Shown: in pieces, positions 1-64,000 of the stretch
How the letters are laid out: each line of letters starts with the position of its first letter
Position numbering within the stretch: position 1 is the stretch's first letter
NCBI GenBank assembly: GCA_013298695.1
Contig: JAAFIS010000002.1
Location: forward strand, 402,935 to 466,934
DNA: 64,000 nt
Direction: 5' to 3'
From: Betaproteobacteria bacterium
GTDB lineage: Bacteria > Pseudomonadota > Gammaproteobacteria > Burkholderiales > Casimicrobiaceae
Program-made: the position numbers and the translations under genes
The notes under the pieces: model-generated
Databases searched by the model: none
Seen by the model: only the letters and a program-made list of their open reading frames with translations
Told to the model about the DNA's origin: nothing

Positions 1-20
1 AACCCGGGGTTAGGAATAAA

Positions 21-45
21 AAAAGCCCGCACAAGGCGGGCTTTT
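21..45 (-). terminator. Rho-independent terminator after rplY
   Basis: A 10-bp perfect stem (AAAAGCCCGC / GCGGGCTTTT) with a 5-nt ACAAG loop lies 19 bp beyond the rplY stop codon. On the minus strand the stem runs straight into a T-tract. The A/T flanks on both sides mean it could also stop transcription coming from the left. Confidence 0.85.
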
Positions 46-63
46 CGCGGATCAAAACGACAA

Positions 64-759
64 TTATTTCTTGCCGTCTTTAACGCCTTGCTTGTCTTTG
101 TTCGGCGCAGCAGGTGGAGCTGCTGGCGCTTTCTGTTTCGACGCTGCAACTTCCGCAGCGGCAGGTGCGCCCTCAGCGGGTGCAGCTTCTTCTTTGACCA
201 TCGACGCGGTGGCGAACACTGCATCTTTGTTGCGTCCGTGGAACACGAGCGTAACGCCTGCGGGCAGCGTAATGTCTTTCGCGTGAATCGATTCGCCCGC
301 TTTGAGATCTTTCATATCGACCTCAATGAAGCGCGGAAGATCTTTCGGTAAGCAGCTGATTTCAACGTCGGTCAACACGTGGTTTACGATTGCTGCGGAG
401 AGTTTGACCGCAGGCGACACGTCTTGATTCACGAAGTGAACGGGCACTTTCATGTGAATTTTCTTGCCGGCTTCAACGCGTTGAAAATCGATATGCAAAA
501 TTTGCTGTTTGAACGGGTGGTATTGCACATCGCGCAGCAGAACTTGGCTGGTCGCTTTGTCGACCTTCATCGAAAGAATCGAGCTATGAAACTCTTCTTT
601 CTTGAGGGCGTGCCAAAGGGCGTTGTGATCGAGTTCGATCATTTCAGGTTTAGCTTCGCCTCCGTAGACGATGCCTGGAACTTTCGCAGCGTGACGCAGG
701 CGGCGGCTCGCTCCGGTGCCCTGTAGCGTCCGCGCGAAAGCGGTGAATTCAGTTGCCAT
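64..759 (-). CDS. rplY: 50S ribosomal protein L25 (bL25, CTC type)
   Basis: bL25 binds 5S rRNA in the large ribosomal subunit. The N-terminal L25 domain (about residues 3-95, beginning [12 protein letters not shown]) is followed by the TL5/CTC beta domain to about residue 190. A low-complexity tail rich in Ala, Pro and Lys (about 195-231) ends in [11 protein letters not shown]. At 231 aa this is the long general-stress form, not the short enterobacterial L25. I chose the ATG at 759 over the one at 780 because family members begin at this MxxE/F position. It lies downstream of prs on the same strand, the usual betaproteobacterial order (prs, rplY, then pth, which would be off the left edge), and a strong terminator follows it. 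Confidence 0.95.
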
Positions 760-851
760 GTTGTTAACTCCAATTGTCATTAAAAGTTTTGTCGTGACAC
801 CGCGACCAGTGTGACGTCAAAGGCTCTCGCGCGTTTGCGCGTGAGAAAAAT

Positions 852-1811
852 CTATTCGGTAAATAACGAAGACACGCTGTCTTCGTTGGAAATTCTTTGC
901 ATCGTTTCAGCAATCAATTGCGCGCTAGAAATTTGACGAATTTTTCCAGTCTTCGCCAAATCCTGCGCTTCTTTCGAGAGCGGAATGGTGTCGCTCACGA
1001 CCAATGAATCAAGTGACGGACCCTCAATTCGCGAAACTGCCTCACCGGATAACACTGCATGCGTGCAATACGCGATCACTTTCACCGCGCCATTGTCTTT
1101 GAGCGCTTGCGCGGCTTTGCAAAGCGTATTCGCGGTGTCAACGATGTCGTCCATAATCACGCAGGTGCGCCCATCGACGTCACCGATGATGTTCATCACT
1201 TCCGAGACGTTTGCCTTCGGACGGCGTTTGTCGATGATCGCTAAATCGGTGTCCAATCGTTTGGCCACTGCGCGAGCACGAACGACGCCGCCAACGTCGG
1301 GCGACACCACCAAGAGGTTTTCGTATTTCTGTTTCCAAATGTCTGCAAGCAGAATTGGCGTCGCGTAAATGTTGTCAACTGGGATGTTGAAAAAACCCTG
1401 AATTTGATCTGCGTGTAGATCCATCGTGAGTACGCGATCAACGCCCACCGCAGAGAGCATGTCAGCGACGACTTTGGCAGAGATCGGGACCCGCGCCGAA
1501 CGAGGGCGACGATCTTGGCGGGCATACCCGAAATACGGCATCGCTGCCGTGATTCGACCTGCGGAGGCGCGCTTTAGCGCATCGACCATGATCACCAGTT
1601 CCATCAAATTTTGATTGGTGGGCGCGCAGGTGGATTGCAAAACGAACACGTCTTTACCGCGCACGTTTTCGAGAATTTCGATGTCGCACTCGCCGTCAGA
1701 AAACGACGAAACCTTTGCCTTGCCCAAGCGAAGGTTCAAATGTTCAGCGACCGATTGTGCGAGCTTCACGTTGGCATTGCCGGTGAAAACCATCATGTCG
1801 TGAAAGCTCAT
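852..1811 (-). CDS. prs: Ribose-phosphate pyrophosphokinase
   Basis: Makes PRPP from ribose 5-phosphate and ATP, feeding purine, pyrimidine, histidine, tryptophan and NAD synthesis. The protein is 319 aa, the normal length. Visible signatures are the N-terminal MVFTGNAN, the DGE segment of the flexible loop, the [18 protein letters not shown] region around residues 95-115, the [11 protein letters not shown] motif, and the PRPP-binding loop [17 protein letters not shown] around residues 215-230. The open frame continues upstream through the tRNA-Gln gene, but homology begins at [11 protein letters not shown]. The start is therefore the ATG at 1811 (1796 is a possible alternative). It lies between tRNA-Gln and rplY, all on one strand, and is probably co-transcribed with them. 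Confidence 0.96.
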
Positions 1812-1894
1812 GGCGCGGACTCGGTGAACAATGAGTGGATCGAAAAAAAAGCGGTCTTGATAGATTAAGCAAGACCGCTTTTTGAGATTTGTAT

Positions 1895-1969
1895 TGGCAG
1901 GGGAGGAAGGGATCGAACCTACGTATACCGGAATCAAAATCCGGTGCCTTACCACTTGGCGACTCCCCT
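1895..1969 (-). tRNA. tRNA-Gln (anticodon TTG)
   Basis: On the minus strand a 75-nt cloverleaf can be drawn. The acceptor stem AGGGGAG pairs with CTCCCCT. The D-arm contains CCAAGTGGTAAGG. The anticodon arm is CCGGA-TTTTGAT-TCCGG with anticodon TTG, the T loop is TTCGATC, and the 3' end GCCA is encoded. One T-stem pair (T50/T64) appears mismatched. It sits 83 bp upstream of prs, and a tRNA-Gln in front of prs is a common betaproteobacterial arrangement. Confidence 0.95.
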
Positions 1970-2054
1970 ACACACGAGTGCAGCTTTCGCTACCTCGCTT
2001 GACCGACCTCAAATGTCTTCGAAAAAACACGTTTGATCAGCGAAGCCCTAAATT

Positions 2055-2909
2055 CTAGCAATCTTTCGCGAAATGTCGCAGCGGATGGCACTCGCTAGAG
2101 CGCACCGCCCAGGCGTCGAATCCATCGCCACGAAGCTCTGCCGCAAGTCGCTGAGCGCTTGCATAGCCTGGCGCTACTGCGAAGTAGGCACTTCCTGACC
2201 CCGACATGCGCAGGGGATATTGGCTCAGCTCCATTTGCTCCCGTAGCCGCTTCGCTTCCGGCTGTATTTGCTCTGCAACGGTTTGCATAGTGTTAGCGCC
2301 TGACGCCCATTTAATACGGCGATCAAGAACTGAGGCTGTATTGCGCCGAAGATCAGGATGCTGAAAAGCCTGCGCCGTTGCCACGCCTGCGCCAGATCCC
2401 GGATGAGCGAGCACAAGCCAGCGTTGCGCGAGGTGAACGGATCGCAAGCGCTCGCCAATTCCGCTGACCAGCGCAGCCCGCCCGTACACAAAAAAAGGCA
2501 CATCTGCACCGAGCGGCAGGGCGATCGTCATCAACGTCGGTCGCGATAGATCGGTCTTCCACAATCGATTGAGGCCTAGCAGCGTCGTGGCCGCGTCGGA
2601 GCTTCCGCCGCCGAGTCCTGCGCCCTGCGGAATGCGTTTGCTAAGTTCAATTTCGACGCCAAGCGTGGTTCCGGTGGCCAGTTGCAGCGCGCGCGCGGCG
2701 CGACACGCAAGATCATTGGCTTCGGTAATCCCCGCTGGTGGGTTGACGAGGCGAATCGCGCCGTCGTCTCGGCGCGTGAGCGTCACCGTATCAGCAAGCG
2801 ACACGAACACCATGACCGATTCGAGCAGGTGGTAGCCGTCATCGCGGCGACCGACAACGTGCAAAAAAGTGTTGATCTTCGCGGGCGCGGGTAGTCGCAG
2901 CGTGACCAT
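2055..2909 (-). CDS. ispE: 4-diphosphocytidyl-2-C-methyl-D-erythritol kinase
   Basis: Phosphorylates CDP-methylerythritol in the MEP (non-mevalonate) isoprenoid pathway. This 284-aa GHMP kinase has the N-terminal LPAPAKINTFLHVVGRRDDGYH block (Lys11 and the following Asn are typical of the family). The glycine-rich ATP loop GAGLGGGSSDAA lies at residues 96-107. A C-terminal MSGSGSAYFAV motif corresponds to GHMP motif 3. The length and the MVTLRLPAPAK start are normal. It follows lolB by 11 bp and precedes tRNA-Gln and prs on the same strand, the typical lolB-ispE-tRNA-prs order, so a shared transcript is likely. Confidence 0.96.
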   Translation of the reverse strand: MVTLRLPAPAKINTFLHVVGRRDDGYHLLESVMVFVSLADTVTLTRRDDGAIRLVNPPAGITEANDLACRAARALQLATGTTLGVEIELSKRIPQGAGLGGGSSDAATTLLGLNRLWKTDLSRPTLMTIALPLGADVPFFVYGRAALVSGIGERLRSVHLAQRWLVLAHPGSGAGVATAQAFQHPDLRRNTASVLDRRIKWASGANTMQTVAEQIQPEAKRLREQMELSQYPLRMSGSGSAYFAVAPGYASAQRLAAELRGDGFDAWAVRSSECHPLRHFAKDC

Positions 2910-2920
2910 TTCTTAAGCGT

Positions 2921-3562
2921 TCATTGCGTCGAAAACTCGTCAAACACCCAGCGCACTTCCGCATTTTGTGCGGCCTCATTGCCCGCATCGAAAGCCCAAC
3001 GCATTCGGCGAACAAACGCCGCATCACCGTCAAACCGCGACGACACAATCACTGACCAGCCCGCATCCCGAAAGCTTTCAATTCGGCCCTCGCGATCAAC
3101 GCTCGACAACGCCGCGCCACGCGTTGGGATGCCCTGAATCCACGCCGAAAACTGTGCATCGGTCACCGGCACGTCGATGAATTCGCGCAACAGAGCCGCC
3201 AGCGTTGGCGCGGTGCGCGTTGCTCCGTCGGCGAATGAGACGTTTGCTGCATATTGAGTTGCTTCAATCCGCGCCAGCTGTGTGGAGGCGGGAGTAAACA
3301 GCTCAAGCACGCGCAATTCAGGAGTTTCACTGTAACGAAACTGACCGCTTCCCTGCTGATCGCCACGTTTAGCCGCAAATCGTCCGGCAACAGTGAAGTT
3401 CCTTGCGGCCCTCGTTTCAATCCGCGTCGCGGCTGCGCCTGCGCTCGCGGTCGCGCTCGGAGTCGGCACCGTGTTCTGTGCGGTTGGCAAAGTTGACGCG
3501 CATCCGCTCATGAAAATCGTGCAGGCGAAGAATATTGTTGTTGCGCACAGCGCACGAGTCAT
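2921..3562 (-). CDS. lolB: Outer membrane lipoprotein receptor LolB
   Basis: Receives lipoproteins from the LolA carrier and inserts them in the outer membrane. The 213-aa product has a signal peptide ending in a lipobox, FMSG-Cys21, so it is itself a lipoprotein. The mature part has the LolB pattern: NFTVAGRFAAKRGDQQGSGQFRYSETPELRVLELFTP, then a middle block ending in FSAWIQGIPTRG. Identity rests on this pattern plus the position directly before ispE. The start codon overlaps the stop of the upstream TPR gene by 4 nt (ATGA), so the two are translationally coupled. Confidence 0.88.
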   Translation of the reverse strand: MTRALCATTIFFACTIFMSGCASTLPTAQNTVPTPSATASAGAAATRIETRAARNFTVAGRFAAKRGDQQGSGQFRYSETPELRVLELFTPASTQLARIEATQYAANVSFADGATRTAPTLAALLREFIDVPVTDAQFSAWIQGIPTRGAALSSVDREGRIESFRDAGWSVIVSSRFDGDAAFVRRMRWAFDAGNEAAQNAEVRWVFDEFSTQ

Positions 3563-5298
3563 GACTTTGGATCCAAACGTTGCATCGTTTTCTTCAAAAT
3601 TTCACTATCCGGCTGGGCTTTTAATTGTTCATTCCAAACGGCGCGCGCCTCATCTCTCCGCCCTTGCGCCCAAAGCACTTCTCCTAGGTGCGCCGCAATT
3701 TCTCCGTCCTTAAACTTTGAGTACGCGCGCCGCAGTTGCGACTCTGCCTCTTGCAATTTTCCTTCGCGAAACGCGATCCATCCCATGCTGTCGATGATGG
3801 CCGGATCATCCGGCGCGAGCGTGATTGCGGTTTCGATCAATCGGCGTGCTTCGTCGAGCCGTTCACCGCGATCAGCAAGCGAGTATCCGAGCGCGTTGTG
3901 CGCATGAGCGCGCTTCGGCTCAAGCTCAATCACACGGCGCAACCGCTTCTCAGATTCGGTCATGCGGTCAAGTCGCTCAGCGAGCATCGCGGATTCGTAG
4001 AGCAGATCTGCGTTGTCCGCATCCAGCTTGAGCGCCGCATCGAGCGCATCAAATGCTTTCGAGGCGTCACCCGCATCGCGCCACACGTTTGCTTCAGTCT
4101 GCGCGAGAGCCGCGCGCTCAAACGCGTTCGTCGGTTGCATTTGCTTGAGATGGCTGATCGCTTGCAACAGATGTTTATCTTGCGCCAACGCTCCTGCAAT
4201 GCGCAACTGAGATTCCCAGTAACGATCACCCTGCCCTTGGCGCTCAACCCGCGCATAGCGCTCAGCCGCTTCGCTCCAACGCTTTCTTGCCTCAGAAACA
4301 CGCGCTAGGTAATAACGAATCGCATTCGAATCACCGCGCCCGCTAACGAGGGCCGCGCTGAATTCGGTTTCGGCAACATCCCAAGATTGCGCGGAAAACG
4401 CAGCGAGCGTCGCGGCGAGCTGCATCTCTTCCGCGTCTTCCTTACCGTCGTCGGCGAGATCAAGAAACACCTTGCGTGCCGCGTCGAAGTCGCCTTGATC
4501 AAAAAGTAGGCGCGCCAATAACTGTTTTAACTCCCGTGATTCTGGGCTTGCAGCAATAGCGTCGCGCAGCACTTTCAACGAGTCACCCGCCGCCAAAGAC
4601 CGAGCGCCAGGTGTTGCCGATTTTGCTGCGCGCGCGGCAAGCCATTGCGCCTTCACCGCCGAGGCTTGCGGCCACACCGGGCGAATCGCGAGCGCTTTAT
4701 CAATTGCTAAAAGCGATTCACTCGGCCGCGCGTTGTCGGTCCCGGCGCTGGCCACCGCGAGCGCGTAATGTGATTCGGCAAGATTCGGGAACTGCTGCGT
4801 GAGCAACCCGGCAAGTTTCACCGCGAAGTCGCGATCAGAATGCTGCGCTAACTGCCGTGAGAAATCCATGATCGCTGCGCCGCGTTGGTCAGGCGCAAAC
4901 TTCTCAACTTGTTTCACCGCAGCTTCAGCGAGCACGCCATCTTTCGCGTTAAGCGCGAGCGCGAGCTTGATCTGATTCGCGCGCACTGACGTTTCATCGC
5001 CGCGCTGCCAAATCGCGACGATTTCTTTCGCATCATCAACGCGGCGTTGGCGCAGCAAAAGCTCGACCGCGCGTTCAGCGACTTTCGCGTCTTGGCTGCG
5101 GCGTGCAATTTCCGCGTACGTGGCCGCTGCAGTTGCAAGATCGCCTTGCAGCAGCGCGAATTCTGCGGCGAGCACCCCCATCACATTCACGCGATCATTC
5201 GCAACGCTAACGGTAGGGCAAATCGCGAGCGCGCCAGCGACGAATGGAGCCAATAGTTGGATAGAAATTGAAATGCGGTACTTCATAAACTTGAGCAT
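3559..5298 (-). CDS. TPR-repeat protein of the envelope
   Basis: A 579-aa protein with an N-terminal hydrophobic segment (about residues 8-30) that reads as a signal peptide, followed by helical tetratricopeptide repeats. Repeats are clearest in the C-terminal half: the ALAQTEANVWRDAGDASKAFDAL region, the YESAMLAERLDRMTESEKRLRRV region, the AHNALGYSLADRGERLDEARRLI region, and one containing IDSMGWIAFREGKLQEAE. Proteins of this type sit directly before lolB in many betaproteobacteria. Their role is not well defined; scaffolding in the envelope is an inference. The start could be the ATG at 5298 or at 5286 (MKYRIS); neither has a strong ribosome site. Only 51 bp separate it from the divergent mutM gene. 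Confidence 0.8.
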   Translation of the reverse strand: MLKFMKYRISISIQLLAPFVAGALAICPTVSVANDRVNVMGVLAAEFALLQGDLATAAATYAEIARRSQDAKVAERAVELLLRQRRVDDAKEIVAIWQRGDETSVRANQIKLALALNAKDGVLAEAAVKQVEKFAPDQRGAAIMDFSRQLAQHSDRDFAVKLAGLLTQQFPNLAESHYALAVASAGTDNARPSESLLAIDKALAIRPVWPQASAVKAQWLAARAAKSATPGARSLAAGDSLKVLRDAIAASPESRELKQLLARLLFDQGDFDAARKVFLDLADDGKEDAEEMQLAATLAAFSAQSWDVAETEFSAALVSGRGDSNAIRYYLARVSEARKRWSEAAERYARVERQGQGDRYWESQLRIAGALAQDKHLLQAISHLKQMQPTNAFERAALAQTEANVWRDAGDASKAFDALDAALKLDADNADLLYESAMLAERLDRMTESEKRLRRVIELEPKRAHAHNALGYSLADRGERLDEARRLIETAITLAPDDPAIIDSMGWIAFREGKLQEAESQLRRAYSKFKDGEIAAHLGEVLWAQGRRDEARAVWNEQLKAQPDSEILKKTMQRLDPKS

Positions 5299-5349
5299 AC
5301 AACGGGACGCGCTTAAGGCTTGGCACAGATCGCCGTCTAAACTTCACCT

Positions 5350-6177
5350 ATGCCTGAGCTTCCTGAAGTCGAGACTGTGCGCCGCGGATTGAGTTCCGTG
5401 GTGGTTGCGAATACGCTGAAACAAATCGTGGTGCGCGATCGCCGCCTGCGTTGGCCCATTCCCACGGATTTTGAGGACTCGCTTGTCGGACAAACAATTA
5501 CCTCAATCGATCGGCGCAGCAAATACCTTTTGTTTCGGCTCGGGAGCAATCGCGCCACGTTGCTTGCCCATTTGGGAATGACTGGAAGCTTCATTGCGTA
5601 CAACGCAAACGATGCGCCCGCGCTCAAAGCGCACGATCACGTTGATCTTGTATTCGCCAATGGCGTTTTGCTTCGCTACAACGATCCGCGCCGATTCGGC
5701 TCAATGCACACCTTTCGCGGCCTCGATGGTGATCAACCGTTGCTCGCGGCGCTAGGTCCCGAACCGCTCACCGATGCATTCCACGCGGCCTATCTTTACG
5801 AGCACACGCGACGGCGCACTGGTTCGATCAAACAGGCCGTGATGGACAACACGCTAGTGGTCGGCGTGGGCAACATTTACGCTAACGAGTCGCTTTTTCG
5901 CGCGGGCATTCATCCCAATCGTCCCGCCAACCGAATTTCGCTGGTGAGATACGAGCGATTGGTCGCAGAAATTAAAGCGGTGCTAGCCGAGGCGATTGCA
6001 GCCGGCGGCTCTACCCTTCGCGACTATGTGAACGCGAACGGCGAACCTGGCGCATTTCAACTCAACTACTTCGTTTATGGTCGCGATGGCGAGTTTTGTA
6101 AGCACTGCAGCGGGGTCTTAAAGCTGATGCGCCACGGCGGGCGAGCCACGGTGCTCTGCGCGCGCTGCCAGCGATAG
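5350..6177 (+). CDS. mutM: Formamidopyrimidine-DNA glycosylase (8-oxoG repair)
   Basis: Base-excision repair enzyme that removes 8-oxoguanine and formamidopyrimidines and nicks the abasic site. The catalytic N-terminus MPELPEVET is intact (Pro2 is the nucleophile, Glu3 the acid). The conserved Lys58 lies in RRSKYLLF. The helix-two-turn-helix GVGNIYANESLFRAGIHP is present, and the protein ends in the zinc finger CKHC...CARCQR. Length 275 aa is normal. It is transcribed away from the TPR-lolB-ispE block. Confidence 0.97.
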   Translation: MPELPEVETVRRGLSSVVVANTLKQIVVRDRRLRWPIPTDFEDSLVGQTITSIDRRSKYLLFRLGSNRATLLAHLGMTGSFIAYNANDAPALKAHDHVDLVFANGVLLRYNDPRRFGSMHTFRGLDGDQPLLAALGPEPLTDAFHAAYLYEHTRRRTGSIKQAVMDNTLVVGVGNIYANESLFRAGIHPNRPANRISLVRYERLVAEIKAVLAEAIAAGGSTLRDYVNANGEPGAFQLNYFVYGRDGEFCKHCSGVLKLMRHGGRATVLCARCQR

Positions 6178-6278
6178 TTGCGAGCGCAGATCAATAAAAA
6201 TGAGAACATCGAAAGAGAACCAGCGCCACACCATCGCTTCATAGCTAGCGGAATCGTGATGCAACTGTTTTTCTCATC

Positions 6279-6361
6279 GCTCGATTTGACTGGGGCTAGA
6301 GGACAATTAACGGTTGTATTTAGTCAAGTATTTATTCTTATCGTGGCACGAAGCTATTGGC
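6279..6361. repeat. Possible degenerate copy of the tripartite palindrome repeat (copy J)
   Basis: In the mutM-dbpA gap, GCTCGATTTGACTGGGGC (centre 6287.5) resembles the consensus GCCCAATTTAATTGGGC with one inserted base. Sixty-six bp later GCACGAAGCTATTGGC (centre 6353.5) resembles the right-hand palindrome. The central dyad at 6320 (TATTTAGT) is poor. The spacing fits the family but the sequence is decayed. The rest of the 237-bp gap shows nothing else recognisable. Confidence 0.35.
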
Positions 6362-6414
6362 GTTAACACGCTGGAGCTATTTCACTTCAACTCCCGCCTT
6401 CCTGATCGATTTAC

Positions 6415-7794
6415 ATGCCGTCAACTGACTTCAACTCGCTTCCGCTCTCGCCTTCGACCTTAACCAATTTGTCAAGGCTCGGCTATGTCACCATGACGCC
6501 CATTCAGGCCGCGAGCTTGCCGCTCACGCTCGCGGGCAGCGATCTTATTGCTCAAGCAGCAACGGGCAGTGGAAAGACCGCCGCGTTTGCGCTGCCGTTG
6601 CTTGCAAAAATAGACGCGTCGTTGCGCGACACGCAAGCGCTCGTGCTCTGCCCCACGCGCGAGCTCGCCGATCAAGTCACACAGGAATTGCGTCGCCTTG
6701 CGCGCGCGGAAGACAACGTCAAAATCTTGACGCTCTGCGGCGGCATTCCGATGCGCCCGCAGCGTGCGAGCCTGGAATTTGGCGCGCACATCGCGGTCGG
6801 CACGCCCGGCCGCATCATGGATTTGCTGGACGTCGGTGCGCTTGATCTGCGCGGCCTAAAAACGCTCGTGCTCGATGAAGCTGATCGCATGCTTGACATG
6901 GGGTTTTATGATGACATCGCGAAGGTGATTCGGCAATGCCCGCGTGATCGACAAACGCTCTTGTTTTCCGCAACTTATCCGCCCGGCGTTGAAGGGCTTG
7001 CCTCGCAATTTCAGCGCAATCCGAAAACCGTAAAAGTGGAAGCGCAACACGACGCTACGAAAATTCGGCAATATTTTTATGAGGTGGAACGTGACCAGCG
7101 TTTGACCGCTGTGTCGCAACTGCTTCGGCATTTTCGCCCGACCTCCACACTCGCGTTTTGCAACACCAAAGCGAAATGCAAAGATGTGTTGGAGCGCTTG
7201 CAGGCCGATGGTTTCTCTGCGCTCGCGCTTCACGGCGAACTCGATCAAAAAGATCGCGATCAAGTACTCATTCAATTCGCAAACAAGAGCTGCTCGGTGC
7301 TCGTCGCCACCGACGTTGCCGCGCGCGGCCTTGATATTCAAGGGCTTGATGCGGTGATCAATATCGATGTGACGCCCGAACCTGATCTCCATATTCATCG
7401 CGTCGGCCGCACCGGACGCGGTGATCAATCTGGTCTTGCGCTCAATCTAGTCGGCATGAATGAAATGCACTGGATCAACAAGATCGAAGACATTCAAGGT
7501 CGCGAATGCGAATGGCATCCGCTGGATGAACTCACATCAACCAGCGACGAACCGCTCGTGCCGCCGATGACCACGATCCAAATCCTGGGCGGCAGAAAAG
7601 AAAAAATCCGCGCGGGTGACATCCTAGGCGCACTCACCGGCGAAGGCGGATTAACCAAAGATCAAGTCGGAAAAATTAATGTCAATGACTTTTCGATTTA
7701 CGTCGCGGTAGCGCGCGGCGTCGCGAAGAAAGCGCTCGCGGCGATTAATGATGGGAAGGTGAAGGGCAAGAGTGTTAAGGCGCGGATGGTTTAA
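6415..7794 (+). CDS. dbpA: ATP-dependent RNA helicase DbpA
   Basis: DEAD-box helicase that acts in 50S subunit assembly; in characterised DbpA the C-terminal domain recognises hairpin 92 of 23S rRNA. The 459-aa protein shows the Q motif (GYVTMTPIQAASLP), Walker A ATGSGKT, motif Ia PTRELADQV, VLDEADRMLDMGF, the SAT motif LLFSATYPP, ARGLDIQGLDAVIN and HRVGRTGRG. The last 75 residues (TIQILGGRKEKIRAGDILGA onward) match the DbpA RNA-binding domain, which separates it from RhlE- and RhlB-type helicases. It appears monocistronic. Confidence 0.93.
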   Translation: MPSTDFNSLPLSPSTLTNLSRLGYVTMTPIQAASLPLTLAGSDLIAQAATGSGKTAAFALPLLAKIDASLRDTQALVLCPTRELADQVTQELRRLARAEDNVKILTLCGGIPMRPQRASLEFGAHIAVGTPGRIMDLLDVGALDLRGLKTLVLDEADRMLDMGFYDDIAKVIRQCPRDRQTLLFSATYPPGVEGLASQFQRNPKTVKVEAQHDATKIRQYFYEVERDQRLTAVSQLLRHFRPTSTLAFCNTKAKCKDVLERLQADGFSALALHGELDQKDRDQVLIQFANKSCSVLVATDVAARGLDIQGLDAVINIDVTPEPDLHIHRVGRTGRGDQSGLALNLVGMNEMHWINKIEDIQGRECEWHPLDELTSTSDEPLVPPMTTIQILGGRKEKIRAGDILGALTGEGGLTKDQVGKINVNDFSIYVAVARGVAKKALAAINDGKVKGKSVKARMV

Positions 7795-7831
7795 TAGAGC
7801 GAAACCGTATTCGTAGTCTTAGCTCGATGCA

Positions 7832-8806
7832 TTAGCTGGCTCGCCGACGTATTCCGAGACCCTCAGGATTCGCTTGATTGAGTGCGGCGTCAATTTTTTG
7901 AGCCAAATTAGTAATCGCTCTAACTCTTTGTGGGTCTAAGCCCTCAAGCGCCGCTAACGGCCCGCCAATTGAACAAACCTTCCCAGACGTGTTTACGCAA
8001 AGCTTGAGCGAAACCACGCTTTCTTTGCCGCAGTCGAGCCCGCGAAGGCAAAGCGTTACAACAGAGGCAGTCTGCAAATCTTCCTTTGAAAGCCCCGCAG
8101 TTTCTCCGAGGTTTTGAATCACTGAATCCAGACGGCCCACATTACGCGTCAACCACAATGTCGCCGCGTCACCGTCGTTGAGCAAATCACTGAGCCGGGC
8201 TAACTGCTCTTCCGTCATACCTTTGTCTATAGTGGCATTTGTAAGGCTCGGTGCGAGGGCTAGCGGTGCTTTGGCTGCGGTTGCACGGGCCTGCAAGTCG
8301 GGAGTGCGAGACAAAAATTCGTGCCCAAGCTCTCCACATCGAGCAGTAAAGTAAGCAGTAACCTCTCGAAACGGCTGCCCAAAAGTCGAGTCAAGTTGTG
8401 CCGTGCGGCCGGGAGATAAATCGCTGCGTTCTAATCCACTGATGCAAAGCAAATGCAGCGAGACTGCACGTAGCCAATCGTTCGGATCTTCGCTCGCGAC
8501 AAGCACTAGCGCTTCCTGCCCAATGTCGGCTGCGGAAACAGCTCGTCTCCAAAGACTCGGGGCTCCGCTCCTGTTTCTTGCTGCAAACGCTTCGCCCAGA
8601 GGCGACTTCGATAAGGAAGTCGACCCAGGTACGCCATCTAGTCGCCCGGCATTACCTAGCTCTTCTCCAGACGTTTTCGCTTTGCTGATCGTCGCTACTG
8701 AAACTGGCGATGTGCGTTGGTTACTGCTGTCACGCGTAGACCGTAGTGCCAGGATAAATAGTCCAAGTATTAAGCCTACGCCCAGACCTAGTACACCCCT
8801 CTTCAT
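7832..8806 (-). CDS. Unrecognised membrane-anchored periplasmic protein
   Basis: A 324-aa protein of no family I recognise. It begins MKRGVLGLGVGLILGLFILALR, a single N-terminal transmembrane or uncleaved signal segment. A low-complexity Ser/Thr linker follows, then a mostly helical globular region with four to six cysteines (for example CLRGLDCGKESVVSLKLCVNTSGKVC) that could form disulfides in the periplasm. The frame is open for 70 more codons upstream, but those overlap the next gene and lack coding character. The start is therefore the ATG at 8806. It lies 7 bp after another unrecognised exported protein and probably shares its transcript. Confidence 0.65.
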   Translation of the reverse strand: MKRGVLGLGVGLILGLFILALRSTRDSSNQRTSPVSVATISKAKTSGEELGNAGRLDGVPGSTSLSKSPLGEAFAARNRSGAPSLWRRAVSAADIGQEALVLVASEDPNDWLRAVSLHLLCISGLERSDLSPGRTAQLDSTFGQPFREVTAYFTARCGELGHEFLSRTPDLQARATAAKAPLALAPSLTNATIDKGMTEEQLARLSDLLNDGDAATLWLTRNVGRLDSVIQNLGETAGLSKEDLQTASVVTLCLRGLDCGKESVVSLKLCVNTSGKVCSIGGPLAALEGLDPQRVRAITNLAQKIDAALNQANPEGLGIRRRAS

Positions 8807-8813
8807 ATTTTGA

Positions 8814-9245
8814 CTACTCCGCCTTGCAGTCGCCCATTGCGAGCTTTTGGCCGATCTCAGCCATGCAGGTAATTCTTGCCGAATCAGCTGAAATGACTGA
8901 CGCCACAATGCCCGACGTAGTAGATACCTCAGCGATAGCTTTAGCAGCGCACAGCAGTGCCTGAGCCGAGCGATGCTCTTGCTCGCTGCTTCCTGGCGGG
9001 ACGCACGTAGGTTCAAACCTTTGCGCGGCGTCCTTCAAAGCCGTACGAATTGTGGTGAGGGCTGGATTCCCTGCTCCGATTGGCGCAGCATACGGGTCAT
9101 AATCGTTCAAAACCTGATCTGACACTGGTCTTTCCCTACATGTCCCGGTCTTGCACTTTTTGCCTGTCACAATAACTCGCTCAATTTCTGCCTGCGAAGT
9201 GCTACTGGCAAGAAGCGATAGTGAACATACCACTGCTGCAAACAC
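8814..9245 (-). CDS. Unrecognised secreted protein with apparent amber codon in its signal peptide
   Basis: A 143-aa product read from GTG 9245: a hydrophobic VFAAVVCSLSLLASSTSQA, then a mature region with six cysteines (CKTGTCRERP, CVPPG, LLCAAK, CMAEIG, GDCKAE) and no family I recognise. Directly upstream in the same frame is ATG 9266-AAA-TTT-GAC-AAA-GGT-TAG. The original signal peptide probably read MKFDKG-x-VFAAVV, with the TAG at 9246-9248 interrupting it. The GTG immediately after the TAG may allow restart (AAAGG lies about 4 nt before it). The alternatives are a pseudogene, a sequencing error, or real use of the GTG. It precedes the membrane-anchored gene at 7832-8806. Confidence 0.55.
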   Translation of the reverse strand: MFAAVVCSLSLLASSTSQAEIERVIVTGKKCKTGTCRERPVSDQVLNDYDPYAAPIGAGNPALTTIRTALKDAAQRFEPTCVPPGSSEQEHRSAQALLCAAKAIAEVSTTSGIVASVISADSARITCMAEIGQKLAMGDCKAE

Positions 9246-9347
9246 CTAACCTTTGTCAAATTTCATATCGAACCCCATTCTTTTGATTGAGTAAACAGCA
9301 CTCAAACAACCCCCCAGTCATCACATTGTCAAGTTACTGAATGCAAT

Positions 9348-11330
9348 CTATTTTGATAGGTTCGAGGCCAACGCCTCCCATTTCGTCATCGCCTCCAAAA
9401 TCAACTCGTCGATCTCGCCCGTGCGTTTTGAAATTTCAGCAGCGCGTTTCGGGTCGGTGCGAAAAATTTCGCCGTCTGCGAGTTGTGAATTGATTTCGGT
9501 TTGCTCTTTTTCAAGCGCTTCGATTTTTTTGGGGAGTTCGTCGAGTTCGCGTTGTTCTTTGAAGGAGAGTTTTTGCTTTTGAGGAGCACTTGCAGCGGCT
9601 TTTGTGCTTGAGCTTGTATTGCCGTTGCGGTTGGATACATCGACTTTGCGCGGCATCACCGCGGACGAAACACCCGTCGACGTATTGCTTCTCGCGCCGT
9701 CAGCAACCGCTGCTGCAGATAGCGTTGCCATTACTTTTGCTTGCGCTTGCCAATCGGTGATGCCGCCCTCGTATTCGCGCCAAAGCCCGTCACCTTCGGC
9801 GACGATGCAACTCGTTACTACGTTATCGAGGAAGCGGCGATCGTGGGAGACGATGAATACTGTGCCTTCGTAATTTGCGAGTTTGTCTTCGAGCAGTTCG
9901 AGCGTATCGATGTCGAGATCGTTGGTTGGCTCGTCGAGCACGAGCACGTTGGCCTCTTTTGCAAAATGACGCGCGAGCAGCAGCCGATTTCTCTCCCCAC
10001 CGCTGAGCATTTTCACTTGTGCTTTCGCGCGCTCGGGAGGAAACAGGAAGTTTTGCAAATACGTCATCACATGCGTGCGCAACGTGCCGGTTTCGATCCA
10101 GTCACTTCCGGGCGAAATGAATTCCGCCAACGTAGCTTCCTCATCAAGCGCGTCGCGCATCTGATCGAAGTAGGCGATTTGCAGATTCACTCCGGTGCGA
10201 AGTTTGCCGCTATCGGGGCTGAGTTGCCCCAGAATGAGTTTCAACAACGTTGTCTTGCCGATGCCATTCGGACCAACGAGACCGACTTTATCGCCGCGCA
10301 GCACCGTTGCCGTGAAATCTTTGACGATGACTTTTTCCTGTCCCGTTGTTGCATCGACAAATGACTTACACACGTCGGTGAGCTCTGCAATCACCTTGCC
10401 CGATTTCTCACCACTCGAAAGATCAAGTTTGACGCGCCCAAGCGTGTCGCGACGCGCAGCGCGTTGCGTACGAAGTCGCTCCAGCCGCAACACGCGCCCT
10501 TCGTTTCGTGTGCGGCGCGCTTCGACGCCTTTGCGAATCCACACTTCTTCTTGCGCAAGAAATTTGTCGAACTTAGCGTTCACCGTTGATTCAAATTCAA
10601 GCTGCGCGGCTTTGGTCGCTTCGTACGCCGCGTAATTTCCGGGGAACGTGGTGAGTTGCCCACGATCGAGTTCGACGATGCGGGTCACCACATTGTCGAG
10701 AAATGCGCGATCATGGCTGATGATGACGGCACTGCCTTTGAAACTGCGCAGCAATTCTTCGAGCCACGCGATAGAGGCAAGATCGAGATGGTTGGTGGGT
10801 TCATCAAGCATCAGCACATCGGGCGCGGCCACCAACGCTTGCGCTAACGCGACGCGCTTTTTCAATCCGCCGGAGAGTGTTGCAACTTTCGTCGCGGGCG
10901 TCAGTGAGAGCTGCGACAGCGTGGCTTCAACTCTTGACTCCCAAGTCCAACCGTCAAGCAACTCAATTTCATGCTGAATATCGGAGAGCTCGTGTTGATC
11001 GGCGTCCGCCTCGGCAGAGAGCGATTCATAGCGCTCTCTGAGGTCGCGCGCAGCGGACACACCCTCGGCAACGGCATCGAACACACTGACGTCAACTGCA
11101 AACTGCGGCTCCTGCGGAACGTAGGCCGTACGCACGCCGCTTTGTCGCGCGATGTCGCCGTCGTCAAGCGTTTGTGTACCTGCGAGCACTTTCAGAAGCG
11201 AACTTTTGCCCGCGCCATTACGGCCGATCAATCCGATCCGCTCCCGAGTTTCAATCGCAAAATCAACGTGATCTAGAAGCGGCGCGAGGCCGAACGCGAG
11301 CTGAGCTCGGTGCAAAGTGAGAAGTGCCAT
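9348..11330 (-). CDS. uup: ABC-F family ATPase, Uup type
   Basis: A soluble ABC-F protein with two ATPase domains and no membrane part. Family members act on ribosomes, and Uup has also been tied to DNA structure and transposon excision. Domain 1 has Walker A GRNGAGKSS (about residues 38-46), signature LSGGLKKR and Walker B VLMLDEPTNHLD. Domain 2 has GPNGIGKTT, LSGGERNR and VLVLDEPTNDLD. The interdomain linker is the charged region around residues 235-300. The C-terminal domain (about 590-660, beginning SFKEQRELDELPKKIEALE) is a coiled coil typical of Uup. Length 660 aa is normal. A short copy of part of this gene recurs at 42680-42724. Confidence 0.92.
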   Translation of the reverse strand: MALLTLHRAQLAFGLAPLLDHVDFAIETRERIGLIGRNGAGKSSLLKVLAGTQTLDDGDIARQSGVRTAYVPQEPQFAVDVSVFDAVAEGVSAARDLRERYESLSAEADADQHELSDIQHEIELLDGWTWESRVEATLSQLSLTPATKVATLSGGLKKRVALAQALVAAPDVLMLDEPTNHLDLASIAWLEELLRSFKGSAVIISHDRAFLDNVVTRIVELDRGQLTTFPGNYAAYEATKAAQLEFESTVNAKFDKFLAQEEVWIRKGVEARRTRNEGRVLRLERLRTQRAARRDTLGRVKLDLSSGEKSGKVIAELTDVCKSFVDATTGQEKVIVKDFTATVLRGDKVGLVGPNGIGKTTLLKLILGQLSPDSGKLRTGVNLQIAYFDQMRDALDEEATLAEFISPGSDWIETGTLRTHVMTYLQNFLFPPERAKAQVKMLSGGERNRLLLARHFAKEANVLVLDEPTNDLDIDTLELLEDKLANYEGTVFIVSHDRRFLDNVVTSCIVAEGDGLWREYEGGITDWQAQAKVMATLSAAAVADGARSNTSTGVSSAVMPRKVDVSNRNGNTSSSTKAAASAPQKQKLSFKEQRELDELPKKIEALEKEQTEINSQLADGEIFRTDPKRAAEISKRTGEIDELILEAMTKWEALASNLSK

Positions 11331-11376
11331 AGCACCTAAGTTTAGACGATGGAAGGTAGCACTTTATTCACTGTGT

Positions 11377-11460
11377 GTCCTATTTAATTCGGCATAAGCG
11401 CTATTTTGACTTTATATTGATAATTACCTTTAAACGAACCATAAACCAATATAAATGCGG
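11377..11460. repeat. Tripartite palindrome repeat, copy I
   Basis: Left palindrome GTCCTATTTAATTCGGC (centre 11385) matches the consensus GCCCAATTTAATTGGGC at 14 of 17 positions. The right one, CCAATATAAATGCGG, is centred at 11453. The midpoint carries TATTGATA (centre 11418.5), 7 of 8 matches to TATCGATA. It lies in the 277-bp gap between the divergent uup and fadD genes, where it may overlap the fadD promoter. Nothing else is evident in this gap. Confidence 0.7.
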
Positions 11461-11607
11461 CTGTACGGTAGTTGTTGCTAGACCTCTACGAGCGCCAAAA
11501 TGTGGGTTACACCTGCGTTTTAGAGGTTCTGCCGCTGTTAACATCAGTCGCAGAAAAACGCGGGCTTGACTCGCCATCAGATATCTAACATCGCAGAAGG
11601 AGGATCC

Positions 11608-13302
11608 ATGGAAAAGATTTGGCTTAAGCACTATCCGAAAGGCGTGCCAGCGACCATCGACAACACGCAGTACACGTCGATCGTGCAGCTGTTGGAGGAA
11701 AGTTTTCAGAAATACTCAACCCGAGCAGCGTTTCACTGCATGGGAAAAACGATCAGCTACGGCGACGTCGATGCACTATCGCGAGCGTTCGGCGCTTACT
11801 TACAGAGCTTGGGATTGCAGCAAGGTGATCGCGTTGCAATCATGATGCCTAATGTGTTGCAGTATCCGGTGGCCGTTGCCGCGGTCTTGCGTGCGGGATT
11901 TGTTGCGGTGAACGTCAACCCGCTCTACACACCGCGCGAACTTGAGCATCAACTCAAAGATTCCGGTAGCAAAGCCATCATCATTCTCGAAAATTTCGCG
12001 GCGACTTTGCAGCAGGTTCTCGACAAAACACCGGTAAAACACATCGTGCTGGCAACGATGGGCGACATGCTTGGTTTCTTGAAGGGCACGATCGTTAACT
12101 ATGTCGTGCGCAAGAAAAAACGACTCGTACCCGCATTTTCGCTGCCCACGGCAGTGAAGTGGAACGACGCGGTGGCCAAGGGTAAGGGCGTTGCGCTCTC
12201 GCCTTCGAAAGCGAAATTTGATGACCCCGCAGTGTTGCAATACACAGGCGGCACGACCGGCGTGTCGAAGGGTGCGACACTTTTGCATCGCAACATCATC
12301 TCAAACGTGCTGCAATCGGAAGCGTGGATGCAGCCCGCATTAAACAATCCGAAGAAGCCGCCTCCAGCCGAGCAAATGAATACCGTTTGCGCGTTGCCGC
12401 TGTATCACATCTTCGCGTTCACCATTTGCTATCTATTGGTTCTGCGCACTGGTGGGCAGTCCATTCTGATTCCGAATCCGCGCGACATTCCGGGCACCAT
12501 CAAGGCACTTAAAGGATTTAAGCTGCATATGTTCCCTGCGGTCAACACGCTCTACAACGCATTGGTCAACGATCCAACGTTTGGCGAACTCGACATGAGC
12601 GATCTTCGCGTAGCTAACGGCGGCGGCATGGCTGTGCAAAAGCCGGTCGCTGATAAGTGGCTCGCCGCGACTGGCTGCCCAATCATCGAAGGGTACGGCT
12701 TGTCGGAGACTTCGCCGTCTGCGACCTGTAATCCCGCTGATACCGACTCCTACAGCGGAACGATTGGTTTGCCTCTTCCATCCACCGAAATCTCGATCCG
12801 CGACGATGACAATAACGAAGTGAAACTGGGTGAGCCCGGCGAAATCTGTATTCGCGGTCCGCAGGTGATGGCGGGCTATTGGCAGCGCGCTGACGAAACC
12901 GCGAAGGTGTTCGCACCCGATGGTTTCTTTAAGAGCGGCGACGTCGGCGTTATGGATGAACGCGGCTATGTGAAGATTGTTGATCGCAAGAAAGACATGG
13001 TGCTTGTTTCTGGCTTCAACGTATATCCAAACGAAGTTGAAGAAGTCGTCGCATCCTGTCCCGGCGTGATGGAATGTGCGGTAATCGGTGTGCCGGATGA
13101 AAAATCGGGCGAAGCGGTTAAGGTCTTTGTTGTTAAGAAAGACCCCGCACTCACCGAGCAGCAAGTCCGTGATCATTGCGAGAAGAATCTCGCCGGATAC
13201 AAAAAGCCGAAATACATCGTGTTCCGCGCCGACCTGCCGAAAACACCTGTTGGAAAAATACTACGTCGCGAATTGCGCGACATGGACAAGAAAGCCGCGT
13301 AA
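11608..13302 (+). CDS. fadD: Long-chain fatty acid-CoA ligase
   Basis: Activates fatty acids to acyl-CoA through an acyl-adenylate, for beta-oxidation or lipid recycling. The 564-aa protein has the AMP-binding signature YTGGTTGVSKG at about residues 211-221, the motif EGYGLSETSP, the hinge motif SGDVGVMDERGYVKIVDRKKDM, and the catalytic Lys near the end in KTPVGKILRRELR. The start is the ATG at 11608, directly behind a strong GGAGG site. The frame is open 14 codons further upstream without support. An UUCG-loop terminator follows, so it appears monocistronic. Substrate chain length cannot be read from the sequence. Confidence 0.92.
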   Translation: MEKIWLKHYPKGVPATIDNTQYTSIVQLLEESFQKYSTRAAFHCMGKTISYGDVDALSRAFGAYLQSLGLQQGDRVAIMMPNVLQYPVAVAAVLRAGFVAVNVNPLYTPRELEHQLKDSGSKAIIILENFAATLQQVLDKTPVKHIVLATMGDMLGFLKGTIVNYVVRKKKRLVPAFSLPTAVKWNDAVAKGKGVALSPSKAKFDDPAVLQYTGGTTGVSKGATLLHRNIISNVLQSEAWMQPALNNPKKPPPAEQMNTVCALPLYHIFAFTICYLLVLRTGGQSILIPNPRDIPGTIKALKGFKLHMFPAVNTLYNALVNDPTFGELDMSDLRVANGGGMAVQKPVADKWLAATGCPIIEGYGLSETSPSATCNPADTDSYSGTIGLPLPSTEISIRDDDNNEVKLGEPGEICIRGPQVMAGYWQRADETAKVFAPDGFFKSGDVGVMDERGYVKIVDRKKDMVLVSGFNVYPNEVEEVVASCPGVMECAVIGVPDEKSGEAVKVFVVKKDPALTEQQVRDHCEKNLAGYKKPKYIVFRADLPKTPVGKILRRELRDMDKKAA

Positions 13303-13322
13303 GGCGAAATCCTATCAGCGAG

Positions 13323-13342
13323 CGGCGCTTCGGCGCCGTTTT
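13323..13342 (+). terminator. UUCG tetraloop terminator after fadD
   Basis: Perfect 6-bp stem CGGCGC / GCGCCG closed by a TTCG tetraloop and followed by TTTT, 20 bp after the fadD stop codon. Confidence 0.8.
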
Positions 13343-13410
13343 GCTGTGTGTCGCTCGCAAGCGCAGTACACCTACAATTCTCAATCCCATCTACGGAAGC
13401 ATTCATCATC

Positions 13411-13890
13411 ATGAAGCAAAAGCTATTAGTCGCTTTAGCGGCATTCGCCCTCGTTGGCAGTGCTGCAGCACAATCCACGGCAAGCGCCGGCAAACCTGCC
13501 GCAGCACCCGTAACAGCAACCAACAAAGAAGGAAGCAAAGTGATCACCACCGCCACCGGGCTCAAATACGAAGATGTCAAAGTCGGCACAGGTGCCGAGG
13601 CGAAAGCGGGCCAACTGGCAACCGTGCACTACACGGGCTGGTTGTGGGTCGACGGTAAGCGCGGCAATAAATTTGACTCGTCGAAAGATCGCAACGATCC
13701 GTTCGCGTTCCCGTTGGGCGGCGGTCGCGTTATCAAAGGCTGGGATGAAGGCGTGCAAGGCATGAAAATCGGCGGTACGCGCATCCTCACGCTGCCACCC
13801 GAACTTGGCTACGGCGCGCGCGGCGCAGGTGGTGCAATCCCACCTAATGCAACGTTGCAGTTTGAGGTGGAGCTGCTCGGTCTGAAGTGA
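13411..13890 (+). CDS. Exported FKBP-type peptidyl-prolyl cis-trans isomerase
   Basis: Catalyses proline isomerisation during protein folding, here probably in the periplasm. It begins MKQKLLVALAAFALVGSAAAQS, a signal peptide with an AxA cleavage site near residue 20. An Ala/Pro-rich linker follows, then one FKBP domain (about residues 47-159). The domain shows the family pattern VHYTGWL, KFDSSKDR, FPLGGGRVIKGWDEGVQGMKIGG, LPPELGYGARG and FEVELLGLK. The ATG at 13411 begins the signal peptide; the longer open frame upstream has no support. The next gene starts with a GTG overlapping its stop codon, so the two are coupled. Confidence 0.92.
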   Translation: MKQKLLVALAAFALVGSAAAQSTASAGKPAAAPVTATNKEGSKVITTATGLKYEDVKVGTGAEAKAGQLATVHYTGWLWVDGKRGNKFDSSKDRNDPFAFPLGGGRVIKGWDEGVQGMKIGGTRILTLPPELGYGARGAGGAIPPNATLQFEVELLGLK

Positions 13891-15383
13891 TAGAGCACCG
13901 CGCAGCCTTCGTATACGCGACAGTTCTCGCGATCATTTGCTGCGCGGTCTTTTACCCGCTGGTAGGCGGCTCGTTTCTCGGTGACGATTGGCATTTTTTT
14001 GCGCTTTTCCGTCATTGGGACGGCCCATCGGGTGTATTTACCACGGACACGGGCGCAAGCTACGTCTACCGTCCGCTCGCGATGGTGTTCAACTACGCAG
14101 CGTTTGTTCTTTTTGATCTCTCGCCAGTCGGCCACTACGCAATCAACGTCGCGCTGCACGGTGGGTGCAGCGCGCTCATTTACGTCATAGCGCGCGCTTT
14201 CCAGTGCCCGCGCGCGAGCGCGCTCGTACTTTCGAGCTTCTTCCTGCTCGGCCCGTTGACCGCGCCTACCGCGCTCTGGGTGTCCAATCGTTTCGATCTT
14301 TTGTGCACGCTTGCAAGCTTGCTTGCGCTAGCTGCGGTGCTCGATAACAACTATTTTTCTCGCTTGTCCGCGCGGCGGTGGTTCACAGTTTTTATGTTGG
14401 CCGTCGCCCTCGGCAGTAAAGAGCTGGGTGTCGCAACTGCACTGCTCTGCGCAGCCCTAGTTACCGTAACTCAGCGCGGTGAAGCCGCTCGTTACTTCGT
14501 TGCTCTGGGAGTTTTGGTAGCGGGCTACTTCGCGCTGCGATTCAACACCTTGGGGCAGTTTGGCAACGCGAAGCTTGATGCAGTCGTCCAACAAACGGTG
14601 TTTGCGCAAATTGGTGTCCAAGCTAGCGCAATTATCACCACCGCCGCACCCCATGCCGCCACGCTGTTAGCGCTGCTAGTTTGCGCAATCGCGTTCGTTG
14701 TACGTCCCAATGAGGTATCAATCGCGGCGCAAAAAACCAGTTTGCCTCACTCTCACTCAAAAACCGCGCTGGTCAGCGTTTGTTTGTTGATTACGGCGAC
14801 GCTCATCCTCGCCGTTCAGGGAAAGGTGGCGTGGCTTCTGTTCTCTAGCCACCCAGAAAACGCGCAAGCAGAAAACTTGCGATATTTTTATTTGCCAATT
14901 GCGCTCTTGATGCTCGCGTTTGCCGCGTGGTTGTCACTCATTGCGACCCACGTACACGGACGTGTGCCTATCCGAGTACCCGCGGTCGCCACAACCGTAG
15001 GCTGTCTTGGAGTGTTTAGCTATCAACTCCACGGCATCGCCGTGCAGTGGACTCAACGTACGCTTGAATCCGCTGCGCAGATTGCCCTCACAGCAAAAGA
15101 ATTTAAGGCCGCTGATTCGATGAAGTCGCCATGCGTAGTTACCAGCAATCTAGTCGATCCGTGGCTTGATGCGGCTGTAAAGGCGCATCTGCATCGAGGC
15201 GATACCTCCGCAAACTGCGTCCTTTTAACAACGCCCCCACAGTACGCATCGGTCACTCGCCGAAAGCCGTGTGAGAAGGAAAGCTTTATCCCCGTGAGCG
15301 CCTTAGGACTGCCACCGCTCTTTCGCTCTGGGACCTGCACAATGTTTCATCCGACAATCACTTCACAGCCAAATGGTCTCTAG
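13887..15383 (+). CDS. Polytopic membrane protein, GT-C glycosyltransferase-like
   Basis: A 498-aa protein with about ten hydrophobic segments. After the first transmembrane helix comes an FLGDDWHFF loop, and after that YVYRPLAMVFNYAAFVLF. An acidic pair in the first periplasmic loop followed by an RP motif is the layout of GT-C fold enzymes (PMT/ArnT/oligosaccharyltransferase type), which use polyprenyl-linked sugars. A short soluble C-terminus carries cysteines. The start is a GTG at 13887 overlapping the TGA of the FKBP gene. It overlaps the convergent gene at 15380 by 4 nt. Substrate unknown; assignment rests on topology and this motif only. Confidence 0.6.
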   Translation: MIEHRAAFVYATVLAIICCAVFYPLVGGSFLGDDWHFFALFRHWDGPSGVFTTDTGASYVYRPLAMVFNYAAFVLFDLSPVGHYAINVALHGGCSALIYVIARAFQCPRASALVLSSFFLLGPLTAPTALWVSNRFDLLCTLASLLALAAVLDNNYFSRLSARRWFTVFMLAVALGSKELGVATALLCAALVTVTQRGEAARYFVALGVLVAGYFALRFNTLGQFGNAKLDAVVQQTVFAQIGVQASAIITTAAPHAATLLALLVCAIAFVVRPNEVSIAAQKTSLPHSHSKTALVSVCLLITATLILAVQGKVAWLLFSSHPENAQAENLRYFYLPIALLMLAFAAWLSLIATHVHGRVPIRVPAVATTVGCLGVFSYQLHGIAVQWTQRTLESAAQIALTAKEFKAADSMKSPCVVTSNLVDPWLDAAVKAHLHRGDTSANCVLLTTPPQYASVTRRKPCEKESFIPVSALGLPPLFRSGTCTMFHPTITSQPNGL

Positions 15384-16798
15384 CGCAAAGCGATGGTTTT
15401 TTGTTTCCAAGCGCTTTCTTGCCAACGATAAAACGCATTGATAGCGTTCGGCGTATCGGCTCTCTTCTCAACCGTCAACGTGTCCAGCCGCAGCAGCTCG
15501 AAACTCTTTCTGAAGCCGCCGTCAACGCGAAATTCGCGCGCGGCAAGTAATTGTTTCCCGCCCGGCACCCAACCTGCAAACTCAACATAGCCGACGCCAC
15601 GTGTGTTCGCCGACGGCGGCAACACATCGACGCGCCAAACGTCTTTGTCTTTCTGAAACACCCAGAGTTCGCGCCACGCATCGAGCGTTTGAACCGCGAG
15701 CGCAACGGCGGTGCCGTTCGCATTGATTGATGCCGAATTCAGATGCACCACGCCGTAAGTGCAGCGTTCAAACAGTACGCGTTTATCAGGTGACACGATT
15801 TGAACGCAGGTTTGCCCGGGTTCACCTGCCCGCGTTTGAATCGCGAGTTTCAGATTTGCTTTTGCCGCCGGTTCGATCATCCAGCGCATCGCGCCGATGC
15901 GCACCGCCGTTTCGTCGTACGCTGCTCCGTCTTCTTCCGCAATGCGCTCCTTATCAAGGAGGATGAATTCGCTCATTGCACGTTGTGCAGCGCTTGCATA
16001 GTCTTTGTTGTTGCGCGCGGCGTGGAACGCAACGCTAGACCACGCGGAGGCGCGGCGCAATGCGACGCGCGACTGCAAATAATCCGGCAGTTTCGACGCA
16101 TCGACTTGCTCCATGATTTCTGCACGCCAAGTTTCGAGTTGACGACGGGTGGCGGGATGCTCATTCGGATCGATACACGCGGGATTCGTGATTGCGAGCG
16201 CTGCATGCGCACGCAGGAGCGAGCCCGCGGCATCACGCGACGCGAGTGCCAGCACGCGGCGAAACGCTTCGCCGTCGTAGCAGTAGTGAACCCGCCCGTT
16301 CACCTCGAAGCTCTTCATCTTCACGCCGTAGAACGCAGCGGTGTCGAGTTGGCGCATCGCGAGTACCTGATCGGACTTGTTCGCGCGATTCACACGTTGC
16401 GCAATGCGTTCGCCAAACGTACCCAGCATGTCAAACGCTTCGGCATCCAGCGCACTCGAAGGCGCGACCTTCGCGTAGGTCGCGAACAAGGCAATGCCGA
16501 GCGCATCAGAGCCCTGCGTATCGCGAAGATGGCGTAAAGTTGCGAGCGTTTCTTGCGCCTCGTCCGACGTGCCTCGCGTTTGTCGCACGAGGGAAGCTTT
16601 AACGAATCCTGCACGTTCCCGGCGATAGTCGTAGACGCGCAGATAGTCTAGGGCAACTCCGCGAATTTCTAGCATGTCGCCTTGCGACAGTAATACGTGC
16701 TGCTGCGCTGATTCTTTCGGTGCTGCACGCAGGGCGCTGTTATCGGTGGTGACGATGGCCAGCGATGCGGTGGCGAGTGTGGCTGCGATGAGGCTCAT
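15380..16798 (-). CDS. Exported protein with bacterial SH3-like domain
   Basis: A 472-aa protein with a weak N-terminal signal segment (MSLIAATLATASLAIVTTDNS). A region of about residues 22-70 follows (LRAAPKESAQQHVLLSQGDMLEIRG then YDYRRERAGFVKASLVR), which has the spacing of a bacterial SH3 domain, a fold that usually binds cell wall or protein partners. The remaining 400 residues look helical then beta-rich and match nothing I recognise. The start is the ATG at 16798, preceded by AAAAGGATC. It lies 25 bp after the band-7 gene on the same strand, so an operon is likely and an envelope role plausible. Confidence 0.65.
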   Translation of the reverse strand: MSLIAATLATASLAIVTTDNSALRAAPKESAQQHVLLSQGDMLEIRGVALDYLRVYDYRRERAGFVKASLVRQTRGTSDEAQETLATLRHLRDTQGSDALGIALFATYAKVAPSSALDAEAFDMLGTFGERIAQRVNRANKSDQVLAMRQLDTAAFYGVKMKSFEVNGRVHYCYDGEAFRRVLALASRDAAGSLLRAHAALAITNPACIDPNEHPATRRQLETWRAEIMEQVDASKLPDYLQSRVALRRASAWSSVAFHAARNNKDYASAAQRAMSEFILLDKERIAEEDGAAYDETAVRIGAMRWMIEPAAKANLKLAIQTRAGEPGQTCVQIVSPDKRVLFERCTYGVVHLNSASINANGTAVALAVQTLDAWRELWVFQKDKDVWRVDVLPPSANTRGVGYVEFAGWVPGGKQLLAAREFRVDGGFRKSFELLRLDTLTVEKRADTPNAINAFYRWQESAWKQKTIALR

Positions 16799-16823
16799 GA
16801 TCGTTGATCCTTTTTTATTTTGA

Positions 16824-18125
16824 TTAATTGCGCGGTGAACGAGTTTGTGCAACGCGCTCTTCAGATTCGCTATCTCTCTGCACAGTGCGCGCCGTGCTTT
16901 GTGCTTTCCCGAGCAAGGATGCGCCGATGAATTCGCCATTCGAAGGCGGCGGCGCGATGATCACGGAGATCTTGTCGGAGAGCTTGTCCGCAAGCGTCTT
17001 CTGAATTAACAGGGGATGTTGCGTGATGAGCGCACCTTCGCGCGCCATTTGTTCTGCCGTTGCCTTGCCCACGCGATCCAGGCGAAACGCTTCAGCCTCA
17101 GCAAGTTTTTGACGCGACTCCGCTTCGCCAGCCGCTTCGATGCGGCGCGCTTGCGCCGCACCTTCCGCCGCTCTCACTTGCACGACGCGCGAGGCTTCGG
17201 CTTCGAACTGACGTTGCTCAATTTGCTTTTGTTTGAACGGCAACACATGTTTCATCGCCTCTTCTTGCGCCTTCGCGGCGATCACCTGTTCGCGCGCGGC
17301 CGCTTCCGCCGATTTTTCGCGACGCACTTTTTCCGCATCGGCTTGCAACGACGTTTCCAGCACTTGCTTTTCTTTGATTTGCAACGTGTATTTCATTTTC
17401 TCGCTCGCAAGTTCTTCAGCGAGCAAGCGCTCCATGCCAGCTTTGAACTCTGCGGGCAACTCAATCCGGCCGACTTGTACCGCGCGCAACAAAATACCGT
17501 CCGCCGCGAGCTTTGGTTTTAATTCCTCTTCAATTTGCTGTTGAATCAAGGCGCGCTTCGTCGAGAAAATTTCACGCACGGTATAGCGGGTGAACACTTT
17601 GTAGATCACGCCTTCGACCGACGGTTCAATCACTTCAGCGCCGAGCGATTCGGGCAACGTGCGCGCTACTGATGAGATTTTTGCGGGGTCAAGCGCGAAG
17701 CGCACTGCGAGATCAACACCCACAGTCAATCCTTCGCTCGATTGGAACGTTGCAAGACCTGTTTCACCTTCTTTGTTGCCCGCTCGATAGAGTTGATCGC
17801 GCAACGAAAACCGGCGCAGCTCATGAATCACCGGCAACACGATCACGCTGCCATCGCGCCATTCAGTGCTCGAACCCGTGATTTGGTTGATGCGAATTCC
17901 GACTTCGCCTGCGTCAATGGTTTTGATGGGCGGATTACGATGCAATACATAACTCGCCGTGCCGATGACGACAACGCTTGCAATCAGCCAGCGATACGCC
18001 GCGATACGACTTGCGACGGTCACGGTGGCGTCGCCCGCTTTCGCGGCAACCTGTGACGCGCCGGTGCGCGCGCGTCCAAATAATTTGTTGAACGCGTCGG
18101 TAAGTGGTGTGATCGAAAATTTCAT
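16824..18125 (-). CDS. SPFH/band-7 domain membrane protein
   Basis: A 433-aa prohibitin/stomatin-like protein. One transmembrane segment at about residues 45-62 (WLIASVVVIGTASYVL) leads into an SPFH domain (about 70-260, from IDAGEVGIRINQITG to VQVGRIELPAEFKAGME). Then comes a long Ala/Glu/Lys/Gln-rich coiled coil (about 260-385). Such proteins form large cage-like assemblies that organise membrane proteases or microdomains. The start is the ATG at 18125; the 35 upstream codons are unsupported. It is divergent from the two-component system at 18369 and followed by the SH3-type gene. No partner protease is nearby. Confidence 0.88.
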   Translation of the reverse strand: MKFSITPLTDAFNKLFGRARTGASQVAAKAGDATVTVASRIAAYRWLIASVVVIGTASYVLHRNPPIKTIDAGEVGIRINQITGSSTEWRDGSVIVLPVIHELRRFSLRDQLYRAGNKEGETGLATFQSSEGLTVGVDLAVRFALDPAKISSVARTLPESLGAEVIEPSVEGVIYKVFTRYTVREIFSTKRALIQQQIEEELKPKLAADGILLRAVQVGRIELPAEFKAGMERLLAEELASEKMKYTLQIKEKQVLETSLQADAEKVRREKSAEAAAREQVIAAKAQEEAMKHVLPFKQKQIEQRQFEAEASRVVQVRAAEGAAQARRIEAAGEAESRQKLAEAEAFRLDRVGKATAEQMAREGALITQHPLLIQKTLADKLSDKISVIIAPPPSNGEFIGASLLGKAQSTARTVQRDSESEERVAQTRSPRN

Positions 18126-18368
18126 GCCCCTGCTCCTGGAAAATTGATGATTGACGTTGTCCCTGTCTGACTGCGTTCGATTGCAATCAGCATGGATGTC
18201 ATTCTTTGCGCAGTGACGTGGAGCAATCAATGCCGCGCAGAGGTGAGTTCAGTTGCGTTGCCTTCGCGTTTACTCACAAGTCAGCCCAGAACGGAAGAAA
18301 TCTTCACGCCGCGAGCGCCTGATCCGTTCGATAATTCCTCTAACGACACGCTAAACGCTCCAACACAG

Positions 18369-19109
18369 ATGCAAACCCCGTTTCACGTAGCCATCATCGA
18401 AGACGATCAACCGACGAGTCAGCAGCTTCGGCAGTGGATCGAATCCGCGCGACCTGGCACGCGCGTCGATCAATGGTTCACTCGCGATGAGGCGGAAGCC
18501 GCGATTGCGCGCGAGCGCTACGACGCCGTTGTGCTCGATATCGAACTTGGGCGCGAACGCAATGCCGGTGTGGCGCTCATCAATGCGATCAACAAGCAAG
18601 CGAAAACGCCCGTGCTCGTCGTCTCTGCAATGCCCGCTGCGATTTATCGCGGCATCATGAAGGCGCTCGATGCGTGGGACTATTTGCAGAAAACAACATT
18701 CAGCGAATCGGATTTCGTCGACACGTTGTTGGATATTTTGCGTACCGCGAAAGCACGAAAGGAAAACGCGGTTGAAACGAGCGCCGCAGGCGATGAACTT
18801 AAACTCGATCCGCTCTGGCAAACTTCACCGACCTGGCGCGGACAGCGCATCAATTTGCCGTTAACGGCGCAGAGGATTTTGGCGGCGCTGCATGAGCAAC
18901 GCGGTCAAGTGGTTTCGTATGAAGATTTGTTTCGCGTGGTGAAGAGCGGCCGCAATCGCGACAATGTGCGTAAACACATCAGCACCATTCGCGAAGCATT
19001 TCGCGATATCGATCCCGACTTCGACGACATCGAAAACATACCGATGCGCGGATTTCGGTGGGCGCAAACGCCTGCGCGCGCAGGCGCATCAGGAAAGAAC
19101 CGCCTGTGA
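18369..19109 (+). CDS. Two-component response regulator, winged-helix output
   Basis: A 246-aa regulator. The receiver domain (about 5-125) has the acidic pair at EDD (11-13) and the phospho-acceptor Asp57 in VVLDIEL. The usual Lys is less obvious (WDYLQKTTF). The C-terminal DNA-binding region (about 160-240: LPLTAQRILAALHEQRGQVV, then DNVRKHISTIREAF and IPMRGFRW) fits an OmpR/PhoB-type winged helix. It is longer in the recognition area than average. The start ATG at 18369 begins a normal receiver; the longer frame from 18192 is unsupported. The kinase gene overlaps its stop codon. Confidence 0.85.
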   Translation: MQTPFHVAIIEDDQPTSQQLRQWIESARPGTRVDQWFTRDEAEAAIARERYDAVVLDIELGRERNAGVALINAINKQAKTPVLVVSAMPAAIYRGIMKALDAWDYLQKTTFSESDFVDTLLDILRTAKARKENAVETSAAGDELKLDPLWQTSPTWRGQRINLPLTAQRILAALHEQRGQVVSYEDLFRVVKSGRNRDNVRKHISTIREAFRDIDPDFDDIENIPMRGFRWAQTPARAGASGKNRL

Positions 19110-21187
19110 GTTTTCGTTGGCCAGGTATCGCGTCGTTTGGTCGACGCATTCTGTTTCGCACGGTGTTTGCGTTGCTCGCGCTCTTTATTCTCGTGATGGC
19201 GATAACCTTGCTACGGGACGAAAAGGAACTGAGTTACGGCAACTATCAAACGAATTTCAGGAAAACGCAGTCACAGATTCTTGCGAGACTCAATCACCCT
19301 TCGGGTCAACTCGCGCTCCTAAACTCAGATCGTTCAACGCAATCGATCACGCCGCTTCGCCCGTATTTGTTGCCGTTCGCCGCGATTGATTTTGATGACG
19401 CGAACAAGGTGCAGCAAGCCATTGAGCTTTCGGGTTGCCTCATTCGTTATCCCAATGGCAGCACGATGTGCACCGCAATAGGCAGCAATCCGTATGCAGG
19501 CGGATTCATTTACGTCGCCGGGCGTTTCGCGACGAGCGACTTGCTGTCGCGCGGTGTTGGTGATCGTGATGTGGAGCTCGCACATCGACTACGCATTACG
19601 CTCGACATGCGCGGTGAAACCTATCGCTGGATTGCGCCGTTTGAAAAGATGGATGCACCGCCGCGCTCAATTGCGGGCAGTAGCGCGGCAGCAATCGCAA
19701 CGCGCGGACGATTGACCGGGTTTGTGGAGACCGGGCGTTTTTTAGGTGCGGTGAATCCGCTGCGCGATTTTCGCGGTTGGATTTGGCAGAGTTCGCAGTG
19801 CGCGGATGCGAAGGCTGATTCAAGCGGTTGCGAGAAGCCTGTCTTTTTTTCGGTTCGTTTGCCTGTAGAAGCGTTTCGCGAGGCGCTCGTGCAAGGTAGG
19901 CGTCCGGAGTGGCCGCCCACGGATTTAAACAAGATTCTTGTGCGAGTAGAAGCGTTTGCACCCGGTAGTGCGGCGGCAGTTTTTGATAGCAACAGCGAGG
20001 GCGCGACTGCGCCGTTTTCGCTCGAAGAATTGGGGCCATTGTTATTGCAAGGCGAAACCGTTTCAATCTCACGCGCAGGTGCGGATGCGCGCGCGGCCGT
20101 GAAACTAAAAGCCGTTGCAGCCGAGGAACAACCTGCGCGTTGGATCGATCAGTTGTTGCGTCGCATTCCAGTTGAAAGATTCGATCAGCCGCTGATCGCA
20201 AAAGAAACCGTTTCGACTGCGCTCGGAAACTTCGATGTTGTATTCACTGGCGACGTGCGCGGCGTCAATCAATCACTCGCGGTCGCTGCAACGCGTATGT
20301 CGTGGTATGTAGGTGCGATGTTGGCGGCAGTGATTGCGGCGTGGCTGGTCATTGAAATTGGCTTGATTCGTCGCGTCACGGTGTTGAATCTTCGCGCGCG
20401 TGCGGTCTCAAAACAAATGCACGGCAGTAAAGGATTGGTAAATCACGATCTCTCCGATTTGCGCGGCAAGGACGAATTGGGCACGCTCGCCACCGCACTG
20501 CACGAACTTCTTCAACGCGTGAACGATGACGTGCAACGCGAGCATATTCGCGCCGAACAAGAAAAGGATATGTGGCACGCCGTCGGTCACGAAATCATGT
20601 CACCACTGCAATCGCTGATGGCGTTGCACGGAAACGCCGATGATCCGAGCAAGCGCTATGTCGAACGCATGCAACAAGCGGTACGCGTGCTCTATGGCAG
20701 TGCGTCACCGAGTGAAGCAATTGCGTCGAGTGAAATGGATTTGCGCGGCATTGAACTCAATGAGTTTTTGCGTCAGATTGCGGAAAACGCTTCAGCGCTA
20801 CACATTGAAAACGTGGTGTTCGAGTCGCTTTCAAACGACGTGCTTGTGAATGCGGACGAGTACGCGCTTGAAGACGCGATTGCACATGTGCTCTCGAACG
20901 CAGATCGCTATCGCGCGAGCGGGTCGCCAATTCGCATCAAGTTAAGCGCTGAGGATTCGGCAGCGCAGATTCAGATACACAACCAAGGCTCGCACATTGA
21001 TCCCACGCTCATTGATCGAGTGTTTGAGTATGGCGTTTCGGACGCAGTAGATTCGGGTGCGGCCGGCAATCGCGGGCAGGGGCTTTATGTCGCAAAGACT
21101 TACATGGCGAAGATGAGTGGGACGATTGTGGCGCGGAATGTAAGCGATGGCGTTAGCTTTTTGCTGACGCTTCCGCGCGCTGTTTAA
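19106..21187 (+). CDS. Membrane sensor histidine kinase
   Basis: A 693-aa kinase starting at a GTG that overlaps the TGA of the response-regulator gene, with AGGAAAG about 9 nt before it. Order: transmembrane helix (about 12-35), large periplasmic sensor of about 350 residues of unknown fold, second helix (about 400-425), HAMP-like linker, then a dimerisation helix with the phospho-accepting His in AVGHEIMSPLQSL (about residue 494). The C-terminal ATPase domain shows N-box ALEDAIAHVLSNADRYR and G-boxes NRGQGLYVAKTY. The H-box has Met-Ser where Leu-Arg/Arg-Thr is usual. The signal sensed is unknown; the divergent band-7/SH3 genes are candidate targets. Confidence 0.85.
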   Translation: MSFRWPGIASFGRRILFRTVFALLALFILVMAITLLRDEKELSYGNYQTNFRKTQSQILARLNHPSGQLALLNSDRSTQSITPLRPYLLPFAAIDFDDANKVQQAIELSGCLIRYPNGSTMCTAIGSNPYAGGFIYVAGRFATSDLLSRGVGDRDVELAHRLRITLDMRGETYRWIAPFEKMDAPPRSIAGSSAAAIATRGRLTGFVETGRFLGAVNPLRDFRGWIWQSSQCADAKADSSGCEKPVFFSVRLPVEAFREALVQGRRPEWPPTDLNKILVRVEAFAPGSAAAVFDSNSEGATAPFSLEELGPLLLQGETVSISRAGADARAAVKLKAVAAEEQPARWIDQLLRRIPVERFDQPLIAKETVSTALGNFDVVFTGDVRGVNQSLAVAATRMSWYVGAMLAAVIAAWLVIEIGLIRRVTVLNLRARAVSKQMHGSKGLVNHDLSDLRGKDELGTLATALHELLQRVNDDVQREHIRAEQEKDMWHAVGHEIMSPLQSLMALHGNADDPSKRYVERMQQAVRVLYGSASPSEAIASSEMDLRGIELNEFLRQIAENASALHIENVVFESLSNDVLVNADEYALEDAIAHVLSNADRYRASGSPIRIKLSAEDSAAQIQIHNQGSHIDPTLIDRVFEYGVSDAVDSGAAGNRGQGLYVAKTYMAKMSGTIVARNVSDGVSFLLTLPRAV

Positions 21188-21221
21188 CCCCCTCTCCCGC
21201 GCTGCGGAAGAGGGGGTTAAA
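21183..21221. terminator. Bidirectional terminator between kinase and Bug receptor genes
   Basis: A perfect 13-bp inverted repeat (TTTAACCCCCTCT / AGAGGGGGTTAAA) with a 13-nt loop lies between two convergent genes. Its left arm includes the kinase stop codon, and its right arm ends 2 bp before the receptor stop codon. The CCCTCTCCCGC loop wording is common in dispersed hairpins of this group of bacteria. Confidence 0.7.
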
Positions 21222-21222
21222 C

Positions 21223-22200
21223 CTACTCTGCCTCGATCTTCGCTGCCTTCGTCAACTGCCCCCAGCGCTTCACTTCACTGTCGATGAGCTTCGCAAGCCC
21301 GGCCGCGTCGGTTGAATCAATATCCAAACCCGCGCCGTTCATTTTCGATTTCACCTCGGCATTCGCGAGCACTTTTTTCATTCCGCTTTCGAGTTTCGCG
21401 ATGATGTCTTTCGGTAAGTTCGCAGGGCCAACAAGAGCAAACCAAGGCACGAGCTCATAGCCTGGCACTTGCTCGGTAATTGCCGGTAACTCGGGCAGCT
21501 GCGGCGCGCGGCGGGTGCTCGTCACACCGAACGCTTTGACTTTGCCGCCTTTGATCTGCGCTTGGGCGTTACCAAGATCGGCGAACACGACTTCGATAGA
21601 GCCGCCCAACATGTCGGTGATCGCGGGTGGAATGCCTTTGTACGGCACCATTTGCATGTCGCCGCCGATCATCGATGCGAAGAGCGATCCTGAGACCCAC
21701 GAGCCTGACGAGCCTTGGCCGAAGCGCACTTTGCCTGGATTGGCTTTCACATACGCGATGAAACTTTTGAGATCGGTCGCAGGCACTTTGTCATTAGTGA
21801 TGAGTACGAACGGCGTCGTAGCGATCTTGCCAATAGGCGTGAAATCTTTCACCGGATCGTACGGCACTTTTTTGAGCAAGCTCACGACGGCGGCTTGCGT
21901 GGTGCTCGTCGTCACGAGCAAGGTGTAGCCGTCGGGAGCCGCGTTCTTCACTTCGCCCGCACCAATCGTGCCTTGCGCACCGGCTTTGTTTTCTACGACG
22001 ATCGATTGGCCGAACTCTTTACCGAGCGCCTCGGCGAGCACGCGTCCGACCACGTCCGTCGCGCTGCCCGCAGGAAACGGTACGACGAATTTGATCGGTT
22101 TCGCAGGATAGGTTTGCGCGAGTGCAACGCTACTGGTTGCGAATGCGCTGGCTACGATCACGGTCGCGAGCGCCGTGGCACGGAAAGTGCGAAATTGCAT
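21223..22200 (-). CDS. Tripartite tricarboxylate transporter substrate receptor (Bug family)
   Basis: A 325-aa periplasmic solute-binding protein. The signal peptide MQFRTFRATALATVIVASAFATSSVALAQ (cleavage near residue 28) is followed by the Bug signature YPAKPIKFVVPFPAGSATDVVGR and then VVENKAGAQGTIGAGEV, GYTLLVTTSTT, and VPYDPVKDFTPIGKIATTPFVL. Bug proteins capture small carboxylates and are strongly expanded in Burkholderiales. No TctA/TctB membrane genes are adjacent, as is common for orphan Bug genes. The start at ATG 22200 begins the signal peptide. The ligand cannot be predicted. Confidence 0.92.
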   Translation of the reverse strand: MQFRTFRATALATVIVASAFATSSVALAQTYPAKPIKFVVPFPAGSATDVVGRVLAEALGKEFGQSIVVENKAGAQGTIGAGEVKNAAPDGYTLLVTTSTTQAAVVSLLKKVPYDPVKDFTPIGKIATTPFVLITNDKVPATDLKSFIAYVKANPGKVRFGQGSSGSWVSGSLFASMIGGDMQMVPYKGIPPAITDMLGGSIEVVFADLGNAQAQIKGGKVKAFGVTSTRRAPQLPELPAITEQVPGYELVPWFALVGPANLPKDIIAKLESGMKKVLANAEVKSKMNGAGLDIDSTDAAGLAKLIDSEVKRWGQLTKAAKIEAE

Positions 22201-22307
22201 GGGTTCTCCTTGTGTGTTTTGATTCGAATGACGTTCAAAATGCATTGTAGAAACGCATCGATCGGTGCAAGAGAGGGCTTTCCTCCACCGATCAGCTCAT
22301 TATTTGA

Positions 22308-22394
22308 TCGCCCAATTTAATTGGGCGACAGTCGATTAACAAACTACTATCGATAACTTATCAAAGTACGTTTATCTCCCAATTAAATTGGGCG
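22308..22394. repeat. Tripartite palindrome repeat, copy A (best preserved)
   Basis: The left arm is a 21-bp perfect palindrome containing CGCCCAATTTAATTGGGCG, centred on T22318. The right one, CCCAATTAAATTGGG, is centred on A22385, 67 bp away. TATCGATA (22348-22355) is centred at 22351.5, exactly the midpoint. The element lies in the 393-bp gap between the Bug gene and aceE, upstream of aceE. Apart from AT-rich sequence suited to a promoter, the rest of this gap shows nothing else. Confidence 0.9.
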
Positions 22395-22593
22395 ATAGCC
22401 AGCAAAGTTAAATATTTCTAGAAATCTGCATCGTGAAAACCCTTTCCACGATGTGAAATTATCGTTATGATTTTGCCTTGAAGAAATTCGTGAAGAAGCG
22501 CTGCGTCGCGACATCATTCGTTGTGCATCGCGTCAATTGCAAAATCAAAACACTTGCGCTGATCGGCGCAAACGAAGTGAGGACTCCGGCGTT

Positions 22594-25269
22594 ATGAACG
22601 TCCATAAATCTCTTGAAGGCGATATTGATCCGATTGAAACCAATGATTGGATGAGCTCGCTCGATACCGTCATTGAAAACGAAGGTTACGACCGCGCGCA
22701 TTTTTTGCTCGAAGCCATGTTCGACAAAGCGCGGCGCAGCGGCACGATTGCACCCTTCTCGCCAAACACGGCGTATCTAAATACGATCCCGACGCACCTC
22801 GAAGCGAAGTCGCCGGGCAACCACGAGATTGAGCACAAGCTGCGCAGTTACGTGCGCTGGAATGCGGCAATGATGGTGTTGCGCGGTGGCAAAAAAGAGC
22901 TTGAACTCGGCGGGCACATCTCGTCATTTGCAAGCGCTGCCACGCTCTATGACGTCGGCTTCAATCACTTCTGGCATGCACCGTCTGCCGATCATGGCGG
23001 CGATCTGATTTACGTACAAGGCCACAGCTCGCCGGGTGTGTACGCGCGCGCCTTCATGCTTGATCGCTTGAGCCAAGATCAGATGGATAACTTCCGTCAA
23101 GAAGTTGACGGCAAAGGGCTTTCGAGCTATCCGCATCCTTGGTTGATGCCCGATTTTTGGCAGCTGCCAACGGTATCGATGGGGCTCGGCCCGCTGATGG
23201 GCATTTATCAAGCGCGCTTCTTGAAGTACTTGCATTCACGCGGTCTGGCCAACACTGAAAATCGCAAAGTGTGGGTGTTCTGCGGCGACGGCGAAATGGA
23301 TGAACCGGAATCGCTCGGAGCGATTTCGATGGCCGCGCGCGAGAAGCTGGACAACTTGATTTTCGTGGTGAATTGCAATCTGCAACGACTCGATGGCCCG
23401 GTGCGCGGCAACGGGAAAATCATTCAGGAACTCGAAGGCGATTTTCGTGGTTCGGGCTGGAACGTCATCAAACTTCTGTGGGGCGGCTATTGGGATCCGC
23501 TCCTCGCGCGCGACAAAGATGGCTTGCTCGTGAAGCGCATGGATGAAGTCGTTGACGGCGAGTATCAAGTGATGAAAGCGCGCGATGGCGCGTATGTGCG
23601 CGAAAATTTCTTCGGCAAATATCCGCAGTTGCGTGAGATGGTTGCCAACATGTCGGACGAAGATGTGTGGCGCTTGAATCGCGGCGGTCATGATCCGCAT
23701 AAAATTTACGCCGCGTATCACCGCGCAGTCAATCACAAAGATCAACCCACCGTGATTCTCGCCAAAACCGTAAAAGGTTACGGCATGGGGCACAGCGGCG
23801 AAGGCTTGAACATCGCGCATCAAGCCAAAAAAATGGATCTCGAATCACTCAAGCAAATGCGTGACCGTTTCGGCATTCCGATTGACGATAAAGACCTCGC
23901 GGACTATCCGTACTACAAGCCCAGCGCTGATTCGCCTGAAGGCAAATACATGCGTGAGCGTCGCACCGCGCTCGGTGGTTACTTGCCGCAGCGTCGCCAG
24001 AAATCGGTATCAATGCAAGTGCCAGAACTTGCGGCATTCGATACGCAACTCAAGAACACCGGTGATCGCGAGATTTCCACCACGATGGCGTTTGTGCGGA
24101 TGCTCAATACGTTTGTGAAAGATAAAAACATTGGTCGCCATGTGGTGCCGATCGTGCCTGATGAATCGCGCACGTTTGGTATGGAAGGCATGTTCCGGCA
24201 GCTTGGCATTTGGAATCAACAAGGCCAGTTGTATCAACCGGTGGATGCCGATCAATTGATGTTCTACAAGGAAGCCAAAGACGGGCAAATCCTGCAAGAA
24301 GGCATCAACGAACCCGGCGCAATGGCTGATTGGATTGCAGCGTCAACGAGCTATTCGCACAGCAATGTGCCGATGCTGCCGGTCTACATCTATTACTCGA
24401 TGTTCGGCATTCAGCGCGTGGGCGATCTGTGTTGGGCGGCGGGCGACATGCGCGCGCGCGGCTTCCTCATCGGCGGCACAGCGGGTCGAACCACATTGAA
24501 CGGTGAAGGCTTGCAACATGAAGACGGCCATTCGCACGTGTGGTTCAGCGCGATTCCGAATTGCCGCACGTTCGATCCGACCTTCCAATACGAACTTGCA
24601 GTGATCGTGCAGCACGGCGCGAAACGGATGCTCGAAGATCAAATTGACGAGTATTACTACATCACCGTGATGAACGAAAACTACGTGCATCCCGATATGC
24701 CGAAAGATGTCGAGAGCGACATCATCAAAGGCATGTACTGCTTCAAAGAAGGCGGTAAAGAGAAAAAGAAAGGCATGCGCGTGCAGCTCACAGGCTCGGG
24801 CACGATTTTCCGTGAGGTCATCGCTGCTGCAGATCTGTTGCGCGATGACTGGGGCGTTGAATCCGACATCTGGAGCGCGCCAAGTTTCAATGAACTGCGT
24901 CGAGATGGTATCGATTGCGAGCGCTGGAATTTGTTGCATCCGATGGATGAACAACGCGTGCCGCACGTTGCGAAATGCCTGCACAAAAATGCGGGGCCAG
25001 TGATTGCGGCGACCGATTACATGCGCATCTACGCCGACAGTGTGCGTCCGTACATCAAGAAGACGTACAAAGTGCTCGGCACCGACGGCTTCGGACGCTC
25101 AGATTCGCGTGAGAACTTGCGTCGCTTCTTTGAAGTGAATCGGTTTTACGTGACAGTGGCTGCGCTTTCTGCGCTTGCAGAAGATGGCGTGATTGAGCGT
25201 AAAGTGGTGGCCGATGCGATCAAGAAGTACAAAATTGATCCAGAGAAGCCCAATCCTACAACTGTGTAG
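22594..25269 (+). CDS. aceE: Pyruvate dehydrogenase E1 component (homodimeric type)
   Basis: The thiamin-diphosphate enzyme that decarboxylates pyruvate and acetylates the E2 lipoyl groups. At 891 aa it is the single-chain E1 of gamma- and betaproteobacteria. Visible features: MNVHKSLEGDIDPIETNDWM start, GHISSFASAATLYDVGFNHFW, the diphosphate-binding motif GDGEMDEPES with the downstream NCNLQRLDGPV (a GDG-X-NN type motif), and the C-terminal SDIWSAPSFNELRRDG and GTDGFGRSDSRENLR. The start is the ATG at 22594; the 19 earlier open codons are not conserved. It heads aceE-aceF-lpdA. Promoter control is not visible, but a tripartite repeat lies 200 bp upstream. Confidence 0.97.
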   Translation: MNVHKSLEGDIDPIETNDWMSSLDTVIENEGYDRAHFLLEAMFDKARRSGTIAPFSPNTAYLNTIPTHLEAKSPGNHEIEHKLRSYVRWNAAMMVLRGGKKELELGGHISSFASAATLYDVGFNHFWHAPSADHGGDLIYVQGHSSPGVYARAFMLDRLSQDQMDNFRQEVDGKGLSSYPHPWLMPDFWQLPTVSMGLGPLMGIYQARFLKYLHSRGLANTENRKVWVFCGDGEMDEPESLGAISMAAREKLDNLIFVVNCNLQRLDGPVRGNGKIIQELEGDFRGSGWNVIKLLWGGYWDPLLARDKDGLLVKRMDEVVDGEYQVMKARDGAYVRENFFGKYPQLREMVANMSDEDVWRLNRGGHDPHKIYAAYHRAVNHKDQPTVILAKTVKGYGMGHSGEGLNIAHQAKKMDLESLKQMRDRFGIPIDDKDLADYPYYKPSADSPEGKYMRERRTALGGYLPQRRQKSVSMQVPELAAFDTQLKNTGDREISTTMAFVRMLNTFVKDKNIGRHVVPIVPDESRTFGMEGMFRQLGIWNQQGQLYQPVDADQLMFYKEAKDGQILQEGINEPGAMADWIAASTSYSHSNVPMLPVYIYYSMFGIQRVGDLCWAAGDMRARGFLIGGTAGRTTLNGEGLQHEDGHSHVWFSAIPNCRTFDPTFQYELAVIVQHGAKRMLEDQIDEYYYITVMNENYVHPDMPKDVESDIIKGMYCFKEGGKEKKKGMRVQLTGSGTIFREVIAAADLLRDDWGVESDIWSAPSFNELRRDGIDCERWNLLHPMDEQRVPHVAKCLHKNAGPVIAATDYMRIYADSVRPYIKKTYKVLGTDGFGRSDSRENLRRFFEVNRFYVTVAALSALAEDGVIERKVVADAIKKYKIDPEKPNPTTV

Positions 25270-25274
25270 ATGGT

Positions 25275-25374
25275 GTCATCCCGGCGGAGGCCGGGACCCA
25301 TCAATGTAAGTGTTGATACTTTATTCGACGACAACTCTTTAACCGCAATGGGTTCCGGCCTTCGCCGGAATGAC
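25275..25374. repeat. Dispersed GTCATTCCGGCG-type inverted repeat
   Basis: A 100-bp element in the aceE-aceF gap with imperfect inverted ends: GTCATCCCGGCGGAGGCCGG at the left and CCGGCCTTCGCCGGAATGAC at the right, with matching GGACCCAT/ATGGGTTCC inside. This is a widespread proteobacterial intergenic repeat type. It fills almost the whole gap, so E1-E2 read-through would pass the fold. Confidence 0.85.
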
Positions 25375-25395
25375 GCAAAGAAAATCGAGACGCGC

Positions 25396-26739
25396 ATGGC
25401 AACGCAAGAATTAAAAGTCCCAGACATCGGCGATTTCAAAGACATTCCCGTCATTGAAATCCTAGTCAAAGAAGGCGACATGGTTGTGAAAGACCAATCG
25501 CTGGTCACTCTTGAATCCGATAAAGCGACGATGGAAGTGCCTGCGGAAGTTGCGGGCAAAGTCATATCGCTGAAAGTAAAGCTCGGTGATAAGGTTTCGC
25601 AGGGAACACTCGTGGCGATTATTGAGCCTTCGGGCGCTAGTGTCGCTGCATCTGCGCCCTCCCCGTCACCCGCCGCGAGCATAGTCGCACCAGTCCAGGT
25701 GGCCGCGCCAGCGCCCGCTCTATCCCCCGTTCGTGGTGAGCCTGTCGAACCACAACGGCAGATTTCCGCTCATGGTTCGACAGGCTCACAACGAACGGAA
25801 ACATCAATCGACGAAGCCAATTTCTCCAAAGCCCATGCCACGCCGTCGATTCGCAAATTCGCACGCGAGCTTGGCGTTGACCTCTCAAAAGTCAAAGGCA
25901 CAGGGCCTAAGAATCGAATCTTGTTGGAAGACGTTCAAGGGTTCGTAAAGTCTGCGATGAGTGGTTCGACAGGCTCACCACCGACGGGAGGAACCGATGG
26001 CGCAGCGCTCGGCTTGTTGCCTTGGCCGAAGGTCGATTTCTCGAAGTTTGGCGCGATCGAATCGAAGCCGCTCTCGCGCATCAAGAAAATCTCGGGCGCG
26101 AATTTGCATCGCAATTGGGTGATGATTCCCCACGTCACGAACCACGACGAAGCCGACATCACCGAACTCGAAGCGTTCCGTGTGAAGCTCAACGAAGAGA
26201 ACGCGAAAGCGGGCATTAAAGTAACGATGCTCGCATTCATGATTAAAGCCGCAGTGATGGCGTTGAAGAAATTCCCAGATTTCAATTCATCGCTTGATGG
26301 CGAGAACTTGATCTACAAGAATTATTTCAACATCGGTTTCGCGGCAGACACGCCCAACGGCCTCGTCGTTCCCGTCATCAAAAACGCAGATACCAAAGGC
26401 GTGTTCGAGATTTCAAAGGAGATGGGCGAGCTAGCAGGCAAGGCGCGCGAAGGCAAACTCGGCCCTGCGGATATGCAAGGCGGTTGCTTCTCGATCTCGT
26501 CGCTCGGCGGCATCGGCGGCACCTATTTCACGCCGATCATCAACGCCCCCGAAGTCGCGATCATGGGCGTATGCAAGAGCGAGATGAAACCGAAATGGAA
26601 CGGCAAAGAATTCGAACCGCGACTGATGTTGCCGTTGTCTCTGTCGTGGGATCACCGTGTGATTGATGGTGCGAGTGCGGCGCGGTTTAATGTTTATTTT
26701 GCAGGATTACTCGCGGATTTTCGTAGAGCAATCCTCTAA
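25396..26739 (+). CDS. aceF: Dihydrolipoamide acetyltransferase (PDH E2)
   Basis: The core enzyme of the pyruvate dehydrogenase complex, moving acetyl groups from lipoyl to CoA. The 447-aa protein has one lipoyl domain (about 3-77; lipoylated Lys in ESDKATMEVPA). A repeat-derived linker (about 105-140) follows, then an E3/E1-binding domain (ATPSIRKFARELGVDLSKVKG, about 150-185), a second linker containing GSTGSPPTGG, and the catalytic domain ending SWDHRVIDGASAARF (HxxxDG). E. coli has three lipoyl domains, this one has a single. The ATG at 25396 precedes a lipoyl domain nearly identical to that of LpdA. It is the second gene of aceE-aceF-lpdA. Confidence 0.95.
   Translation: MATQELKVPDIGDFKDIPVIEILVKEGDMVVKDQSLVTLESDKATMEVPAEVAGKVISLKVKLGDKVSQGTLVAIIEPSGASVAASAPSPSPAASIVAPVQVAAPAPALSPVRGEPVEPQRQISAHGSTGSQRTETSIDEANFSKAHATPSIRKFARELGVDLSKVKGTGPKNRILLEDVQGFVKSAMSGSTGSPPTGGTDGAALGLLPWPKVDFSKFGAIESKPLSRIKKISGANLHRNWVMIPHVTNHDEADITELEAFRVKLNEENAKAGIKVTMLAFMIKAAVMALKKFPDFNSSLDGENLIYKNYFNIGFAADTPNGLVVPVIKNADTKGVFEISKEMGELAGKAREGKLGPADMQGGCFSISSLGGIGGTYFTPIINAPEVAIMGVCKSEMKPKWNGKEFEPRLMLPLSLSWDHRVIDGASAARFNVYFAGLLADFRRAIL
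25727..25798. repeat. Dispersed GTTCGACAGGCTCA inverted repeat inside aceF
   Basis: Two 26-bp arms, beginning CCGTTCGTGGTGAGCCTGTC and ending GACAGGCTCACAACGAACGG, match at 25 of 26 positions and flank a 20-bp spacer. It is in frame and encodes the linker peptide PVRGEPVEPQRQISAHGSTG between lipoyl and E3-binding domains. A partial arm recurs at about 25962-25988 in the second linker. Confidence 0.9.
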
Positions 26740-26745
26740 GTTTTG

Positions 26746-26858
26746 CTGTCATCCCCGCGAAGGCGGGGACCCAGTTCGTAATCTACGCGAAGCGCACTTC
26801 AATCGTCGACAAATCACAAACCTCCCGGTCTGGGTTCCCGCCTTCGCGGGAATGACAG
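26746..26858. repeat. Dispersed GTCATTCCCGCGAAGGCGGG inverted repeat
   Basis: A 113-bp element occupies nearly all of the aceF-lpdA gap. It starts CTGTCATCCCCGCGAAGGCG and ends CGCCTTCGCGGGAATGACAG as its inverted partner, with CCCAG/CTGGG inside. It is the same general family as the element at 25275. A lone half-element (CCCGCTTTTACGGGAATGACAG) is at about 39935-39956. Confidence 0.88.
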
Positions 26859-26886
26859 CACCGTAGAACTCCAAAGAGATTTCTTC

Positions 26887-28749
26887 ATGGCCACTCAAGA
26901 ACTCAAAGTCCCAGACATCGGCGATTTCAAAGACATTCCTGTCATCGAAATTTTGGTGAAGGTTGGCGATACTGTCGCGAAAGAGCAGTCGCTCGTTACG
27001 CTCGAATCCGACAAGGCGACGATGGAAGTGCCTGCGGATGTGGCGGGCGTCGTAAAAGAGATTCGCGTAAAGTTGGGCGATAAGGTCTCGCAGGGGACTG
27101 TGGTTGCGATGATTGAAGTGGGCGCTTCTGCGGCACCTGCTTCCACCGCAAGCGCGAACGCGCCTGTAACCTCCGTTCGTGGTGATGCTGAGCAAGGTCG
27201 AAGCATCGAACCACAACGTCAAGATAAATCGGCTCATGGTTCGACGGGCTCACCACGAGCGGAGACTGCGCCGGTTCCAAACGCAGCGACGTACACAGGC
27301 AAAGCCGACTTCGAATGCGACATGCTCGTCCTCGGCGCAGGCCCTGGCGGCTACTCCGCGGCTTTCCGCGCCGCAGATCTCGGTATGAAAACGATGATCG
27401 TTGAACGCTACGCCTCGCTTGGCGGCGTGTGTTTAAACGTCGGCTGCATTCCATCCAAAGCATTGCTGCACACCGCCGCTGTGATGGACGAAGTCAAGGC
27501 GATGGCGAAGCATGGCATTAGCTACGGCGAACCGACGATTGATATGGCGAAGCTGCGCGAGCACAAAGATAAAGTGATCGGCAAGCTCACGGGCGGTCTC
27601 TCGCAAATGGCGAAGCTGCGCAAAGTTGACGTCGTGCGCGGCTATGGCGCGTTCCTCGATGCAAACCATGTTGAAGTGGAAATGACAACCGGTTCCGGTC
27701 AAGACAAAACTGGCGTAAAGAAAGTCATCAAGTTTTCAAAATGCATCATCGCGGCGGGCTCGCAAGCGGTGCGTTTGCCGTTTATGCCGGATGATCCGCG
27801 TGTGGTGGATTCCACCGGCGCGCTGCTGCTCGATACGAAACCTGAGCGCATGCTGGTGATCGGCGGCGGCATCATCGGCCTTGAAATGGCGACGGTGTAT
27901 TCCACGCTCGGCGCACGCATCGATGTCGTTGAAATGCTCGATATCGTGATGACCGGCGCGGATCGCGATCTGGTGAAGGTGTGGGAAAAGGTCAATGCGC
28001 CACGTTTTGACAACATGATGCTCAAAACAAAAACCGTTGGCGCGGTAGCGAAGAAAGACGGCATTTACGTTTCCTTCGAAGGCACGGATTCCACGAGTAG
28101 AGCCCCGAAAGAACCGCAGCGCTACGACCTCGTATTGGTCGCAGTCGGACGCTCGCCGAACGGCAAAAAAATCGCAGCGGATAAAGCGGGGGTCGCAGTC
28201 ACCGATCGCGGCTTCATCAATGTTGATAAACAAATGCGCACCAACGTCGCACATATTTTCGCGATTGGTGACATCGTCGGCAACCCGATGCTCGCGCACA
28301 AAGCCGTGCACGAAGGCCACGTGGCCGCTGAAGCGGCGTTCGGCGAAAAAACATTCTTCGACGCGCGACAAATCCCGAGTGTGGCCTACACCGATCCCGA
28401 AATCGCGTGGGCAGGCGTGACCGAAGACGAAGCCAAAGCCAAAGGCATCAAACACACCGTCGGCAAATTCCCCTGGGCTGCGAGCGGCCGCGCCATTGCC
28501 AACGGTCGCGATGAAGGCTTCACCAAACTCCTGTTCGACGATGAAACTCACCGCATCATCGGCGGCGGCATCGTCGGCACCCACGCAGGCGATTTGATCG
28601 GCGAGGTGTGTTTAGCGATTGAAATGGGAGCTGATGCGGTCGATATTGGAAAGACTATTCATCCGCATCCGACACTCGGTGAGAGTATCGGCATGGCAGC
28701 GGAGGTTGCGCATGGGACTTGTACGGATTTGCCGCCGGTGAGGCGCTAA
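26887..28749 (+). CDS. lpdA: Dihydrolipoamide dehydrogenase (PDH E3) with N-terminal lipoyl domain
   Basis: The flavoenzyme that reoxidises dihydrolipoyl groups with NAD+. It is 620 aa instead of about 475 because a lipoyl domain (about 3-77, ESDKATMEVPA) precedes the flavoprotein, joined by a Ser/Ala linker and a repeat-derived stretch (about 96-126). Key parts: FAD motif GAGPGGYSAAFRA, redox pair GGVCLNVGCIPSK, NAD motif GGGIIGLEMATVY, the second FAD contact AIGDIVG and catalytic HPHPTLGE. The lipoyl fusion is typical of betaproteobacterial PDH. Its first 25 residues are nearly identical to those of AceF. It ends the aceE-aceF-lpdA cluster. Confidence 0.96.
   Translation: MATQELKVPDIGDFKDIPVIEILVKVGDTVAKEQSLVTLESDKATMEVPADVAGVVKEIRVKLGDKVSQGTVVAMIEVGASAAPASTASANAPVTSVRGDAEQGRSIEPQRQDKSAHGSTGSPRAETAPVPNAATYTGKADFECDMLVLGAGPGGYSAAFRAADLGMKTMIVERYASLGGVCLNVGCIPSKALLHTAAVMDEVKAMAKHGISYGEPTIDMAKLREHKDKVIGKLTGGLSQMAKLRKVDVVRGYGAFLDANHVEVEMTTGSGQDKTGVKKVIKFSKCIIAAGSQAVRLPFMPDDPRVVDSTGALLLDTKPERMLVIGGGIIGLEMATVYSTLGARIDVVEMLDIVMTGADRDLVKVWEKVNAPRFDNMMLKTKTVGAVAKKDGIYVSFEGTDSTSRAPKEPQRYDLVLVAVGRSPNGKKIAADKAGVAVTDRGFINVDKQMRTNVAHIFAIGDIVGNPMLAHKAVHEGHVAAEAAFGEKTFFDARQIPSVAYTDPEIAWAGVTEDEAKAKGIKHTVGKFPWAASGRAIANGRDEGFTKLLFDDETHRIIGGGIVGTHAGDLIGEVCLAIEMGADAVDIGKTIHPHPTLGESIGMAAEVAHGTCTDLPPVRR
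27173..27262. repeat. Dispersed GTTCGACAGGCTCA repeat inside lpdA
   Basis: Left arm CCGTTCGTGGTGATGCTGAG (with the longer AAGGTCGAAGCATCGAACCA continuation) and right arm TGGTTCGACGGGCTCACCAC belong to the same family as the element in aceF. It stays in frame and supplies the linker between the lipoyl and FAD domains. Confidence 0.85.
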
Positions 28750-28766
28750 CTCGACTTGGAAATACG

Positions 28767-29138
28767 TTGAAGTTATTCGATACCGCCATCGTCGACGTGC
28801 TTGAATCTTACGTTGTTGGAGCACAAGTTGAATCCGTACTACTCGCAAACTATTCGTTTGTTCTTGTAATTGGAGACATATCTATTGCATGTTACGAACG
28901 CGTAAATGCACGGATTGAAGGACACAGTCTTTCATGTCTTAATGCGCCGTACGTTGGATCCTGGGGGCTTCTAGTTCGACAGGTAGTTCGGCGAATCTTG
29001 CTTCAATCCCCGCAGGTTATTCGCCTAGAAATGGCGTCTGGTGATTTCATCGACTTCGAAACCACCGAAAGTCGCTACGAATCTGTGGTGGTTACGCTGC
29101 CTTCAAAGAACGAGACACAAGTTATGGAAATCTACTGA
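28767..29138 (+). CDS. AT-rich orphan gene, unrecognised
   Basis: Open frame of 123 codons from TTG 28767 (the frame is open to an ATG at 28719 inside lpdA, which is a less likely start; GGAAA lies about 5 nt before the TTG). The product begins LKLFDTAIVDVLESYVVGAQ and ends with an acidic, aromatic tail. It has no signal peptide or transmembrane helix and I recognise no family. Codon usage is visibly more AT-rich than in neighbouring genes, which suggests acquisition. Small proteins of this sort are often immunity proteins or orphans left after rearrangement, but no toxin is adjacent, so that is speculation. It follows lpdA by 17 bp. Confidence 0.5.
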   Translation: MKLFDTAIVDVLESYVVGAQVESVLLANYSFVLVIGDISIACYERVNARIEGHSLSCLNAPYVGSWGLLVRQVVRRILLQSPQVIRLEMASGDFIDFETTESRYESVVVTLPSKNETQVMEIY

Positions 29139-29142
29139 AGCG

Positions 29143-29405
29143 GGTAGGGTGGGCACCCCGTGCCCACCGTGGCGTTTCGTGATTCGCTCAAGTTGTGGGC
29201 AGGCGGCTGCCCACCCTACGAATAAGCGCATCCGAGGGCGACACTCATAGCCCGTGTCTGGCTCGTAGGGTGCGATCCCATCGCACCTTGTGCAAATACG
29301 TGCGAAGCGGATCTCTTCAATCAACGCTGGCTCGTATCGACTTGGGTGCGATAGGATCGCACCATACCCCGCCACGAAAACCCGGATGCGAGCATCCGGG
29401 CTACG
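29143..29405. repeat. Cluster of dispersed hairpin repeats
   Basis: The 323-bp gap between the orphan gene and the antitoxin is made of known-style dispersed repeats: GTAGGGTGGGCA (29143) inverted to TGCCCACCCTAC (29208), GGGTGCGATCCCATCGCACC (29268) related to GGTGCGATAGGATCGCACC (29345), and CCCGGATGCGAGCATCCGGG (29382). A GGGTGGGCACGGGGT copy also lies at about 39043, before the HEPN gene stop. No gene is seen here. Confidence 0.8.
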
Positions 29406-29461
29406 AGCGCCGTTGCGCGGCAAATGTGCTATTCTCCTTACCAAGCGTAAGGAGCTTAACC

Positions 29462-29710
29462 ATGCACTCGTCGACGATCACGAGCAAAAGCCAAATCACG
29501 ATTCCGGCCGCCGTGCGCGATGCGTTGGGTTTGCAGGCAGGCGACAAGATTGATTTCATTCCGTCAGCGCATGGTTTTGAGATCGTGCCTCGGCGTGAAT
29601 CGGTGCTGTCTTTCCACGGCAAATACGCGCATTTGGTGAAGAAGCCGCATTCAATTGATGCGATGAACGAGGCTATTCGCGCGCGCATGAAGGCGCGATT
29701 CGCGAAATAG
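29462..29710 (+). CDS. AbrB/MazE-type antitoxin
   Basis: An 82-aa DNA-binding antitoxin. Residues 1-47 (MHSSTITSKSQITIPAAVRD, then ALGLQAGDKIDF) form a swapped-hairpin AbrB domain, and the C-terminal tail would neutralise the toxin. AAGGAG lies about 8 nt before the ATG at 29462. The start is set by the domain; the open frame extends far upstream through repeats. The PIN toxin gene follows 24 bp downstream. An AbrB-type antitoxin with a PIN-type toxin is a usual VapBC pairing; such pairs normally bind their own promoter. Confidence 0.9.
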   Translation: MHSSTITSKSQITIPAAVRDALGLQAGDKIDFIPSAHGFEIVPRRESVLSFHGKYAHLVKKPHSIDAMNEAIRARMKARFAK

Positions 29711-29734
29711 CGCCCAATTCGCAGCAAGCAAACC

Positions 29735-30133
29735 ATGATCGGCATCGATACCAATGTTTTGATTCGTTTTCTCTTGAAAGACGATGCGAAGCAAGCGGCG
29801 CGTGCGCTCCGCTTTATGCGCGACGAGATTTCGGGGACGGCGCCAGGTCACATCAGTTTAGTGACGCTGTTGGAAACGGTGTTGGTGCTCGATTCGCTTT
29901 ACGAATTCAGCGTGAGCGACCAACTCGCCGTCGTAGACGATTTGTTGAGCGCTGACGCGCTCGTTGTTGCTGAACGCGCGGTCATCGCGCAAGCGGTAGC
30001 ACTCGCACGCACGAAGAAGGCGGACTTTCAGGATTGCTTAGTGTTACTGCTTGATCGCGCGGCAGGTTGCAGCAAAACGGTGACCTTCGACGCGAAAGCG
30101 GCGAAGCGCGCCGGGATGACCGTGTTGACATAA
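29735..30133 (+). CDS. PIN-domain ribonuclease toxin (VapC type)
   Basis: A 132-aa PIN-domain protein. The acidic metal-binding set is complete: Asp5 (IGIDTNVLIRF), Glu47 (LVTLLETV), Asp97/Asp100 (KKADFQDC) and Asp119 (TVTFDAKAAKRAGM). VapC toxins cut specific tRNA or rRNA sites and are held inactive by the partner antitoxin. Length and start (ATG 29735) are normal. With the AbrB-type gene just upstream it forms a complete, probably functional toxin-antitoxin pair. The target RNA cannot be inferred. Confidence 0.9.
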   Translation: MIGIDTNVLIRFLLKDDAKQAARALRFMRDEISGTAPGHISLVTLLETVLVLDSLYEFSVSDQLAVVDDLLSADALVVAERAVIAQAVALARTKKADFQDCLVLLLDRAAGCSKTVTFDAKAAKRAGMTVLT

Positions 30134-30136
30134 CGC

Positions 30137-30576
30137 GTGCTCGTTCTTTTCAACAAACCTTACGGCGTGCTGTCGCAATTTACGAGCGATGGCGGGCGCT
30201 GGAAAACGCTTGCCGAATTCATCGATATTCCGAACGTGTATGCGGCGGGGCGCTTGGATGCCGATAGTGAAGGGCTTTTGTTGCTCACGGATAACGGCGT
30301 GTTGCAGGCGATGATTGCGGGTTCGTCAACGAGCAAAGCACCGTCATTGCGAGGCACGCCGCGCGCGACGCGGCAACCCAGGAATTCGCCACTCCACATT
30401 TTGTTGGATTCTCAGAGCAACTTTCTGGGTCGCCACGGCCTACGGCCTCGCGATGACGAGCTTGGTTGGCTGCGAGTGAACGCGGGCATTACGAAAACCT
30501 ATTGAGCGCAAGTCGAAGGCATCACCGACTAGGTACACGCAGCGCAATTGATGCGCGACGTTGGGCTGAACGATGT
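30137..30576 (+). pseudogene. Decayed copy of rluE (23S rRNA pseudouridine synthase)
   Basis: From GTG 30137 the product begins [20 protein letters not shown] and matches the first 60 residues of the intact gene at 31527, including [17 protein letters not shown]. At 30342-30458 a dispersed repeat interrupts it. After that, homology resumes (ITKTY), but the Trp codon is now TGA (30504) and a TAG follows at 30529. Similarity fades near 30576, so the catalytic C-terminal half is missing. DNA identity to the intact copy in the first 175 bp is high, so this is a duplication that later decayed, not a foreign fragment. Confidence 0.85.
30342..30458. repeat. Dispersed CGTCATTGCGAGG-type inverted repeat in the rluE pseudogene
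   Basis: Outer ends CGTCATTGCGAGGC and GCCTCGCGATGACG are inverted, with inner CAACCCAG and CTGGGTCG partners. This repeat type is widespread in proteobacteria. Its position inside the pseudogene, absent from the intact paralogue, marks it as an insertion. Confidence 0.85.
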
Positions 30577-30702
30577 GTTTCAAACACACGCGATGCGACT
30601 ACGACCGCTGAGCACACCACCGGCTTCCGCGCACCCCCACCCGCACGAATTTTGGTTAAATCGCTATTCCTTCTCCAAACAATTGAGGTTCCAGTGTCTG
30701 TC

Positions 30703-31422
30703 ATGAAAAAAATTGCATTGATTTCGTTTGCTGCGTTGCTTTTGGGCGGCTGCACTCGTTCGATTGAAAGCCAATACACGCCTAGCTTTACCAAAGGTAC
30801 CGACCAAGCGGTGTTGAGCGGCGCGAAAATCGGAGTCGCGAAACTTGAGGACAAGCGTTCTTGGGTAGCGGCGGGCGATGAGCAAAGCAAGAGCTTTATC
30901 GGCCAAGCAGGGTCATGGAAATTCGGCCTTACGTTTGGCGGCAAAGAATTTACTCCGGTCGATACGATTGTGCGCACTGCGATCGTTGAAGAGTTACGCC
31001 GCGCTGGCGCTGCCAGCGTAGCTATCGATACAACGCTTGGCAGTAAAGATCTGTCAAAGTTCGACGCAACCGCCGCAGCTGCGAAGGTAGATTACGTACT
31101 GGGCGGAGACTTGACGGTATTCGAGTTTGTCAACGAAACGGGATTGGTCACCGTCACCAGCCGCCGCGCCGTCAGTCTGAGCATCAAAATGAAGCGTGTC
31201 GGCAAAGACGCCCTCGTCATCGATCAAAGCTACGTACAGAATGATCGCGAAAATGAGGGGCTTGGCGTGATGCACAGCACGAACGTGAACAAGTTGTTGA
31301 ACAACGCGTTGCGAAATTCAGTACACAAGATCGTCTCTGATGTGTCGCTCGCATTGAAGGTGCCAGAGAATCGCGTTTCAGTCACGGTTGAGATTGATGG
31401 GGTTGCATTGCTCGCGCACTAA
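30703..31422 (+). CDS. YajG-like outer membrane lipoprotein
   Basis: A 239-aa lipoprotein. The signal peptide MKKIALISFAALLLGGC ends in a clear lipobox with Cys17. The mature region contains a stretch typical of the YajG/lipoprotein family that occurs near pump or envelope genes: a beta-rich core with VDYVLGGDLTVFEF, then RAVSLSIKMKRVGKDALVIDQSY, then NKLLNNALRNSVHKIVSDVS. The start is the ATG at 30703, since the upstream open frame lies in the rluE remnant. Its function is unknown. It sits between the decayed and intact rluE copies, so the duplication brackets this gene. Confidence 0.7.
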   Translation: MKKIALISFAALLLGGCTRSIESQYTPSFTKGTDQAVLSGAKIGVAKLEDKRSWVAAGDEQSKSFIGQAGSWKFGLTFGGKEFTPVDTIVRTAIVEELRRAGAASVAIDTTLGSKDLSKFDATAAAAKVDYVLGGDLTVFEFVNETGLVTVTSRRAVSLSIKMKRVGKDALVIDQSYVQNDRENEGLGVMHSTNVNKLLNNALRNSVHKIVSDVSLALKVPENRVSVTVEIDGVALLAH

Positions 31423-31526
31423 GTTTGTGGGACCTGCGTAGCTAAACCGCCGCCACTCGACGTGATTTTGTGTACCAGAGTCGAGTGTCGGAAACCACGC
31501 AAGGGAGCCTCGCTCACTGTTTCTAC

Positions 31527-32213
31527 ATGCTGTTGCTTTTCAATAAACCCTACGGCCTTCTCTCGCAATTCACGAGCGATGGTGGGCGCTGGAAAACGCT
31601 TGCTGAGTTCATTGATATTCCGAACGTCTATGCGGCGGGTCGGTTGGATGCGGATAGTGAGGGGCTGCTGTTACTCACGGATAACGGGGTGCTGCAGGCG
31701 ATGATTGCGGGGGCGGAGCGAGTTCATGGATCGGTCCTTCGACAAGCTCATGGTTCGACAGGCTCACCACGAGCGGAGATGAACTCACCGCGAACGGGAA
31801 ATAGGAAGTCGGAGCGCACGGTGACGAAAACCTATTGGGCACAAGTCGAAGGCATCGCCACCGACACCCACGCCGCGCAACTTACGCGCGGTGTGGCGCT
31901 CAACGATGGCGCGGCGCGGGCGGTTTCCTCTCGCGTGCTGGTTGACGCGAAAGAACCGTGGCCGCGCGATCCGCCGATTCGCGCTCGAAAATCAGTGCCG
32001 GATTCGTGGATTGAATTGACGCTTGATGAAGGTCGCAATCGTCAGGTGCGGCGGATGACGGCAGCTGTGGGGCTGCCAACGCTGCGATTGATTCGCGTAG
32101 CGATTGGGCCTTGGCGTGTGGATGATGTAACGCAGGGCGGCTATCTAACGATCAGCGACGACGAAGCGTTTGCGGACTTGCGTTCAACTGATTTACTGCT
32201 ATCAAATCGCTAA
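31527..32213 (+). CDS. rluE: 23S rRNA pseudouridine synthase, RluE type
   Basis: A 228-aa member of the RsuA/RluE/RluF family without an S4 domain, as in RluE, which modifies U2457 of 23S rRNA in E. coli. The catalytic Asp is in [17 protein letters not shown] (about residues 40-56). TKTYWAQVEG and the C-terminal RNRQVRRMTAAVGLPTLRLIR motif are present. A repeat-derived stretch (31732-31797, product RQAHGSTGSPRAE) lengthens the loop after the catalytic motif without breaking the frame. The start is the ATG at 31527 because homology begins MLLLFNKPYG. A decayed paralogue lies 1.4 kb upstream. Confidence 0.9.
   Translation: MLLLFNKPYGLLSQFTSDGGRWKTLAEFIDIPNVYAAGRLDADSEGLLLLTDNGVLQAMIAGAERVHGSVLRQAHGSTGSPRAEMNSPRTGNRKSERTVTKTYWAQVEGIATDTHAAQLTRGVALNDGAARAVSSRVLVDAKEPWPRDPPIRARKSVPDSWIELTLDEGRNRQVRRMTAAVGLPTLRLIRVAIGPWRVDDVTQGGYLTISDDEAFADLRSTDLLLSNR
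31732..31797. repeat. Dispersed GTTCGACAGGCTCA repeat inside rluE
   Basis: CGGTCCTTCGACAAGCTCAT followed by GGTTCGACAGGCTCACCACG, and a trailing CTCACCGCGAACGG, belong to the family also found in aceF and lpdA. It is in frame and extends a surface loop of RluE by about 20 residues. Confidence 0.8.
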
Positions 32214-32229
32214 GTAGCTAACAAGTATT

Positions 32230-32314
32230 AAGGCCATATTTATTGGGCTTTTACATTGTTTTTCATAAAAATCAATGTAATTGTTAGTAGTAAGCTAAGC
32301 CCAATTAACTTGGC
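32230..32314. repeat. Tripartite palindrome repeat, copy B
   Basis: Left AAGGCCATATTTATTGGGCTT-like palindrome is centred at 32240 (one mismatched pair in the arms). Right GCCCAATTAACTTGGC is centred at 32306.5. AATCAATG lies at the midpoint (about 32273.5) as a weak TATCGATA match. The element lies between the rluE and copZ 3' ends, about 16 bp after the rluE stop. Either palindrome could help transcript ending. Confidence 0.75.
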
Positions 32315-32358
32315 GATTACGTGCGAAAGCCATACTTCAGAAACACACTGCCGCCGTT

Positions 32359-32556
32359 CTACGCAGCAACGGTGTAACCCTCTTCGCTAATCGCTTTGGC
32401 TAACGCATCCCGGGCCGCGCCGCTCTCCACTTCCACTTTTCCGCTTGCGCGCTCAATCTTGATGGTTGCGCTGGCATCGACGCTTTTCACCGCGTCGGTG
32501 ACGGCGCGTTCACAATGGCCGCACGTCATGCCTTGTACGTTAAATACTTGATGCAT
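32359..32556 (-). CDS. copZ: Copper chaperone (HMA domain), CopZ-like
   Basis: A 65-aa single heavy-metal-associated domain. The metal-binding pair is in GMTCGHCERAV (Cys12, Cys15), and the ferredoxin-like fold pattern continues to the C-terminal Tyr-Thr-Val. A strong AGGAGG lies 6 nt before the ATG at 32556, which fixes the start. It is divergent from the copper ATPase gene 165 bp away, and the chaperone would hand Cu(I) to that pump. The shared intergenic region has no CueR-type box I can point to, but does contain a hairpin (ACGCCGC/GCGGCGT, 32679-32702). Confidence 0.92.
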   Translation of the reverse strand: MHQVFNVQGMTCGHCERAVTDAVKSVDASATIKIERASGKVEVESGAARDALAKAISEEGYTVAA

Positions 32557-32721
32557 GGAAACCTCCTGAATTGAATTAATCAAAGTGTGAGATGGACTCG
32601 AAATCGAGCGTTTCAACCCCATTTCTCATCTTGCGCAACATCGCGCGCCCATTCATTGCGCAATGTCAGTAAATGATCACGCCGCGCTTCGCGATGCGGC
32701 GTAAAGTATTACGCTCAAAGT

Positions 32722-34962
32722 ATGACTGAAATTTCTCTACCTTCGGAGCTACGCACTACCACCGCGCGCTCGACCACCGATGATATTTCCATCGGCGGGA
32801 TGACTTGCGCGTCGTGCGTGCTTCGCGTGGAGCGAGCGCTTAAGAAATTACCCGGCGTACAGGATGCTGCGGTCAATTTGGCCACCGAGTCGGCGCGCGT
32901 GACGTTTGATCCAGCCGTTACCAACGACGGCCGCTTACGTCGAGCGGTGCGTGACGCGGGTTACGAGCCGCGCACCCAGGTAGAGGCAGGTGATGCAGAA
33001 AATGCGTCGCCGTGGGCCGGGTTCGCGCCCGTTGCAATCGGGATTGTGCTCTCCTCACCATTGGTGTTGCCGATGGTGGGGGATTTGTTTGGCAAACATT
33101 GGATGTTGCCAGCGTGGATTCAATTTCTGCTCGCGACACCCGTGCAATTCATCCTCGGCGCGCGCTTCTATAAAGCGGCCTGGAGCGCGCTCAAAGCGCT
33201 CACCGGGAACATGGATTTATTGGTTGCTATTGGCACCACGGCGGGCTGGGGGCTTTCAATGTGGCTTTGGCTTACCGCTGAGCCCGACACAATGGTTCAC
33301 CTGTATTTCGAAGGCTCGGCGGTCGTCGTTACGCTCGTTTTGTTGGGTAAATGGCTAGAGGCGCGCGCGAAACGACAAACCACATCGGCCATCCGCGCAC
33401 TGCACGCGCTGCGCCCGGATATCGCTCATGTGATCAATCGCAACGGTGAAGAGGCCGATCTGCCAATTGCTGAGATCATCGTTGGCGATACGCTCGCGGT
33501 GCGACCCGGTGAGCGGTTTCCAGCAGATGGCATCGTGCACGAAGGCAACACACAAGTCGACGAATCAATGTTGACCGGAGAGCCGCTACCCGTCGAGAAA
33601 ACGTTCGGCGACAAACTCACCGGCGGCAGCATCAATGGCGATGGTCGCGTGCTGCTGCGGGTAACGGCAACGGGTAGCGAAACCGTGCTCTCGCACATTA
33701 TTCGTTTGGTGGAAGATGCGCAGGTGGCGAAAGCGCCGATTCAGCGGTTGGTGGATCAGGTGGCAGCGGTGTTCGTGCCCGTGGTGTTGGTGCTCGCGCT
33801 CATCACGTTGATCGGTTGGTGGTGGTTTGCCGCCAGCGGTGAACTCGCATTGATCCACGCCGTTGCGGTGCTCGTCATTGCGTGCCCTTGCGCGCTCGGC
33901 CTCGCCACGCCTGCTGCGATCATGGCGGGCACGGGTGCAGCAGCGAAACACGGAATATTGATCAAAGATGTGCAAGCGCTGGAGCTTGCGCATAAAGTAA
34001 ACGTGGTGGCATTTGACAAGACGGGCACGCTCACCGTTGGCCAACCTCGATTGACGGACATCGTCGTCGCGCAAGGCACTAGCGAAGACGAATTGTTGCG
34101 CAATGCAGCGGCCGTACAGCGCGGCAGCGAGCATCCACTGGCGCGCGCCGTCGTTGCACGTGCGGGAGTGGGCACCGCTGACAACGCGGTGAACGTTAAA
34201 GCGGTGCCGGGGCGCGGCACTGAGGGCAGCGTTGGCAATACCGACTGGTTAATCGGTAGCCTGCGCTGGATGCAAGAGCTTCATGTGTCGCTGGGTGAGC
34301 TGAGCGAGCGTGCGAGCGCGCTACAAGCTCAAGGTGCAACGGTGTCAGCGGTCGCCACGCGCGCAGGTGGTGAGTTGCGACTGCGCGGTTTGCTCGCGTT
34401 TGGCGATGAGCCGAAACCGGGCGCACGCGACGCGCTAGAGGCGCTGCGGGCATCGGGAATCCGCATCATGATGATTTCTGGCGACAACGCGGGCGCAGCG
34501 CTTGCGATGGCGCATCGCCTTGGGTTGCGCGATGACGAGGTGATGGCAGACGTGTTGCCTGCTGACAAAGCAGCGAAAGTCTCCGCGCTCAAAAAAGACG
34601 CGCAAGGAAAAAAACAAACCGTCGCGATGGTGGGGGACGGCGTGAATGATGCGCCTGCACTCGCGGCGGCCGACGTGGGCATCGCAATGGGCACCGGCAC
34701 CGACGTTGCAATTCATGCCGCAGCGATCACGCTCATGCGCGGTGACGTCGCACTGGTTGCCGACTCGCTTGAAATCTCGCGTCGAACGGTTGCAAAAATT
34801 CGCCAGAACTTGTTTTGGGCGTTTGCCTATAACGTAGCTGGAATCCCGCTTGCCGCGCTGGGCTACTTAAGCCCCGTAGTCGCAGGCGCAGCGATGGCTA
34901 TGAGTTCGGTGAGCGTCGTTACTAATGCGCTCCTGTTGTCGCGCTGGAAGCGCGGGAAGTAG
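32722..34962 (+). CDS. copA: Copper-exporting P1B-type ATPase
   Basis: Pumps Cu(I) out of the cytoplasm. The 746-aa protein has one N-terminal HMA domain (GMTCASC, Cys near 31 and 34), eight predicted transmembrane helices, the membrane metal site CPC in [13 protein letters not shown] (about 389-391), the actuator loop with [11 protein letters not shown], the phosphorylated Asp in DKTGTLT (about 431), the HP motif SEHPLARAV, and [10 protein letters not shown] (about 638). CPC together with C-terminal Asn/Met-Ser residues ([12 protein letters not shown]) places it with Cu(I) pumps. It is divergent from copZ. Confidence 0.95.
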
Positions 34963-34987
34963 AGCGCGGCTCGCGACCTCTCAAAGC

Positions 34988-36178
34988 TTACAACACGCGG
35001 CAAAACACCGCTTTCAGATAGCGGCTTTCGTTCACATGCGCGAGCCACGGATGATCGCCGCCTGCACCACGTACTTCGAGAATTTGCAATTCGCGGCCGG
35101 CGTAAAACGCGGCGCGGCGCAGCATATCGAGGAATTGTTCCTCGCTTACGACGCCGGTGCATGAGCACGTCAAAAACAATCCGCCGGGTTTGACCACGCT
35201 CATCGCGAGCTTGTTCATGTCAAGATATTTTTTGAGAGCGTCGATCACTTCATCGCGACTGCGCGTCATCTTTGCCGGATCGAGTACGACCGCGTCCCAC
35301 GATTTTCCCGCGAGTTGCGCTTCGCGAAGCCACGGAAAAATATCGGCTTGCGTGACCTTCGCTTTTACGCCGTTGAGCCGCAAGTTTTTCGTTGCGAATT
35401 CGACCGCTTCTTCGTCGAGGTCAACCGCTGTCACATCAGTCGCGCCCGCGAGGCCTGAATACACCGCGAAGCCGCCCGAGTTGCAGCAAAGATCAAGCAT
35501 TGATTCGCTTTTCGTTGCGGCGATCAATTCGCCCCAGCGTTTGCGATTGTCGCGTTGATCGCAGAAGAAACCCGTTTTGTGTTTCCCGCCGATGACGGCT
35601 TGAAACTTCGCGTTGAATTCGCGCACGGTTGGAGACTTAGGCGCATTGCTGGGTGGCGCGTCGAAGCCTTCTTGTCTCTGCGCGTTATCGTCGCCGAACG
35701 CAAAAATATCCGAGCCCGGATACTGCGCAAGTAACGCGTCGAAAATCCAGTTCTGCATGCGCCACATTCCGGCAGCGTAGAACGCTACGACGAGCACGTT
35801 CGCATAACGATCAACGATGAGCCCGGAAAGGCCATCGCCTTCTGCGTGAATCACGCGATAGGCATCCGTTACGTCGTCGAGCTTGAAAATCTCGCGACGC
35901 AAGCGCACGGCGTCTGCAATTTTCTCAGCGATGAAATCAGCATTGATTTCTTCGTGCTGCTTTTCAGTGAGCAAGCGAACGGCCATCGGCGCTTGACCAT
36001 TGAACATGCCGCGACCGATGAATTCATCATCCATCCCGCGCAGCTCAACGAGTTCTCCGACGGCGACGCGCTCGCTCGGGCGTTCCACTGATTTTTGAAA
36101 GATCAGCGGGTGAACATATTTGCGTTCGCCCTTGAGGCGGACGATGGGCAGGCTTGAATGTTTTTGTTTGCGTGGCAT
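34988..36178 (-). CDS. rlmI: 23S rRNA m5C methyltransferase, RlmI family
   Basis: A SAM-dependent RNA methyltransferase of 396 aa; RlmI of E. coli makes m5C1962 in 23S rRNA. The N-terminal PUA-type domain (RKYVHPLIFQKSVERPSERV to about residue 75) is followed by an EEHD-like middle segment. The Rossmann core comes next (MLDLCCNSGGFAVYSGLAGA, VTAVDLDEEAVEFA, and DAVVLDPAKMTRSRDEV). The C-terminal SCTGVVSEEQFLDMLRRAA contains the second Cys region. The DPPAF motif of many relatives is DPAKM here. Length and start are normal. It is convergent with copA and divergent from the small gene at 36273. Confidence 0.88.
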   Translation of the reverse strand: MPRKQKHSSLPIVRLKGERKYVHPLIFQKSVERPSERVAVGELVELRGMDDEFIGRGMFNGQAPMAVRLLTEKQHEEINADFIAEKIADAVRLRREIFKLDDVTDAYRVIHAEGDGLSGLIVDRYANVLVVAFYAAGMWRMQNWIFDALLAQYPGSDIFAFGDDNAQRQEGFDAPPSNAPKSPTVREFNAKFQAVIGGKHKTGFFCDQRDNRKRWGELIAATKSESMLDLCCNSGGFAVYSGLAGATDVTAVDLDEEAVEFATKNLRLNGVKAKVTQADIFPWLREAQLAGKSWDAVVLDPAKMTRSRDEVIDALKKYLDMNKLAMSVVKPGGLFLTCSCTGVVSEEQFLDMLRRAAFYAGRELQILEVRGAGGDHPWLAHVNESRYLKAVFCRVL

Positions 36179-36272
36179 GCCGAAATGCTATCGCGTCATG
36201 CGAAATCGATTGTGAGCTCGCCTGTGTACGACTACAATTGCAACCTCATTACCTGCTTTTGCTCATTTTTTC

Positions 36273-36548
36273 ATGCCTCGTGAACGTATTCATCCTGCTG
36301 GCGCCGACGCGACGTATCGCGTGCAGGCTTCGCTTAAACAGCTGGTGGAGCAAGGCGGTGCACGAAAGACGTTTCGCTTGAAACCCGAAGCCAATAAGGC
36401 TTTGAAGCAATTGTCACGCTTGCTGGATGTTTCAACGGAGACGGAAGCAGTAGAAATGGCGATCATTTGTTTGCGCGATCAGTTGCAAACCGACGTTGCG
36501 GCAAAAACACAACGTGCGAAAAAATCATTGCTGCGCGTAGTGAAGTAG
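36273..36548 (+). CDS. Small protein, possible ribbon-helix-helix type
   Basis: A 91-aa basic protein of no firm family. The middle segment KTFRLKPEANKALKQLSRLL then DVSTETEAVEMAIICLRDQL fits a strand followed by two helices, the layout of ribbon-helix-helix DNA-binding proteins. The N-terminal 30 and C-terminal 15 residues are basic and probably disordered. The start is ATG 36273. It is divergent from rlmI by 95 bp. It opens a run of small orphan genes (36273-37543), and no toxin partner is seen next to it. Confidence 0.55.
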   Translation: MPRERIHPAGADATYRVQASLKQLVEQGGARKTFRLKPEANKALKQLSRLLDVSTETEAVEMAIICLRDQLQTDVAAKTQRAKKSLLRVVK

Positions 36549-36754
36549 CTTGACAGAGAATTTGTAGTCGTACACAATTCAATTCATCGCTTGATAGTTT
36601 TTTTGATTCGCAAGTTTTTTTGACTTAAAGTGTCACAAAACGCAAAGCAAGAACGTCTTATCAAGTAGGCTGTTAATCAGCCAGCAATAAACAATTTCCG
36701 ATTCACCCCATTTGCGCTCAACAGTTAGCGGGAAAACCGAAAGGTAGCGACCCA

Positions 36755-37096
36755 ATGATTCACATCAACTACATCACTGCGAAAGGAATGCCAGCTGCTC
36801 AAGCTGCGGCAGGCCAACACGCGCCGATGTGGATGGCGGTGTGGGTCAGTTTGGGCAACACGGTTGGCTCGCTTTCGGGCGAGCTGCGCCGTGAGCTGCA
36901 ACGCATGGCGTTTGGCTTTGCGGCTGTCTGTTCCGAGATGTTTGGCGCATCGAAATCAATTTCGTTTACCCACGCATCCGTCAGCAACGGCAGCAACCCA
37001 AACGGTACTTACGCAACAACCGGGGCAATGGCTTACGCCAATCCGCCCCACCGAGACGACAACTCACCTGGAAAAGCGCGACGCAAACTGCGATAG
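36755..37096 (+). CDS. Unrecognised 113-residue protein
   Basis: The product begins MIHINYITAKGMPAAQAAAG. It has an amphipathic helical middle (MWMAVWVSLGNTVGSLSGEL, RRELQRMAFGFAAVCSEMFG) and a polar Asn/Gly/Ser-rich tail ending in RRKLR. I recognise no family. AAAGG lies about 11 nt before the ATG. That it is a real gene is supported by the strong terminator 28 bp after its stop. The 206-bp gap before it is AT-rich, contains two GTTTTTTTGA-like direct repeats near 36597-36630, and may hold its promoter. Confidence 0.55.
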   Translation: MIHINYITAKGMPAAQAAAGQHAPMWMAVWVSLGNTVGSLSGELRRELQRMAFGFAAVCSEMFGASKSISFTHASVSNGSNPNGTYATTGAMAYANPPHRDDNSPGKARRKLR

Positions 37097-37124
37097 CGCA
37101 CCCAGTCAAAGGTTTCCCGCAAGG

Positions 37125-37157
37125 AGCCCCGAGTTGTCGAAAGACCTCGGGGCTTTT
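37125..37157 (+). terminator. Rho-independent terminator
   Basis: A 9-bp perfect stem AGCCCCGAG / CTCGGGGCT with a 12-nt loop, followed by TTTTAGTTTTT, lies 28 bp after the stop of the gene at 36755. Confidence 0.88.
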
Positions 37158-37294
37158 AGTTTTTCAGTCCCAGAAATTGTTATTGACTTTGTTGCTTTCG
37201 CTTCGCCGTACAACCGTACTGTCTTCAGCTCAGCGCCGCGTCACTAACGATTTCTGAGACGAAAAGAAATTTGATTTTTTCAGGAGTTTTCATC

Positions 37295-37543
37295 ATGGTT
37301 TATGCAGAACAACGACGCGAACGATACGTGAGCGTTTTCGATGTCGCCGCTTTGGCAGCGGTGCGTGCCGCACGCTACTTTCGCGAGGCAGCGCGCAAAG
37401 CAGAGCGCGCCCGCGCAGCGGACGCAATCGTGCGCCCCGCACGCGATTCGCGCAAAGCGCAAAGCGCGCAGGCACCGCCTCGCGCAAGCGAGGCTCGTAT
37501 GCGCGACGACGTCGAAGTCTTACGGGCGCAGCGTCTTTTGTAA
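37295..37543 (+). CDS. Small Arg/Ala-rich basic protein
   Basis: An 82-aa protein beginning MVYAEQRRERYVSVFDVAAL, then long helical stretches of Ala, Arg, Glu and Lys (AARYFREAARKAERARAADA) and a disordered Ala/Pro/Arg segment. There is no membrane helix. Its charge suggests nucleic-acid or anionic-surface binding, which is inference only. CAGGAG lies 8 nt before the ATG at 37295. It follows the terminator at 37125 by 137 bp, so it should have its own promoter. Confidence 0.5.
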   Translation: MVYAEQRRERYVSVFDVAALAAVRAARYFREAARKAERARAADAIVRPARDSRKAQSAQAPPRASEARMRDDVEVLRAQRLL

Positions 37544-37659
37544 CCCAATGCATCGAGGGTTCAGTTTGCACCGATAGCAAACGAGGCTCGTCGCATGAAG
37601 CAGTGCCCGTCGAAACCGTTTGACGTGACACGCCGGTGGCAACCGGCATCGATTGACTT

Positions 37660-37788
37660 CACCTCTCCCTGTGGCAGAGGTCAGCGCGAAGCGCTGGGTG
37701 AGGGAAAAAACGTTCGCAGCGCAAAGATTCGCGGTACGAGCACAAGTCCCTCACCCGGCCTATCGGCCGACCTCTGCCGGAGGCAGAG
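37660..37788. repeat. Dispersed CCTCTCCC/GCAGAG hairpin repeats
   Basis: ACCTCTCCCTGTGGCAGAGGT near 37661 and a second block ending in the CTCTGCC-GGA-GGCAGAG hairpin (37772-37788), with CTGGGTGAGGG and CCCTCACCCGG as inverted partners between them. This is a common intergenic repeat type in the group. The 256 bp from 37544 to the RNA candidate hold nothing else I can identify. Confidence 0.7.
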
Positions 37789-37799
37789 ATGAAAGCTAG

Positions 37800-38220
37800 G
37801 TTTTTGGTAAGGCAGGGCAATACCCTGCTCCGCAACCGACCGCCCGCTGTGCACACTCCGAAAGCACATGAAGGAACAGCGTGGCGCGAGGCTCGGCTCG
37901 AACGAATTCGCTTTTCAAGTGGCCCTCCCCTCCTCGTGGAAAGACAGCGAATAAATTCGGTAAGTTGCGGGCGCTAGAAGTGCGGCTAGTGCGCGAGGTG
38001 AAAGTCCTCACACCGTTTTTGCAGGGAACGCGCCAGCGTTTCCGAAGTGCATGAAGGCTTAAAGCACGCTCTGAGAATGGACGCATTCAACGAGAGATCC
38101 GAAGAACGGCCTTAGCGGACGCGAGCGTGAAAACGCTCGTGGTGGTGCAAAGCACAGAACGCAAAAACTTCTTGGCACTAAGCCGTAACGCCCAATTGAT
38201 ATTGGCATTACGGCTTTTTT
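37800..38220 (+). ncRNA. Candidate structured non-coding RNA (orphan)
   Basis: About 420 nt without a convincing reading frame but with many hairpins in one strand sense. They are GCAGGG-CAATA-CCCTGC (37812), TGTGC/GCACA (37849), GCGCTAG/CTAGTGCGC (37970), GAGG-TGAAAGT-CCTC (37995), GGGAACGC-GCCA-GCGTTTCC (38023), GAATG-GACG-CATTC inside CTCT/AGAG (38069-38096) and CGAGCGT-GAAA-ACGCTCG (38123), then a terminator. GAAA-type loops and A-rich joints are typical of folded RNA. CTGCTCCGCAACCGACCG and GGTGAAAGTCC recall motifs in IscB-linked HEARO/omega RNAs and in group II introns respectively, from memory only. No IscB, TnpB or reverse transcriptase gene lies nearby. Exact ends are uncertain. Confidence 0.55.
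38181..38220 (+). terminator. Terminator ending the RNA candidate, enclosing a repeat palindrome
   Basis: Outer stem AGCCGTAA (38181-38188) / TTACGGCT (38208-38215), inner GCCAAT-like pairing, then TTTTTT to 38220. The loop region is the left palindrome of repeat copy C. Confidence 0.85.
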
Positions 38221-38276
38221 ATTGTTTAATCAAGATACCGTATAAATTTACTTTTAGCCAACTTGATATGGGCTAA
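38190..38276. repeat. Tripartite palindrome repeat, copy C
   Basis: Left GCCCAATTGATATTGGC is centred at 38198. Right TTAGCC-N11-GGCTAA is centred at 38265, 67 bp away. The midpoint (38231.5) carries AATCAAGA, a weak TATCGATA match. The left half sits within the terminator of the RNA candidate. Confidence 0.75.
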
Positions 38277-38364
38277 CAACGAATAATTTACTACTTCACA
38301 ATCTAGTCTAGCCCGTGCGGTTTTGATCTCAATAGATCAACGCGACGGAGCACGCGACGGGTCT

Positions 38365-38568
38365 CTAGGGACGATGCCCGAGAATGCGCGCCGGCAAAAA
38401 GAGCACGGCTTTAATCAACGCGAACACGCCGCCCACCGCGATGCCGATCAGGCGAAAAGGCAGCAACAGCAGCCAAACAAACGGAAACAAAATCAGCGCC
38501 AACAGCGCAAGCGGCCATGCGAGCACGAACAGGATGCACCAAACCACAAAAAGAATCAGTGTTTTCAT
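38365..38568 (-). CDS. Small hydrophobic membrane protein
   Basis: A 67-aa protein, nearly all membrane: MKTLILFVVWCILFVLAWPL, then ALLALILFPFVWLLLLPFRL and IGIAVGGVFALIKAVLFLPA, giving two or three helices with a short basic end (RILGHRP). Similar small proteins of unknown role are common in Burkholderiales. The start at ATG 38568 is preferred over the upstream open frame, which has no coding character. It is convergent with the RNA candidate and has the 64-residue peptide gene upstream on the same strand. Confidence 0.7.
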   Translation of the reverse strand: MKTLILFVVWCILFVLAWPLALLALILFPFVWLLLLPFRLIGIAVGGVFALIKAVLFLPARILGHRP

Positions 38569-38697
38569 TGCAAACTCGGTCCATGAAAATCGAACAAAAC
38601 AATTCTGAAGTAGAAACAACGAAGCATTAACGCCCGCTGTTTGTTTTCGATGACCGATGGTCAAGCAGCAATCGCACAACCATCATCTTGCAAAAAA

Positions 38698-38892
38698 CTA
38701 AACTGCTTTGGGCGCAATCACCACTACAGTTTCGAGCACCACGCGATCCAACGATTCCGTCGGTGTTGCGGTTGCCGTAGCGTTTGCGAAGAGCGCCATC
38801 ACCGCGCCCACGGTAACGACAGAAAGAAGCGATGCACACACAGCCGTAGCGGCCGACTCAGTGCGCGTAAGGATGTTGAAAGTGCGATTCAT
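38698..38892 (-). CDS. 64-residue membrane peptide, copy 1
   Basis: The product begins MNRTFNILTRTESAATAVCA, continues SLLSVVTVGAVMALFANATA and ends DRVVLETVVVIAPKAV: a short polar N-terminus, one transmembrane segment (about 17-38) and a periplasmic or cytoplasmic tail. It is clearly paralogous to the gene at 45963 (shared NRTF, LSVVTVGAV-ALFA-AT and VVLE), with the same 64-residue length. An upstream block is conserved between the two copies. I recognise no family. An N-terminal signal-anchor or small regulatory membrane peptide is the most I would infer. Confidence 0.7.
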   Translation of the reverse strand: MNRTFNILTRTESAATAVCASLLSVVTVGAVMALFANATATATPTESLDRVVLETVVVIAPKAV

Positions 38893-38930
38893 GATGTTGT
38901 CCCAGTTCTCTTAAAGTTCATCGCGTTAGT

Positions 38931-38991
38931 GCGATGGAGTGAACTGTAAACATCGATGTTTTACCGCGCTACAGGGTTGCGATGAATCGCG
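38931..38991 (-). promoter_or_regulatory. Conserved upstream region of the 64-residue peptide gene, copy 1
   Basis: On the plus strand, GCGATGGAGTGAACTGTA (38931) and the CTACAGGG then TGCGATGAATCGCGG block (from 38969) recur almost unchanged upstream of the paralogue at 46157. Between them is a 31-bp CTGTA-N21-TACAG inverted repeat (38944-38974) whose interior is diverged but equal in length. It starts 52 nt from the start codon, a reasonable position for a promoter, operator or leader. Confidence 0.6.
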
Positions 38992-39064
38992 GGTGGGGTG
39001 CGTGAAGTGCGGATAACGAGCGGAATTTGGCAATCGTTCGTAGGGTGGGCACGGGGTACCCACA

Positions 39065-39655
39065 CTAAGACTTATTCGCATAGCACTGTTCTATGCGTTG
39101 CATCGCATTAATAAACTGCGCATGCGAAGCCATGGCTTCTGCCTTTGATTGGTCTGATCGCCACAGGACATTATGTGTCTCCCACCCAAGGAAAGAGATA
39201 AGCTTTGATGCGTCGCGGCAGATTTGAGGCAAACCATCAACTTCTAGGCTCCAGTTTTTCGGGGTGAAATGAATGAACTCATTTCTAAGACTGTTCAGCC
39301 GTTTGATGTGCCTGTCCTCGGCTCCCTTTGCAACAAATCGCTGATTCCCACCGGTTTGACCTGTTTCGATGCGCTTGACCTTCTTGTATAGGTTCAGGTA
39401 AGTATCTAACCTCTCTTCAGGATATGGCGTTCCATCCTCATGCGCCTTCATCCACTGCCTGAGGCATTCATCAGTGAGAGCTAATAGGCCATTCCCGTGC
39501 CGGAGAGAAAGGACCATTACACCCTGCGCTGCATTGTGAAGAGCGATGATTACCCACCGCCATAAGCGTGGATTGCGTTCGAGTTCATTTGAGAAGCGAG
39601 CGGCCATCTGCATTGCATTTGCAGCTTCAGCTTCTTCATCGGTACGGAGGTACAT
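39065..39655 (-). CDS. HEPN-motif protein
   Basis: A 196-aa, mostly helical protein. LNSLRNEFIHF carries Arg124 and His129, the Rx4H signature of HEPN-domain ribonucleases (toxins, defence and RNA-processing proteins). The helical region before it (NELERNPRLWRWVIIALHNA) fits the first helices of the fold. The start at ATG 39655 is reasonable (MYLRTDEEAEAANAMQMAAR). No nucleotidyltransferase (MNT) or other partner is adjacent. Upstream there are three copies of a 9-bp sequence that could be an operator. The alternative is a non-catalytic HEPN-like protein. Confidence 0.65.
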   Translation of the reverse strand: MYLRTDEEAEAANAMQMAARFSNELERNPRLWRWVIIALHNAAQGVMVLSLRHGNGLLALTDECLRQWMKAHEDGTPYPEERLDTYLNLYKKVKRIETGQTGGNQRFVAKGAEDRHIKRLNSLRNEFIHFTPKNWSLEVDGLPQICRDASKLISFLGWETHNVLWRSDQSKAEAMASHAQFINAMQRIEQCYANKS

Positions 39656-39717
39656 ACGCAGGCTAATGTATTTTGTTCATGAGTTGCGTAAGCGCATTGC
39701 CATCTACACATTCTGAT

Positions 39718-39801
39718 ACTCGTATTACGTCGCAGCACGTCATCAACCTCTCCTGTGCAAATACGAGTGGGCAGTTTTCAGTATCGTACAACACTCGTAT
39801 T
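39718..39801. promoter_or_regulatory. Three ACTCGTATT copies upstream of the HEPN gene
   Basis: ACTCGTATT occurs at 39718-39726 and 39793-39801, and inverted (AATACGAGT) at 39760-39768, within 84 bp. They begin 63 bp from the HEPN start codon. Spacing and orientation suggest operator sites. The remaining 390-bp gap to imuA also contains a half dispersed repeat (39935-39956) and the LexA box. Confidence 0.4.
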
Positions 39802-39985
39802 CGATCTTTCGCTCGTCAACTCACGTCTACTCCTGGGCGGCTTCGTGCAACACTTCCGTTGCTCATTGACTGAGACTTTTGCCTGCGGATTGCGCAGCGA
39901 TAAAGGCGGTGAGTGTTAAAGCCAGCAGTAGTTTCCCGCTTTTACGGGAATGACAGGATTCTGGATCGCGTGCGCCGCCAAATAA

Positions 39986-40001
39986 CTGTATATTTATACA
40001 T
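39986..40001. promoter_or_regulatory. LexA (SOS) box upstream of imuA
   Basis: CTGTATATTTATACAT matches the betaproteobacterial LexA box CTGTATATATATACAG closely (CTGT-N8-ACAT against CTGT-N8-ACAG). It ends 44 bp before the imuA start codon, as expected for this DNA-damage-induced cassette. Confidence 0.88.
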
Positions 40002-40045
40002 ATACATAAATTCCCGGAACTGTCTTCGCACGTTGTGCTTTCGCT

Positions 40046-41029
40046 ATGGATGCAATGGATGTTTTATTGCCGCAGCCGTCTTCTCGCGCACCCACGCCCG
40101 CGCCTGAGGGCGCGCGCTTAATCACGCCGGAGCTGCTCAAGCATCCTGGAATTTTTCGGATGGGCGATGTGTCGCAGGTGGTCGACGGCGTGGTGGGCAG
40201 TGGGTTTTCTGCGTTGGATGCGGCGCTTCAAGGCGGTTGGCCGGTGGCGCGGTTAACCGAGCTTTTGTGCGATCACGCGGGGGTGGGTGAGCTTTCGTTG
40301 TTATTGCCGACGCTGCCTAAATTTGCGGCGACTGCGCTCACGCAGTCTGCGCGATCATCGCAATCTCAGCGATCAGTACGCTCAGCCAAACAAGCGTCCG
40401 CCGCTCATCAGCTTGAGCGCAATCATCGTGCGATTTGGATTTCACCGATTACGATGCCCATTGGATTGCCATGCGTGGCTTACGCGCCAGCGCTCGCGCG
40501 CGAGGGCGTTGATTTGCGCCAGATTGCGTTTGTAACGACAACTTCGTCGCAGCAAACGCTGTGGGCGATGGAGCAAGCGCTGCTCTCAGGGGCGACGCGA
40601 TGTGTGTTCGGATGGATCGGCGATCATCCGCATGATTTTTCGTTGCGGCGCATTTCGCTTGCGGCGCGTAAGAGTGAAAGCTTGTGTTTTTTGATGCGGC
40701 CTGCTGCGGCGGCGAAGCGCGCGTCGCCTGCGGAATTGCGGATCGCGATCACGCCCGCTGCAACCACCACTTCGCACGGCGCGATTAATGTGATGCTGCT
40801 CAAGCGTCGTGGTTTGTTGCGCGAAACTACGTTGCAGTTGCAAACGCGCGAGCTGCCCTGTTTAGGGCCCAACCGCGCGCCGATTGCATTGCCTGCGAAG
40901 CCGCTATCGCCAACGATACGCGTTGATCGTGGGGCGGGAAGCCCAATGACGCTGCCGCTAAACAGTGAAGTCACGAGCGCTACCAGCGCCGCAAACGTGC
41001 GCCAGCGCTCGTTCATTATTGATCGTTAA
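40046..41029 (+). CDS. imuA: Translesion synthesis accessory protein ImuA
   Basis: A RecA/SulA-like protein (327 aa) that with ImuB and DnaE2 forms the mutasome used for error-prone repair. The core SGFSALDAALQGGWPVARLT then ELLCDHAGVGELSLLLPTL is a RecA-like nucleotide-binding region, followed by IWISPITMPIGLPCVAYAPA and REGVDLRQIAFVTTTSSQQT. The C-terminal tail is basic and probably disordered. The start is ATG 40046 (ATG 40055 is an alternative). It is first in imuA-imuB-dnaE2, under a LexA box. Confidence 0.92.
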   Translation: MDAMDVLLPQPSSRAPTPAPEGARLITPELLKHPGIFRMGDVSQVVDGVVGSGFSALDAALQGGWPVARLTELLCDHAGVGELSLLLPTLPKFAATALTQSARSSQSQRSVRSAKQASAAHQLERNHRAIWISPITMPIGLPCVAYAPALAREGVDLRQIAFVTTTSSQQTLWAMEQALLSGATRCVFGWIGDHPHDFSLRRISLAARKSESLCFLMRPAAAAKRASPAELRIAITPAATTTSHGAINVMLLKRRGLLRETTLQLQTRELPCLGPNRAPIALPAKPLSPTIRVDRGAGSPMTLPLNSEVTSATSAANVRQRSFIIDR

Positions 41030-41054
41030 TTTCATACTGCCTTTAACGATTACT

Positions 41055-41139
41055 GCTCAATATGCTTTGGCTTACCGTATATTTTCCTTATTTATCAATA
41101 GAAGTCGTTAATAGGCTTTACGCCCAATTAAATTGGGCG
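41055..41139. repeat. Tripartite palindrome repeat, copy D (runs into imuB)
   Basis: Right palindrome CGCCCAATTAAATTGGGCG is perfect and centred at 41130. Left GCTCAATATGCTTTGGC is centred at 41063, exactly 67 bp away, and contains the imuB start codon. TATCAATA (41093-41100) lies at the midpoint (41096.5), 7 of 8 matches. About 78 bp of the element are translated as imuB codons 1-26. Confidence 0.8.
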
Positions 41140-42621
41140 GTAGACGCTATAGCCAATAAAACTATTCGTTCTTCGGATGCATCGGCGATTCATGCTGCGC
41201 AACACGACGTTTCGTTCTTAAACGCGACGCCGCTCGTAGTCGCGGACGGCCCCGAATCGCGACCCACGGTGTATGCGTTAAACCGTTCGGCGCGCGACGC
41301 GGGCATTGCTATCGGGATGACCATTGCGAGCGCGAAAGTGCTGCAGCATGATTTGATCGTTGCGCCGCGCGATACAACGAAGGAATTGCGCGCGCTCAAA
41401 AGGATTGCTAACTCGCTGCTGCAATTCACGCCGTCTGTTGCCATTGAAAAAGAGATTGATCGCGCGAGCATCGCCATCGAAATTTCAGGATCGCTCACCT
41501 TGTTTGGCGGACTCGATGCGATCTTGCTTCGTATTCAACATGGCATTCGGCGCATGAATTACCGCGCGCGCTTCGGTGTGGCGACCAATCCGCTCGCGGC
41601 CACACTTTTCGCGCGCTCCTCGAAATCGAGTGAACAGGCGTTGCGCTGTTTGGCTCAGGAAGCGATTGAAGCGAAGCTTGCACCGCTCTCAGTGCAGCAT
41701 TTTGCTTGGTCCAACGAAACCTTTCGCGCGCTGCACACACTCGGTCTTTCAACAATTGGCGATGTGTTGCGGCAGCCGTATGCGGGATTGCAAAAGCGAT
41801 TCGGTGATGTCTTCGTTGCCGATCTGGATCGCGCGCTCGGGCGCGTAAGCGATTTGCGCGAGTTTTATGTGCCACCCGAGACGTTCGAGAGCCGTCTCGA
41901 TTTTTTATTCGAAATTAAAGACACGGATCGATTGCTGCCGCCGATTGAAGAATTACTCATTGAGCTTGAAGGCTTCCTGCGCGGACGTGGCGCGGGCGTG
42001 ACAGAGATTCGCATTGAGCTTAAACAAGGACGTTCGCGGTCACAGTCATTTGATTTTCAATCGCGTGCGCCAGTGCGCAGCGCAGCGCATTGGCTGCGCA
42101 TGGTGAGTGATCGGATTGAAACGTATGAACTGCAAGAACCTGTGATTGAAATCGCGCTTTTTGCACATCGCATCGTCGTGCTGCAAGAAGAAAACGAGAG
42201 TTTGCTGCCGCAGGAAAAAGGCACGAGCAGCGATTGGCATACGTTACTTGATCGATTGTCATCACGATTGGGCGAGCAAAGCGTGTATCGCATCGCAACG
42301 ATAGATGATCACCGCCCCGAGCTTGCATGGCGCGCCGCGCATGATGATTCGATGAAAGACAAACGCAGTCTTTCGCAGAAAGCGCGCCCAACGTGGTTGC
42401 TGCGTGAACCGAAATCACTGGTTGAAATGGAAGGCGCGCCGCAGTATCACGGAGCGCTCACCTTGCTCGCCGGACCAGAACGAATCGACACCGGTTGGTG
42501 GGATAACAAACCCGTTGCGCGCGATTACTTCGTGGCGATGAATGCGCAACGCGAAGTGTGTTGGGTATTTCGCGATTATCGACAGGGAAGGCGATGGTAT
42601 TTGCATGGATTTTTTTCTTGA
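41062..42621 (+). CDS. imuB: ImuB, catalytically inactive Y-family polymerase homologue
   Basis: The 519-aa hub of the ImuA-ImuB-DnaE2 mutasome, which binds the sliding clamp. MLWLTVYFPYLSIEVV is the usual ImuB N-terminus. LVVADGPESRPTVYALNRSA and DAGIAIGMTIASAKVL follow the Y-family palm, and KEIDRASIAIEISGSLTLFG replaces the DE catalytic pair of real Y polymerases. The protein ends RWYLHGFFS. Residues about 20-27 (YAQLNWAV) are encoded by a repeat palindrome inserted in frame. It begins 33 bp after imuA and is likely co-transcribed. Confidence 0.92.
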   Translation: MLWLTVYFPYLSIEVVNRLYAQLNWAVDAIANKTIRSSDASAIHAAQHDVSFLNATPLVVADGPESRPTVYALNRSARDAGIAIGMTIASAKVLQHDLIVAPRDTTKELRALKRIANSLLQFTPSVAIEKEIDRASIAIEISGSLTLFGGLDAILLRIQHGIRRMNYRARFGVATNPLAATLFARSSKSSEQALRCLAQEAIEAKLAPLSVQHFAWSNETFRALHTLGLSTIGDVLRQPYAGLQKRFGDVFVADLDRALGRVSDLREFYVPPETFESRLDFLFEIKDTDRLLPPIEELLIELEGFLRGRGAGVTEIRIELKQGRSRSQSFDFQSRAPVRSAAHWLRMVSDRIETYELQEPVIEIALFAHRIVVLQEENESLLPQEKGTSSDWHTLLDRLSSRLGEQSVYRIATIDDHRPELAWRAAHDDSMKDKRSLSQKARPTWLLREPKSLVEMEGAPQYHGALTLLAGPERIDTGWWDNKPVARDYFVAMNAQREVCWVFRDYRQGRRWYLHGFFS

Positions 42622-42622
42622 A

Positions 42623-42831
42623 CAGCGTTCATGGTTCGACGGGCTCACCACGAACGGAGCACGTGTCCACGTTTTGCTTTTCGCGCCAAAGCCCGTCACC
42701 TTCGGCGGCGATGCAACTCGCCACGAATGAGAGTGGGCTTGCGCGCTACGGTCACTTTCGTGCTTGACGCCGCTTCACCGCGAACAAACGTGTATTCGCC
42801 GCTCGTCCTGAGCTTGTCGAAGGATGGCGGC
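42623..42831. repeat. Repeat remnants and a displaced uup fragment between imuB and dnaE2
   Basis: The gap holds a GTTCGACGGGCTCACCACGA repeat arm (near 42632), a 45-bp stretch at 42680-42724 that matches uup positions 9774-9818 at 42 of 45 bases, and a CCGCTCGTCCTGAGCTTGTC repeat arm (near 42797). The cassette is thus interrupted by 219 bp of mobile-type sequence, unusual for imuB-dnaE2, which are commonly close. Confidence 0.75.
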
Positions 42832-42840
42832 TAATCAACC

Positions 42841-45800
42841 ATGAAACTCTCTTACGCCGCCCTTCATTGCCTCTCTAACTTCAGCTTTCTGCGCGCCGCG
42901 TCACATCCTGAAGAATTAGTGCAACGCGCGGCACTTCTGGGCTACAGCGCGATTGCGATTGTGGACGAATGCTCCGTTGCTGGCGTCGTGCGAGCGCACG
43001 TGGCGGCGAAGGCGGTGGGCATTCACTTGCTGATCGGTGCAGAGTTTGTATTGTTTGACACGCCGAGCATTGAGCGCGTCATCCTGTATGCAACGGATCG
43101 CGAAAGCTACGGTGATCTTTGCGAACTCATCACGCTTGCTCGCTCACGCACTGAGAAAGGTACGTATCGCCTAGAACTTACTGATTTGATAGCGCGCAAA
43201 CCGCGTGTGCTTGCCGTTGCAATGATTCAGCGCGATGCGCATCGTCAAGATTTAATCGACACACTAACACAGCTGCGCGATACGTTTATTGATTCGTTTT
43301 GGCTCGGCATTTCGCTTCGTTATGAAGACGATGACGAAGCTTTTCTCCAACACGTCGAACAACTCGCAGAAACGCTCAAGCTAAGTCTCGTTGCGATGGA
43401 GCGCATTGTGATGCACGAGCGAGAACGCAGGGCATTGCTCGATGTGGTCACCGCAACGCGCGAACATGAACGCGTAGATACGCTCGGGCACAAGGCGATG
43501 TCAAACAGCGAAGGCTTCATGAAGCATATCGTGCAAATCGAGCAGCGCTATCCGCTCGAAGCGCTCTTTGAAACCGTCAACATCGCATCGCGCTGTGTTT
43601 TTTCGCTCGACGAATTGCAATACGAATATCCGCGCGAAGTCGTGCCCGACGGTGAAACACCAACGAGTTTTTTGCGCACGCTCACTTATCAAGGATTGAA
43701 TCACCGCTACAACAACACGCCACCGGAAAACGTCGTTGCGATGATTGAGCATGAGCTTCGCATCATTGGCGAGCTGCGCTACGAGGCGTTTTTTTTAACG
43801 ATTTACGACATTGTTGTCTTCGCGCGGTCGCGAAATATTTTGTGTCAAGGTCGCGGTTCGGCAGCCAATTCAGCGGTGTGCTATTGCCTTGGAATTACGG
43901 AGGTTGATCCATCGAAGTTGCAAGTGTTGTTCGAGAGATTTATTTCTCGTGAACGCAACGAACCGCCCGATATCGACGTTGATTTCGAGCATGAGCGGCG
44001 CGAAGAGGTGATTCAGTATCTCTACAAAAAGTACGGGCGTCATCGCACGGCGCTTACTGCCGCCATTGCCACGTATCGTGCTAAAGGCGCGATACGCGAC
44101 GTTGCCAAGGCGCTTGGTTTTTCGCTCGATCAGCTCGATGCACTTTCAAAAACAATCGTGTGGTGGGACGGTCGGCAAATCGCGTCTGAGCGCTTGATTG
44201 AGGCAGGTTTTGATCCTGAGCAACCCACGATGCAACGATTAATGAAGCTAACGCACGAGTTGCTCGGTTTTCCTCGACATCTGTCTCAACATTCGGGTGG
44301 TTTCGTGATCGCGCGCGACAAGTTAACCCGACTTGTTCCCGTTGAAAACGCAGCAATGCCTGAGCGCACCGTGATTCAATGGGATAAAGATGATCTTGAT
44401 GAACTGAAATTGATCAAAGTCGATGTGTTGGCGCTCGGCATGTTAACGGCGATTCGAAAGACGATTGATGAACTCAATCGTTTTTATCAATGGAAACTGA
44501 GTGTTGCCGATGTGCCTAAAGAAGATGCCAAAACGTATCAAATGATTCAGCGCGCTGACACATTAGGCGTATTTCAGATTGAATCGCGCGCGCAGATGTC
44601 GATGCTGCCGCGCCTAAAGCCCAAGTGTTTTTACGACTTGGTGATTGAAGTGGCGATTGTTCGCCCCGGCCCGATTCAAGGCGGCATGGTGCATCCTTAT
44701 TTGAAGCGACGCGACGGCATTGAGCCTGTTTCCTATCCGAGCAAAGAAGTAGAAAAAGTGCTGGAGCGCACGCTGGGGGTTTCTATCTTTCAAGAACAAG
44801 TGATGCAGCTCGCAGTGATTGCTGCAGGGTTCACGCCGGGTCGCGCAGATCAATTGCGTCGCGCAATGGCTGCATGGAAGCGCAAAGGCGGTATTGAACC
44901 CTTTCGCGACGAGTTAATTGGCGGCATGCTTGCGCGCGGCTATACACCCGATTACGCAGAGCAGATTTACAGACAAATGCAAGGTTTTGGTGAGTATGGC
45001 TTTCCTGAATCGCATGCTGCGAGCTTTGCGCTGCTTGTCTATGTCTCGTGCTGGTTGAAGTGTCATCACCCGGCTGCGTTTGCATGCGGATTGTTGAATT
45101 CGCAACCTCTAGGCTTTTATTCGCCTTCGCAAATTGTGCAAGACGCGAAACGTCATGATGTTGAAGTGCGCCCGATCGACGCTACGGTGAGTAGTCTTCT
45201 CTGCACTCTCGAAGCGAACCATTTACAAGTTGCTTCCACAGCATCGCCCGCACTACGTTTGGGTTTATGCATGATTCGCAGTCTTTCCGAGAGCGCAGCA
45301 CAACGTATTGTGGCCGCGCGAATCGAGCGCCCCTTTGCCGATCTGGCCGATTTGAAACGCCGTGCGGGCTTAGATCGCGAATCACTCAAACACCTTGCCG
45401 CTGCCGACGCGCTTCATTCGCTAGTCGGGCACCGACGCGAGGCGTTTTGGGAAACTATTGGTATCGAAGATGACACTGCGGCGTTTAGCGCACCTACCGA
45501 CGCTATCCAAGCAAGTTTGCTTCTGCCAAGCGAAGGCAGCGACATTGTGGAGGATTACCGCAGCACGGGGCTCACTTTAAGACGGCATCCGGTGGCGCTT
45601 TTGCGACCCAAACTCACCGACCTAAGAGCGCTCAGCGCGCTTCAAATCAAACAAGCGGCTAACGGAAAATGGGTGCGCACGGCAGGTATCGTCACGTGTC
45701 GGCAACGACCTTCCACTGCAAACGGCACCACGTTTATCACGCTCGAGGATGAAACGGGCTTCGTCAATGTGGTCGTATGGTCGTCGATCGCCCAGCGTTT

Positions 45801-45948
45801 TCGGAAAACTTTGGTGATCTCACGATTCATGATGGTGTCGGGGAAGATTGAAACTCAGGGCGAAGTGGTACATCTTATTGCGGATCATTTGCTCGATCAA
45901 TCTAAGTTCCTGGGCGCGCTTGCCACTTCTTCGCGCGACTTCCATTGA
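42841..45948 (+). CDS. dnaE2: Error-prone DNA polymerase DnaE2
   Basis: Second C-family replicative-type polymerase used for damage tolerance and induced mutagenesis. The 1035-aa chain has an N-terminal PHP domain (YAALHCLSNFSFLRAASHPEE, IAIVDECSVAGVVRAH). The palm has QGRGSAANSAVCYCLGITEV and the catalytic acidic block ERNEPPDIDVDFEHERREEV, with later ELKLIKVDVLALGMLTAIRK. The C-terminal OB fold (GIVTCRQRPSTANGTTFITL, EDETGFVNVVVW) is followed by a short tail. Length matches DnaE2, not the roughly 1160-aa DnaE1. It completes the SOS cassette started by imuA. Confidence 0.95.
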   Translation: MKLSYAALHCLSNFSFLRAASHPEELVQRAALLGYSAIAIVDECSVAGVVRAHVAAKAVGIHLLIGAEFVLFDTPSIERVILYATDRESYGDLCELITLARSRTEKGTYRLELTDLIARKPRVLAVAMIQRDAHRQDLIDTLTQLRDTFIDSFWLGISLRYEDDDEAFLQHVEQLAETLKLSLVAMERIVMHERERRALLDVVTATREHERVDTLGHKAMSNSEGFMKHIVQIEQRYPLEALFETVNIASRCVFSLDELQYEYPREVVPDGETPTSFLRTLTYQGLNHRYNNTPPENVVAMIEHELRIIGELRYEAFFLTIYDIVVFARSRNILCQGRGSAANSAVCYCLGITEVDPSKLQVLFERFISRERNEPPDIDVDFEHERREEVIQYLYKKYGRHRTALTAAIATYRAKGAIRDVAKALGFSLDQLDALSKTIVWWDGRQIASERLIEAGFDPEQPTMQRLMKLTHELLGFPRHLSQHSGGFVIARDKLTRLVPVENAAMPERTVIQWDKDDLDELKLIKVDVLALGMLTAIRKTIDELNRFYQWKLSVADVPKEDAKTYQMIQRADTLGVFQIESRAQMSMLPRLKPKCFYDLVIEVAIVRPGPIQGGMVHPYLKRRDGIEPVSYPSKEVEKVLERTLGVSIFQEQVMQLAVIAAGFTPGRADQLRRAMAAWKRKGGIEPFRDELIGGMLARGYTPDYAEQIYRQMQGFGEYGFPESHAASFALLVYVSCWLKCHHPAAFACGLLNSQPLGFYSPSQIVQDAKRHDVEVRPIDATVSSLLCTLEANHLQVASTASPALRLGLCMIRSLSESAAQRIVAARIERPFADLADLKRRAGLDRESLKHLAAADALHSLVGHRREAFWETIGIEDDTAAFSAPTDAIQASLLLPSEGSDIVEDYRSTGLTLRRHPVALLRPKLTDLRALSALQIKQAANGKWVRTAGIVTCRQRPSTANGTTFITLEDETGFVNVVVWSSIAQRFRKTLVISRFMMVSGKIETQGEVVHLIADHLLDQSKFLGALATSSRDFH

Positions 45949-45962
45949 TCTGCAACCGTAAA

Positions 45963-46157
45963 TTAAGCAGATTTCTTCGACGCAACCAGTGTGATCTTTT
46001 CAAGCACGACATGGGTCGCAGGCGCTGCGTCTGGCGTTGCGGTTGCAAACAACGCGAGCACTGCACCGACGGTCACTACTGAAAGCACGGAAGCGCTGAT
46101 CGCGGTCATGGCGGATTGGAAAGCGGTGGCGCTGCGGAAAGTGCGGTTCGTATTCAT
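45963..46157 (-). CDS. 64-residue membrane peptide, copy 2
   Basis: The product begins MNTNRTFRSATAFQSAMTAI, continues SASVLSVVTVGAVLALFATA and ends THVVLEKITLVASKKSA. It is a paralogue of the gene at 38698, sharing NRTF, the LSVVTVGAV-ALFA membrane segment and VVLE. Both are 64 aa if translation starts at ATG 46157, where AAGGA lies 10 nt upstream; the TTG at 46166 is less likely. It sits 14 bp past the end of the convergent dnaE2 gene. Function unknown. Confidence 0.7.
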   Translation of the reverse strand: MNTNRTFRSATAFQSAMTAISASVLSVVTVGAVLALFATATPDAAPATHVVLEKITLVASKKSA

Positions 46158-46190
46158 TTTCTTCAAGTCCTTAAAACAATGTCGCGGAAG

Positions 46191-46253
46191 TGCGATGGAG
46201 TGAACTGTAGAAGCAACGCTGCGCCGCCGCTACAGGGCTGCGATGAATCGCGG
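46191..46253 (-). promoter_or_regulatory. Conserved upstream region of the 64-residue peptide gene, copy 2
   Basis: TGCGATGGAGTGAACTGTA and the following CTACAGGG-CTGCGATGAATCGCGG blocks match those upstream of copy 1. The CTGTA-N21-TACAG inverted repeat (46205-46235) has the same 31-bp length, with a different interior. It lies 48 nt before the start codon, against 52 in copy 1. The rest of the 231-bp gap to 46389 shows nothing further. Confidence 0.6.
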
Positions 46254-46388
46254 ATGCGCTACGTGAAGCGCGGAAGCGCAGCGCCAAACGTCGACAGTTC
46301 AGCGAGCGGAAACATGAAGTTCGCTCCAGTTTGACCAGTTTCAACGAAAATCCTTGTCATCGAATCACTAGCTAACGGTCTGCCGAAT

Positions 46389-47408
46389 TTGTCGAACAAA
46401 CATCCTCCCACCATCGTGCGCTTCGCAGCACTCGGCGACGTCGTTTTGCTCACCGTGCTCATCAATCGACTTGCGCTGCGATACGGCGCTCCGGTGGCGG
46501 TGCTGTCGTCTGGCGGCTGGACCAAGACGCTGCTGGCCGCCAATCCGAGTGTGAGCGAAATCCAGCTCGTCACCAGCAGAAAGCGTCCTTACTGGTTAAC
46601 GCCGAGCCAGCGCGAAGCTGTGGCGTGGCTTAAAACGCGTAAGGGCGACGTGTATCTGTGCGACCCTGATCCGTATTCAAGAAGGCTGGTTGCGCGCGCG
46701 GTGCCCGCAGATCGCGTGATTCGTGTGTGGGACGAATGGCCCGGGATCGACACCCACTGGGCTGATTGGTGGGAAAGCGTCGGCACAGCAAAGCCGCTCG
46801 TGCCCGGAAGTGGGCGCCCGCGTCTCGATGCCCCGCAAGTGTGGTTCGACGACGCAAGCGCGTGGATGGCCGCCAAGGGGCTAGAGCCTGGAAAAGTGAT
46901 TCTGATTCAACCGGGTAACAAAAAAACCGCGAAGCGCTGGACGTGGAATCGCATTAACGACAAGTTTTGGCCTATTGAGCGCTGGGTCAGCGTAATCGGT
47001 CAAGCGCTTGCAGACAAGCCCGATTTCAGAGCGGTAATTTGCGGTGCGCCTTCAGAGCAAGAACTGGTGCAAAGCATCGTGAGTGGTTGCAATGATGCCC
47101 GCGTCATTGGCGCAGCACTCGATTTACCGATCCCACGCTTGGTAGCCTTGAGCGCACGCGCGCACAGCATGATTACGATTGACACTGGCCCCGCTCACGT
47201 TGCCGCGGCGATGAACTGCCCGTGCGTGATCTTGTTTGGCGCGTTTGGTTGGGGTCGATGGGCTCCGCGCGCGCCGAGTGCGACCATCATCACCTTGGGC
47301 AATCGCGAAGAAACTAAAGACGGCACGGTAATGTCGATTTCAACCGACGAGGTCATTGCGGCATGGCGACAACTTGGCGCACAGATCAACGCGGTCGCAT
47401 CACTCTAG
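46389..47408 (+). CDS. Glycosyltransferase family 9 (heptosyltransferase-like)
   Basis: A 339-aa GT9 enzyme; relatives add ADP-heptose to lipopolysaccharide core. IVRFAALGDVVLLTVLINRL is the typical N-terminus (a GD motif after a first strand). The C-terminal half carries LIQPGNKKTAKRW, the linker, and IDTGPAHVAAAMNCPCVILF, the D-T-G-P-x-H motif of the family. The start is a TTG at 46389 (SNKHPPTIVRF), and no better ATG lies in frame upstream. It is convergent with the response-regulator gene. Whether it acts on LPS core cannot be told from sequence alone. Confidence 0.85.
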   Translation: MSNKHPPTIVRFAALGDVVLLTVLINRLALRYGAPVAVLSSGGWTKTLLAANPSVSEIQLVTSRKRPYWLTPSQREAVAWLKTRKGDVYLCDPDPYSRRLVARAVPADRVIRVWDEWPGIDTHWADWWESVGTAKPLVPGSGRPRLDAPQVWFDDASAWMAAKGLEPGKVILIQPGNKKTAKRWTWNRINDKFWPIERWVSVIGQALADKPDFRAVICGAPSEQELVQSIVSGCNDARVIGAALDLPIPRLVALSARAHSMITIDTGPAHVAAAMNCPCVILFGAFGWGRWAPRAPSATIITLGNREETKDGTVMSISTDEVIAAWRQLGAQINAVASL

Positions 47409-47424
47409 CCGCGAGTCGTACTTC

Positions 47425-48132
47425 TCAGGGAACAAACATATAACCAAAATTGCGAATCGACTGCACGTAGCGAGGTTTTGCGGGATCGGTCTCGACGTGT
47501 TTTCGAAGCCGCATTACAGCCACGTCAATCGTTCGCGGCAGAAGCGCCGATGCTCGGCCGTGCACTACTGTCATTAACCGCTCGCGCGATAACGGCACGT
47601 TGGGGTTGCTTACCAACTCTGCCAATAGTGCGAATTCAACCGTCGTCAATAGATGCTCGCGCCCGCCCTCATAGACGAGTCGACGTGCACCGGGTTGAAA
47701 CGTGAGTGTGCCGAGTTGCACATCAGCGCGCAACGCCGTAGCTGTGCCAGGCACAGTCACCGCACGACGAAGCACTGCACGAATTCGCGCAAGCAGTTCG
47801 CGCGGCGAGAACGGCTTACCGATGTAGTCGTCGGCACCCATTTCGAGGCCGAGCACACGGTCATATTCTTCGATGCGCGCAGTGAGCAAAATGATCGGAA
47901 TCCGGTCGCCCTCAACACGCAATTGGCGACACGCGTCAAGTCCGGAGCTTCCCGGAAGACCGACGTCTAGCAAAATTAAATCGGGCCGCAGCGTATGTAC
48001 GCGCCGCAATAATTCCTCTGCGCTTGCGAGAGGCGTTGTCTTCATGCCCTGCTCGCTTAAATAGTCGCAAATCATGACGCGCATCGCGCGGTCATCTTCA
48101 ACGACAAATAGGTGAGGCGTCGCGACATTCAT
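47425..48132 (-). CDS. OmpR-family response regulator
   Basis: A 235-aa regulator: receiver with acidic pair Asp13/14 (VVEDDRAM), phospho-acceptor Asp56 (LLDVGLPG), Thr in LLTARIEE and Lys in YIGKPFSPRE. It is followed by a winged helix (about 140-235, TVEFALLAELVSNPNVPLSR, RTIDVAVMRLRKHVE, VQSIRNFGYMFVP). The start at ATG 48132 is set by the receiver. It is the last gene of a same-strand series: RND system, lipoprotein, kinase, regulator. A tripartite repeat sits in the gap between the kinase stop and this start. It probably controls the pump and envelope genes upstream. Confidence 0.92.
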   Translation of the reverse strand: MNVATPHLFVVEDDRAMRVMICDYLSEQGMKTTPLASAEELLRRVHTLRPDLILLDVGLPGSSGLDACRQLRVEGDRIPIILLTARIEEYDRVLGLEMGADDYIGKPFSPRELLARIRAVLRRAVTVPGTATALRADVQLGTLTFQPGARRLVYEGGREHLLTTVEFALLAELVSNPNVPLSRERLMTVVHGRASALLPRTIDVAVMRLRKHVETDPAKPRYVQSIRNFGYMFVP

Positions 48133-48177
48133 CGCCCATAAGCATAAACCAAACGCATAACAGCATTCGCCGTTTAA

Positions 48178-48260
48178 GCCCAATTTAATTGGGCGAGTAA
48201 GTCAACTACACAATATAGCAACGCTATTAAATGTATTGGTAATTGCCCGATAAAACAGGC
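48178..48260. repeat. Tripartite palindrome repeat, copy E (inside an operon)
   Basis: Left GCCCAATTTAATTGGGC is perfect and centred at 48186. Right GCCCGATAAAACAGGC-like arm is centred at 48252.5. ATAGC-AAC-GCTAT, centred at 48221, occupies the midpoint. It lies in the 138-bp gap between the sensor-kinase stop and the response-regulator start, all on the minus strand. Confidence 0.78.
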
Positions 48261-48270
48261 GTTGTTACAA

Positions 48271-49617
48271 CTAAGCTGTTATGCGATTACTAGTTCGCCA
48301 GAAAAGAGAGATACCGAATCGATTGCGGGCTCCGCGAACAATATGAAGTGTTCCTTGAGTCTGGCTAGCAATCTGAGCAACGATAGCTAAACCCAGCCCG
48401 CAATGGCCTTGTGAGCCGCGATCATCAGTAAGCCGTGAAAAGGGCTGCACCGCTCGCTCGAACTCCGCGTCCGACATGCCTTCGCCCTCATCCCACACGG
48501 TTAACGTCGTTTCCTCGCCGAGTATGCTCTGCCTCAAGCTCAATTCGACTTCCACCGGTACACCGCCGTATTCCAGCGCGTTGTCGATCAAATTGGTGAG
48601 TGCGCGTTGGATCGCGAGGTCGGGAATCGGTGTCGCCACCGCGCTTGATTTGAACACCACGGGCGCGCCCTGAGTTACGTACGTGGAAACGATCCTATCC
48701 ACAACTTCGTTCAGCGGCCATGGCTCACCGTACCCAACGTGACTTTCGCTCTGCGCATACCCGACGAACTGCGTGACGATCCGTTCCAGCGCGGTCAAAT
48801 CACGATCAATTTCGCGCAAACTTTTCTCGTCACACGCCATCTCCACCCGGAAACGGAGTCGCGTCAATGGAGTGCGCAAATCGTGACTGATGCCGACGAG
48901 CATTTGCTGTTTGGTGCGTGCGGCTTGTGCATTGCTGTCGACGACGCGATTAAACGACTCTACAAAATTTCGAATCTCGCGATCTGCGCGGTCCGGTACT
49001 TCGAGCGGATCCAACGCACCATTTCGCCCAGATAACTGCGCGGAGAGCTTGCGGATTGGACGGTTCACCAGCGCCAAACCAACGCTCGCAGCAATGATGA
49101 CGGCCAAGGCAACCATAACTAACCAGCCAATGATTCCGGTAATCGCGATCCAGGTGGGGGAACTCGGCTCGTGCACGATTTGCCAACGTTCACTACCGAC
49201 ATTGAACACATAAAAAATTCCCTCACCCATTGGCGCACCGGCAATGATCCGTATGCTCACATCAACGTCGGGGTCCACGCGCTGTCGCATGTCTTCGAGA
49301 AGTTGCGCCGACACCACGCGGGACGGCGCGATAGTTTCTGTACTTTCATTAGTTTTCAAACGCGACACTCGATGTTGAGCCCGCGTTAAAGAACCCGCGA
49401 GCGAGTCGCGCTCCGCAGGCGCAGTGAGCGCGAGCAGAGCGCGTTCGCTTCGAACCATGGCCGTTAACACCGATGTGAAATCTGTCGCCAACACACGCAC
49501 AAAATTGAGTGTGACGACGAGATGCAGCACCAACGAAAGAACGCTGACCCCAATTACCAATGCAACCAAGCGCGCCACAAGTGAATCGCGCCCGAATTGT
49601 TTCCAAAGATTGAACAA
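48271..49617 (-). CDS. Membrane sensor histidine kinase
   Basis: A 448-aa kinase. Transmembrane helix 1 (about 16-42), a periplasmic domain of about 110 residues, helix 2 (about 157-184), a HAMP linker, dimerisation helix with His245 in GISHDLRTPLTRLRF, and an ATPase domain with NLIDNALEYGG, DEGEGMSD and GHCGLGLAIVAQI. The arrangement is EnvZ-like and it pairs with the OmpR-family regulator after it. The start is ATG 49617. The 41-bp gap to the upstream lipoprotein gene supports one operon with the RND system. Confidence 0.9.
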   Translation of the reverse strand: MFNLWKQFGRDSLVARLVALVIGVSVLSLVLHLVVTLNFVRVLATDFTSVLTAMVRSERALLALTAPAERDSLAGSLTRAQHRVSRLKTNESTETIAPSRVVSAQLLEDMRQRVDPDVDVSIRIIAGAPMGEGIFYVFNVGSERWQIVHEPSSPTWIAITGIIGWLVMVALAVIIAASVGLALVNRPIRKLSAQLSGRNGALDPLEVPDRADREIRNFVESFNRVVDSNAQAARTKQQMLVGISHDLRTPLTRLRFRVEMACDEKSLREIDRDLTALERIVTQFVGYAQSESHVGYGEPWPLNEVVDRIVSTYVTQGAPVVFKSSAVATPIPDLAIQRALTNLIDNALEYGGVPVEVELSLRQSILGEETTLTVWDEGEGMSDAEFERAVQPFSRLTDDRGSQGHCGLGLAIVAQIASQTQGTLHIVRGARNRFGISLFWRTSNRITA

Positions 49618-49658
49618 GTTAGAAGTTCCGCTCGCAAAAAATGAATTGATAAGTGACG

Positions 49659-50156
49659 CTAGTTCCGCGCTGATCGTTTGATAGAGGCGGCTCGAAGTTT
49701 GTCGAAGATCTCATTCGCAGCGTCATCGGCCACGTCTGTGATGCTAAATAAGGGTACGCGCGCGGTTCTCTGGATCACAATTGTCTGCCCCTCAAAGGCA
49801 ATCGCGCCTTCAATTCGATCAACGTGCAGCAGCATACCGAGCGGCCCAGCCACGGCAGCTACAACGAGTCTAAGTTTGCCGCGATCATAGTATCGCGTGA
49901 TCCGAAAATCAGTGGCGGCTGATGTCGAGACAGGCGTCGATTTTTCTTTTGCTATCGCGTTGTAGCGCTCCACAATCCGTGCTGCGACTTCCGCAGACAC
50001 GTCACAGTCCTTGCAATCTACTGCTACCGATAGCGCAGGAACGCTAATCTCGGCGTTTGCGATTGGATTTTTTTTAGCAACTGTCTCCGCCACTTGAGCG
50101 CAGCCAACGAGCGCAACGAAACCGCTGAGTAGGAGGCATTTCTTGATTGATTTCAC
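49659..50156 (-). CDS. Lipoprotein linked to RND pump operon
   Basis: A 165-aa lipoprotein. Reading from GTG 50156 gives VKSIKKCLLLSGFVALVGC, a signal peptide with lipobox LVGC. The GTG overlaps the RND gene stop codon (TAGTG), the expected coupled start. The earlier ATG at 50210 lies inside the RND gene. The mature part has a Cys pair (VDCKDCDV) and a beta-rich end (LRLVVAAVAGPLGMLLHVDR then FEGQTIVIQRTARVPLFSIT). I do not recognise the family. Its position suggests an accessory role with the pump or kinase. Confidence 0.7.
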   Translation of the reverse strand: MKSIKKCLLLSGFVALVGCAQVAETVAKKNPIANAEISVPALSVAVDCKDCDVSAEVAARIVERYNAIAKEKSTPVSTSAATDFRITRYYDRGKLRLVVAAVAGPLGMLLHVDRIEGAIAFEGQTIVIQRTARVPLFSITDVADDAANEIFDKLRAASIKRSARN

Positions 50157-53100
50157 TATTCGGCTCCAGGGGTAAGCTGCGGTGAGGTTTTTGTTCGCAA
50201 CGAATTGCAATCGCTGATACGAAACAGTCTTTTGATAAACCGTTCAAGCGACGACATGTAGGTCGACACCACCGGAACCACAATCAAACTCAACGCAGTA
50301 GAAGCGATGAGCCCGCCGATGACAGCGATTGCCATCGGTTGTCTGAAACTCGCGTCTCCGCCGTAACCTGCTGCTAGTGGTGCCATGCCGGCAACCATGG
50401 CGACTGTCGTCATCATGATCGGGCGAGCGCGTTTATGGCATGCATCGATGAGTGCGCTGATTTCATCGAGCCCTTGCTCTCGCATCGCGATGAACGCGTA
50501 ATCAATGATCAGAATCGAATTTTTGGTGACGACTCCGAAAAGCATCACAATCCCAATGAGCGCAGGCAAGCTCAGCTCGCCGCTAAACAGCAGTAACGCC
50601 GCAAGTGCGCCGCCTACTGAAAGCGGAAGCGCAGAGAGATTGGTGAATGGCTGCAACCAATTTTTATAGAGCAAGACCAGCACGCAATATTTGCAAAGCA
50701 CGCCCGTGAATAGCGCAATTGCAAACCCAAGGAAGAGATCTTTCATGATTTCGGCATCACCCGATTCCACCAATTTCACGCTCGAGGGCAGCGCCTTCAC
50801 GGCGGGCAATCCTTTCGCTGCGGCCAGCGCGTCCGAAAGCGGAAAGCCGCCGAGGTCCGCCGATAGCGAGACGTTCCGGCTCCGGTTGTAGCGCGTGATC
50901 TGTGATGGACCGCTTTCCACTGAAAGCGCGGCGATGCTCGTCAGCGGCACCAACCCGTCGCGCCCGGCGACGCGAAGTGACCCAACTTGCTCTAAGTCGC
51001 GCCGAAACTCGTCGGGGAAGCGAACAACAATATCGAGCTGCCGCTGATCAAGATTTAGTTTTGACAGGCCGGTAGAGAAATCACCGCTTGTGGCAACACG
51101 CAAGGTATCGCCAATCGTTTGCGCGGAAACGCCGCGCTCGGCTGCGCGCGCAACGTCGGGCCGTAGCGTGATCTCGGGGCGCTCAAGGCTCGCGTTCGAG
51201 GTTACGCCGCTCAAAAATGGAAGCTCGCGAAGCTGTTTAGTAATTTCTTCCGCGCTTGCTTTGAGCGCGACCGCATCTTGGCTTGCCAGAATGAGCTGCA
51301 ATTTCTCACCAGGGCCGCCGCCCGAGATCGACCAGCGAATCCCCGGAACTGATGTCAATTTGCTGCGTAATTGATTCTCGATCTCTTGCTGCGACGCGCG
51401 CATCTCGCGATCAGTGAGTACGAGCGTAAGCGTCGCTTTGCGAACTTCACCGCCACCAACGCCCCGCGGTCCGCCTGCCGACTGCGGGGTTCCGGCGGTG
51501 ACAAACACGCTACTAACACCGGCAACGCCACCCAGGGCTTGTCGCGCTTCCTCTGCCGCTGCGACGGTCATAGCTAACGGTGTGCCCGGCGGCAGTTCGA
51601 TATCGACCGAGCTGGTGCCCTTGTCGCTCACCGGAATAAAGCCAGTGGTCATCAAGGGGATCAACGCTAGCGAACCGACAAACACGAGCGTGGCGATCAG
51701 CATGGTCGTGAATCGATGAGCAAGACACCAGCGAACCAATCGCAAGTACCGCGCCATCATCGCGCCGTCTTTTCGATGCCTGGTATGTGGCTTTAAAAGC
51801 CAAACGGCCATGAGTGGGGTGACCATGCGTGCGACCACGAGTGAAGCGATCACCGCCACCACAGTCGTCCAGCCAAATTGCTTGAAAACAAGGCCGGGCG
51901 TGCCGCTCATAAACGCGGTCGGCAAAAATACGACGACCAGCGCTGCAGTGGTCGCAAGCACCGCAAGCCAGATCTCGTTGACGGCTTCCTCGGTGGCTTC
52001 GCGAACCGATTTGCCCGCTTTCATGTGACGCACGATGTTTTCTACTTCCACAATAGCATCGTCTACCAACACGCCGACAACAACCGCGAGCGCAAGCAAG
52101 GTGATTGTGTTCAGCGTATAGCCTGCCCAACTCATGAATGCAAAAGTCGGCAGGATTGACAGCGGAAGAGCGGCGGCACCAATCAAGGTCGCGCGCCAAT
52201 CGCGCAGATACCATCCGATCACCAAAACCGCAAGCAGCGCGCCCTCCAATAGCATTTGCATCGACCCACGGTATTGCTCTCGCGTATGCTCGACCGTGCT
52301 TTTCACGAGCTGAAACTTGAGTCGAGGATAGCTCTCCTCAAGCTGCGAAAACTTGGTGCGCACGCTGCGCTCAATTTGGATTTCGTCAGCCCCCTTGCTC
52401 CGAAATATTTGAAACCCGATGGCTGGTTTTCCATCGAGGAGTGCCGCTTGCGAGCGCTCTGCCACGGTGTCGCGAATTTCTGCAACTTGATCGAGGCGGA
52501 AGTTACGCCCGTCAGGCAAGCTAATCACGATAGCGGCTAGCGCTTGCGCGCTGTTAACCCCGGCGAGCGTGCGGAAGCCCTGCTCCGCACCATCGATCTG
52601 ACCACGTCCACCCGACGTGTCGGTCTGCATCCGTTTAAGTGACTTCGAAACATCAAGCGCTGTCACGCCCAGCGCGTTTAGTTTTGCGGGCGATACGTAG
52701 ACTTGCACCTCGCGCTGCACGCCTCCTACACGCGTGAAACGTCCGACACCCTCTACCGCGAGCACGGTGCGCGCGATTACGTCATCGGTGAACCAAGACA
52801 GGCTCTCCTCATCGACCCCCTGTCTGGTAACGGCATAAGTGAGCATCGCGCCGCCAGGCCCGACATCAACTTTGCTCACCTGCGGTGTTTGCGTGTCAAC
52901 GGGCAGGTCGCCGCGAACACTGTCGACCGCATCCTTGACGTTGAGCAGCGCGTCAGACAAGGGCGTTCCCATTGCGAACTGGGCGGTGATCGCTACTTCG
53001 CCATCGGTAATCGTCGTGCTTTGACTTTTCAGCGCACGTAACGTCGCGATCTTGTCTTCGACTTTGCGTGCGATTTCGGTTTCAAGCTGTGTCGGCGCGG

Positions 53101-53260
53101 CGCCAGGCAGCTTTATCGAAACGTTAACTGCTGGCAGATCAATATCTGGAAAATCTTGTATGCCCAACGAGTTGAAGCCCCAAACACCAGCGAGCGACGC
53201 CAGCATGGAACCCAATATCACCGGGATCGGGTTTCGGATTGACCACGTTGAAAGATTCAT
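50156..53260 (-). CDS. RND-family efflux transporter, inner membrane pump
   Basis: A 1034-aa resistance-nodulation-division pump with twelve predicted helices and two large periplasmic loops. MNLSTWSIRNPIPVILGSML begins helix 1. The porter domain follows with PDIDLPAVNVSIKLPGAAPT and QLETEIARKVEDKIA. Central helix 4 contains ALAVVVGVLVDDAIVEVENI with the proton-relay Asp pair. The second half starts near residue 520. The layout fits the HAE1/MexF-like group rather than heavy-metal pumps. It is translationally coupled to the adaptor upstream and the lipoprotein downstream. Substrates unknown. Confidence 0.93.
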   Translation of the reverse strand: MNLSTWSIRNPIPVILGSMLASLAGVWGFNSLGIQDFPDIDLPAVNVSIKLPGAAPTQLETEIARKVEDKIATLRALKSQSTTITDGEVAITAQFAMGTPLSDALLNVKDAVDSVRGDLPVDTQTPQVSKVDVGPGGAMLTYAVTRQGVDEESLSWFTDDVIARTVLAVEGVGRFTRVGGVQREVQVYVSPAKLNALGVTALDVSKSLKRMQTDTSGGRGQIDGAEQGFRTLAGVNSAQALAAIVISLPDGRNFRLDQVAEIRDTVAERSQAALLDGKPAIGFQIFRSKGADEIQIERSVRTKFSQLEESYPRLKFQLVKSTVEHTREQYRGSMQMLLEGALLAVLVIGWYLRDWRATLIGAAALPLSILPTFAFMSWAGYTLNTITLLALAVVVGVLVDDAIVEVENIVRHMKAGKSVREATEEAVNEIWLAVLATTAALVVVFLPTAFMSGTPGLVFKQFGWTTVVAVIASLVVARMVTPLMAVWLLKPHTRHRKDGAMMARYLRLVRWCLAHRFTTMLIATLVFVGSLALIPLMTTGFIPVSDKGTSSVDIELPPGTPLAMTVAAAEEARQALGGVAGVSSVFVTAGTPQSAGGPRGVGGGEVRKATLTLVLTDREMRASQQEIENQLRSKLTSVPGIRWSISGGGPGEKLQLILASQDAVALKASAEEITKQLRELPFLSGVTSNASLERPEITLRPDVARAAERGVSAQTIGDTLRVATSGDFSTGLSKLNLDQRQLDIVVRFPDEFRRDLEQVGSLRVAGRDGLVPLTSIAALSVESGPSQITRYNRSRNVSLSADLGGFPLSDALAAAKGLPAVKALPSSVKLVESGDAEIMKDLFLGFAIALFTGVLCKYCVLVLLYKNWLQPFTNLSALPLSVGGALAALLLFSGELSLPALIGIVMLFGVVTKNSILIIDYAFIAMREQGLDEISALIDACHKRARPIMMTTVAMVAGMAPLAAGYGGDASFRQPMAIAVIGGLIASTALSLIVVPVVSTYMSSLERFIKRLFRISDCNSLRTKTSPQLTPGAE

Positions 53261-54381
53261 GATTTCCCGTTCTTTGCGGGTAGCGCTGGCGCGGACGCAG
53301 GTCGCGTGTTCTGAATCAAAACGCGGTCATCGTCACTTAAGAAGCCAGCCCCACGAGCGGCAACGCGAACGTCTGTATCGATACCGCTGATGAGTTCAAT
53401 CAACGCGCCTTTTCGGCGTCCGGTGGAGACGAGCTTTCGTTTTGCGCGATCTCCCTCGATCACGAATACATACGATTTCCCGTCTCTGATTACTACGCTT
53501 TCTGCAGGCACCACTATCGCCGTTCTCTCTCCGATTTGAATTTGTCCTTCGGCGAACATTTGCGGCTTTACATCCGCGTTCGGATCGACATCAAGCTGCA
53601 CAGTGGCCAAACGAGTGGCGGCGCTGATCGACGGAAGAATTTGGCGCACGCGCGCCCTTACTTTTGTCGCGTTTGGCAACGTGATCTGCGCTGTCTGCCC
53701 TTTTTTAATACTGCTCAGCTCAGCACTATTGACCTCCGCCCGCCACTCCAAGCGGCCTTGTCTATTCATGCGAAACAGCTCTGTTGTTACGGCAAACGCC
53801 TGACCCAAAGTCGCGGTCCGCGAAACAACAAGACCTGCATCGGGCGCTACAACTAGTGTGTTTTCAAGCCGCACCCGCGCGCTATCCAGATTTGCTTGCG
53901 CTACAGCAACTTGCGCGATCGCGGTTTCCGCGTTTGTTTCGGCTTGCAGAATACTTTCTTCGCTCACCGCACCGGTGCCCCGCAATGCAACCGTGCGATC
54001 GCGGTTGGTGACGGACTGCCGCGATGAAGCCAGGGCCTGCGCAAGGCTTGCTTCAGCCTGCGCGATTTCCGCGCGAACGCTACGATCATCGAAGCGCGCG
54101 AGCAGTTCTCCTTTGCGCACGAATTGCCCAGCGTCCACGCTGACGGCCACCAGCGGTAAGCCGTTCGTTCGCGAACTCACGACCGCCTCCTGCCAAGCGA
54201 CGACCACGCCAGAAGCGGGCACTGTCACTGGCCAAATCACCTGCTGCGATTGCGCGACGCTCACAGTCAGGGAAGCCGGAGCGGCAGTTTCTTTAGTGGC
54301 GCGTTCGGCAAACGTCATGGTGTTTGCTACGCAAACAGCTATCAGCAAAGCCGTTTTTCTGGAAGCTCGATAAGTGATCAT
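53257..54381 (-). CDS. RND efflux periplasmic adaptor
   Basis: A 374-aa membrane-fusion protein bridging pump and outer membrane channel. An N-terminal hydrophobic segment (ALLIAVCVANTMTFA) exports it. The lipoyl/hairpin part has VVAWQEAVVSSRTNGLPLVA, SVDAGQFVRKGELLARFDDR and a coiled-coil hairpin (AQAEASLAQALASSRQSVTN). Then come the beta-barrel and membrane-proximal domains (VPAESVVIRDGKSYVFVIEG). ATGA-type overlaps connect it to both the outer-membrane factor upstream and the pump downstream, so the three are made together. Confidence 0.93.
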   Translation of the reverse strand: MITYRASRKTALLIAVCVANTMTFAERATKETAAPASLTVSVAQSQQVIWPVTVPASGVVVAWQEAVVSSRTNGLPLVAVSVDAGQFVRKGELLARFDDRSVRAEIAQAEASLAQALASSRQSVTNRDRTVALRGTGAVSEESILQAETNAETAIAQVAVAQANLDSARVRLENTLVVAPDAGLVVSRTATLGQAFAVTTELFRMNRQGRLEWRAEVNSAELSSIKKGQTAQITLPNATKVRARVRQILPSISAATRLATVQLDVDPNADVKPQMFAEGQIQIGERTAIVVPAESVVIRDGKSYVFVIEGDRAKRKLVSTGRRKGALIELISGIDTDVRVAARGAGFLSDDDRVLIQNTRPASAPALPAKNGKS

Positions 54382-55844
54382 GGTGTTTTCGTGTACGCTG
54401 ATTTAGGACCTATAAGCCCAGTGTTGTTGGCCGTCGCTTTGATGAGCTGCACCCAGGCTTGCGCTTGATCGCGCGCTGAATCGATTTCTGCGAGCGCGGC
54501 AGCATTCGCAGACCGGCGCGCATCCTCCAACTCGAACAAACTCATTCGACCGGCTCGGTACGCGGCTTCACTCCCGAACAACAGCCGTCGTGCTGCAGCC
54601 TTTGCCTGCACGTTTAGTGCTGCGCGCTTTTCAGCAGCATCAGCGTTGATGAGTGCGTTATCAACGTCTTGCGCGGCGCTGCGCAGTGCGCTCTCAAGCT
54701 GCGCGGTGGCTTGCGCGTACCGCGCGCGTGCGCCCGCAACGCTCGCCGCCCCCGCGCCACCGTCGAACAAATTTCCAAGCAACGAGCCGCTAATCGACCA
54801 CGAATCCGAATCAATCGTTCTCGAAAGACTGCGCACCCACGACGTGCCGAGAAGCGCGCTGACATTCAGGCTTGGCAACGTCGCAGCGCGAGCCGCTCCC
54901 ACGTCTTCGAATGCGGCGTCAGCATTGCGAAGCGCGGTGCGCACCTGCGGCAATTCGGCAAGAACATCGGCAGCAAAATCTGCTGGCGTCGGCCCGATTG
55001 CGAGAGAGCCGACATCACGACCGACCGCTAGCGCAGCGGCCGTTGCGCTGTCAATCTGAGTGCTTGACCAGCCGCTCAGCGCGACCAGAGACGCGACCTG
55101 AGTCGCGCACTGCGACGTAGCGCTTGACAGTTGAGTCGCGCTATCGAGCATCGCGGATTCAGCGCGCGCGGTTTCAATCGGCGCTATTTGCCCAGCGCGT
55201 TCTCGCAGCGCGCTGAGTCGCAACGATTCCTCTCGCGAGCGCAGATCTTCACGTCGAGCGATTTCACGCTGCCTACAAGCACGCACATTGATTGCACCGT
55301 CGACCACTTGCGATTGCAGGAGTAGTCGAGCGTTCTGCGCGTCGGCATCGCGTGCGAGCAATCGCTGCTGCGCGGATGCGGCGTTGTGGTGTAGTCGACC
55401 AAACAAATCAATTTCCCATCCGAGAGTGAGATTTACCGCAGCGCTCGTTTGGGTTACTCCAGTTGCCGATTGCGAATTGCCGCGTTTCGGTTCGGAACTG
55501 ACGTTTAGCTTCACACCACGTGCAGCCTGTGCAGACTGTGCGCCTGAGCGCGCTTCATCTACGCGGGCTAAAGCGAGCGCAATAGTCGGCGAGCGCTGCT
55601 CAGCGTCAACAACCAACGAATCGATCATCGCATCGCCGAGCGCATTCCACCATTGCACTTCTCGCGCGACACTATCGCCGCCAGCAGCGTCGGCGTTGGT
55701 TTTCCAGGATTTCGTAACGCTGGGCACTAGGGTCTTCGCTGGTGGCTGCAAACTGCAGGCGGAAAGTATGAAAGTCATAGTCACCGCAACGACGAAATAC
55801 GCGCCAACTGAGCCGAGCCATGTAAGCGTTGGCGGTACCGCCAT
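54378..55844 (-). CDS. RND outer membrane factor (TolC/OprM type)
   Basis: A 488-aa outer-membrane channel lipoprotein. The leader VVAVTMTFILSACS ends in a lipobox. The mature chain has two OEP repeats, each with long helices, for example WWNALGDAMIDSLVVDAEQR then SPTIALALARVDEARSGAQS, and later the LPQVRTALRNADAAFEDVGA / ARAATLPSLNVSALLGTSWV pair that marks the second repeat. I prefer the ATG at 55844 over 55898 because the signal peptide begins there and the upstream codons lie in a repeat. It opens the efflux gene set. Confidence 0.88.
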   Translation of the reverse strand: MAVPPTLTWLGSVGAYFVVAVTMTFILSACSLQPPAKTLVPSVTKSWKTNADAAGGDSVAREVQWWNALGDAMIDSLVVDAEQRSPTIALALARVDEARSGAQSAQAARGVKLNVSSEPKRGNSQSATGVTQTSAAVNLTLGWEIDLFGRLHHNAASAQQRLLARDADAQNARLLLQSQVVDGAINVRACRQREIARREDLRSREESLRLSALRERAGQIAPIETARAESAMLDSATQLSSATSQCATQVASLVALSGWSSTQIDSATAAALAVGRDVGSLAIGPTPADFAADVLAELPQVRTALRNADAAFEDVGAARAATLPSLNVSALLGTSWVRSLSRTIDSDSWSISGSLLGNLFDGGAGAASVAGARARYAQATAQLESALRSAAQDVDNALINADAAEKRAALNVQAKAAARRLLFGSEAAYRAGRMSLFELEDARRSANAAALAEIDSARDQAQAWVQLIKATANNTGLIGPKSAYTKTP

Positions 55845-55847
55845 AAC

Positions 55848-55930
55848 GCAAACTTTATCTGGGCAGAAAGGGCTTTCTGCGCTTATCTCTAGATACATAC
55901 AAAATTCATTGATAGCCCAATTTAAATGGG
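55848..55930. repeat. Tripartite palindrome repeat, copy F
   Basis: Right CCCAATTTAAATGGG is centred at 55923. Left GCAAACTTTATCTGGGC is centred at 55856, 67 bp away. TATCT-CT-AGATA (55884-55895) is centred at 55889.5, exactly the midpoint. It lies immediately upstream of the outer-membrane factor start codon, so it is in the leader of the efflux genes. Confidence 0.78.
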
Positions 55931-56034
55931 GTTACAGGCTTGGAGCTGGAACACGCGTTAGCGGTGGCTAATAGGTAGGCCAAAGCTCGAAGCTACGCGG
56001 CTCAAGCGCTAACGCATCGATCCTTTTTGTGCAC

Positions 56035-56829
56035 TCAGAAACGATACGTGATGAGCGCGTTTACGGTCGGGCTCGTCGCCTTTTTTGTGAGCGGGCTGTC
56101 CTTGGCATCGCCTTGAAGCGAGCGCACTCCAGCAGTCAACATCAGAGAGGTTTGCGGCGAAAACGAATAGCCGTAACCAACGTTCGCACTGACGTCACGA
56201 AGGCCGGCTTTTGGCGTGTATTCAGCGTAACTGCTAGTCGCTGCTTGAGCACTCGACACACCAAAGGCACTTTGCATCGATGCGCGATTGGCGTACGTCG
56301 CTCCGACGTTAGCGAACAGGCGCTGGTTGCCGCCCGAGAGCGGGATCATCGTACGTAGCGAAACGTCCGCGACTAGTCCGTCGCGATCATTGCCGCTCCC
56401 ATAGCGAATGAATGTACCCAACGATAGTCCCGGTGCGAGTCGATAGTTTGCAAACAAACCCAGCTCAGGTCGAGCCTTGACGTCGCCCATACCGCGCAGC
56501 GCATCGGAGTCGTTTTCGTCGCGCCCGGGATCAAATCCAATCTGCGCGCCAACGCTGAGCGCTTGGGTGAGCGCGCCTCGATAACCAATCCCGCCAACAC
56601 CGGCGTAGAAGCCGTTCTTCCAGCGAGCCAAAAGAACGGGTAACGCGCGTACTTTTGACTCATCCGAGCCGAGATACGCGGCACGGTAGCTCGCCCCCAA
56701 ACCGAGCGTGATTTCCATGTTTTCACGCATTGGCGCATCGCCTGCATCCGGCGATTGCGCTGAAACAATAACTGAGACCGCGGAAGTAACGATGAAGGCG
56801 GACGCGGACGCGTATGATCTCCGTCTCAT
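56035..56829 (-). CDS. MipA/OmpV-family outer membrane protein
   Basis: A 264-aa beta-barrel with signal peptide (RRRSYASASAFIVTSAVSVI then VSA). EITLGLGASYRAAYLGSDES, RALPVLLARWKNGFYAGVGG and the aromatic C-terminus ALITYRF are typical of the MipA/OmpV family. MipA binds murein synthase and hydrolase in E. coli, while OmpV-type members are porin-like or regulator-linked. The ATG at 56829 overlaps the stop codon of the DUF3617 gene (ATGA). It precedes the RND set on the same strand, with a 190-bp gap holding repeat copy F. Confidence 0.88.
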   Translation of the reverse strand: MRRRSYASASAFIVTSAVSVIVSAQSPDAGDAPMRENMEITLGLGASYRAAYLGSDESKVRALPVLLARWKNGFYAGVGGIGYRGALTQALSVGAQIGFDPGRDENDSDALRGMGDVKARPELGLFANYRLAPGLSLGTFIRYGSGNDRDGLVADVSLRTMIPLSGGNQRLFANVGATYANRASMQSAFGVSSAQAATSSYAEYTPKAGLRDVSANVGYGYSFSPQTSLMLTAGVRSLQGDAKDSPLTKKATSPTVNALITYRF

Positions 56830-57287
56830 TTGCAAGCTCCAATGCGTTCTGCATTGATGACCTGCGAGAGTTTCATCGCGCCAAACGGCGTTTTCAAATC
56901 GAAACTTTGCTTAATCTCGACACGACCAGTTTGAATAACCGCGTTGCCGGTTCCAGGCATTGCGCCGCGCGGGCCTTCGCAACTCGTTTGCCAGCTCGAC
57001 TGGTCGCCGTCACGTCGCAGCGCGCTCACGGTACATTTCAGCGTAGGCTTCCCTGAGCTGGTGTCCGCTGCGTTCGCATTCAAAATCGCCTGCTCAATAC
57101 CCATCGCAAATGCCGCATCATCGATGCAACGACTTTGCGACGATTTATGTTCGCCCGAGGGCGCGCCCTGCATAACGCTTGATAGTTGCCACTGTCCGGC
57201 GGTGACCGACTGGCTATGCGCGCATGTCGCAAGTGCGCTGCTGATCGCGAGCGTCAGCAGTGCGAAGTAGTTTTTCTGTCGTTGCAT
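56826..57287 (-). CDS. DUF3617-type secreted protein
   Basis: A 153-aa exported protein. The signal peptide is MQRQKNYFALLTLAISSALA, with a cleavage site near AHS. Then VTAGQWQLSSVMQGAP and the cysteine-containing SRCIDDAAF, KCTVSALRRDG and TSCEGPRG blocks follow the DUF3617 pattern (an outer- or periplasmic-membrane-associated domain of unknown role, common in Betaproteobacteria). The four to five Cys could form disulfides. It is translationally coupled to the MipA gene and appears to be first in the same-strand envelope series. Confidence 0.75.
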   Translation of the reverse strand: MQRQKNYFALLTLAISSALATCAHSQSVTAGQWQLSSVMQGAPSGEHKSSQSRCIDDAAFAMGIEQAILNANAADTSSGKPTLKCTVSALRRDGDQSSWQTSCEGPRGAMPGTGNAVIQTGRVEIKQSFDLKTPFGAMKLSQVINAERIGACK

Positions 57288-57466
57288 GAGAACTCCGAAT
57301 TCATAAGTACGGAGTGGATGCTAGGTAATAAAAACTCGCTCGAGTCGCGGTGATGATGACGAAATGTGACTCCACTTAAACACCCTGAACGTGCTACATG
57401 CAAGCATTTTTGCGGGTTATAGAAGGTCTCAATAGACGGCAGCGACGTTCGTTCTCGTCACATTTA

Positions 57467-57502
57467 GTAACGTGATTCGCGCGCGCGTTACGCAACCGTT
57501 AC
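57467..57502. promoter_or_regulatory. GTTAC repeats upstream of the DUF3617/MipA/efflux genes
   Basis: GTTAC occurs at 57487-57491 and 57498-57502, an 11-bp helical period, and inverted as GTAAC at 57467-57471. Such direct repeats fit a winged-helix regulator. The sites lie 180-215 bp before the DUF3617 start, and the same pentamer recurs beside the orphan response regulator at 61037-61094. The remainder of this 249-bp gap shows no gene. Confidence 0.4.
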
Positions 57503-57536
57503 ATCGTCAACGGCGCTTGGCCCTATCGAGCAAACA

Positions 57537-59375
57537 CTATTCAACGGTTACGCTTTTTGCGAGGTTGCGCGGTTTATCAACATCTGTGCCGCGCGCCGTT
57601 GCCGTGTGATATGCAAGCAATTGCAGCGGTACGACATGAAGAATCGGCGAGAGCACACCGTAGTGTTCCGGCATCCGAATGACGTGTACACCTTCGCCGC
57701 GCGAGATGTGGGTGTCGGCGTCGGCAAACACAAACAGCTCTCCTCCGCGAGCGCGCACTTCTTGTAAGTTGCTCTTCAATTTTTCGATCAACGCATCGTT
57801 CGGGGCGATTGTCACCACCGGCATCGCTTCGGTGACTAGCGCGAGTGGTCCGTGCTTGAGTTCGCCTGCAGGATAGGCCTCGGCGTGGATGTAGCTAATC
57901 TCTTTAAGCTTGAGTGCGCCTTCAAGCGCGATTGGGTAGTGCAGACCGCGCCCAAGAAATAGCGCGTTTTCTTTGCGCGCGAAGCTCTCGGCCCAAGCGA
58001 TGACCTGTGGCTCCAATGCCAGCACGCTCTGCAGCGCTTTCGGCAAATGGCGAAGCGCGTTGAGCTGCGTGCGCTCTTCAGTTTCGCTCAAGTGTCCGCG
58101 TAGCTTTGCGAGTGAAAGCGTCAAAAGAAAAAGCGCAACGAGTTGAGTTGTAAACGCCTTAGTGGAGGCCACGCCGATCTCAACGCCCGCGCGAGTGATG
58201 TAGGCAAGCTCGCACTCACGAACCATCGCGCTCGTGGCCACGTTGCAGATCGTCAACGAGTGAGTCATCCCCAGCGATTTAGCATGGCGAAGCGCTGCCA
58301 GCGTATCTGCCGTTTCCCCGGACTGCGTAATGGTCACCACCAGCGTTCGTGGATTTGGAACACTTTCGCGATAGCGATATTCACTAGCCACTTCAACGCT
58401 GCACGGAATTTTCGCAATCGCCTCGAGCCAATACTTTGCCGTCAGGCCGCTGTAGTAGCTGGTGCCGCAAGCAAGGATCAACACGCGATCAATGTCTTTT
58501 AGTGTGTGCTCTGCGCGCTCTCCAAACAGGCTAGCGCTGACTTGTTCGACACCTTGCAAGGTGTCGCTAATTGCGCGGGGCTGCTCGAAGATTTCCTTCT
58601 GCATGTAATGGCGATAGGGGCCGAGCTCGACCGCTGAGGAGTGCGCGCGCACCGTTTGCACAGGCCGCTCTTCGCTTTTGAGCGCACGTCCTTCAGCATT
58701 CAATATCCACACACCAGAGGGTTGCAAATCGACGACGTCACCCTCTTCTAGGTATACGATTTGATCGGTGATTCCAGCGATCGCCATGGCATCGCTCGCT
58801 ACAAAATTCTCGCCGTGACCGACACCAACGATAAGCGGCGATCCTGCGCGTGCGCCCACCACTCGATGCGGTTCATCGTGACAAATCACCGCAATTGCAT
58901 AGGCGCCGCGCAACTGTTTGACGGCCGTTTGTACCGCTGCGAGTAAATCGCCGTCGTAGTGAAAATCAATTAAATGAGCAATGACCTCGGTGTCGGTTTG
59001 ACTTTCGAACGTGTAGCCTCGCGCTTGCAATTCGCCCCGCAAAGTGTCGTGGTTTTCGATGATCCCGTTGTGAACGAGTGCGATGCGGGGCGCTGATTGT
59101 TCACGCGAAAAATGTGGGTGCGCATTGCGCACGGCAGGCGCGCCATGCGTCGCCCAGCGAGTGTGCGCGATGCCGGTCAAACCTTCCAAACCGCTTTCGG
59201 CCACTTCGCGTTCGAGCTCTGCGACTCGACTTACGCTTCGTGCGCGTTGAAGACGTCCGTCGCGGTAGACCGCGATCCCGCATGAATCGTAGCCACGATA
59301 TTCCAGGCGCTTTAGCCCTTCAATCAGGATTGGGGAGATGTTTCTCGCACTTGCCGCGCCAACAATGCCACACAT
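57537..59375 (-). CDS. glmS: Glutamine-fructose-6-phosphate aminotransferase
   Basis: Makes glucosamine 6-phosphate, the first step to UDP-GlcNAc for peptidoglycan and lipopolysaccharide. The 612-aa chain begins [13 protein letters not shown], where the Cys after the removed Met is the glutaminase nucleophile. [16 protein letters not shown] and GIIENHD complete the glutaminase domain. Two SIS sugar-isomerase domains follow ([40 protein letters not shown]), and the C-terminus is [11 protein letters not shown]. The start is ATG 59375, because Cys must be residue 2. It is divergent from the Lrp-type regulator. No riboswitch-like leader was seen. Confidence 0.97.
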
Positions 59376-59446
59376 AACTCTGCCCAAAAAATCATTCGAG
59401 GTTGAAATCTTAGAACGAGTTGCCTGCGTTTTTCATGCGTTTTCGC

Positions 59447-59506
59447 ATTGAATATGCAATCTTTATTCGCTGTGGCTTTAGAATGCAATTTTCTCTCATA
59501 GATTGC
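59447..59506. promoter_or_regulatory. Possible Lrp/AsnC operators between glmS and its divergent regulator
   Basis: ATTG-AATATG-CAAT (59447-59460) is a dyad of the type bound by Lrp/AsnC proteins, and a second, GCAAT (59485) with ATTGC (59502), lies closer to the regulator start at 59516. The position fits autoregulation, and glmS is the other candidate target. Inference from sequence only. Confidence 0.4.
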
Positions 59507-59515
59507 GATAATTTA

Positions 59516-59971
59516 ATGCAAATCGACGATCTTGATCGACGCATTCTTGCGCAGCTGCAGTCTGACGCGTCGCTCACCAATCAGGCGCTCAGCGAACGAG
59601 TTTTTGCGTCCGCCGCCACGACGTTGCGCAGGGTTAGCGCGTTGAGAAACTCCGGCATGATCGATCGCTATGTGGCCCTGTTGTCGCCCGCAGCGTTTGC
59701 CGCGATACACGCGATTTCCGAGATCACACTGGATGAACAACACGCGGAAGCGTTCGCCGTGTTTGAGGCGATAGCGCTCGCAGAGCGCTGCATTTCGCAG
59801 TGCTACCGCACCTCACCTTCAGTCGATTTCACACTCGTACTTACGCTTGCATCAATGGATGACTACAACGCCCTCGTCTCGCGAACTTTCAACATGAAGA
59901 ACAACGTACGCAACGTGCGAACGCGTTTTTCAACCGCACGTGTAAAGTTTGAAACCAGATTACCGCTTTAG
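59516..59971 (+). CDS. Lrp/AsnC-family transcription regulator
   Basis: A 151-aa protein. MQIDDLDRRILAQLQSDASLTNQALSER opens the family's helix-turn-helix (about 1-55, with ASAATTLRRVSALRNSGMID as recognition part). The ligand-binding RAM domain (about 65-150) follows, with DYNALVSRTFNMKNNVRNVR. Such regulators usually sense amino acids or related metabolites and form octamers. The start at ATG 59516 is set by the helix-turn-helix; the earlier open codons are unsupported. Its stop is followed closely by repeat copy G, part of which reads as a terminator. No clear target apart from itself and the divergent glmS. Confidence 0.9.
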   Translation: MQIDDLDRRILAQLQSDASLTNQALSERVFASAATTLRRVSALRNSGMIDRYVALLSPAAFAAIHAISEITLDEQHAEAFAVFEAIALAERCISQCYRTSPSVDFTLVLTLASMDDYNALVSRTFNMKNNVRNVRTRFSTARVKFETRLPL

Positions 59972-60064
59972 CCTTGATACGGCACGTAAATTGGGCTAAA
60001 GCGATTTTTAATAGCTATCTCGAGAATTTATCTAAACGCGGCACTCGCCCAACTAAAATGGGCG
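59965..60064. repeat. Tripartite palindrome repeat, copy G (left half acts as terminator)
   Basis: Right CGCCCAACTAAAATGGGCG is centred at 60055. TCTCGAGA (60018-60025) is centred at 60021.5, 33.5 bp before it. The left arm, GCTTTAGCC...GGCTAAAGC (59965-60002), is enlarged by about 10 bp, overlaps the Lrp stop codon and is followed by GATTTTT, so it probably ends that transcript. Confidence 0.72.
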
Positions 60065-60162
60065 TATACTAACTATCTTATATACAGTCAACACCTTCGA
60101 CGATTCGCGGCACGATCATCCAGCGCACCCTTCGCCTGGCGGTCGCAAATAGGGCGTTAATC

Positions 60163-60984
60163 TCAATGGTGCGCGAGCTGTATGTCGGTGTAATGGCTCG
60201 TGATCGATGCAGTGCGCGTGGTACCGCTCGGCTCCTCGACTTGAACATCTACCTTGCCAGCGAACACGTATCCGAGCGCGTGCACCGACTTAATCAGATT
60301 AGGACCGTCCTCACCAGCCGCGAGCTTTTTTCGCATTCTGCTCACCGCAACATCAACGCTTCGATCGAGCGCATCAACGGGGCGTCCATGCACTGCTTGG
60401 GCAATTGCATCGCGCGTGAGCACGCGTCCTGGCGCGCTTACAAACGCGTGCAGTAATCGATATTCGCCACCAGTGAGTCGCATCACGCCGTGCTGATTCG
60501 AGTGCAGAGAGCAATCGTAGTCATCGAGTATCCATCCGCTAAAAAAATATCGCGTTCGCCGCGCACTCACCGCAGTAGGCGTCGCGCCGCGACGCAGAAT
60601 AGCGCGCAGTCGGGCGAGCAACTCTCGTGGCATAAAAGGTTTCGCCATGTAATCGTCAGCCCCCATTTCGATACCGACAACTCGATCAGTGGCTTCGCCG
60701 ACCGCCGTCAGCATGAGGATAGGAATTGAGCTTGCGGCGCGAACTCGGCGGCAAATAGAAAGACCGTCCTCGCCAGGCATCATCACGTCGAGCACGATGA
60801 CGTCTGGCTGTGCCTCTGCAATGAGCTGATCGAGTTCAACGCCGCTTGCGGCGGCGCGCACTGCGTACCCTGCCTGTAACAAATAGTCGCGAAGCAAGAT
60901 GCGTAGATCGTGATCATCATCAACCACAATCACATTTGCAGCGCGATGATGGGTGTCGTTGGGTTGGGGAGCGGCGATTGTCAT
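60163..60984 (-). CDS. Orphan OmpR-family response regulator
   Basis: A 273-aa regulator. Receiver with acidic residues at VDDDHD (21-26), phospho-acceptor Asp66 (VLDVMMPGEDG) and Lys in YMAKPFMPRE. The winged helix (about 145-245) includes LTGGEYRLLHAFVSAPGRVL, DRSVDVAVSRMRKKLAAGED and IKSVHALGYVFAG. It carries an unusual polar C-terminal extension of about 30 residues. No histidine kinase lies next to it, so its partner is elsewhere or is the kinase at 48271. GTTAC motifs occur in its promoter region. The start at ATG 60984 follows the family layout, with an N-terminal extension of about 15 residues before the receiver. Confidence 0.9.
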   Translation of the reverse strand: MTIAAPQPNDTHHRAANVIVVDDDHDLRILLRDYLLQAGYAVRAAASGVELDQLIAEAQPDVIVLDVMMPGEDGLSICRRVRAASSIPILMLTAVGEATDRVVGIEMGADDYMAKPFMPRELLARLRAILRRGATPTAVSARRTRYFFSGWILDDYDCSLHSNQHGVMRLTGGEYRLLHAFVSAPGRVLTRDAIAQAVHGRPVDALDRSVDVAVSRMRKKLAAGEDGPNLIKSVHALGYVFAGKVDVQVEEPSGTTRTASITSHYTDIQLAHH

Positions 60985-61036
60985 GAGTCAAACATTAGCG
61001 CCGAATTGGGCGGCAAAGATCGCTGCGTCACATACC

Positions 61037-61094
61037 GTTACCTTTAGGTAACACCTTTCTAGATTGCGTTACATCCACGTAGTCACGCGGTTAC
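61037..61094. promoter_or_regulatory. GTTAC repeats between the orphan regulator and the DUF4397 gene
   Basis: GTTAC at 61037, 61068 and 61090 (the last two 22 bp apart, two helical turns), and the inverted GTAAC at 61048 forming GTTAC-CTTTAG-GTAAC. The sites lie in the 252-bp divergent gap, 50-110 bp from the regulator start, and resemble those at 57467-57502. Nothing else is clear in this gap. Confidence 0.45.
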
Positions 61095-61236
61095 TGCGAA
61101 CGCATGAAATGGCTTTCATCTGCTTTCGGCAGTATTTGTCGCGCAAAGAGCTTCTCGAGCTGCCTGCACATCAGCACCCGCACGCAGCAACTCTGCGCGA
61201 ACAACACACGCTTTCCTTAACGACTACGGATACTCA

Positions 61237-62502
61237 ATGACAAAACGGTTCTATCTTTTCCTTGCGCTGTGCGCATCACTCTTCGCACTCTCGGGGTGCG
61301 GTGGCGGCGATTCTGATAATGCGCGCGTCCGCATCGTCAACGCCTCGCTCGACCACGCATCCATTGACGTCTTCTTTGATGACGAACGAAAGCACACCGC
61401 GGTTGGCTCAGGCACGGTCAGCACTTATCTCGACTACAAAAAAGATACCGCAACACTCAAGGTCACACGCGCCGGCAACAGCGCGTCGGTGCTTGAAACA
61501 TCGTTTACAACAGCGGGCGACGTGCCGTACACAATCGTGATCTATGGCAGCGAAGGTAATCTGGGTTTAAGCGCATATTCTGAGAACGAAGCAGAAGCCA
61601 GCAACGACAAGACCAAAGTGCGGGTTATGAACGCAAGCACCGACGCCGGTTCGGTTGATTTCTTTGCGTCGACATCGGCGACCAGTGTCTCTGATTTGCT
61701 GGCGCGCTCATCAGGACTCGGATCGGCAACACCGAGCGCATGGGTTGAGCTCGATAAAGGCACCTACCGGATGTGGTTTACCGCGAACGGCGACAAGGAA
61801 GATCTGCGACTTGCAACACAACCGATCCCACTCGACAATAAAAAACTCAACACCGTGGTTTTGCTTCCGACAACCGGCGGTGCTTTGCTCAACGCACTCG
61901 TACTCGAACAAGAAAAAGCAGCGGTGACGGCACTCACCACAAGCGCACGTCTTCGCTTGGTTGCGGGTCTGGATCAAGGCGAGCGAGTGGCGGTTACCGT
62001 TGGCGACAATCGAGCGCTATCGAATTCGAGTCCATCGATTTCGAGCTACGTTACGATCGCGTCTGGCCAACAATCCATTGCAATCACCGCAAATGGTCAG
62101 CCGCTCACCACAATCGCGGCAGATCTTGCGGCGGGCTCGGACAACACGCTCATCACCTACGGTTCGGCGTCGAGTGCGAGTGCGAAAATCGTCTCCGACA
62201 GCAACCGATTACCGACTCAAAGCAGCCGCTTGAAGATGCGCTTGGTCAACGGTTTTGCGTCAACGAATGGCGCGCTGACATTGAGCGCGGACTACCTACC
62301 CGTAGCGAGCGGCGTCGCCCTCGGGACGGCGTCGGCTTACTCGACAGTCACCAGCGGCGTCTACTCGCGCATTGACGTCGCCGAGGGCAATACGCCGATC
62401 TACGTAGCCACTGACATCACCTTACAAACAGGCGGTGTTTATTCGGTATTTCAGCTCGGAACGCGCGCAAATCCAGTCGGCGTCATACGGCGAGACAGGT
62501 AG
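61237..62502 (+). CDS. DUF4397 lipoprotein
   Basis: A 421-aa lipoprotein. The signal peptide MTKRFYLFLALCASLFALSGC has lipobox LSGC and is followed by GGGDSDN. Two to three beta-sandwich units follow the DUF4397 pattern. The first is ARVRIVNASLDHASIDVFFD, with GTVSTYLDYKKDTATLKVTR. The second is TKVRVMNASTDAGSVDFFAS, with AWVELDKGTYRMWFTANGD. A third, more divergent, begins SRLKMRLVNGFASTNGALTL. Such proteins are outer-membrane or surface lipoproteins of unknown function. It is divergent from the orphan response regulator, with shared GTTAC sites, so regulation by it is plausible. Confidence 0.85.
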   Translation: MTKRFYLFLALCASLFALSGCGGGDSDNARVRIVNASLDHASIDVFFDDERKHTAVGSGTVSTYLDYKKDTATLKVTRAGNSASVLETSFTTAGDVPYTIVIYGSEGNLGLSAYSENEAEASNDKTKVRVMNASTDAGSVDFFASTSATSVSDLLARSSGLGSATPSAWVELDKGTYRMWFTANGDKEDLRLATQPIPLDNKKLNTVVLLPTTGGALLNALVLEQEKAAVTALTTSARLRLVAGLDQGERVAVTVGDNRALSNSSPSISSYVTIASGQQSIAITANGQPLTTIAADLAAGSDNTLITYGSASSASAKIVSDSNRLPTQSSRLKMRLVNGFASTNGALTLSADYLPVASGVALGTASAYSTVTSGVYSRIDVAEGNTPIYVATDITLQTGGVYSVFQLGTRANPVGVIRRDR

Positions 62503-62610
62503 CAGGAGATACGCAACAGCGGCTAGCCAGTCGGTCGGCTGCCGCTGTTGGGCTCTCACAAGTGAGCGCGGCGAACACCCGCGAAACTCGATAACGGCTT
62601 ATAAGCTATA

Positions 62611-62694
62611 GCCCCAAATGCGTTGGGCGGTACGCTAAGTTTTGTCTTATATCGAACTAGATCAAAATCACTGCCCAGACCGAATAAAGTAGGC
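62611..62694. repeat. Tripartite palindrome repeat, copy H
   Basis: Left GCCCCAAATGCGTTGGGC is centred at 62620. TCGA (62652-62655, in TTATATCGAACTAG) is centred at 62653.5, 33.5 bp on. The right arm GCC...GGC (62673-62694) is degraded and centred near 62684. It lies between the 3' ends of the DUF4397 and panC genes. Confidence 0.62.
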
Positions 62695-62725
62695 CTTTGA
62701 TTGCTACTGCTTTTCAAAAAAAACC

Positions 62726-63559
62726 TTACGCAAGCTCTACTTCAACGTTGTCCAACAAGCGCGGCGAGCCGAGTTTCGCCGCAGCGAGCACCACCAATTC
62801 TTTCTCAGCCGCCGACGGCGGCTGAAGATCAGCACGCCGCCGCACAGTTACGTAGTCAGGCTTCCAGCCGTGACGCGCGAGTTCGGTCATCGCTTCGGCT
62901 TCAAGCGTCGCGTAGGCGTGCGTGCCGTGCAGCAACGCATGTTTCAACTCGTTGAGCACGCGATAGAGCCGTGGCGCCTCGGCGCGTTGTTCGTCCGTTA
63001 GATATTGATTGCGCGACGACAGCGCGAGTCCATCCTCCGCGCGCACGGTTTCTGCCAAAATAATTTCGACCGGTAGCGCGAGCTGTTGCACCATATTTTT
63101 GAGCACCAAACACTGCTGGTAATCCTTTTTACCGAATACCGCAGCCTTAGGCTGAACCATATTGAAGAGCTTGAGCACCACCGTGGCGACGCCGCGAAAA
63201 TGCCCGGGTCGCACGGCGCCTTCGAGAATGCCCTCAATATCACCAGGAACAACGCTATAAGTTTGCGCTTCGGGATAGAGCTCCTTTTCGTCGGGCGCGA
63301 ACACCACATCGCAGTCGATGCTCTCTAGTTTTTTGCAATCGTCGGCAAGCGTGCGCGGATAGCGATCGAAGTCTTCATTAGGACCAAATTGCATTCGGTT
63401 GACGAAAATGCTCACCACTGTGCAGGCGCCGCGCGGTGCTGCCTCTTCGACCAAACGTAGATGGCCCTCGTGCAAGTTGCCCATGGTGGGCACGAACACG
63501 TTATTGGGCACGCCACGCAAATACTTCCGCAATTCAGCAACAGTATGAATAAGTTCCAT
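62726..63559 (-). CDS. panC: Pantothenate synthetase
   Basis: Joins pantoate and beta-alanine to give pantothenate, the coenzyme A precursor. The 277-aa protein has the nucleotidyl-transfer motif [16 protein letters not shown] (the HxGH-like GNLHEGH). It also has [20 protein letters not shown], the pantoate-binding [20 protein letters not shown] and [16 protein letters not shown], and [20 protein letters not shown], which ends the conserved part. Length and start at ATG 63559 are normal. panB is not adjacent within the window. The convergent DUF4397 gene is separated by repeat copy H. Confidence 0.96.
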
Positions 63560-63642
63560 AGGGTTCGATCAAGAGAGGGAATCTGTCAGCGATCAATCGG
63601 TTGCCCACACAACACTTCGGTTAGTCGGCGCGATTGAACGCG

Positions 63643-64000
63643 TTAGTCGAAAGTATGAACGATGTGCTGCAGTTGCAGCGGGTGCTCGATTAATTTTTGC
63701 GCCCCGGCTTTGGTGAGTTCATCGTGGCTACCAAACCCCCAGAGCACCCCAAGACTTCGCGTCTGCGCGTGCGTGGCCGCGTGAATGTCTTTGTCGCGAT
63801 CACCGATCATCAGCGCATGCGACCCGACCACACCATAGCGCGCGAGCAGATGGGTCAACAAATCGTCTTTGCGGTCGAAGCGTCCGTCGAGTTCAGGCCC
63901 GTGAATGCCGTCAAAGAAGCGCGTCAGCTCGAAATGCGAGATGATCTTCTCGGCAAAAACGCGAGGTTTGCTGGTGCAAAGCGCGATGGTGAATCCCTGC
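63643..64000 (-). CDS. HAD-family hydrolase, C-terminal part (truncated by window edge)
   Basis: About 118 residues are visible, and the N-terminus is beyond the right edge. The segment begins QGFTIALCTSKPRVFAEKII (HAD motif II region with Thr/Ser in CTSKPR). It continues HFELTRFFDGIHGPELDGRF, a Lys in FDRKDDLLTHLLARYG (motif III), and HALMIGDRDKDIHAATHAQT (motif IV, acidic pair). This fits the Gph/phosphoglycolate phosphatase-like branch, and the exact substrate is not predictable. The gene lies 83 bp downstream of panC's start side, oriented the same way. The first catalytic Asp motif cannot be checked here. Confidence 0.8.
   Translation of the reverse strand, partial: QGFTIALCTSKPRVFAEKIISHFELTRFFDGIHGPELDGRFDRKDDLLTHLLARYGVVGSHALMIGDRDKDIHAATHAQTRSLGVLWGFGSHDELTKAGAQKLIEHPLQLQHIVHTFD

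Follow-up and report, generated by a model that had tools for sequence, protein, structure and literature searches.

DNA gyrase of E. coli acts on a motif that covers 130 bp and is symmetric about the cut. In it, a centre of 36 bp is flanked by two arms of 47 bp, whose GC period is 10.75 bp (PMC6379681). Very strong sites slow the enzyme in vitro (PMC6379681). The gyrases tested in a second study share a GC period of 10-11 bp and an extended region of about 120 nt, and core preferences for G at -4 and A at -2 were consistent across all of its enzymes (PMC12324340). Dispersed palindromes of a different kind are found in the E. coli REPs, which are complementary, present in many identical copies and associated with RAYT genes (PMC2817692). 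Every RAYT gene is described as having REPs at its flanks (PMC2817692), and a subset of BIME-2/REP elements is cut by gyrase (PMC6379681).

The repeat described here was found in a 64,000-bp stretch of DNA (the window, G000:C12:402935-466934) from a 4.08-Mb draft genome (G000). Like the E. coli gyrase motif, it is a symmetric pattern of about 130 bp, here ending at about ±68 bp, with a border between core and arms (a minimum at 17-19 bp) and arm phasing of about 10.75-11 bp. Unlike that long and degenerate motif, it holds about 51 bits, and some positions are about 90% conserved. It resembles the Mu strong gyrase site (SGS) and the pSC101 partition site in being a symmetric wrap with phased AT/GC. 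However, these are single phage or plasmid sites, whereas the repeat occurs on the chromosome in hundreds of evenly spaced copies with a strong base consensus. With BIME-2/REP elements it has in common that it is palindromic and intergenic. No published description of the repeat was found among the literature matches listed, and those for the string AATTGGGCGATA are unrelated by title. Our analysis indicates that the element is very probably a site on the chromosome to which a protein binds, rather than a mobile or RNA element, and that the protein is probably DNA gyrase, with appreciable doubt on this second point.

Abundance and anatomy of the repeat

Copies were detected with a mirrored half-model of 73 columns, trained iteratively on another contig of the same genome (C1). 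In an 800-kb sample of C1, 154 copies score at least 12 bits, compared to one in the reversed sequence used as control. Merging of overlaps and a 15-bit cut left 146. If this density holds, the genome contains about 740 copies, in agreement with an earlier sequence-only reading of the window, which had expected hundreds. The genome scan that it proposed also gave a clear signal. The arm palindrome GCCCAATTWAATTGGGC, with at most two mismatches, was counted 237 times in the genome of 4.08 Mb, whereas a control read backwards has none. Palindromes pair at 67 bp far above chance frequency, with 44 pairs of summed match at least 25/34 in the 800 kb at this distance and a median of one over distances of 18-199 bp. 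Smaller peaks are present at 66 and 68 bp. Among the 154 copies, the spacing between arms is 67 in 117, 66 in 20 and 68 in 17. Most of this variation comes from a 1-bp slack that some copies show where the core joins the arm.

Ten copies are present in the window, with scores of 43 to 84 bits from the C1 half-model and a spacing of 67 in all of them (Table 1). They include all nine copies named by the sequence-only reading, at 44.7-83.5 bits, and the one it had called weak, near 6279, which fits the same model. Its arm spacing of about 67 was correct for the copies it labeled A, C, D and F, and its value of 66.5 for B and E was not. Its list of starts was correct overall, except that the copy placed at 59965 has its left palindrome at 59980. 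Two weaker, doubtful places at 9 bits or above are centered at 2279.5 (9.8 bits) and 54390.5 (13.6 bits).

Table 1. Copies of the repeat in the window and parts of the best-scoring copy (the exemplar)
Feature	Positions	Strand	Dyad; score	Remarks
Exemplar, full 136-bp dyad unit	22284..22419	.	22351.5; 83.5 bits	spacing 67; the previously noted 22308-22394 is its inner part
Exemplar, left outer block CAGCT	22293..22297	.		54.5-58.5 bp from dyad, by column profile
Exemplar, left arm palindrome GCCCAATTTAATTGGGC	22310..22326	.		centre 33.5 bp from dyad
Exemplar, core around dyad	22346..22357	.		TATCGATA at 22348-22355, TCGA centre
Exemplar, right arm palindrome TCCCAATTAAATTGGGC	22377..22393	.		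by letters and column profile
Exemplar, right outer block	22406..22410	.		AGTTA; genome consensus AGCTG
Copy	6253..6388	.	6320.5; 43.2 bits	between mutM/fpg (5350-6177) and dbpA (6415-7794)
Copy	11351..11486	.	11418.5; 57.7 bits	flanked by Uup-like ABC-F gene (9348-11330, minus) and long-chain fatty-acid CoA ligase gene (11566-13302, plus)
Copy	32206..32341	.	32273.5; 62.4 bits	between pseudouridine synthase and P-type ATPase genes
Copy	38164..38299	.	38231.5; 67.5 bits	
Copy	41029..41164	.	41096.5; 73.8 bits	junction of ORF 40046-41029 and ORF 41062-42621 (IMS domain)
Copy	48152..48287	.	48219.5; 68.7 bits	5' edge of response-regulator ORF (47425-48183, minus)
Copy	55822..55957	.	55889.5; 44.7 bits	5' edge of ORF 54378-55898 (minus)
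Copy	59954..60089	.	60021.5; 70.5 bits	convergent: AsnC-type regulator (59420-59971, plus) and ORF 60163-60984 (minus)
Copy	62586..62721	.	62653.5; 59.3 bits	convergent: ORF 61237-62502 (plus) and pantoate ligase gene (62726-63559, minus)

A column profile was calculated from 280 aligned half sites of the C1 copies. It defines a dyad-symmetric unit of 136 bp with mirrored halves, whose signal stops sharply about 68 bp on either side. The core consensus at the dyad is TTTATC/GATAAA (slash at the dyad). Moving outwards, an AT patch at 15-11 bp from the dyad is followed by GATA at about 24-21 bp, the arm palindrome centered at 33.5 bp, with a GGG on its inner side that is 82-91% conserved, AA at 44 bp, a TA-CAGCTTT block at about 62-52 bp, with CAGCT at 54.5-58.5 bp on both sides, and a faint AT patch at 67 bp. 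Information minima are found near 17-19 and 47-50 bp, and the content is 25.6 bits per half. The AT patches in the arms are phased; the period that fits them best, about 10.75-11 bp, forms a broad peak, and the arm phase is 0.80 and 0.74 in two species. The earlier description missed the outer CAGCT blocks and the phased AT patches. An integron-like reading was dropped when the copies were read.

The copies are not alike over their length. Pairwise identity among 88 copies in G000 is 39.8% on average and 56.4% at most, compared to 25.4% for unrelated flanks, and the sharing in their interiors is limited to the phased positions. The view that spacing and symmetry are conserved, rather than a whole sequence, is therefore borne out. 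The dyad symmetry is likewise a property of the consensus. The left half matches the mirrored right half at 41.1% within a copy and at 39.7% between copies (p = 0.07). Next to the left palindrome, bases pair at 0.303 vs 0.279 ± 0.016, and inside it at 0.572 vs 0.550 ± 0.011, about two standard deviations. Because complementarity within a copy is small beyond the consensus, we read the element as a duplex target and not as a foldback. Among the three readings offered from the sequence alone, a structure is thus hardly favored, and a protein target is supported.

Placement along the chromosome and conservation in relatives

Gene context was assigned to the 146 C1 copies by our own simple gene calls. 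Most copies (112) lie between genes or at the edge of one, and the 34 inside genes are weaker, with a median of 29 vs 52 bits. Among gaps of at least 130 bp, a copy is present in 25/39 convergent, 61/192 co-directional and 14/57 divergent ones, an enrichment in convergent gaps compared to the rest (p = 9e-5). In co-directional gaps, the copy lies closer to the gene upstream (median 88.5 bp from its 3' end) than to the one that follows (165 bp from its 5' end; n = 68).

The spacing of the copies is even. Over most of the sampled C1, one site is found per about 4-5 kb. Across all 800 kb, 96 of the 145 gaps between copies measure 2.5-7.5 kb, whereas at most 76 did so in 2,000 uniform simulations and 81 in 2,000 gap-slot simulations. 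Gaps shorter than 2 kb number 15, compared to at least 30 and 24, respectively. The coefficient of variation (CV) of the spacing is 0.48 in 1-560 kb of C1, a value as low as which was not reached in 5,000 simulations, the 560-kb limit having been chosen after an empty stretch was seen. Over the whole 800 kb, this stretch brings the CV to the random value. Copies inside genes tend to be located mid-way in long stretches that contain no intergenic copy (mean relative distance 0.33 vs 0.25 expected, n = 34). In a second species of the genus, G005, about 335 sites occur at one per about 13 kb. Their spacing is also even, with a CV of 0.55 (4 of 5,000 simulations as low) and a smallest gap of 3.6 kb (none of 5,000 as large).

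The stretch nearly devoid of elements covers about 580-700 kb of C1. Several DUF5122 beta-propeller proteins and a PilY1-type protein are encoded in it, as well as two large proteins with weak AAA/NACHT-like matches. Phage or integrated DNA was considered as the cause of the empty stretch and rejected, as no phage or integrase family was found in the 10 proteins scanned of the 35 listed. In the window, an ORF without a Pfam match, an ImuB-like ORF with an IMS domain and an error-prone DNA polymerase stand in a row at 40046-45948. The row recalls the imuA-imuB-dnaE2 cassette, and an element is located at its first junction.

The places of the elements are mostly kept in the relatives compared. 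The closest relatives by the gene at 11566-13302 are uncultured genomes, mostly labeled Betaproteobacteria or Burkholderiales. Among their 12 closest named loci, some of which are on the same contigs as the genomes compared below (e.g. L083 and G002), 11 are testable, one (L093) being cut at the gene. An element of at least 10 bits is found 195-480 bp upstream of the fatty-acid CoA ligase in 10 of the 11, one of them at 12.7 bits; L084 has none. The Uup-like gene is also on the other side of the element in five of the genomes compared. Seven of seven elements with colinear flanks in G002, G005, G009 and G011 match a G000 element in the same interval, and these correspond to four G000 sites, three of them within the window. 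When the window was compared to G002, five of six comparable intervals contained an element. These hold the copies centered at 6320, 11418, 22351 and 32273 and an interval in which the copies at 60021 and 62653 share one G002 element. No element of at least 12 bits was found in the 371-bp G002 interval that matches the copy at 38231. The copies at 41096, 48219 and 55889 fall outside this comparison, as no link in the chain of matches to G002 covers them.

The sequence of the element changes between species, and its geometry does not. In G005, the consensus is CAGCTTTTT.. with the core AAAGTC/GACTTT (AAAGTCGACTTT), and the geometry is the same as in G000. The AT profiles of the two species correlate (r = 0.81), and the spacing is 67 in 23 and 66 in 7 of the 30 copies in 400 kb of G005.

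A sequence-only model (R1), made from 70 copies and carrying the G000 consensus, matches 16 of 17 genomes of the genus (E 0.01). Twelve of these match richly, with at least 72 rows counting both strands and a cap at 81, and G008, G003, G007 and G012 are element-poor by this model, with 3-10 rows. Outside the genus, a single weak match was found, in one of 23 other genomes. With stricter filters (E 0.001), R1 has no matches in 47 genomes of six other genera of the family. Across 300 genomes of the order, it matches five genus genomes and gives three single weak partial matches elsewhere; it has none in the genus genome G016, which is among the 300. A model trained on G005 finds six elements in 98 kb of G012 and none in the reversed sequence, so the low R1 count there partly reflects a different consensus. 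The same model finds none in 40 kb of G008, 16 kb of G016 or 240 kb of four genomes of other genera.

Candidate binding proteins and alternative origins

We propose that each copy would be a 136-bp duplex site for a single DNA-wrapping complex with two-fold symmetry, for which the A2B2 tetramer of DNA gyrase is the most likely candidate. The core, about 18 bp on each side of the dyad, would sit in the DNA gate of gyrase with TCGA at its centre. The arms, about 18-68 bp from the dyad, would wrap round the two GyrA C-terminal domains, with their AT patches recurring every 10.75-11 bp or so. With these sites, gyrase would be distributed at regular intervals over the chromosome, with a preference for gaps between convergent genes, in which transcription accumulates positive supercoils.

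The binder may instead be another two-fold DNA-wrapping protein, such as a genus-specific nucleoid-associated or chromosome-organizing factor (e.g. an Lrp-like oligomer), an alternative that we consider unlikely but not negligible. The anatomy needs only a symmetric wrapping complex, and the conserved GGGC, CAGCT and TCGA suggest direct base reading, which is not described for gyrase in the available text of the sources cited above. The elements were seen in one genus only, with none in the 47 genomes elsewhere, whereas GyrA matches are present in 38 of 40 relatives. However, R1 bears the G000 consensus, so the absence elsewhere may mean another consensus. Against such a protein also stand the length, the core/arm border and the phasing, which coincide with those of the gyrase motif. 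The different G005 consensus with a similar AT profile is what indirect readout predicts, which supports gyrase. Two features of the sites count against gyrase. First, the G000 core departs from the reported preferences, with 12% G at -4 and 26% A at -2; G005 agrees with them in part, with 22% G and 65% A. Second, the GG positions conserved at about 90% are unlike the degenerate E. coli motif, and E. coli gyrase is slowed in vitro by very strong sites (PMC6379681).

To compare the elements with phage and plasmid gyrase sites, only their A/T-versus-G/C profile was used, with no base identities. In Mu, where the annotated cut at 17879/17880 gives a centre of 17881.5, the profile has a local maximum at the cut within ±6 bp. 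Of 36,572 positions, the raw score places the cut centre at rank 121 with the G000 profile and 2,272 with the G005 profile; by the centred score it is at 347 and 1,225, respectively. The score is higher at a position 20 bp away from the cut, and moving the right arm outwards by one base improves its fit. For phage Ab30, a candidate gyrase site has been reported in a 37-bp segment free of transposition (PMC5977238). The best dyad inside this segment ranks 3-5 (centred) or 4-20 (raw) of 36,855. In B3 and D3112, we used the gap after the G-gene homologue, where the Mu gyrase site lies; this gap is stated to have been taken from the annotation before scanning. The best place in it ranks 1 of 38,255 in B3 and 2-7 of 37,455 in D3112, these two sites being expected by position and not proven, and D3112 and Ab30 being relatives. 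The signal in D108 is weak (rank 40-105). The A/T profile peaks at 17861 in Mu and 19670 in B3 both lie shortly after the G gene homologue ends. Position 19670, the best of the scanned B3 genome, is a candidate gyrase site.

AT-matched windows do better than the site, by mean profile, in 4.7% of cases for Mu, 22.8% for D108, 4.3% for Ab30, 3.1% for D3112 and 0.0% for B3. Stricter AT-matched values for single phages are modest (Mu 0.06-0.21, Ab30 0.07, D3112 0.03-0.06, B3 0.007). In a combined fit to Mu, Ab30, D3112 and B3, with D108 left out, the true profile scores 13.0, compared to at most 10.1 for arms shifted by 1-6 bp, 8.3 for inverted arms and at most 12.1 for 400 block permutations, none of which reaches the true score; five of 400 rolled profiles do. 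In pSC101, the best dyad in 4640-5010 with the G000 profile is at 4727.5, which among 9,318 positions comes 3rd by the centred score and 12th by the raw score; the best partition-region dyad with the G005 profile ranks 33-38. Position 4727.5 lies between the HincII (4521) and AvaI (4889) sites, which we take to bound the partition region. The strong pBR322-991 site was scanned through its counterpart in the tet gene of pSC101, on the assumption of a shared tet numbering. It was not recognized, with a rank of 1,414-4,243 of 9,318 at 992.5 and a best rank within 975-1005 of 428 (centred) or 2,794 (raw). The peaks of B3, Ab30 and D3112 in the gap expected for a gyrase site count for gyrase, and also against another wrapping protein. 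The pSC101 dyad and, less well, the local maximum in Mu count for gyrase too. The failure at the pBR322-991 counterpart, the Mu peak 20 bp off, the low ranks of the Mu cut centre with the G005 profile and the weak D108 signal count against gyrase.

The topoisomerase complement of the genus was also analyzed. No ParC, as a second GyrA-type protein, was found in the 17 genus genomes (G000-G016), 13 of which are at least 90% complete; additional rows of the GyrA search in them are pieces with GyrA-type scores. No ParE was found in the same 17 genomes either, the best score being 525 bits. Scores in the ParE range (634-739 bits) are present in 11 of 16 genomes of other families and in one of seven other genomes of the family (G020). 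A cut piece in G025 may be ParE. By these searches, gyrase seems to be the only type IIA enzyme of the genus. Topoisomerase IV was also not found in six of the seven sampled genomes of other genera in the family. Its absence is thus wider than the elements, which makes it a setting for them and not their cause.

GyrA was compared over 29 of 30 loci, with that of G016 left out. The ratio of C-terminal to N-terminal divergence is 0.50 in 28 pairs from eight element-rich genomes, 1.01 in 15 pairs from other genera of the family and 1.09 in 66 pairs in the order. Low ratios are also found in pairs poor in or without elements, about 0.5 for G008-G012 and 0.69 for a pair from another genus (g2). A link between the slow divergence of the GyrA wrapping domain and the elements is suggestive only.

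A mobile origin was among the earlier suggestions, and a repeat of the REP/BIME/REPIN type spread by a RAYT (Y1) transposase would account for hundreds of palindromic, mostly intergenic copies. Y1_Tnp matches are indeed found in 15 of the 17 genus genomes, and the two that lack them, G008 and G016, are element-poor. However, in the six Y1_Tnp genes examined of 44 match rows (one scoring below the family cut-off), the nearest element is 1.9-4.3 kb away, a distance that even spacing alone would give, so the expected co-occurrence with flanking elements was not seen. These genes may not be RAYTs, as a narrow REP pattern is not beside them either, being 3.5-4.7 kb away at the nearest in two stretches and absent in four. 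The low identity of the copies, their even spacing, the location of some inside genes and the mostly conserved places in relatives also argue against such a repeat, and no GT(A/G)G REP head is seen in the column profile. In addition, the window contains a separate, genuine REP pair of different sequence at 26744-26860. It is a dispersed palindromic repeat in the same genus, like the element, but its 31-bp inverted arms, which hold CCCCGCGAAGGCGGGG and are 55 bp apart, are GC-rich and 94% complementary. Its sequence recurs at many places in G002. Several further G002 matches are found for window positions 29260-29370 and 37660-37710, perhaps from shared domains or further repeats. Taken together, spread by a RAYT is very improbable.

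An RNA-level element, such as a bidirectional terminator, an attenuator or a small RNA, would fit the enrichment in convergent gaps and the position nearer the upstream 3' end in co-directional gaps. Little complementarity is present within copies beyond the consensus, though, and copies are found deep inside genes and in divergent gaps, which makes this reading just as hard to sustain. Rfam at gathering score gave nothing in the window except a tRNA. Least credible of all is a decayed, MITE-like non-autonomous transposon, with which the fixed length and the interval lacking an element in G002 would agree, since decay would scramble a spacing that is exact in most copies, conservation is confined to phased positions, G005 combines another consensus with the same geometry, and the places are the same across species in the cases compared.

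Proposed gyrase sites and the layout of the chromosome

The repeat is real and ordered, and it is functional-looking. If DNA gyrase is the binder, the even placement may serve supercoil control. It is plausible, and in our judgment as open to being wrong as right, that the genus encodes the layout of its chromosome supercoiling in sequence. The layout would consist of hundreds of gyrase-docking sites with a species-specific pitch (about 4-5 kb in G000 and 13 kb in G005), located even inside coding sequence where no suitable gap is present, and co-evolving with the wrapping domain of the sole type IIA topoisomerase. If the binder is not gyrase, the elements would point to a chromosome-wide wrapping protein that we cannot name, which would be stranger still.

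Whether sequence sets the placement and pitch of gyrase across a chromosome is hard to ask with the degenerate E. coli motif. Here, a single genome provides several hundred predicted sites resolved to the base. Their consensus is strong and their pitch regular, and they vary naturally from one species to another. These sites would make gyrase placement, domain size and the role of gyrase without topoisomerase IV testable.
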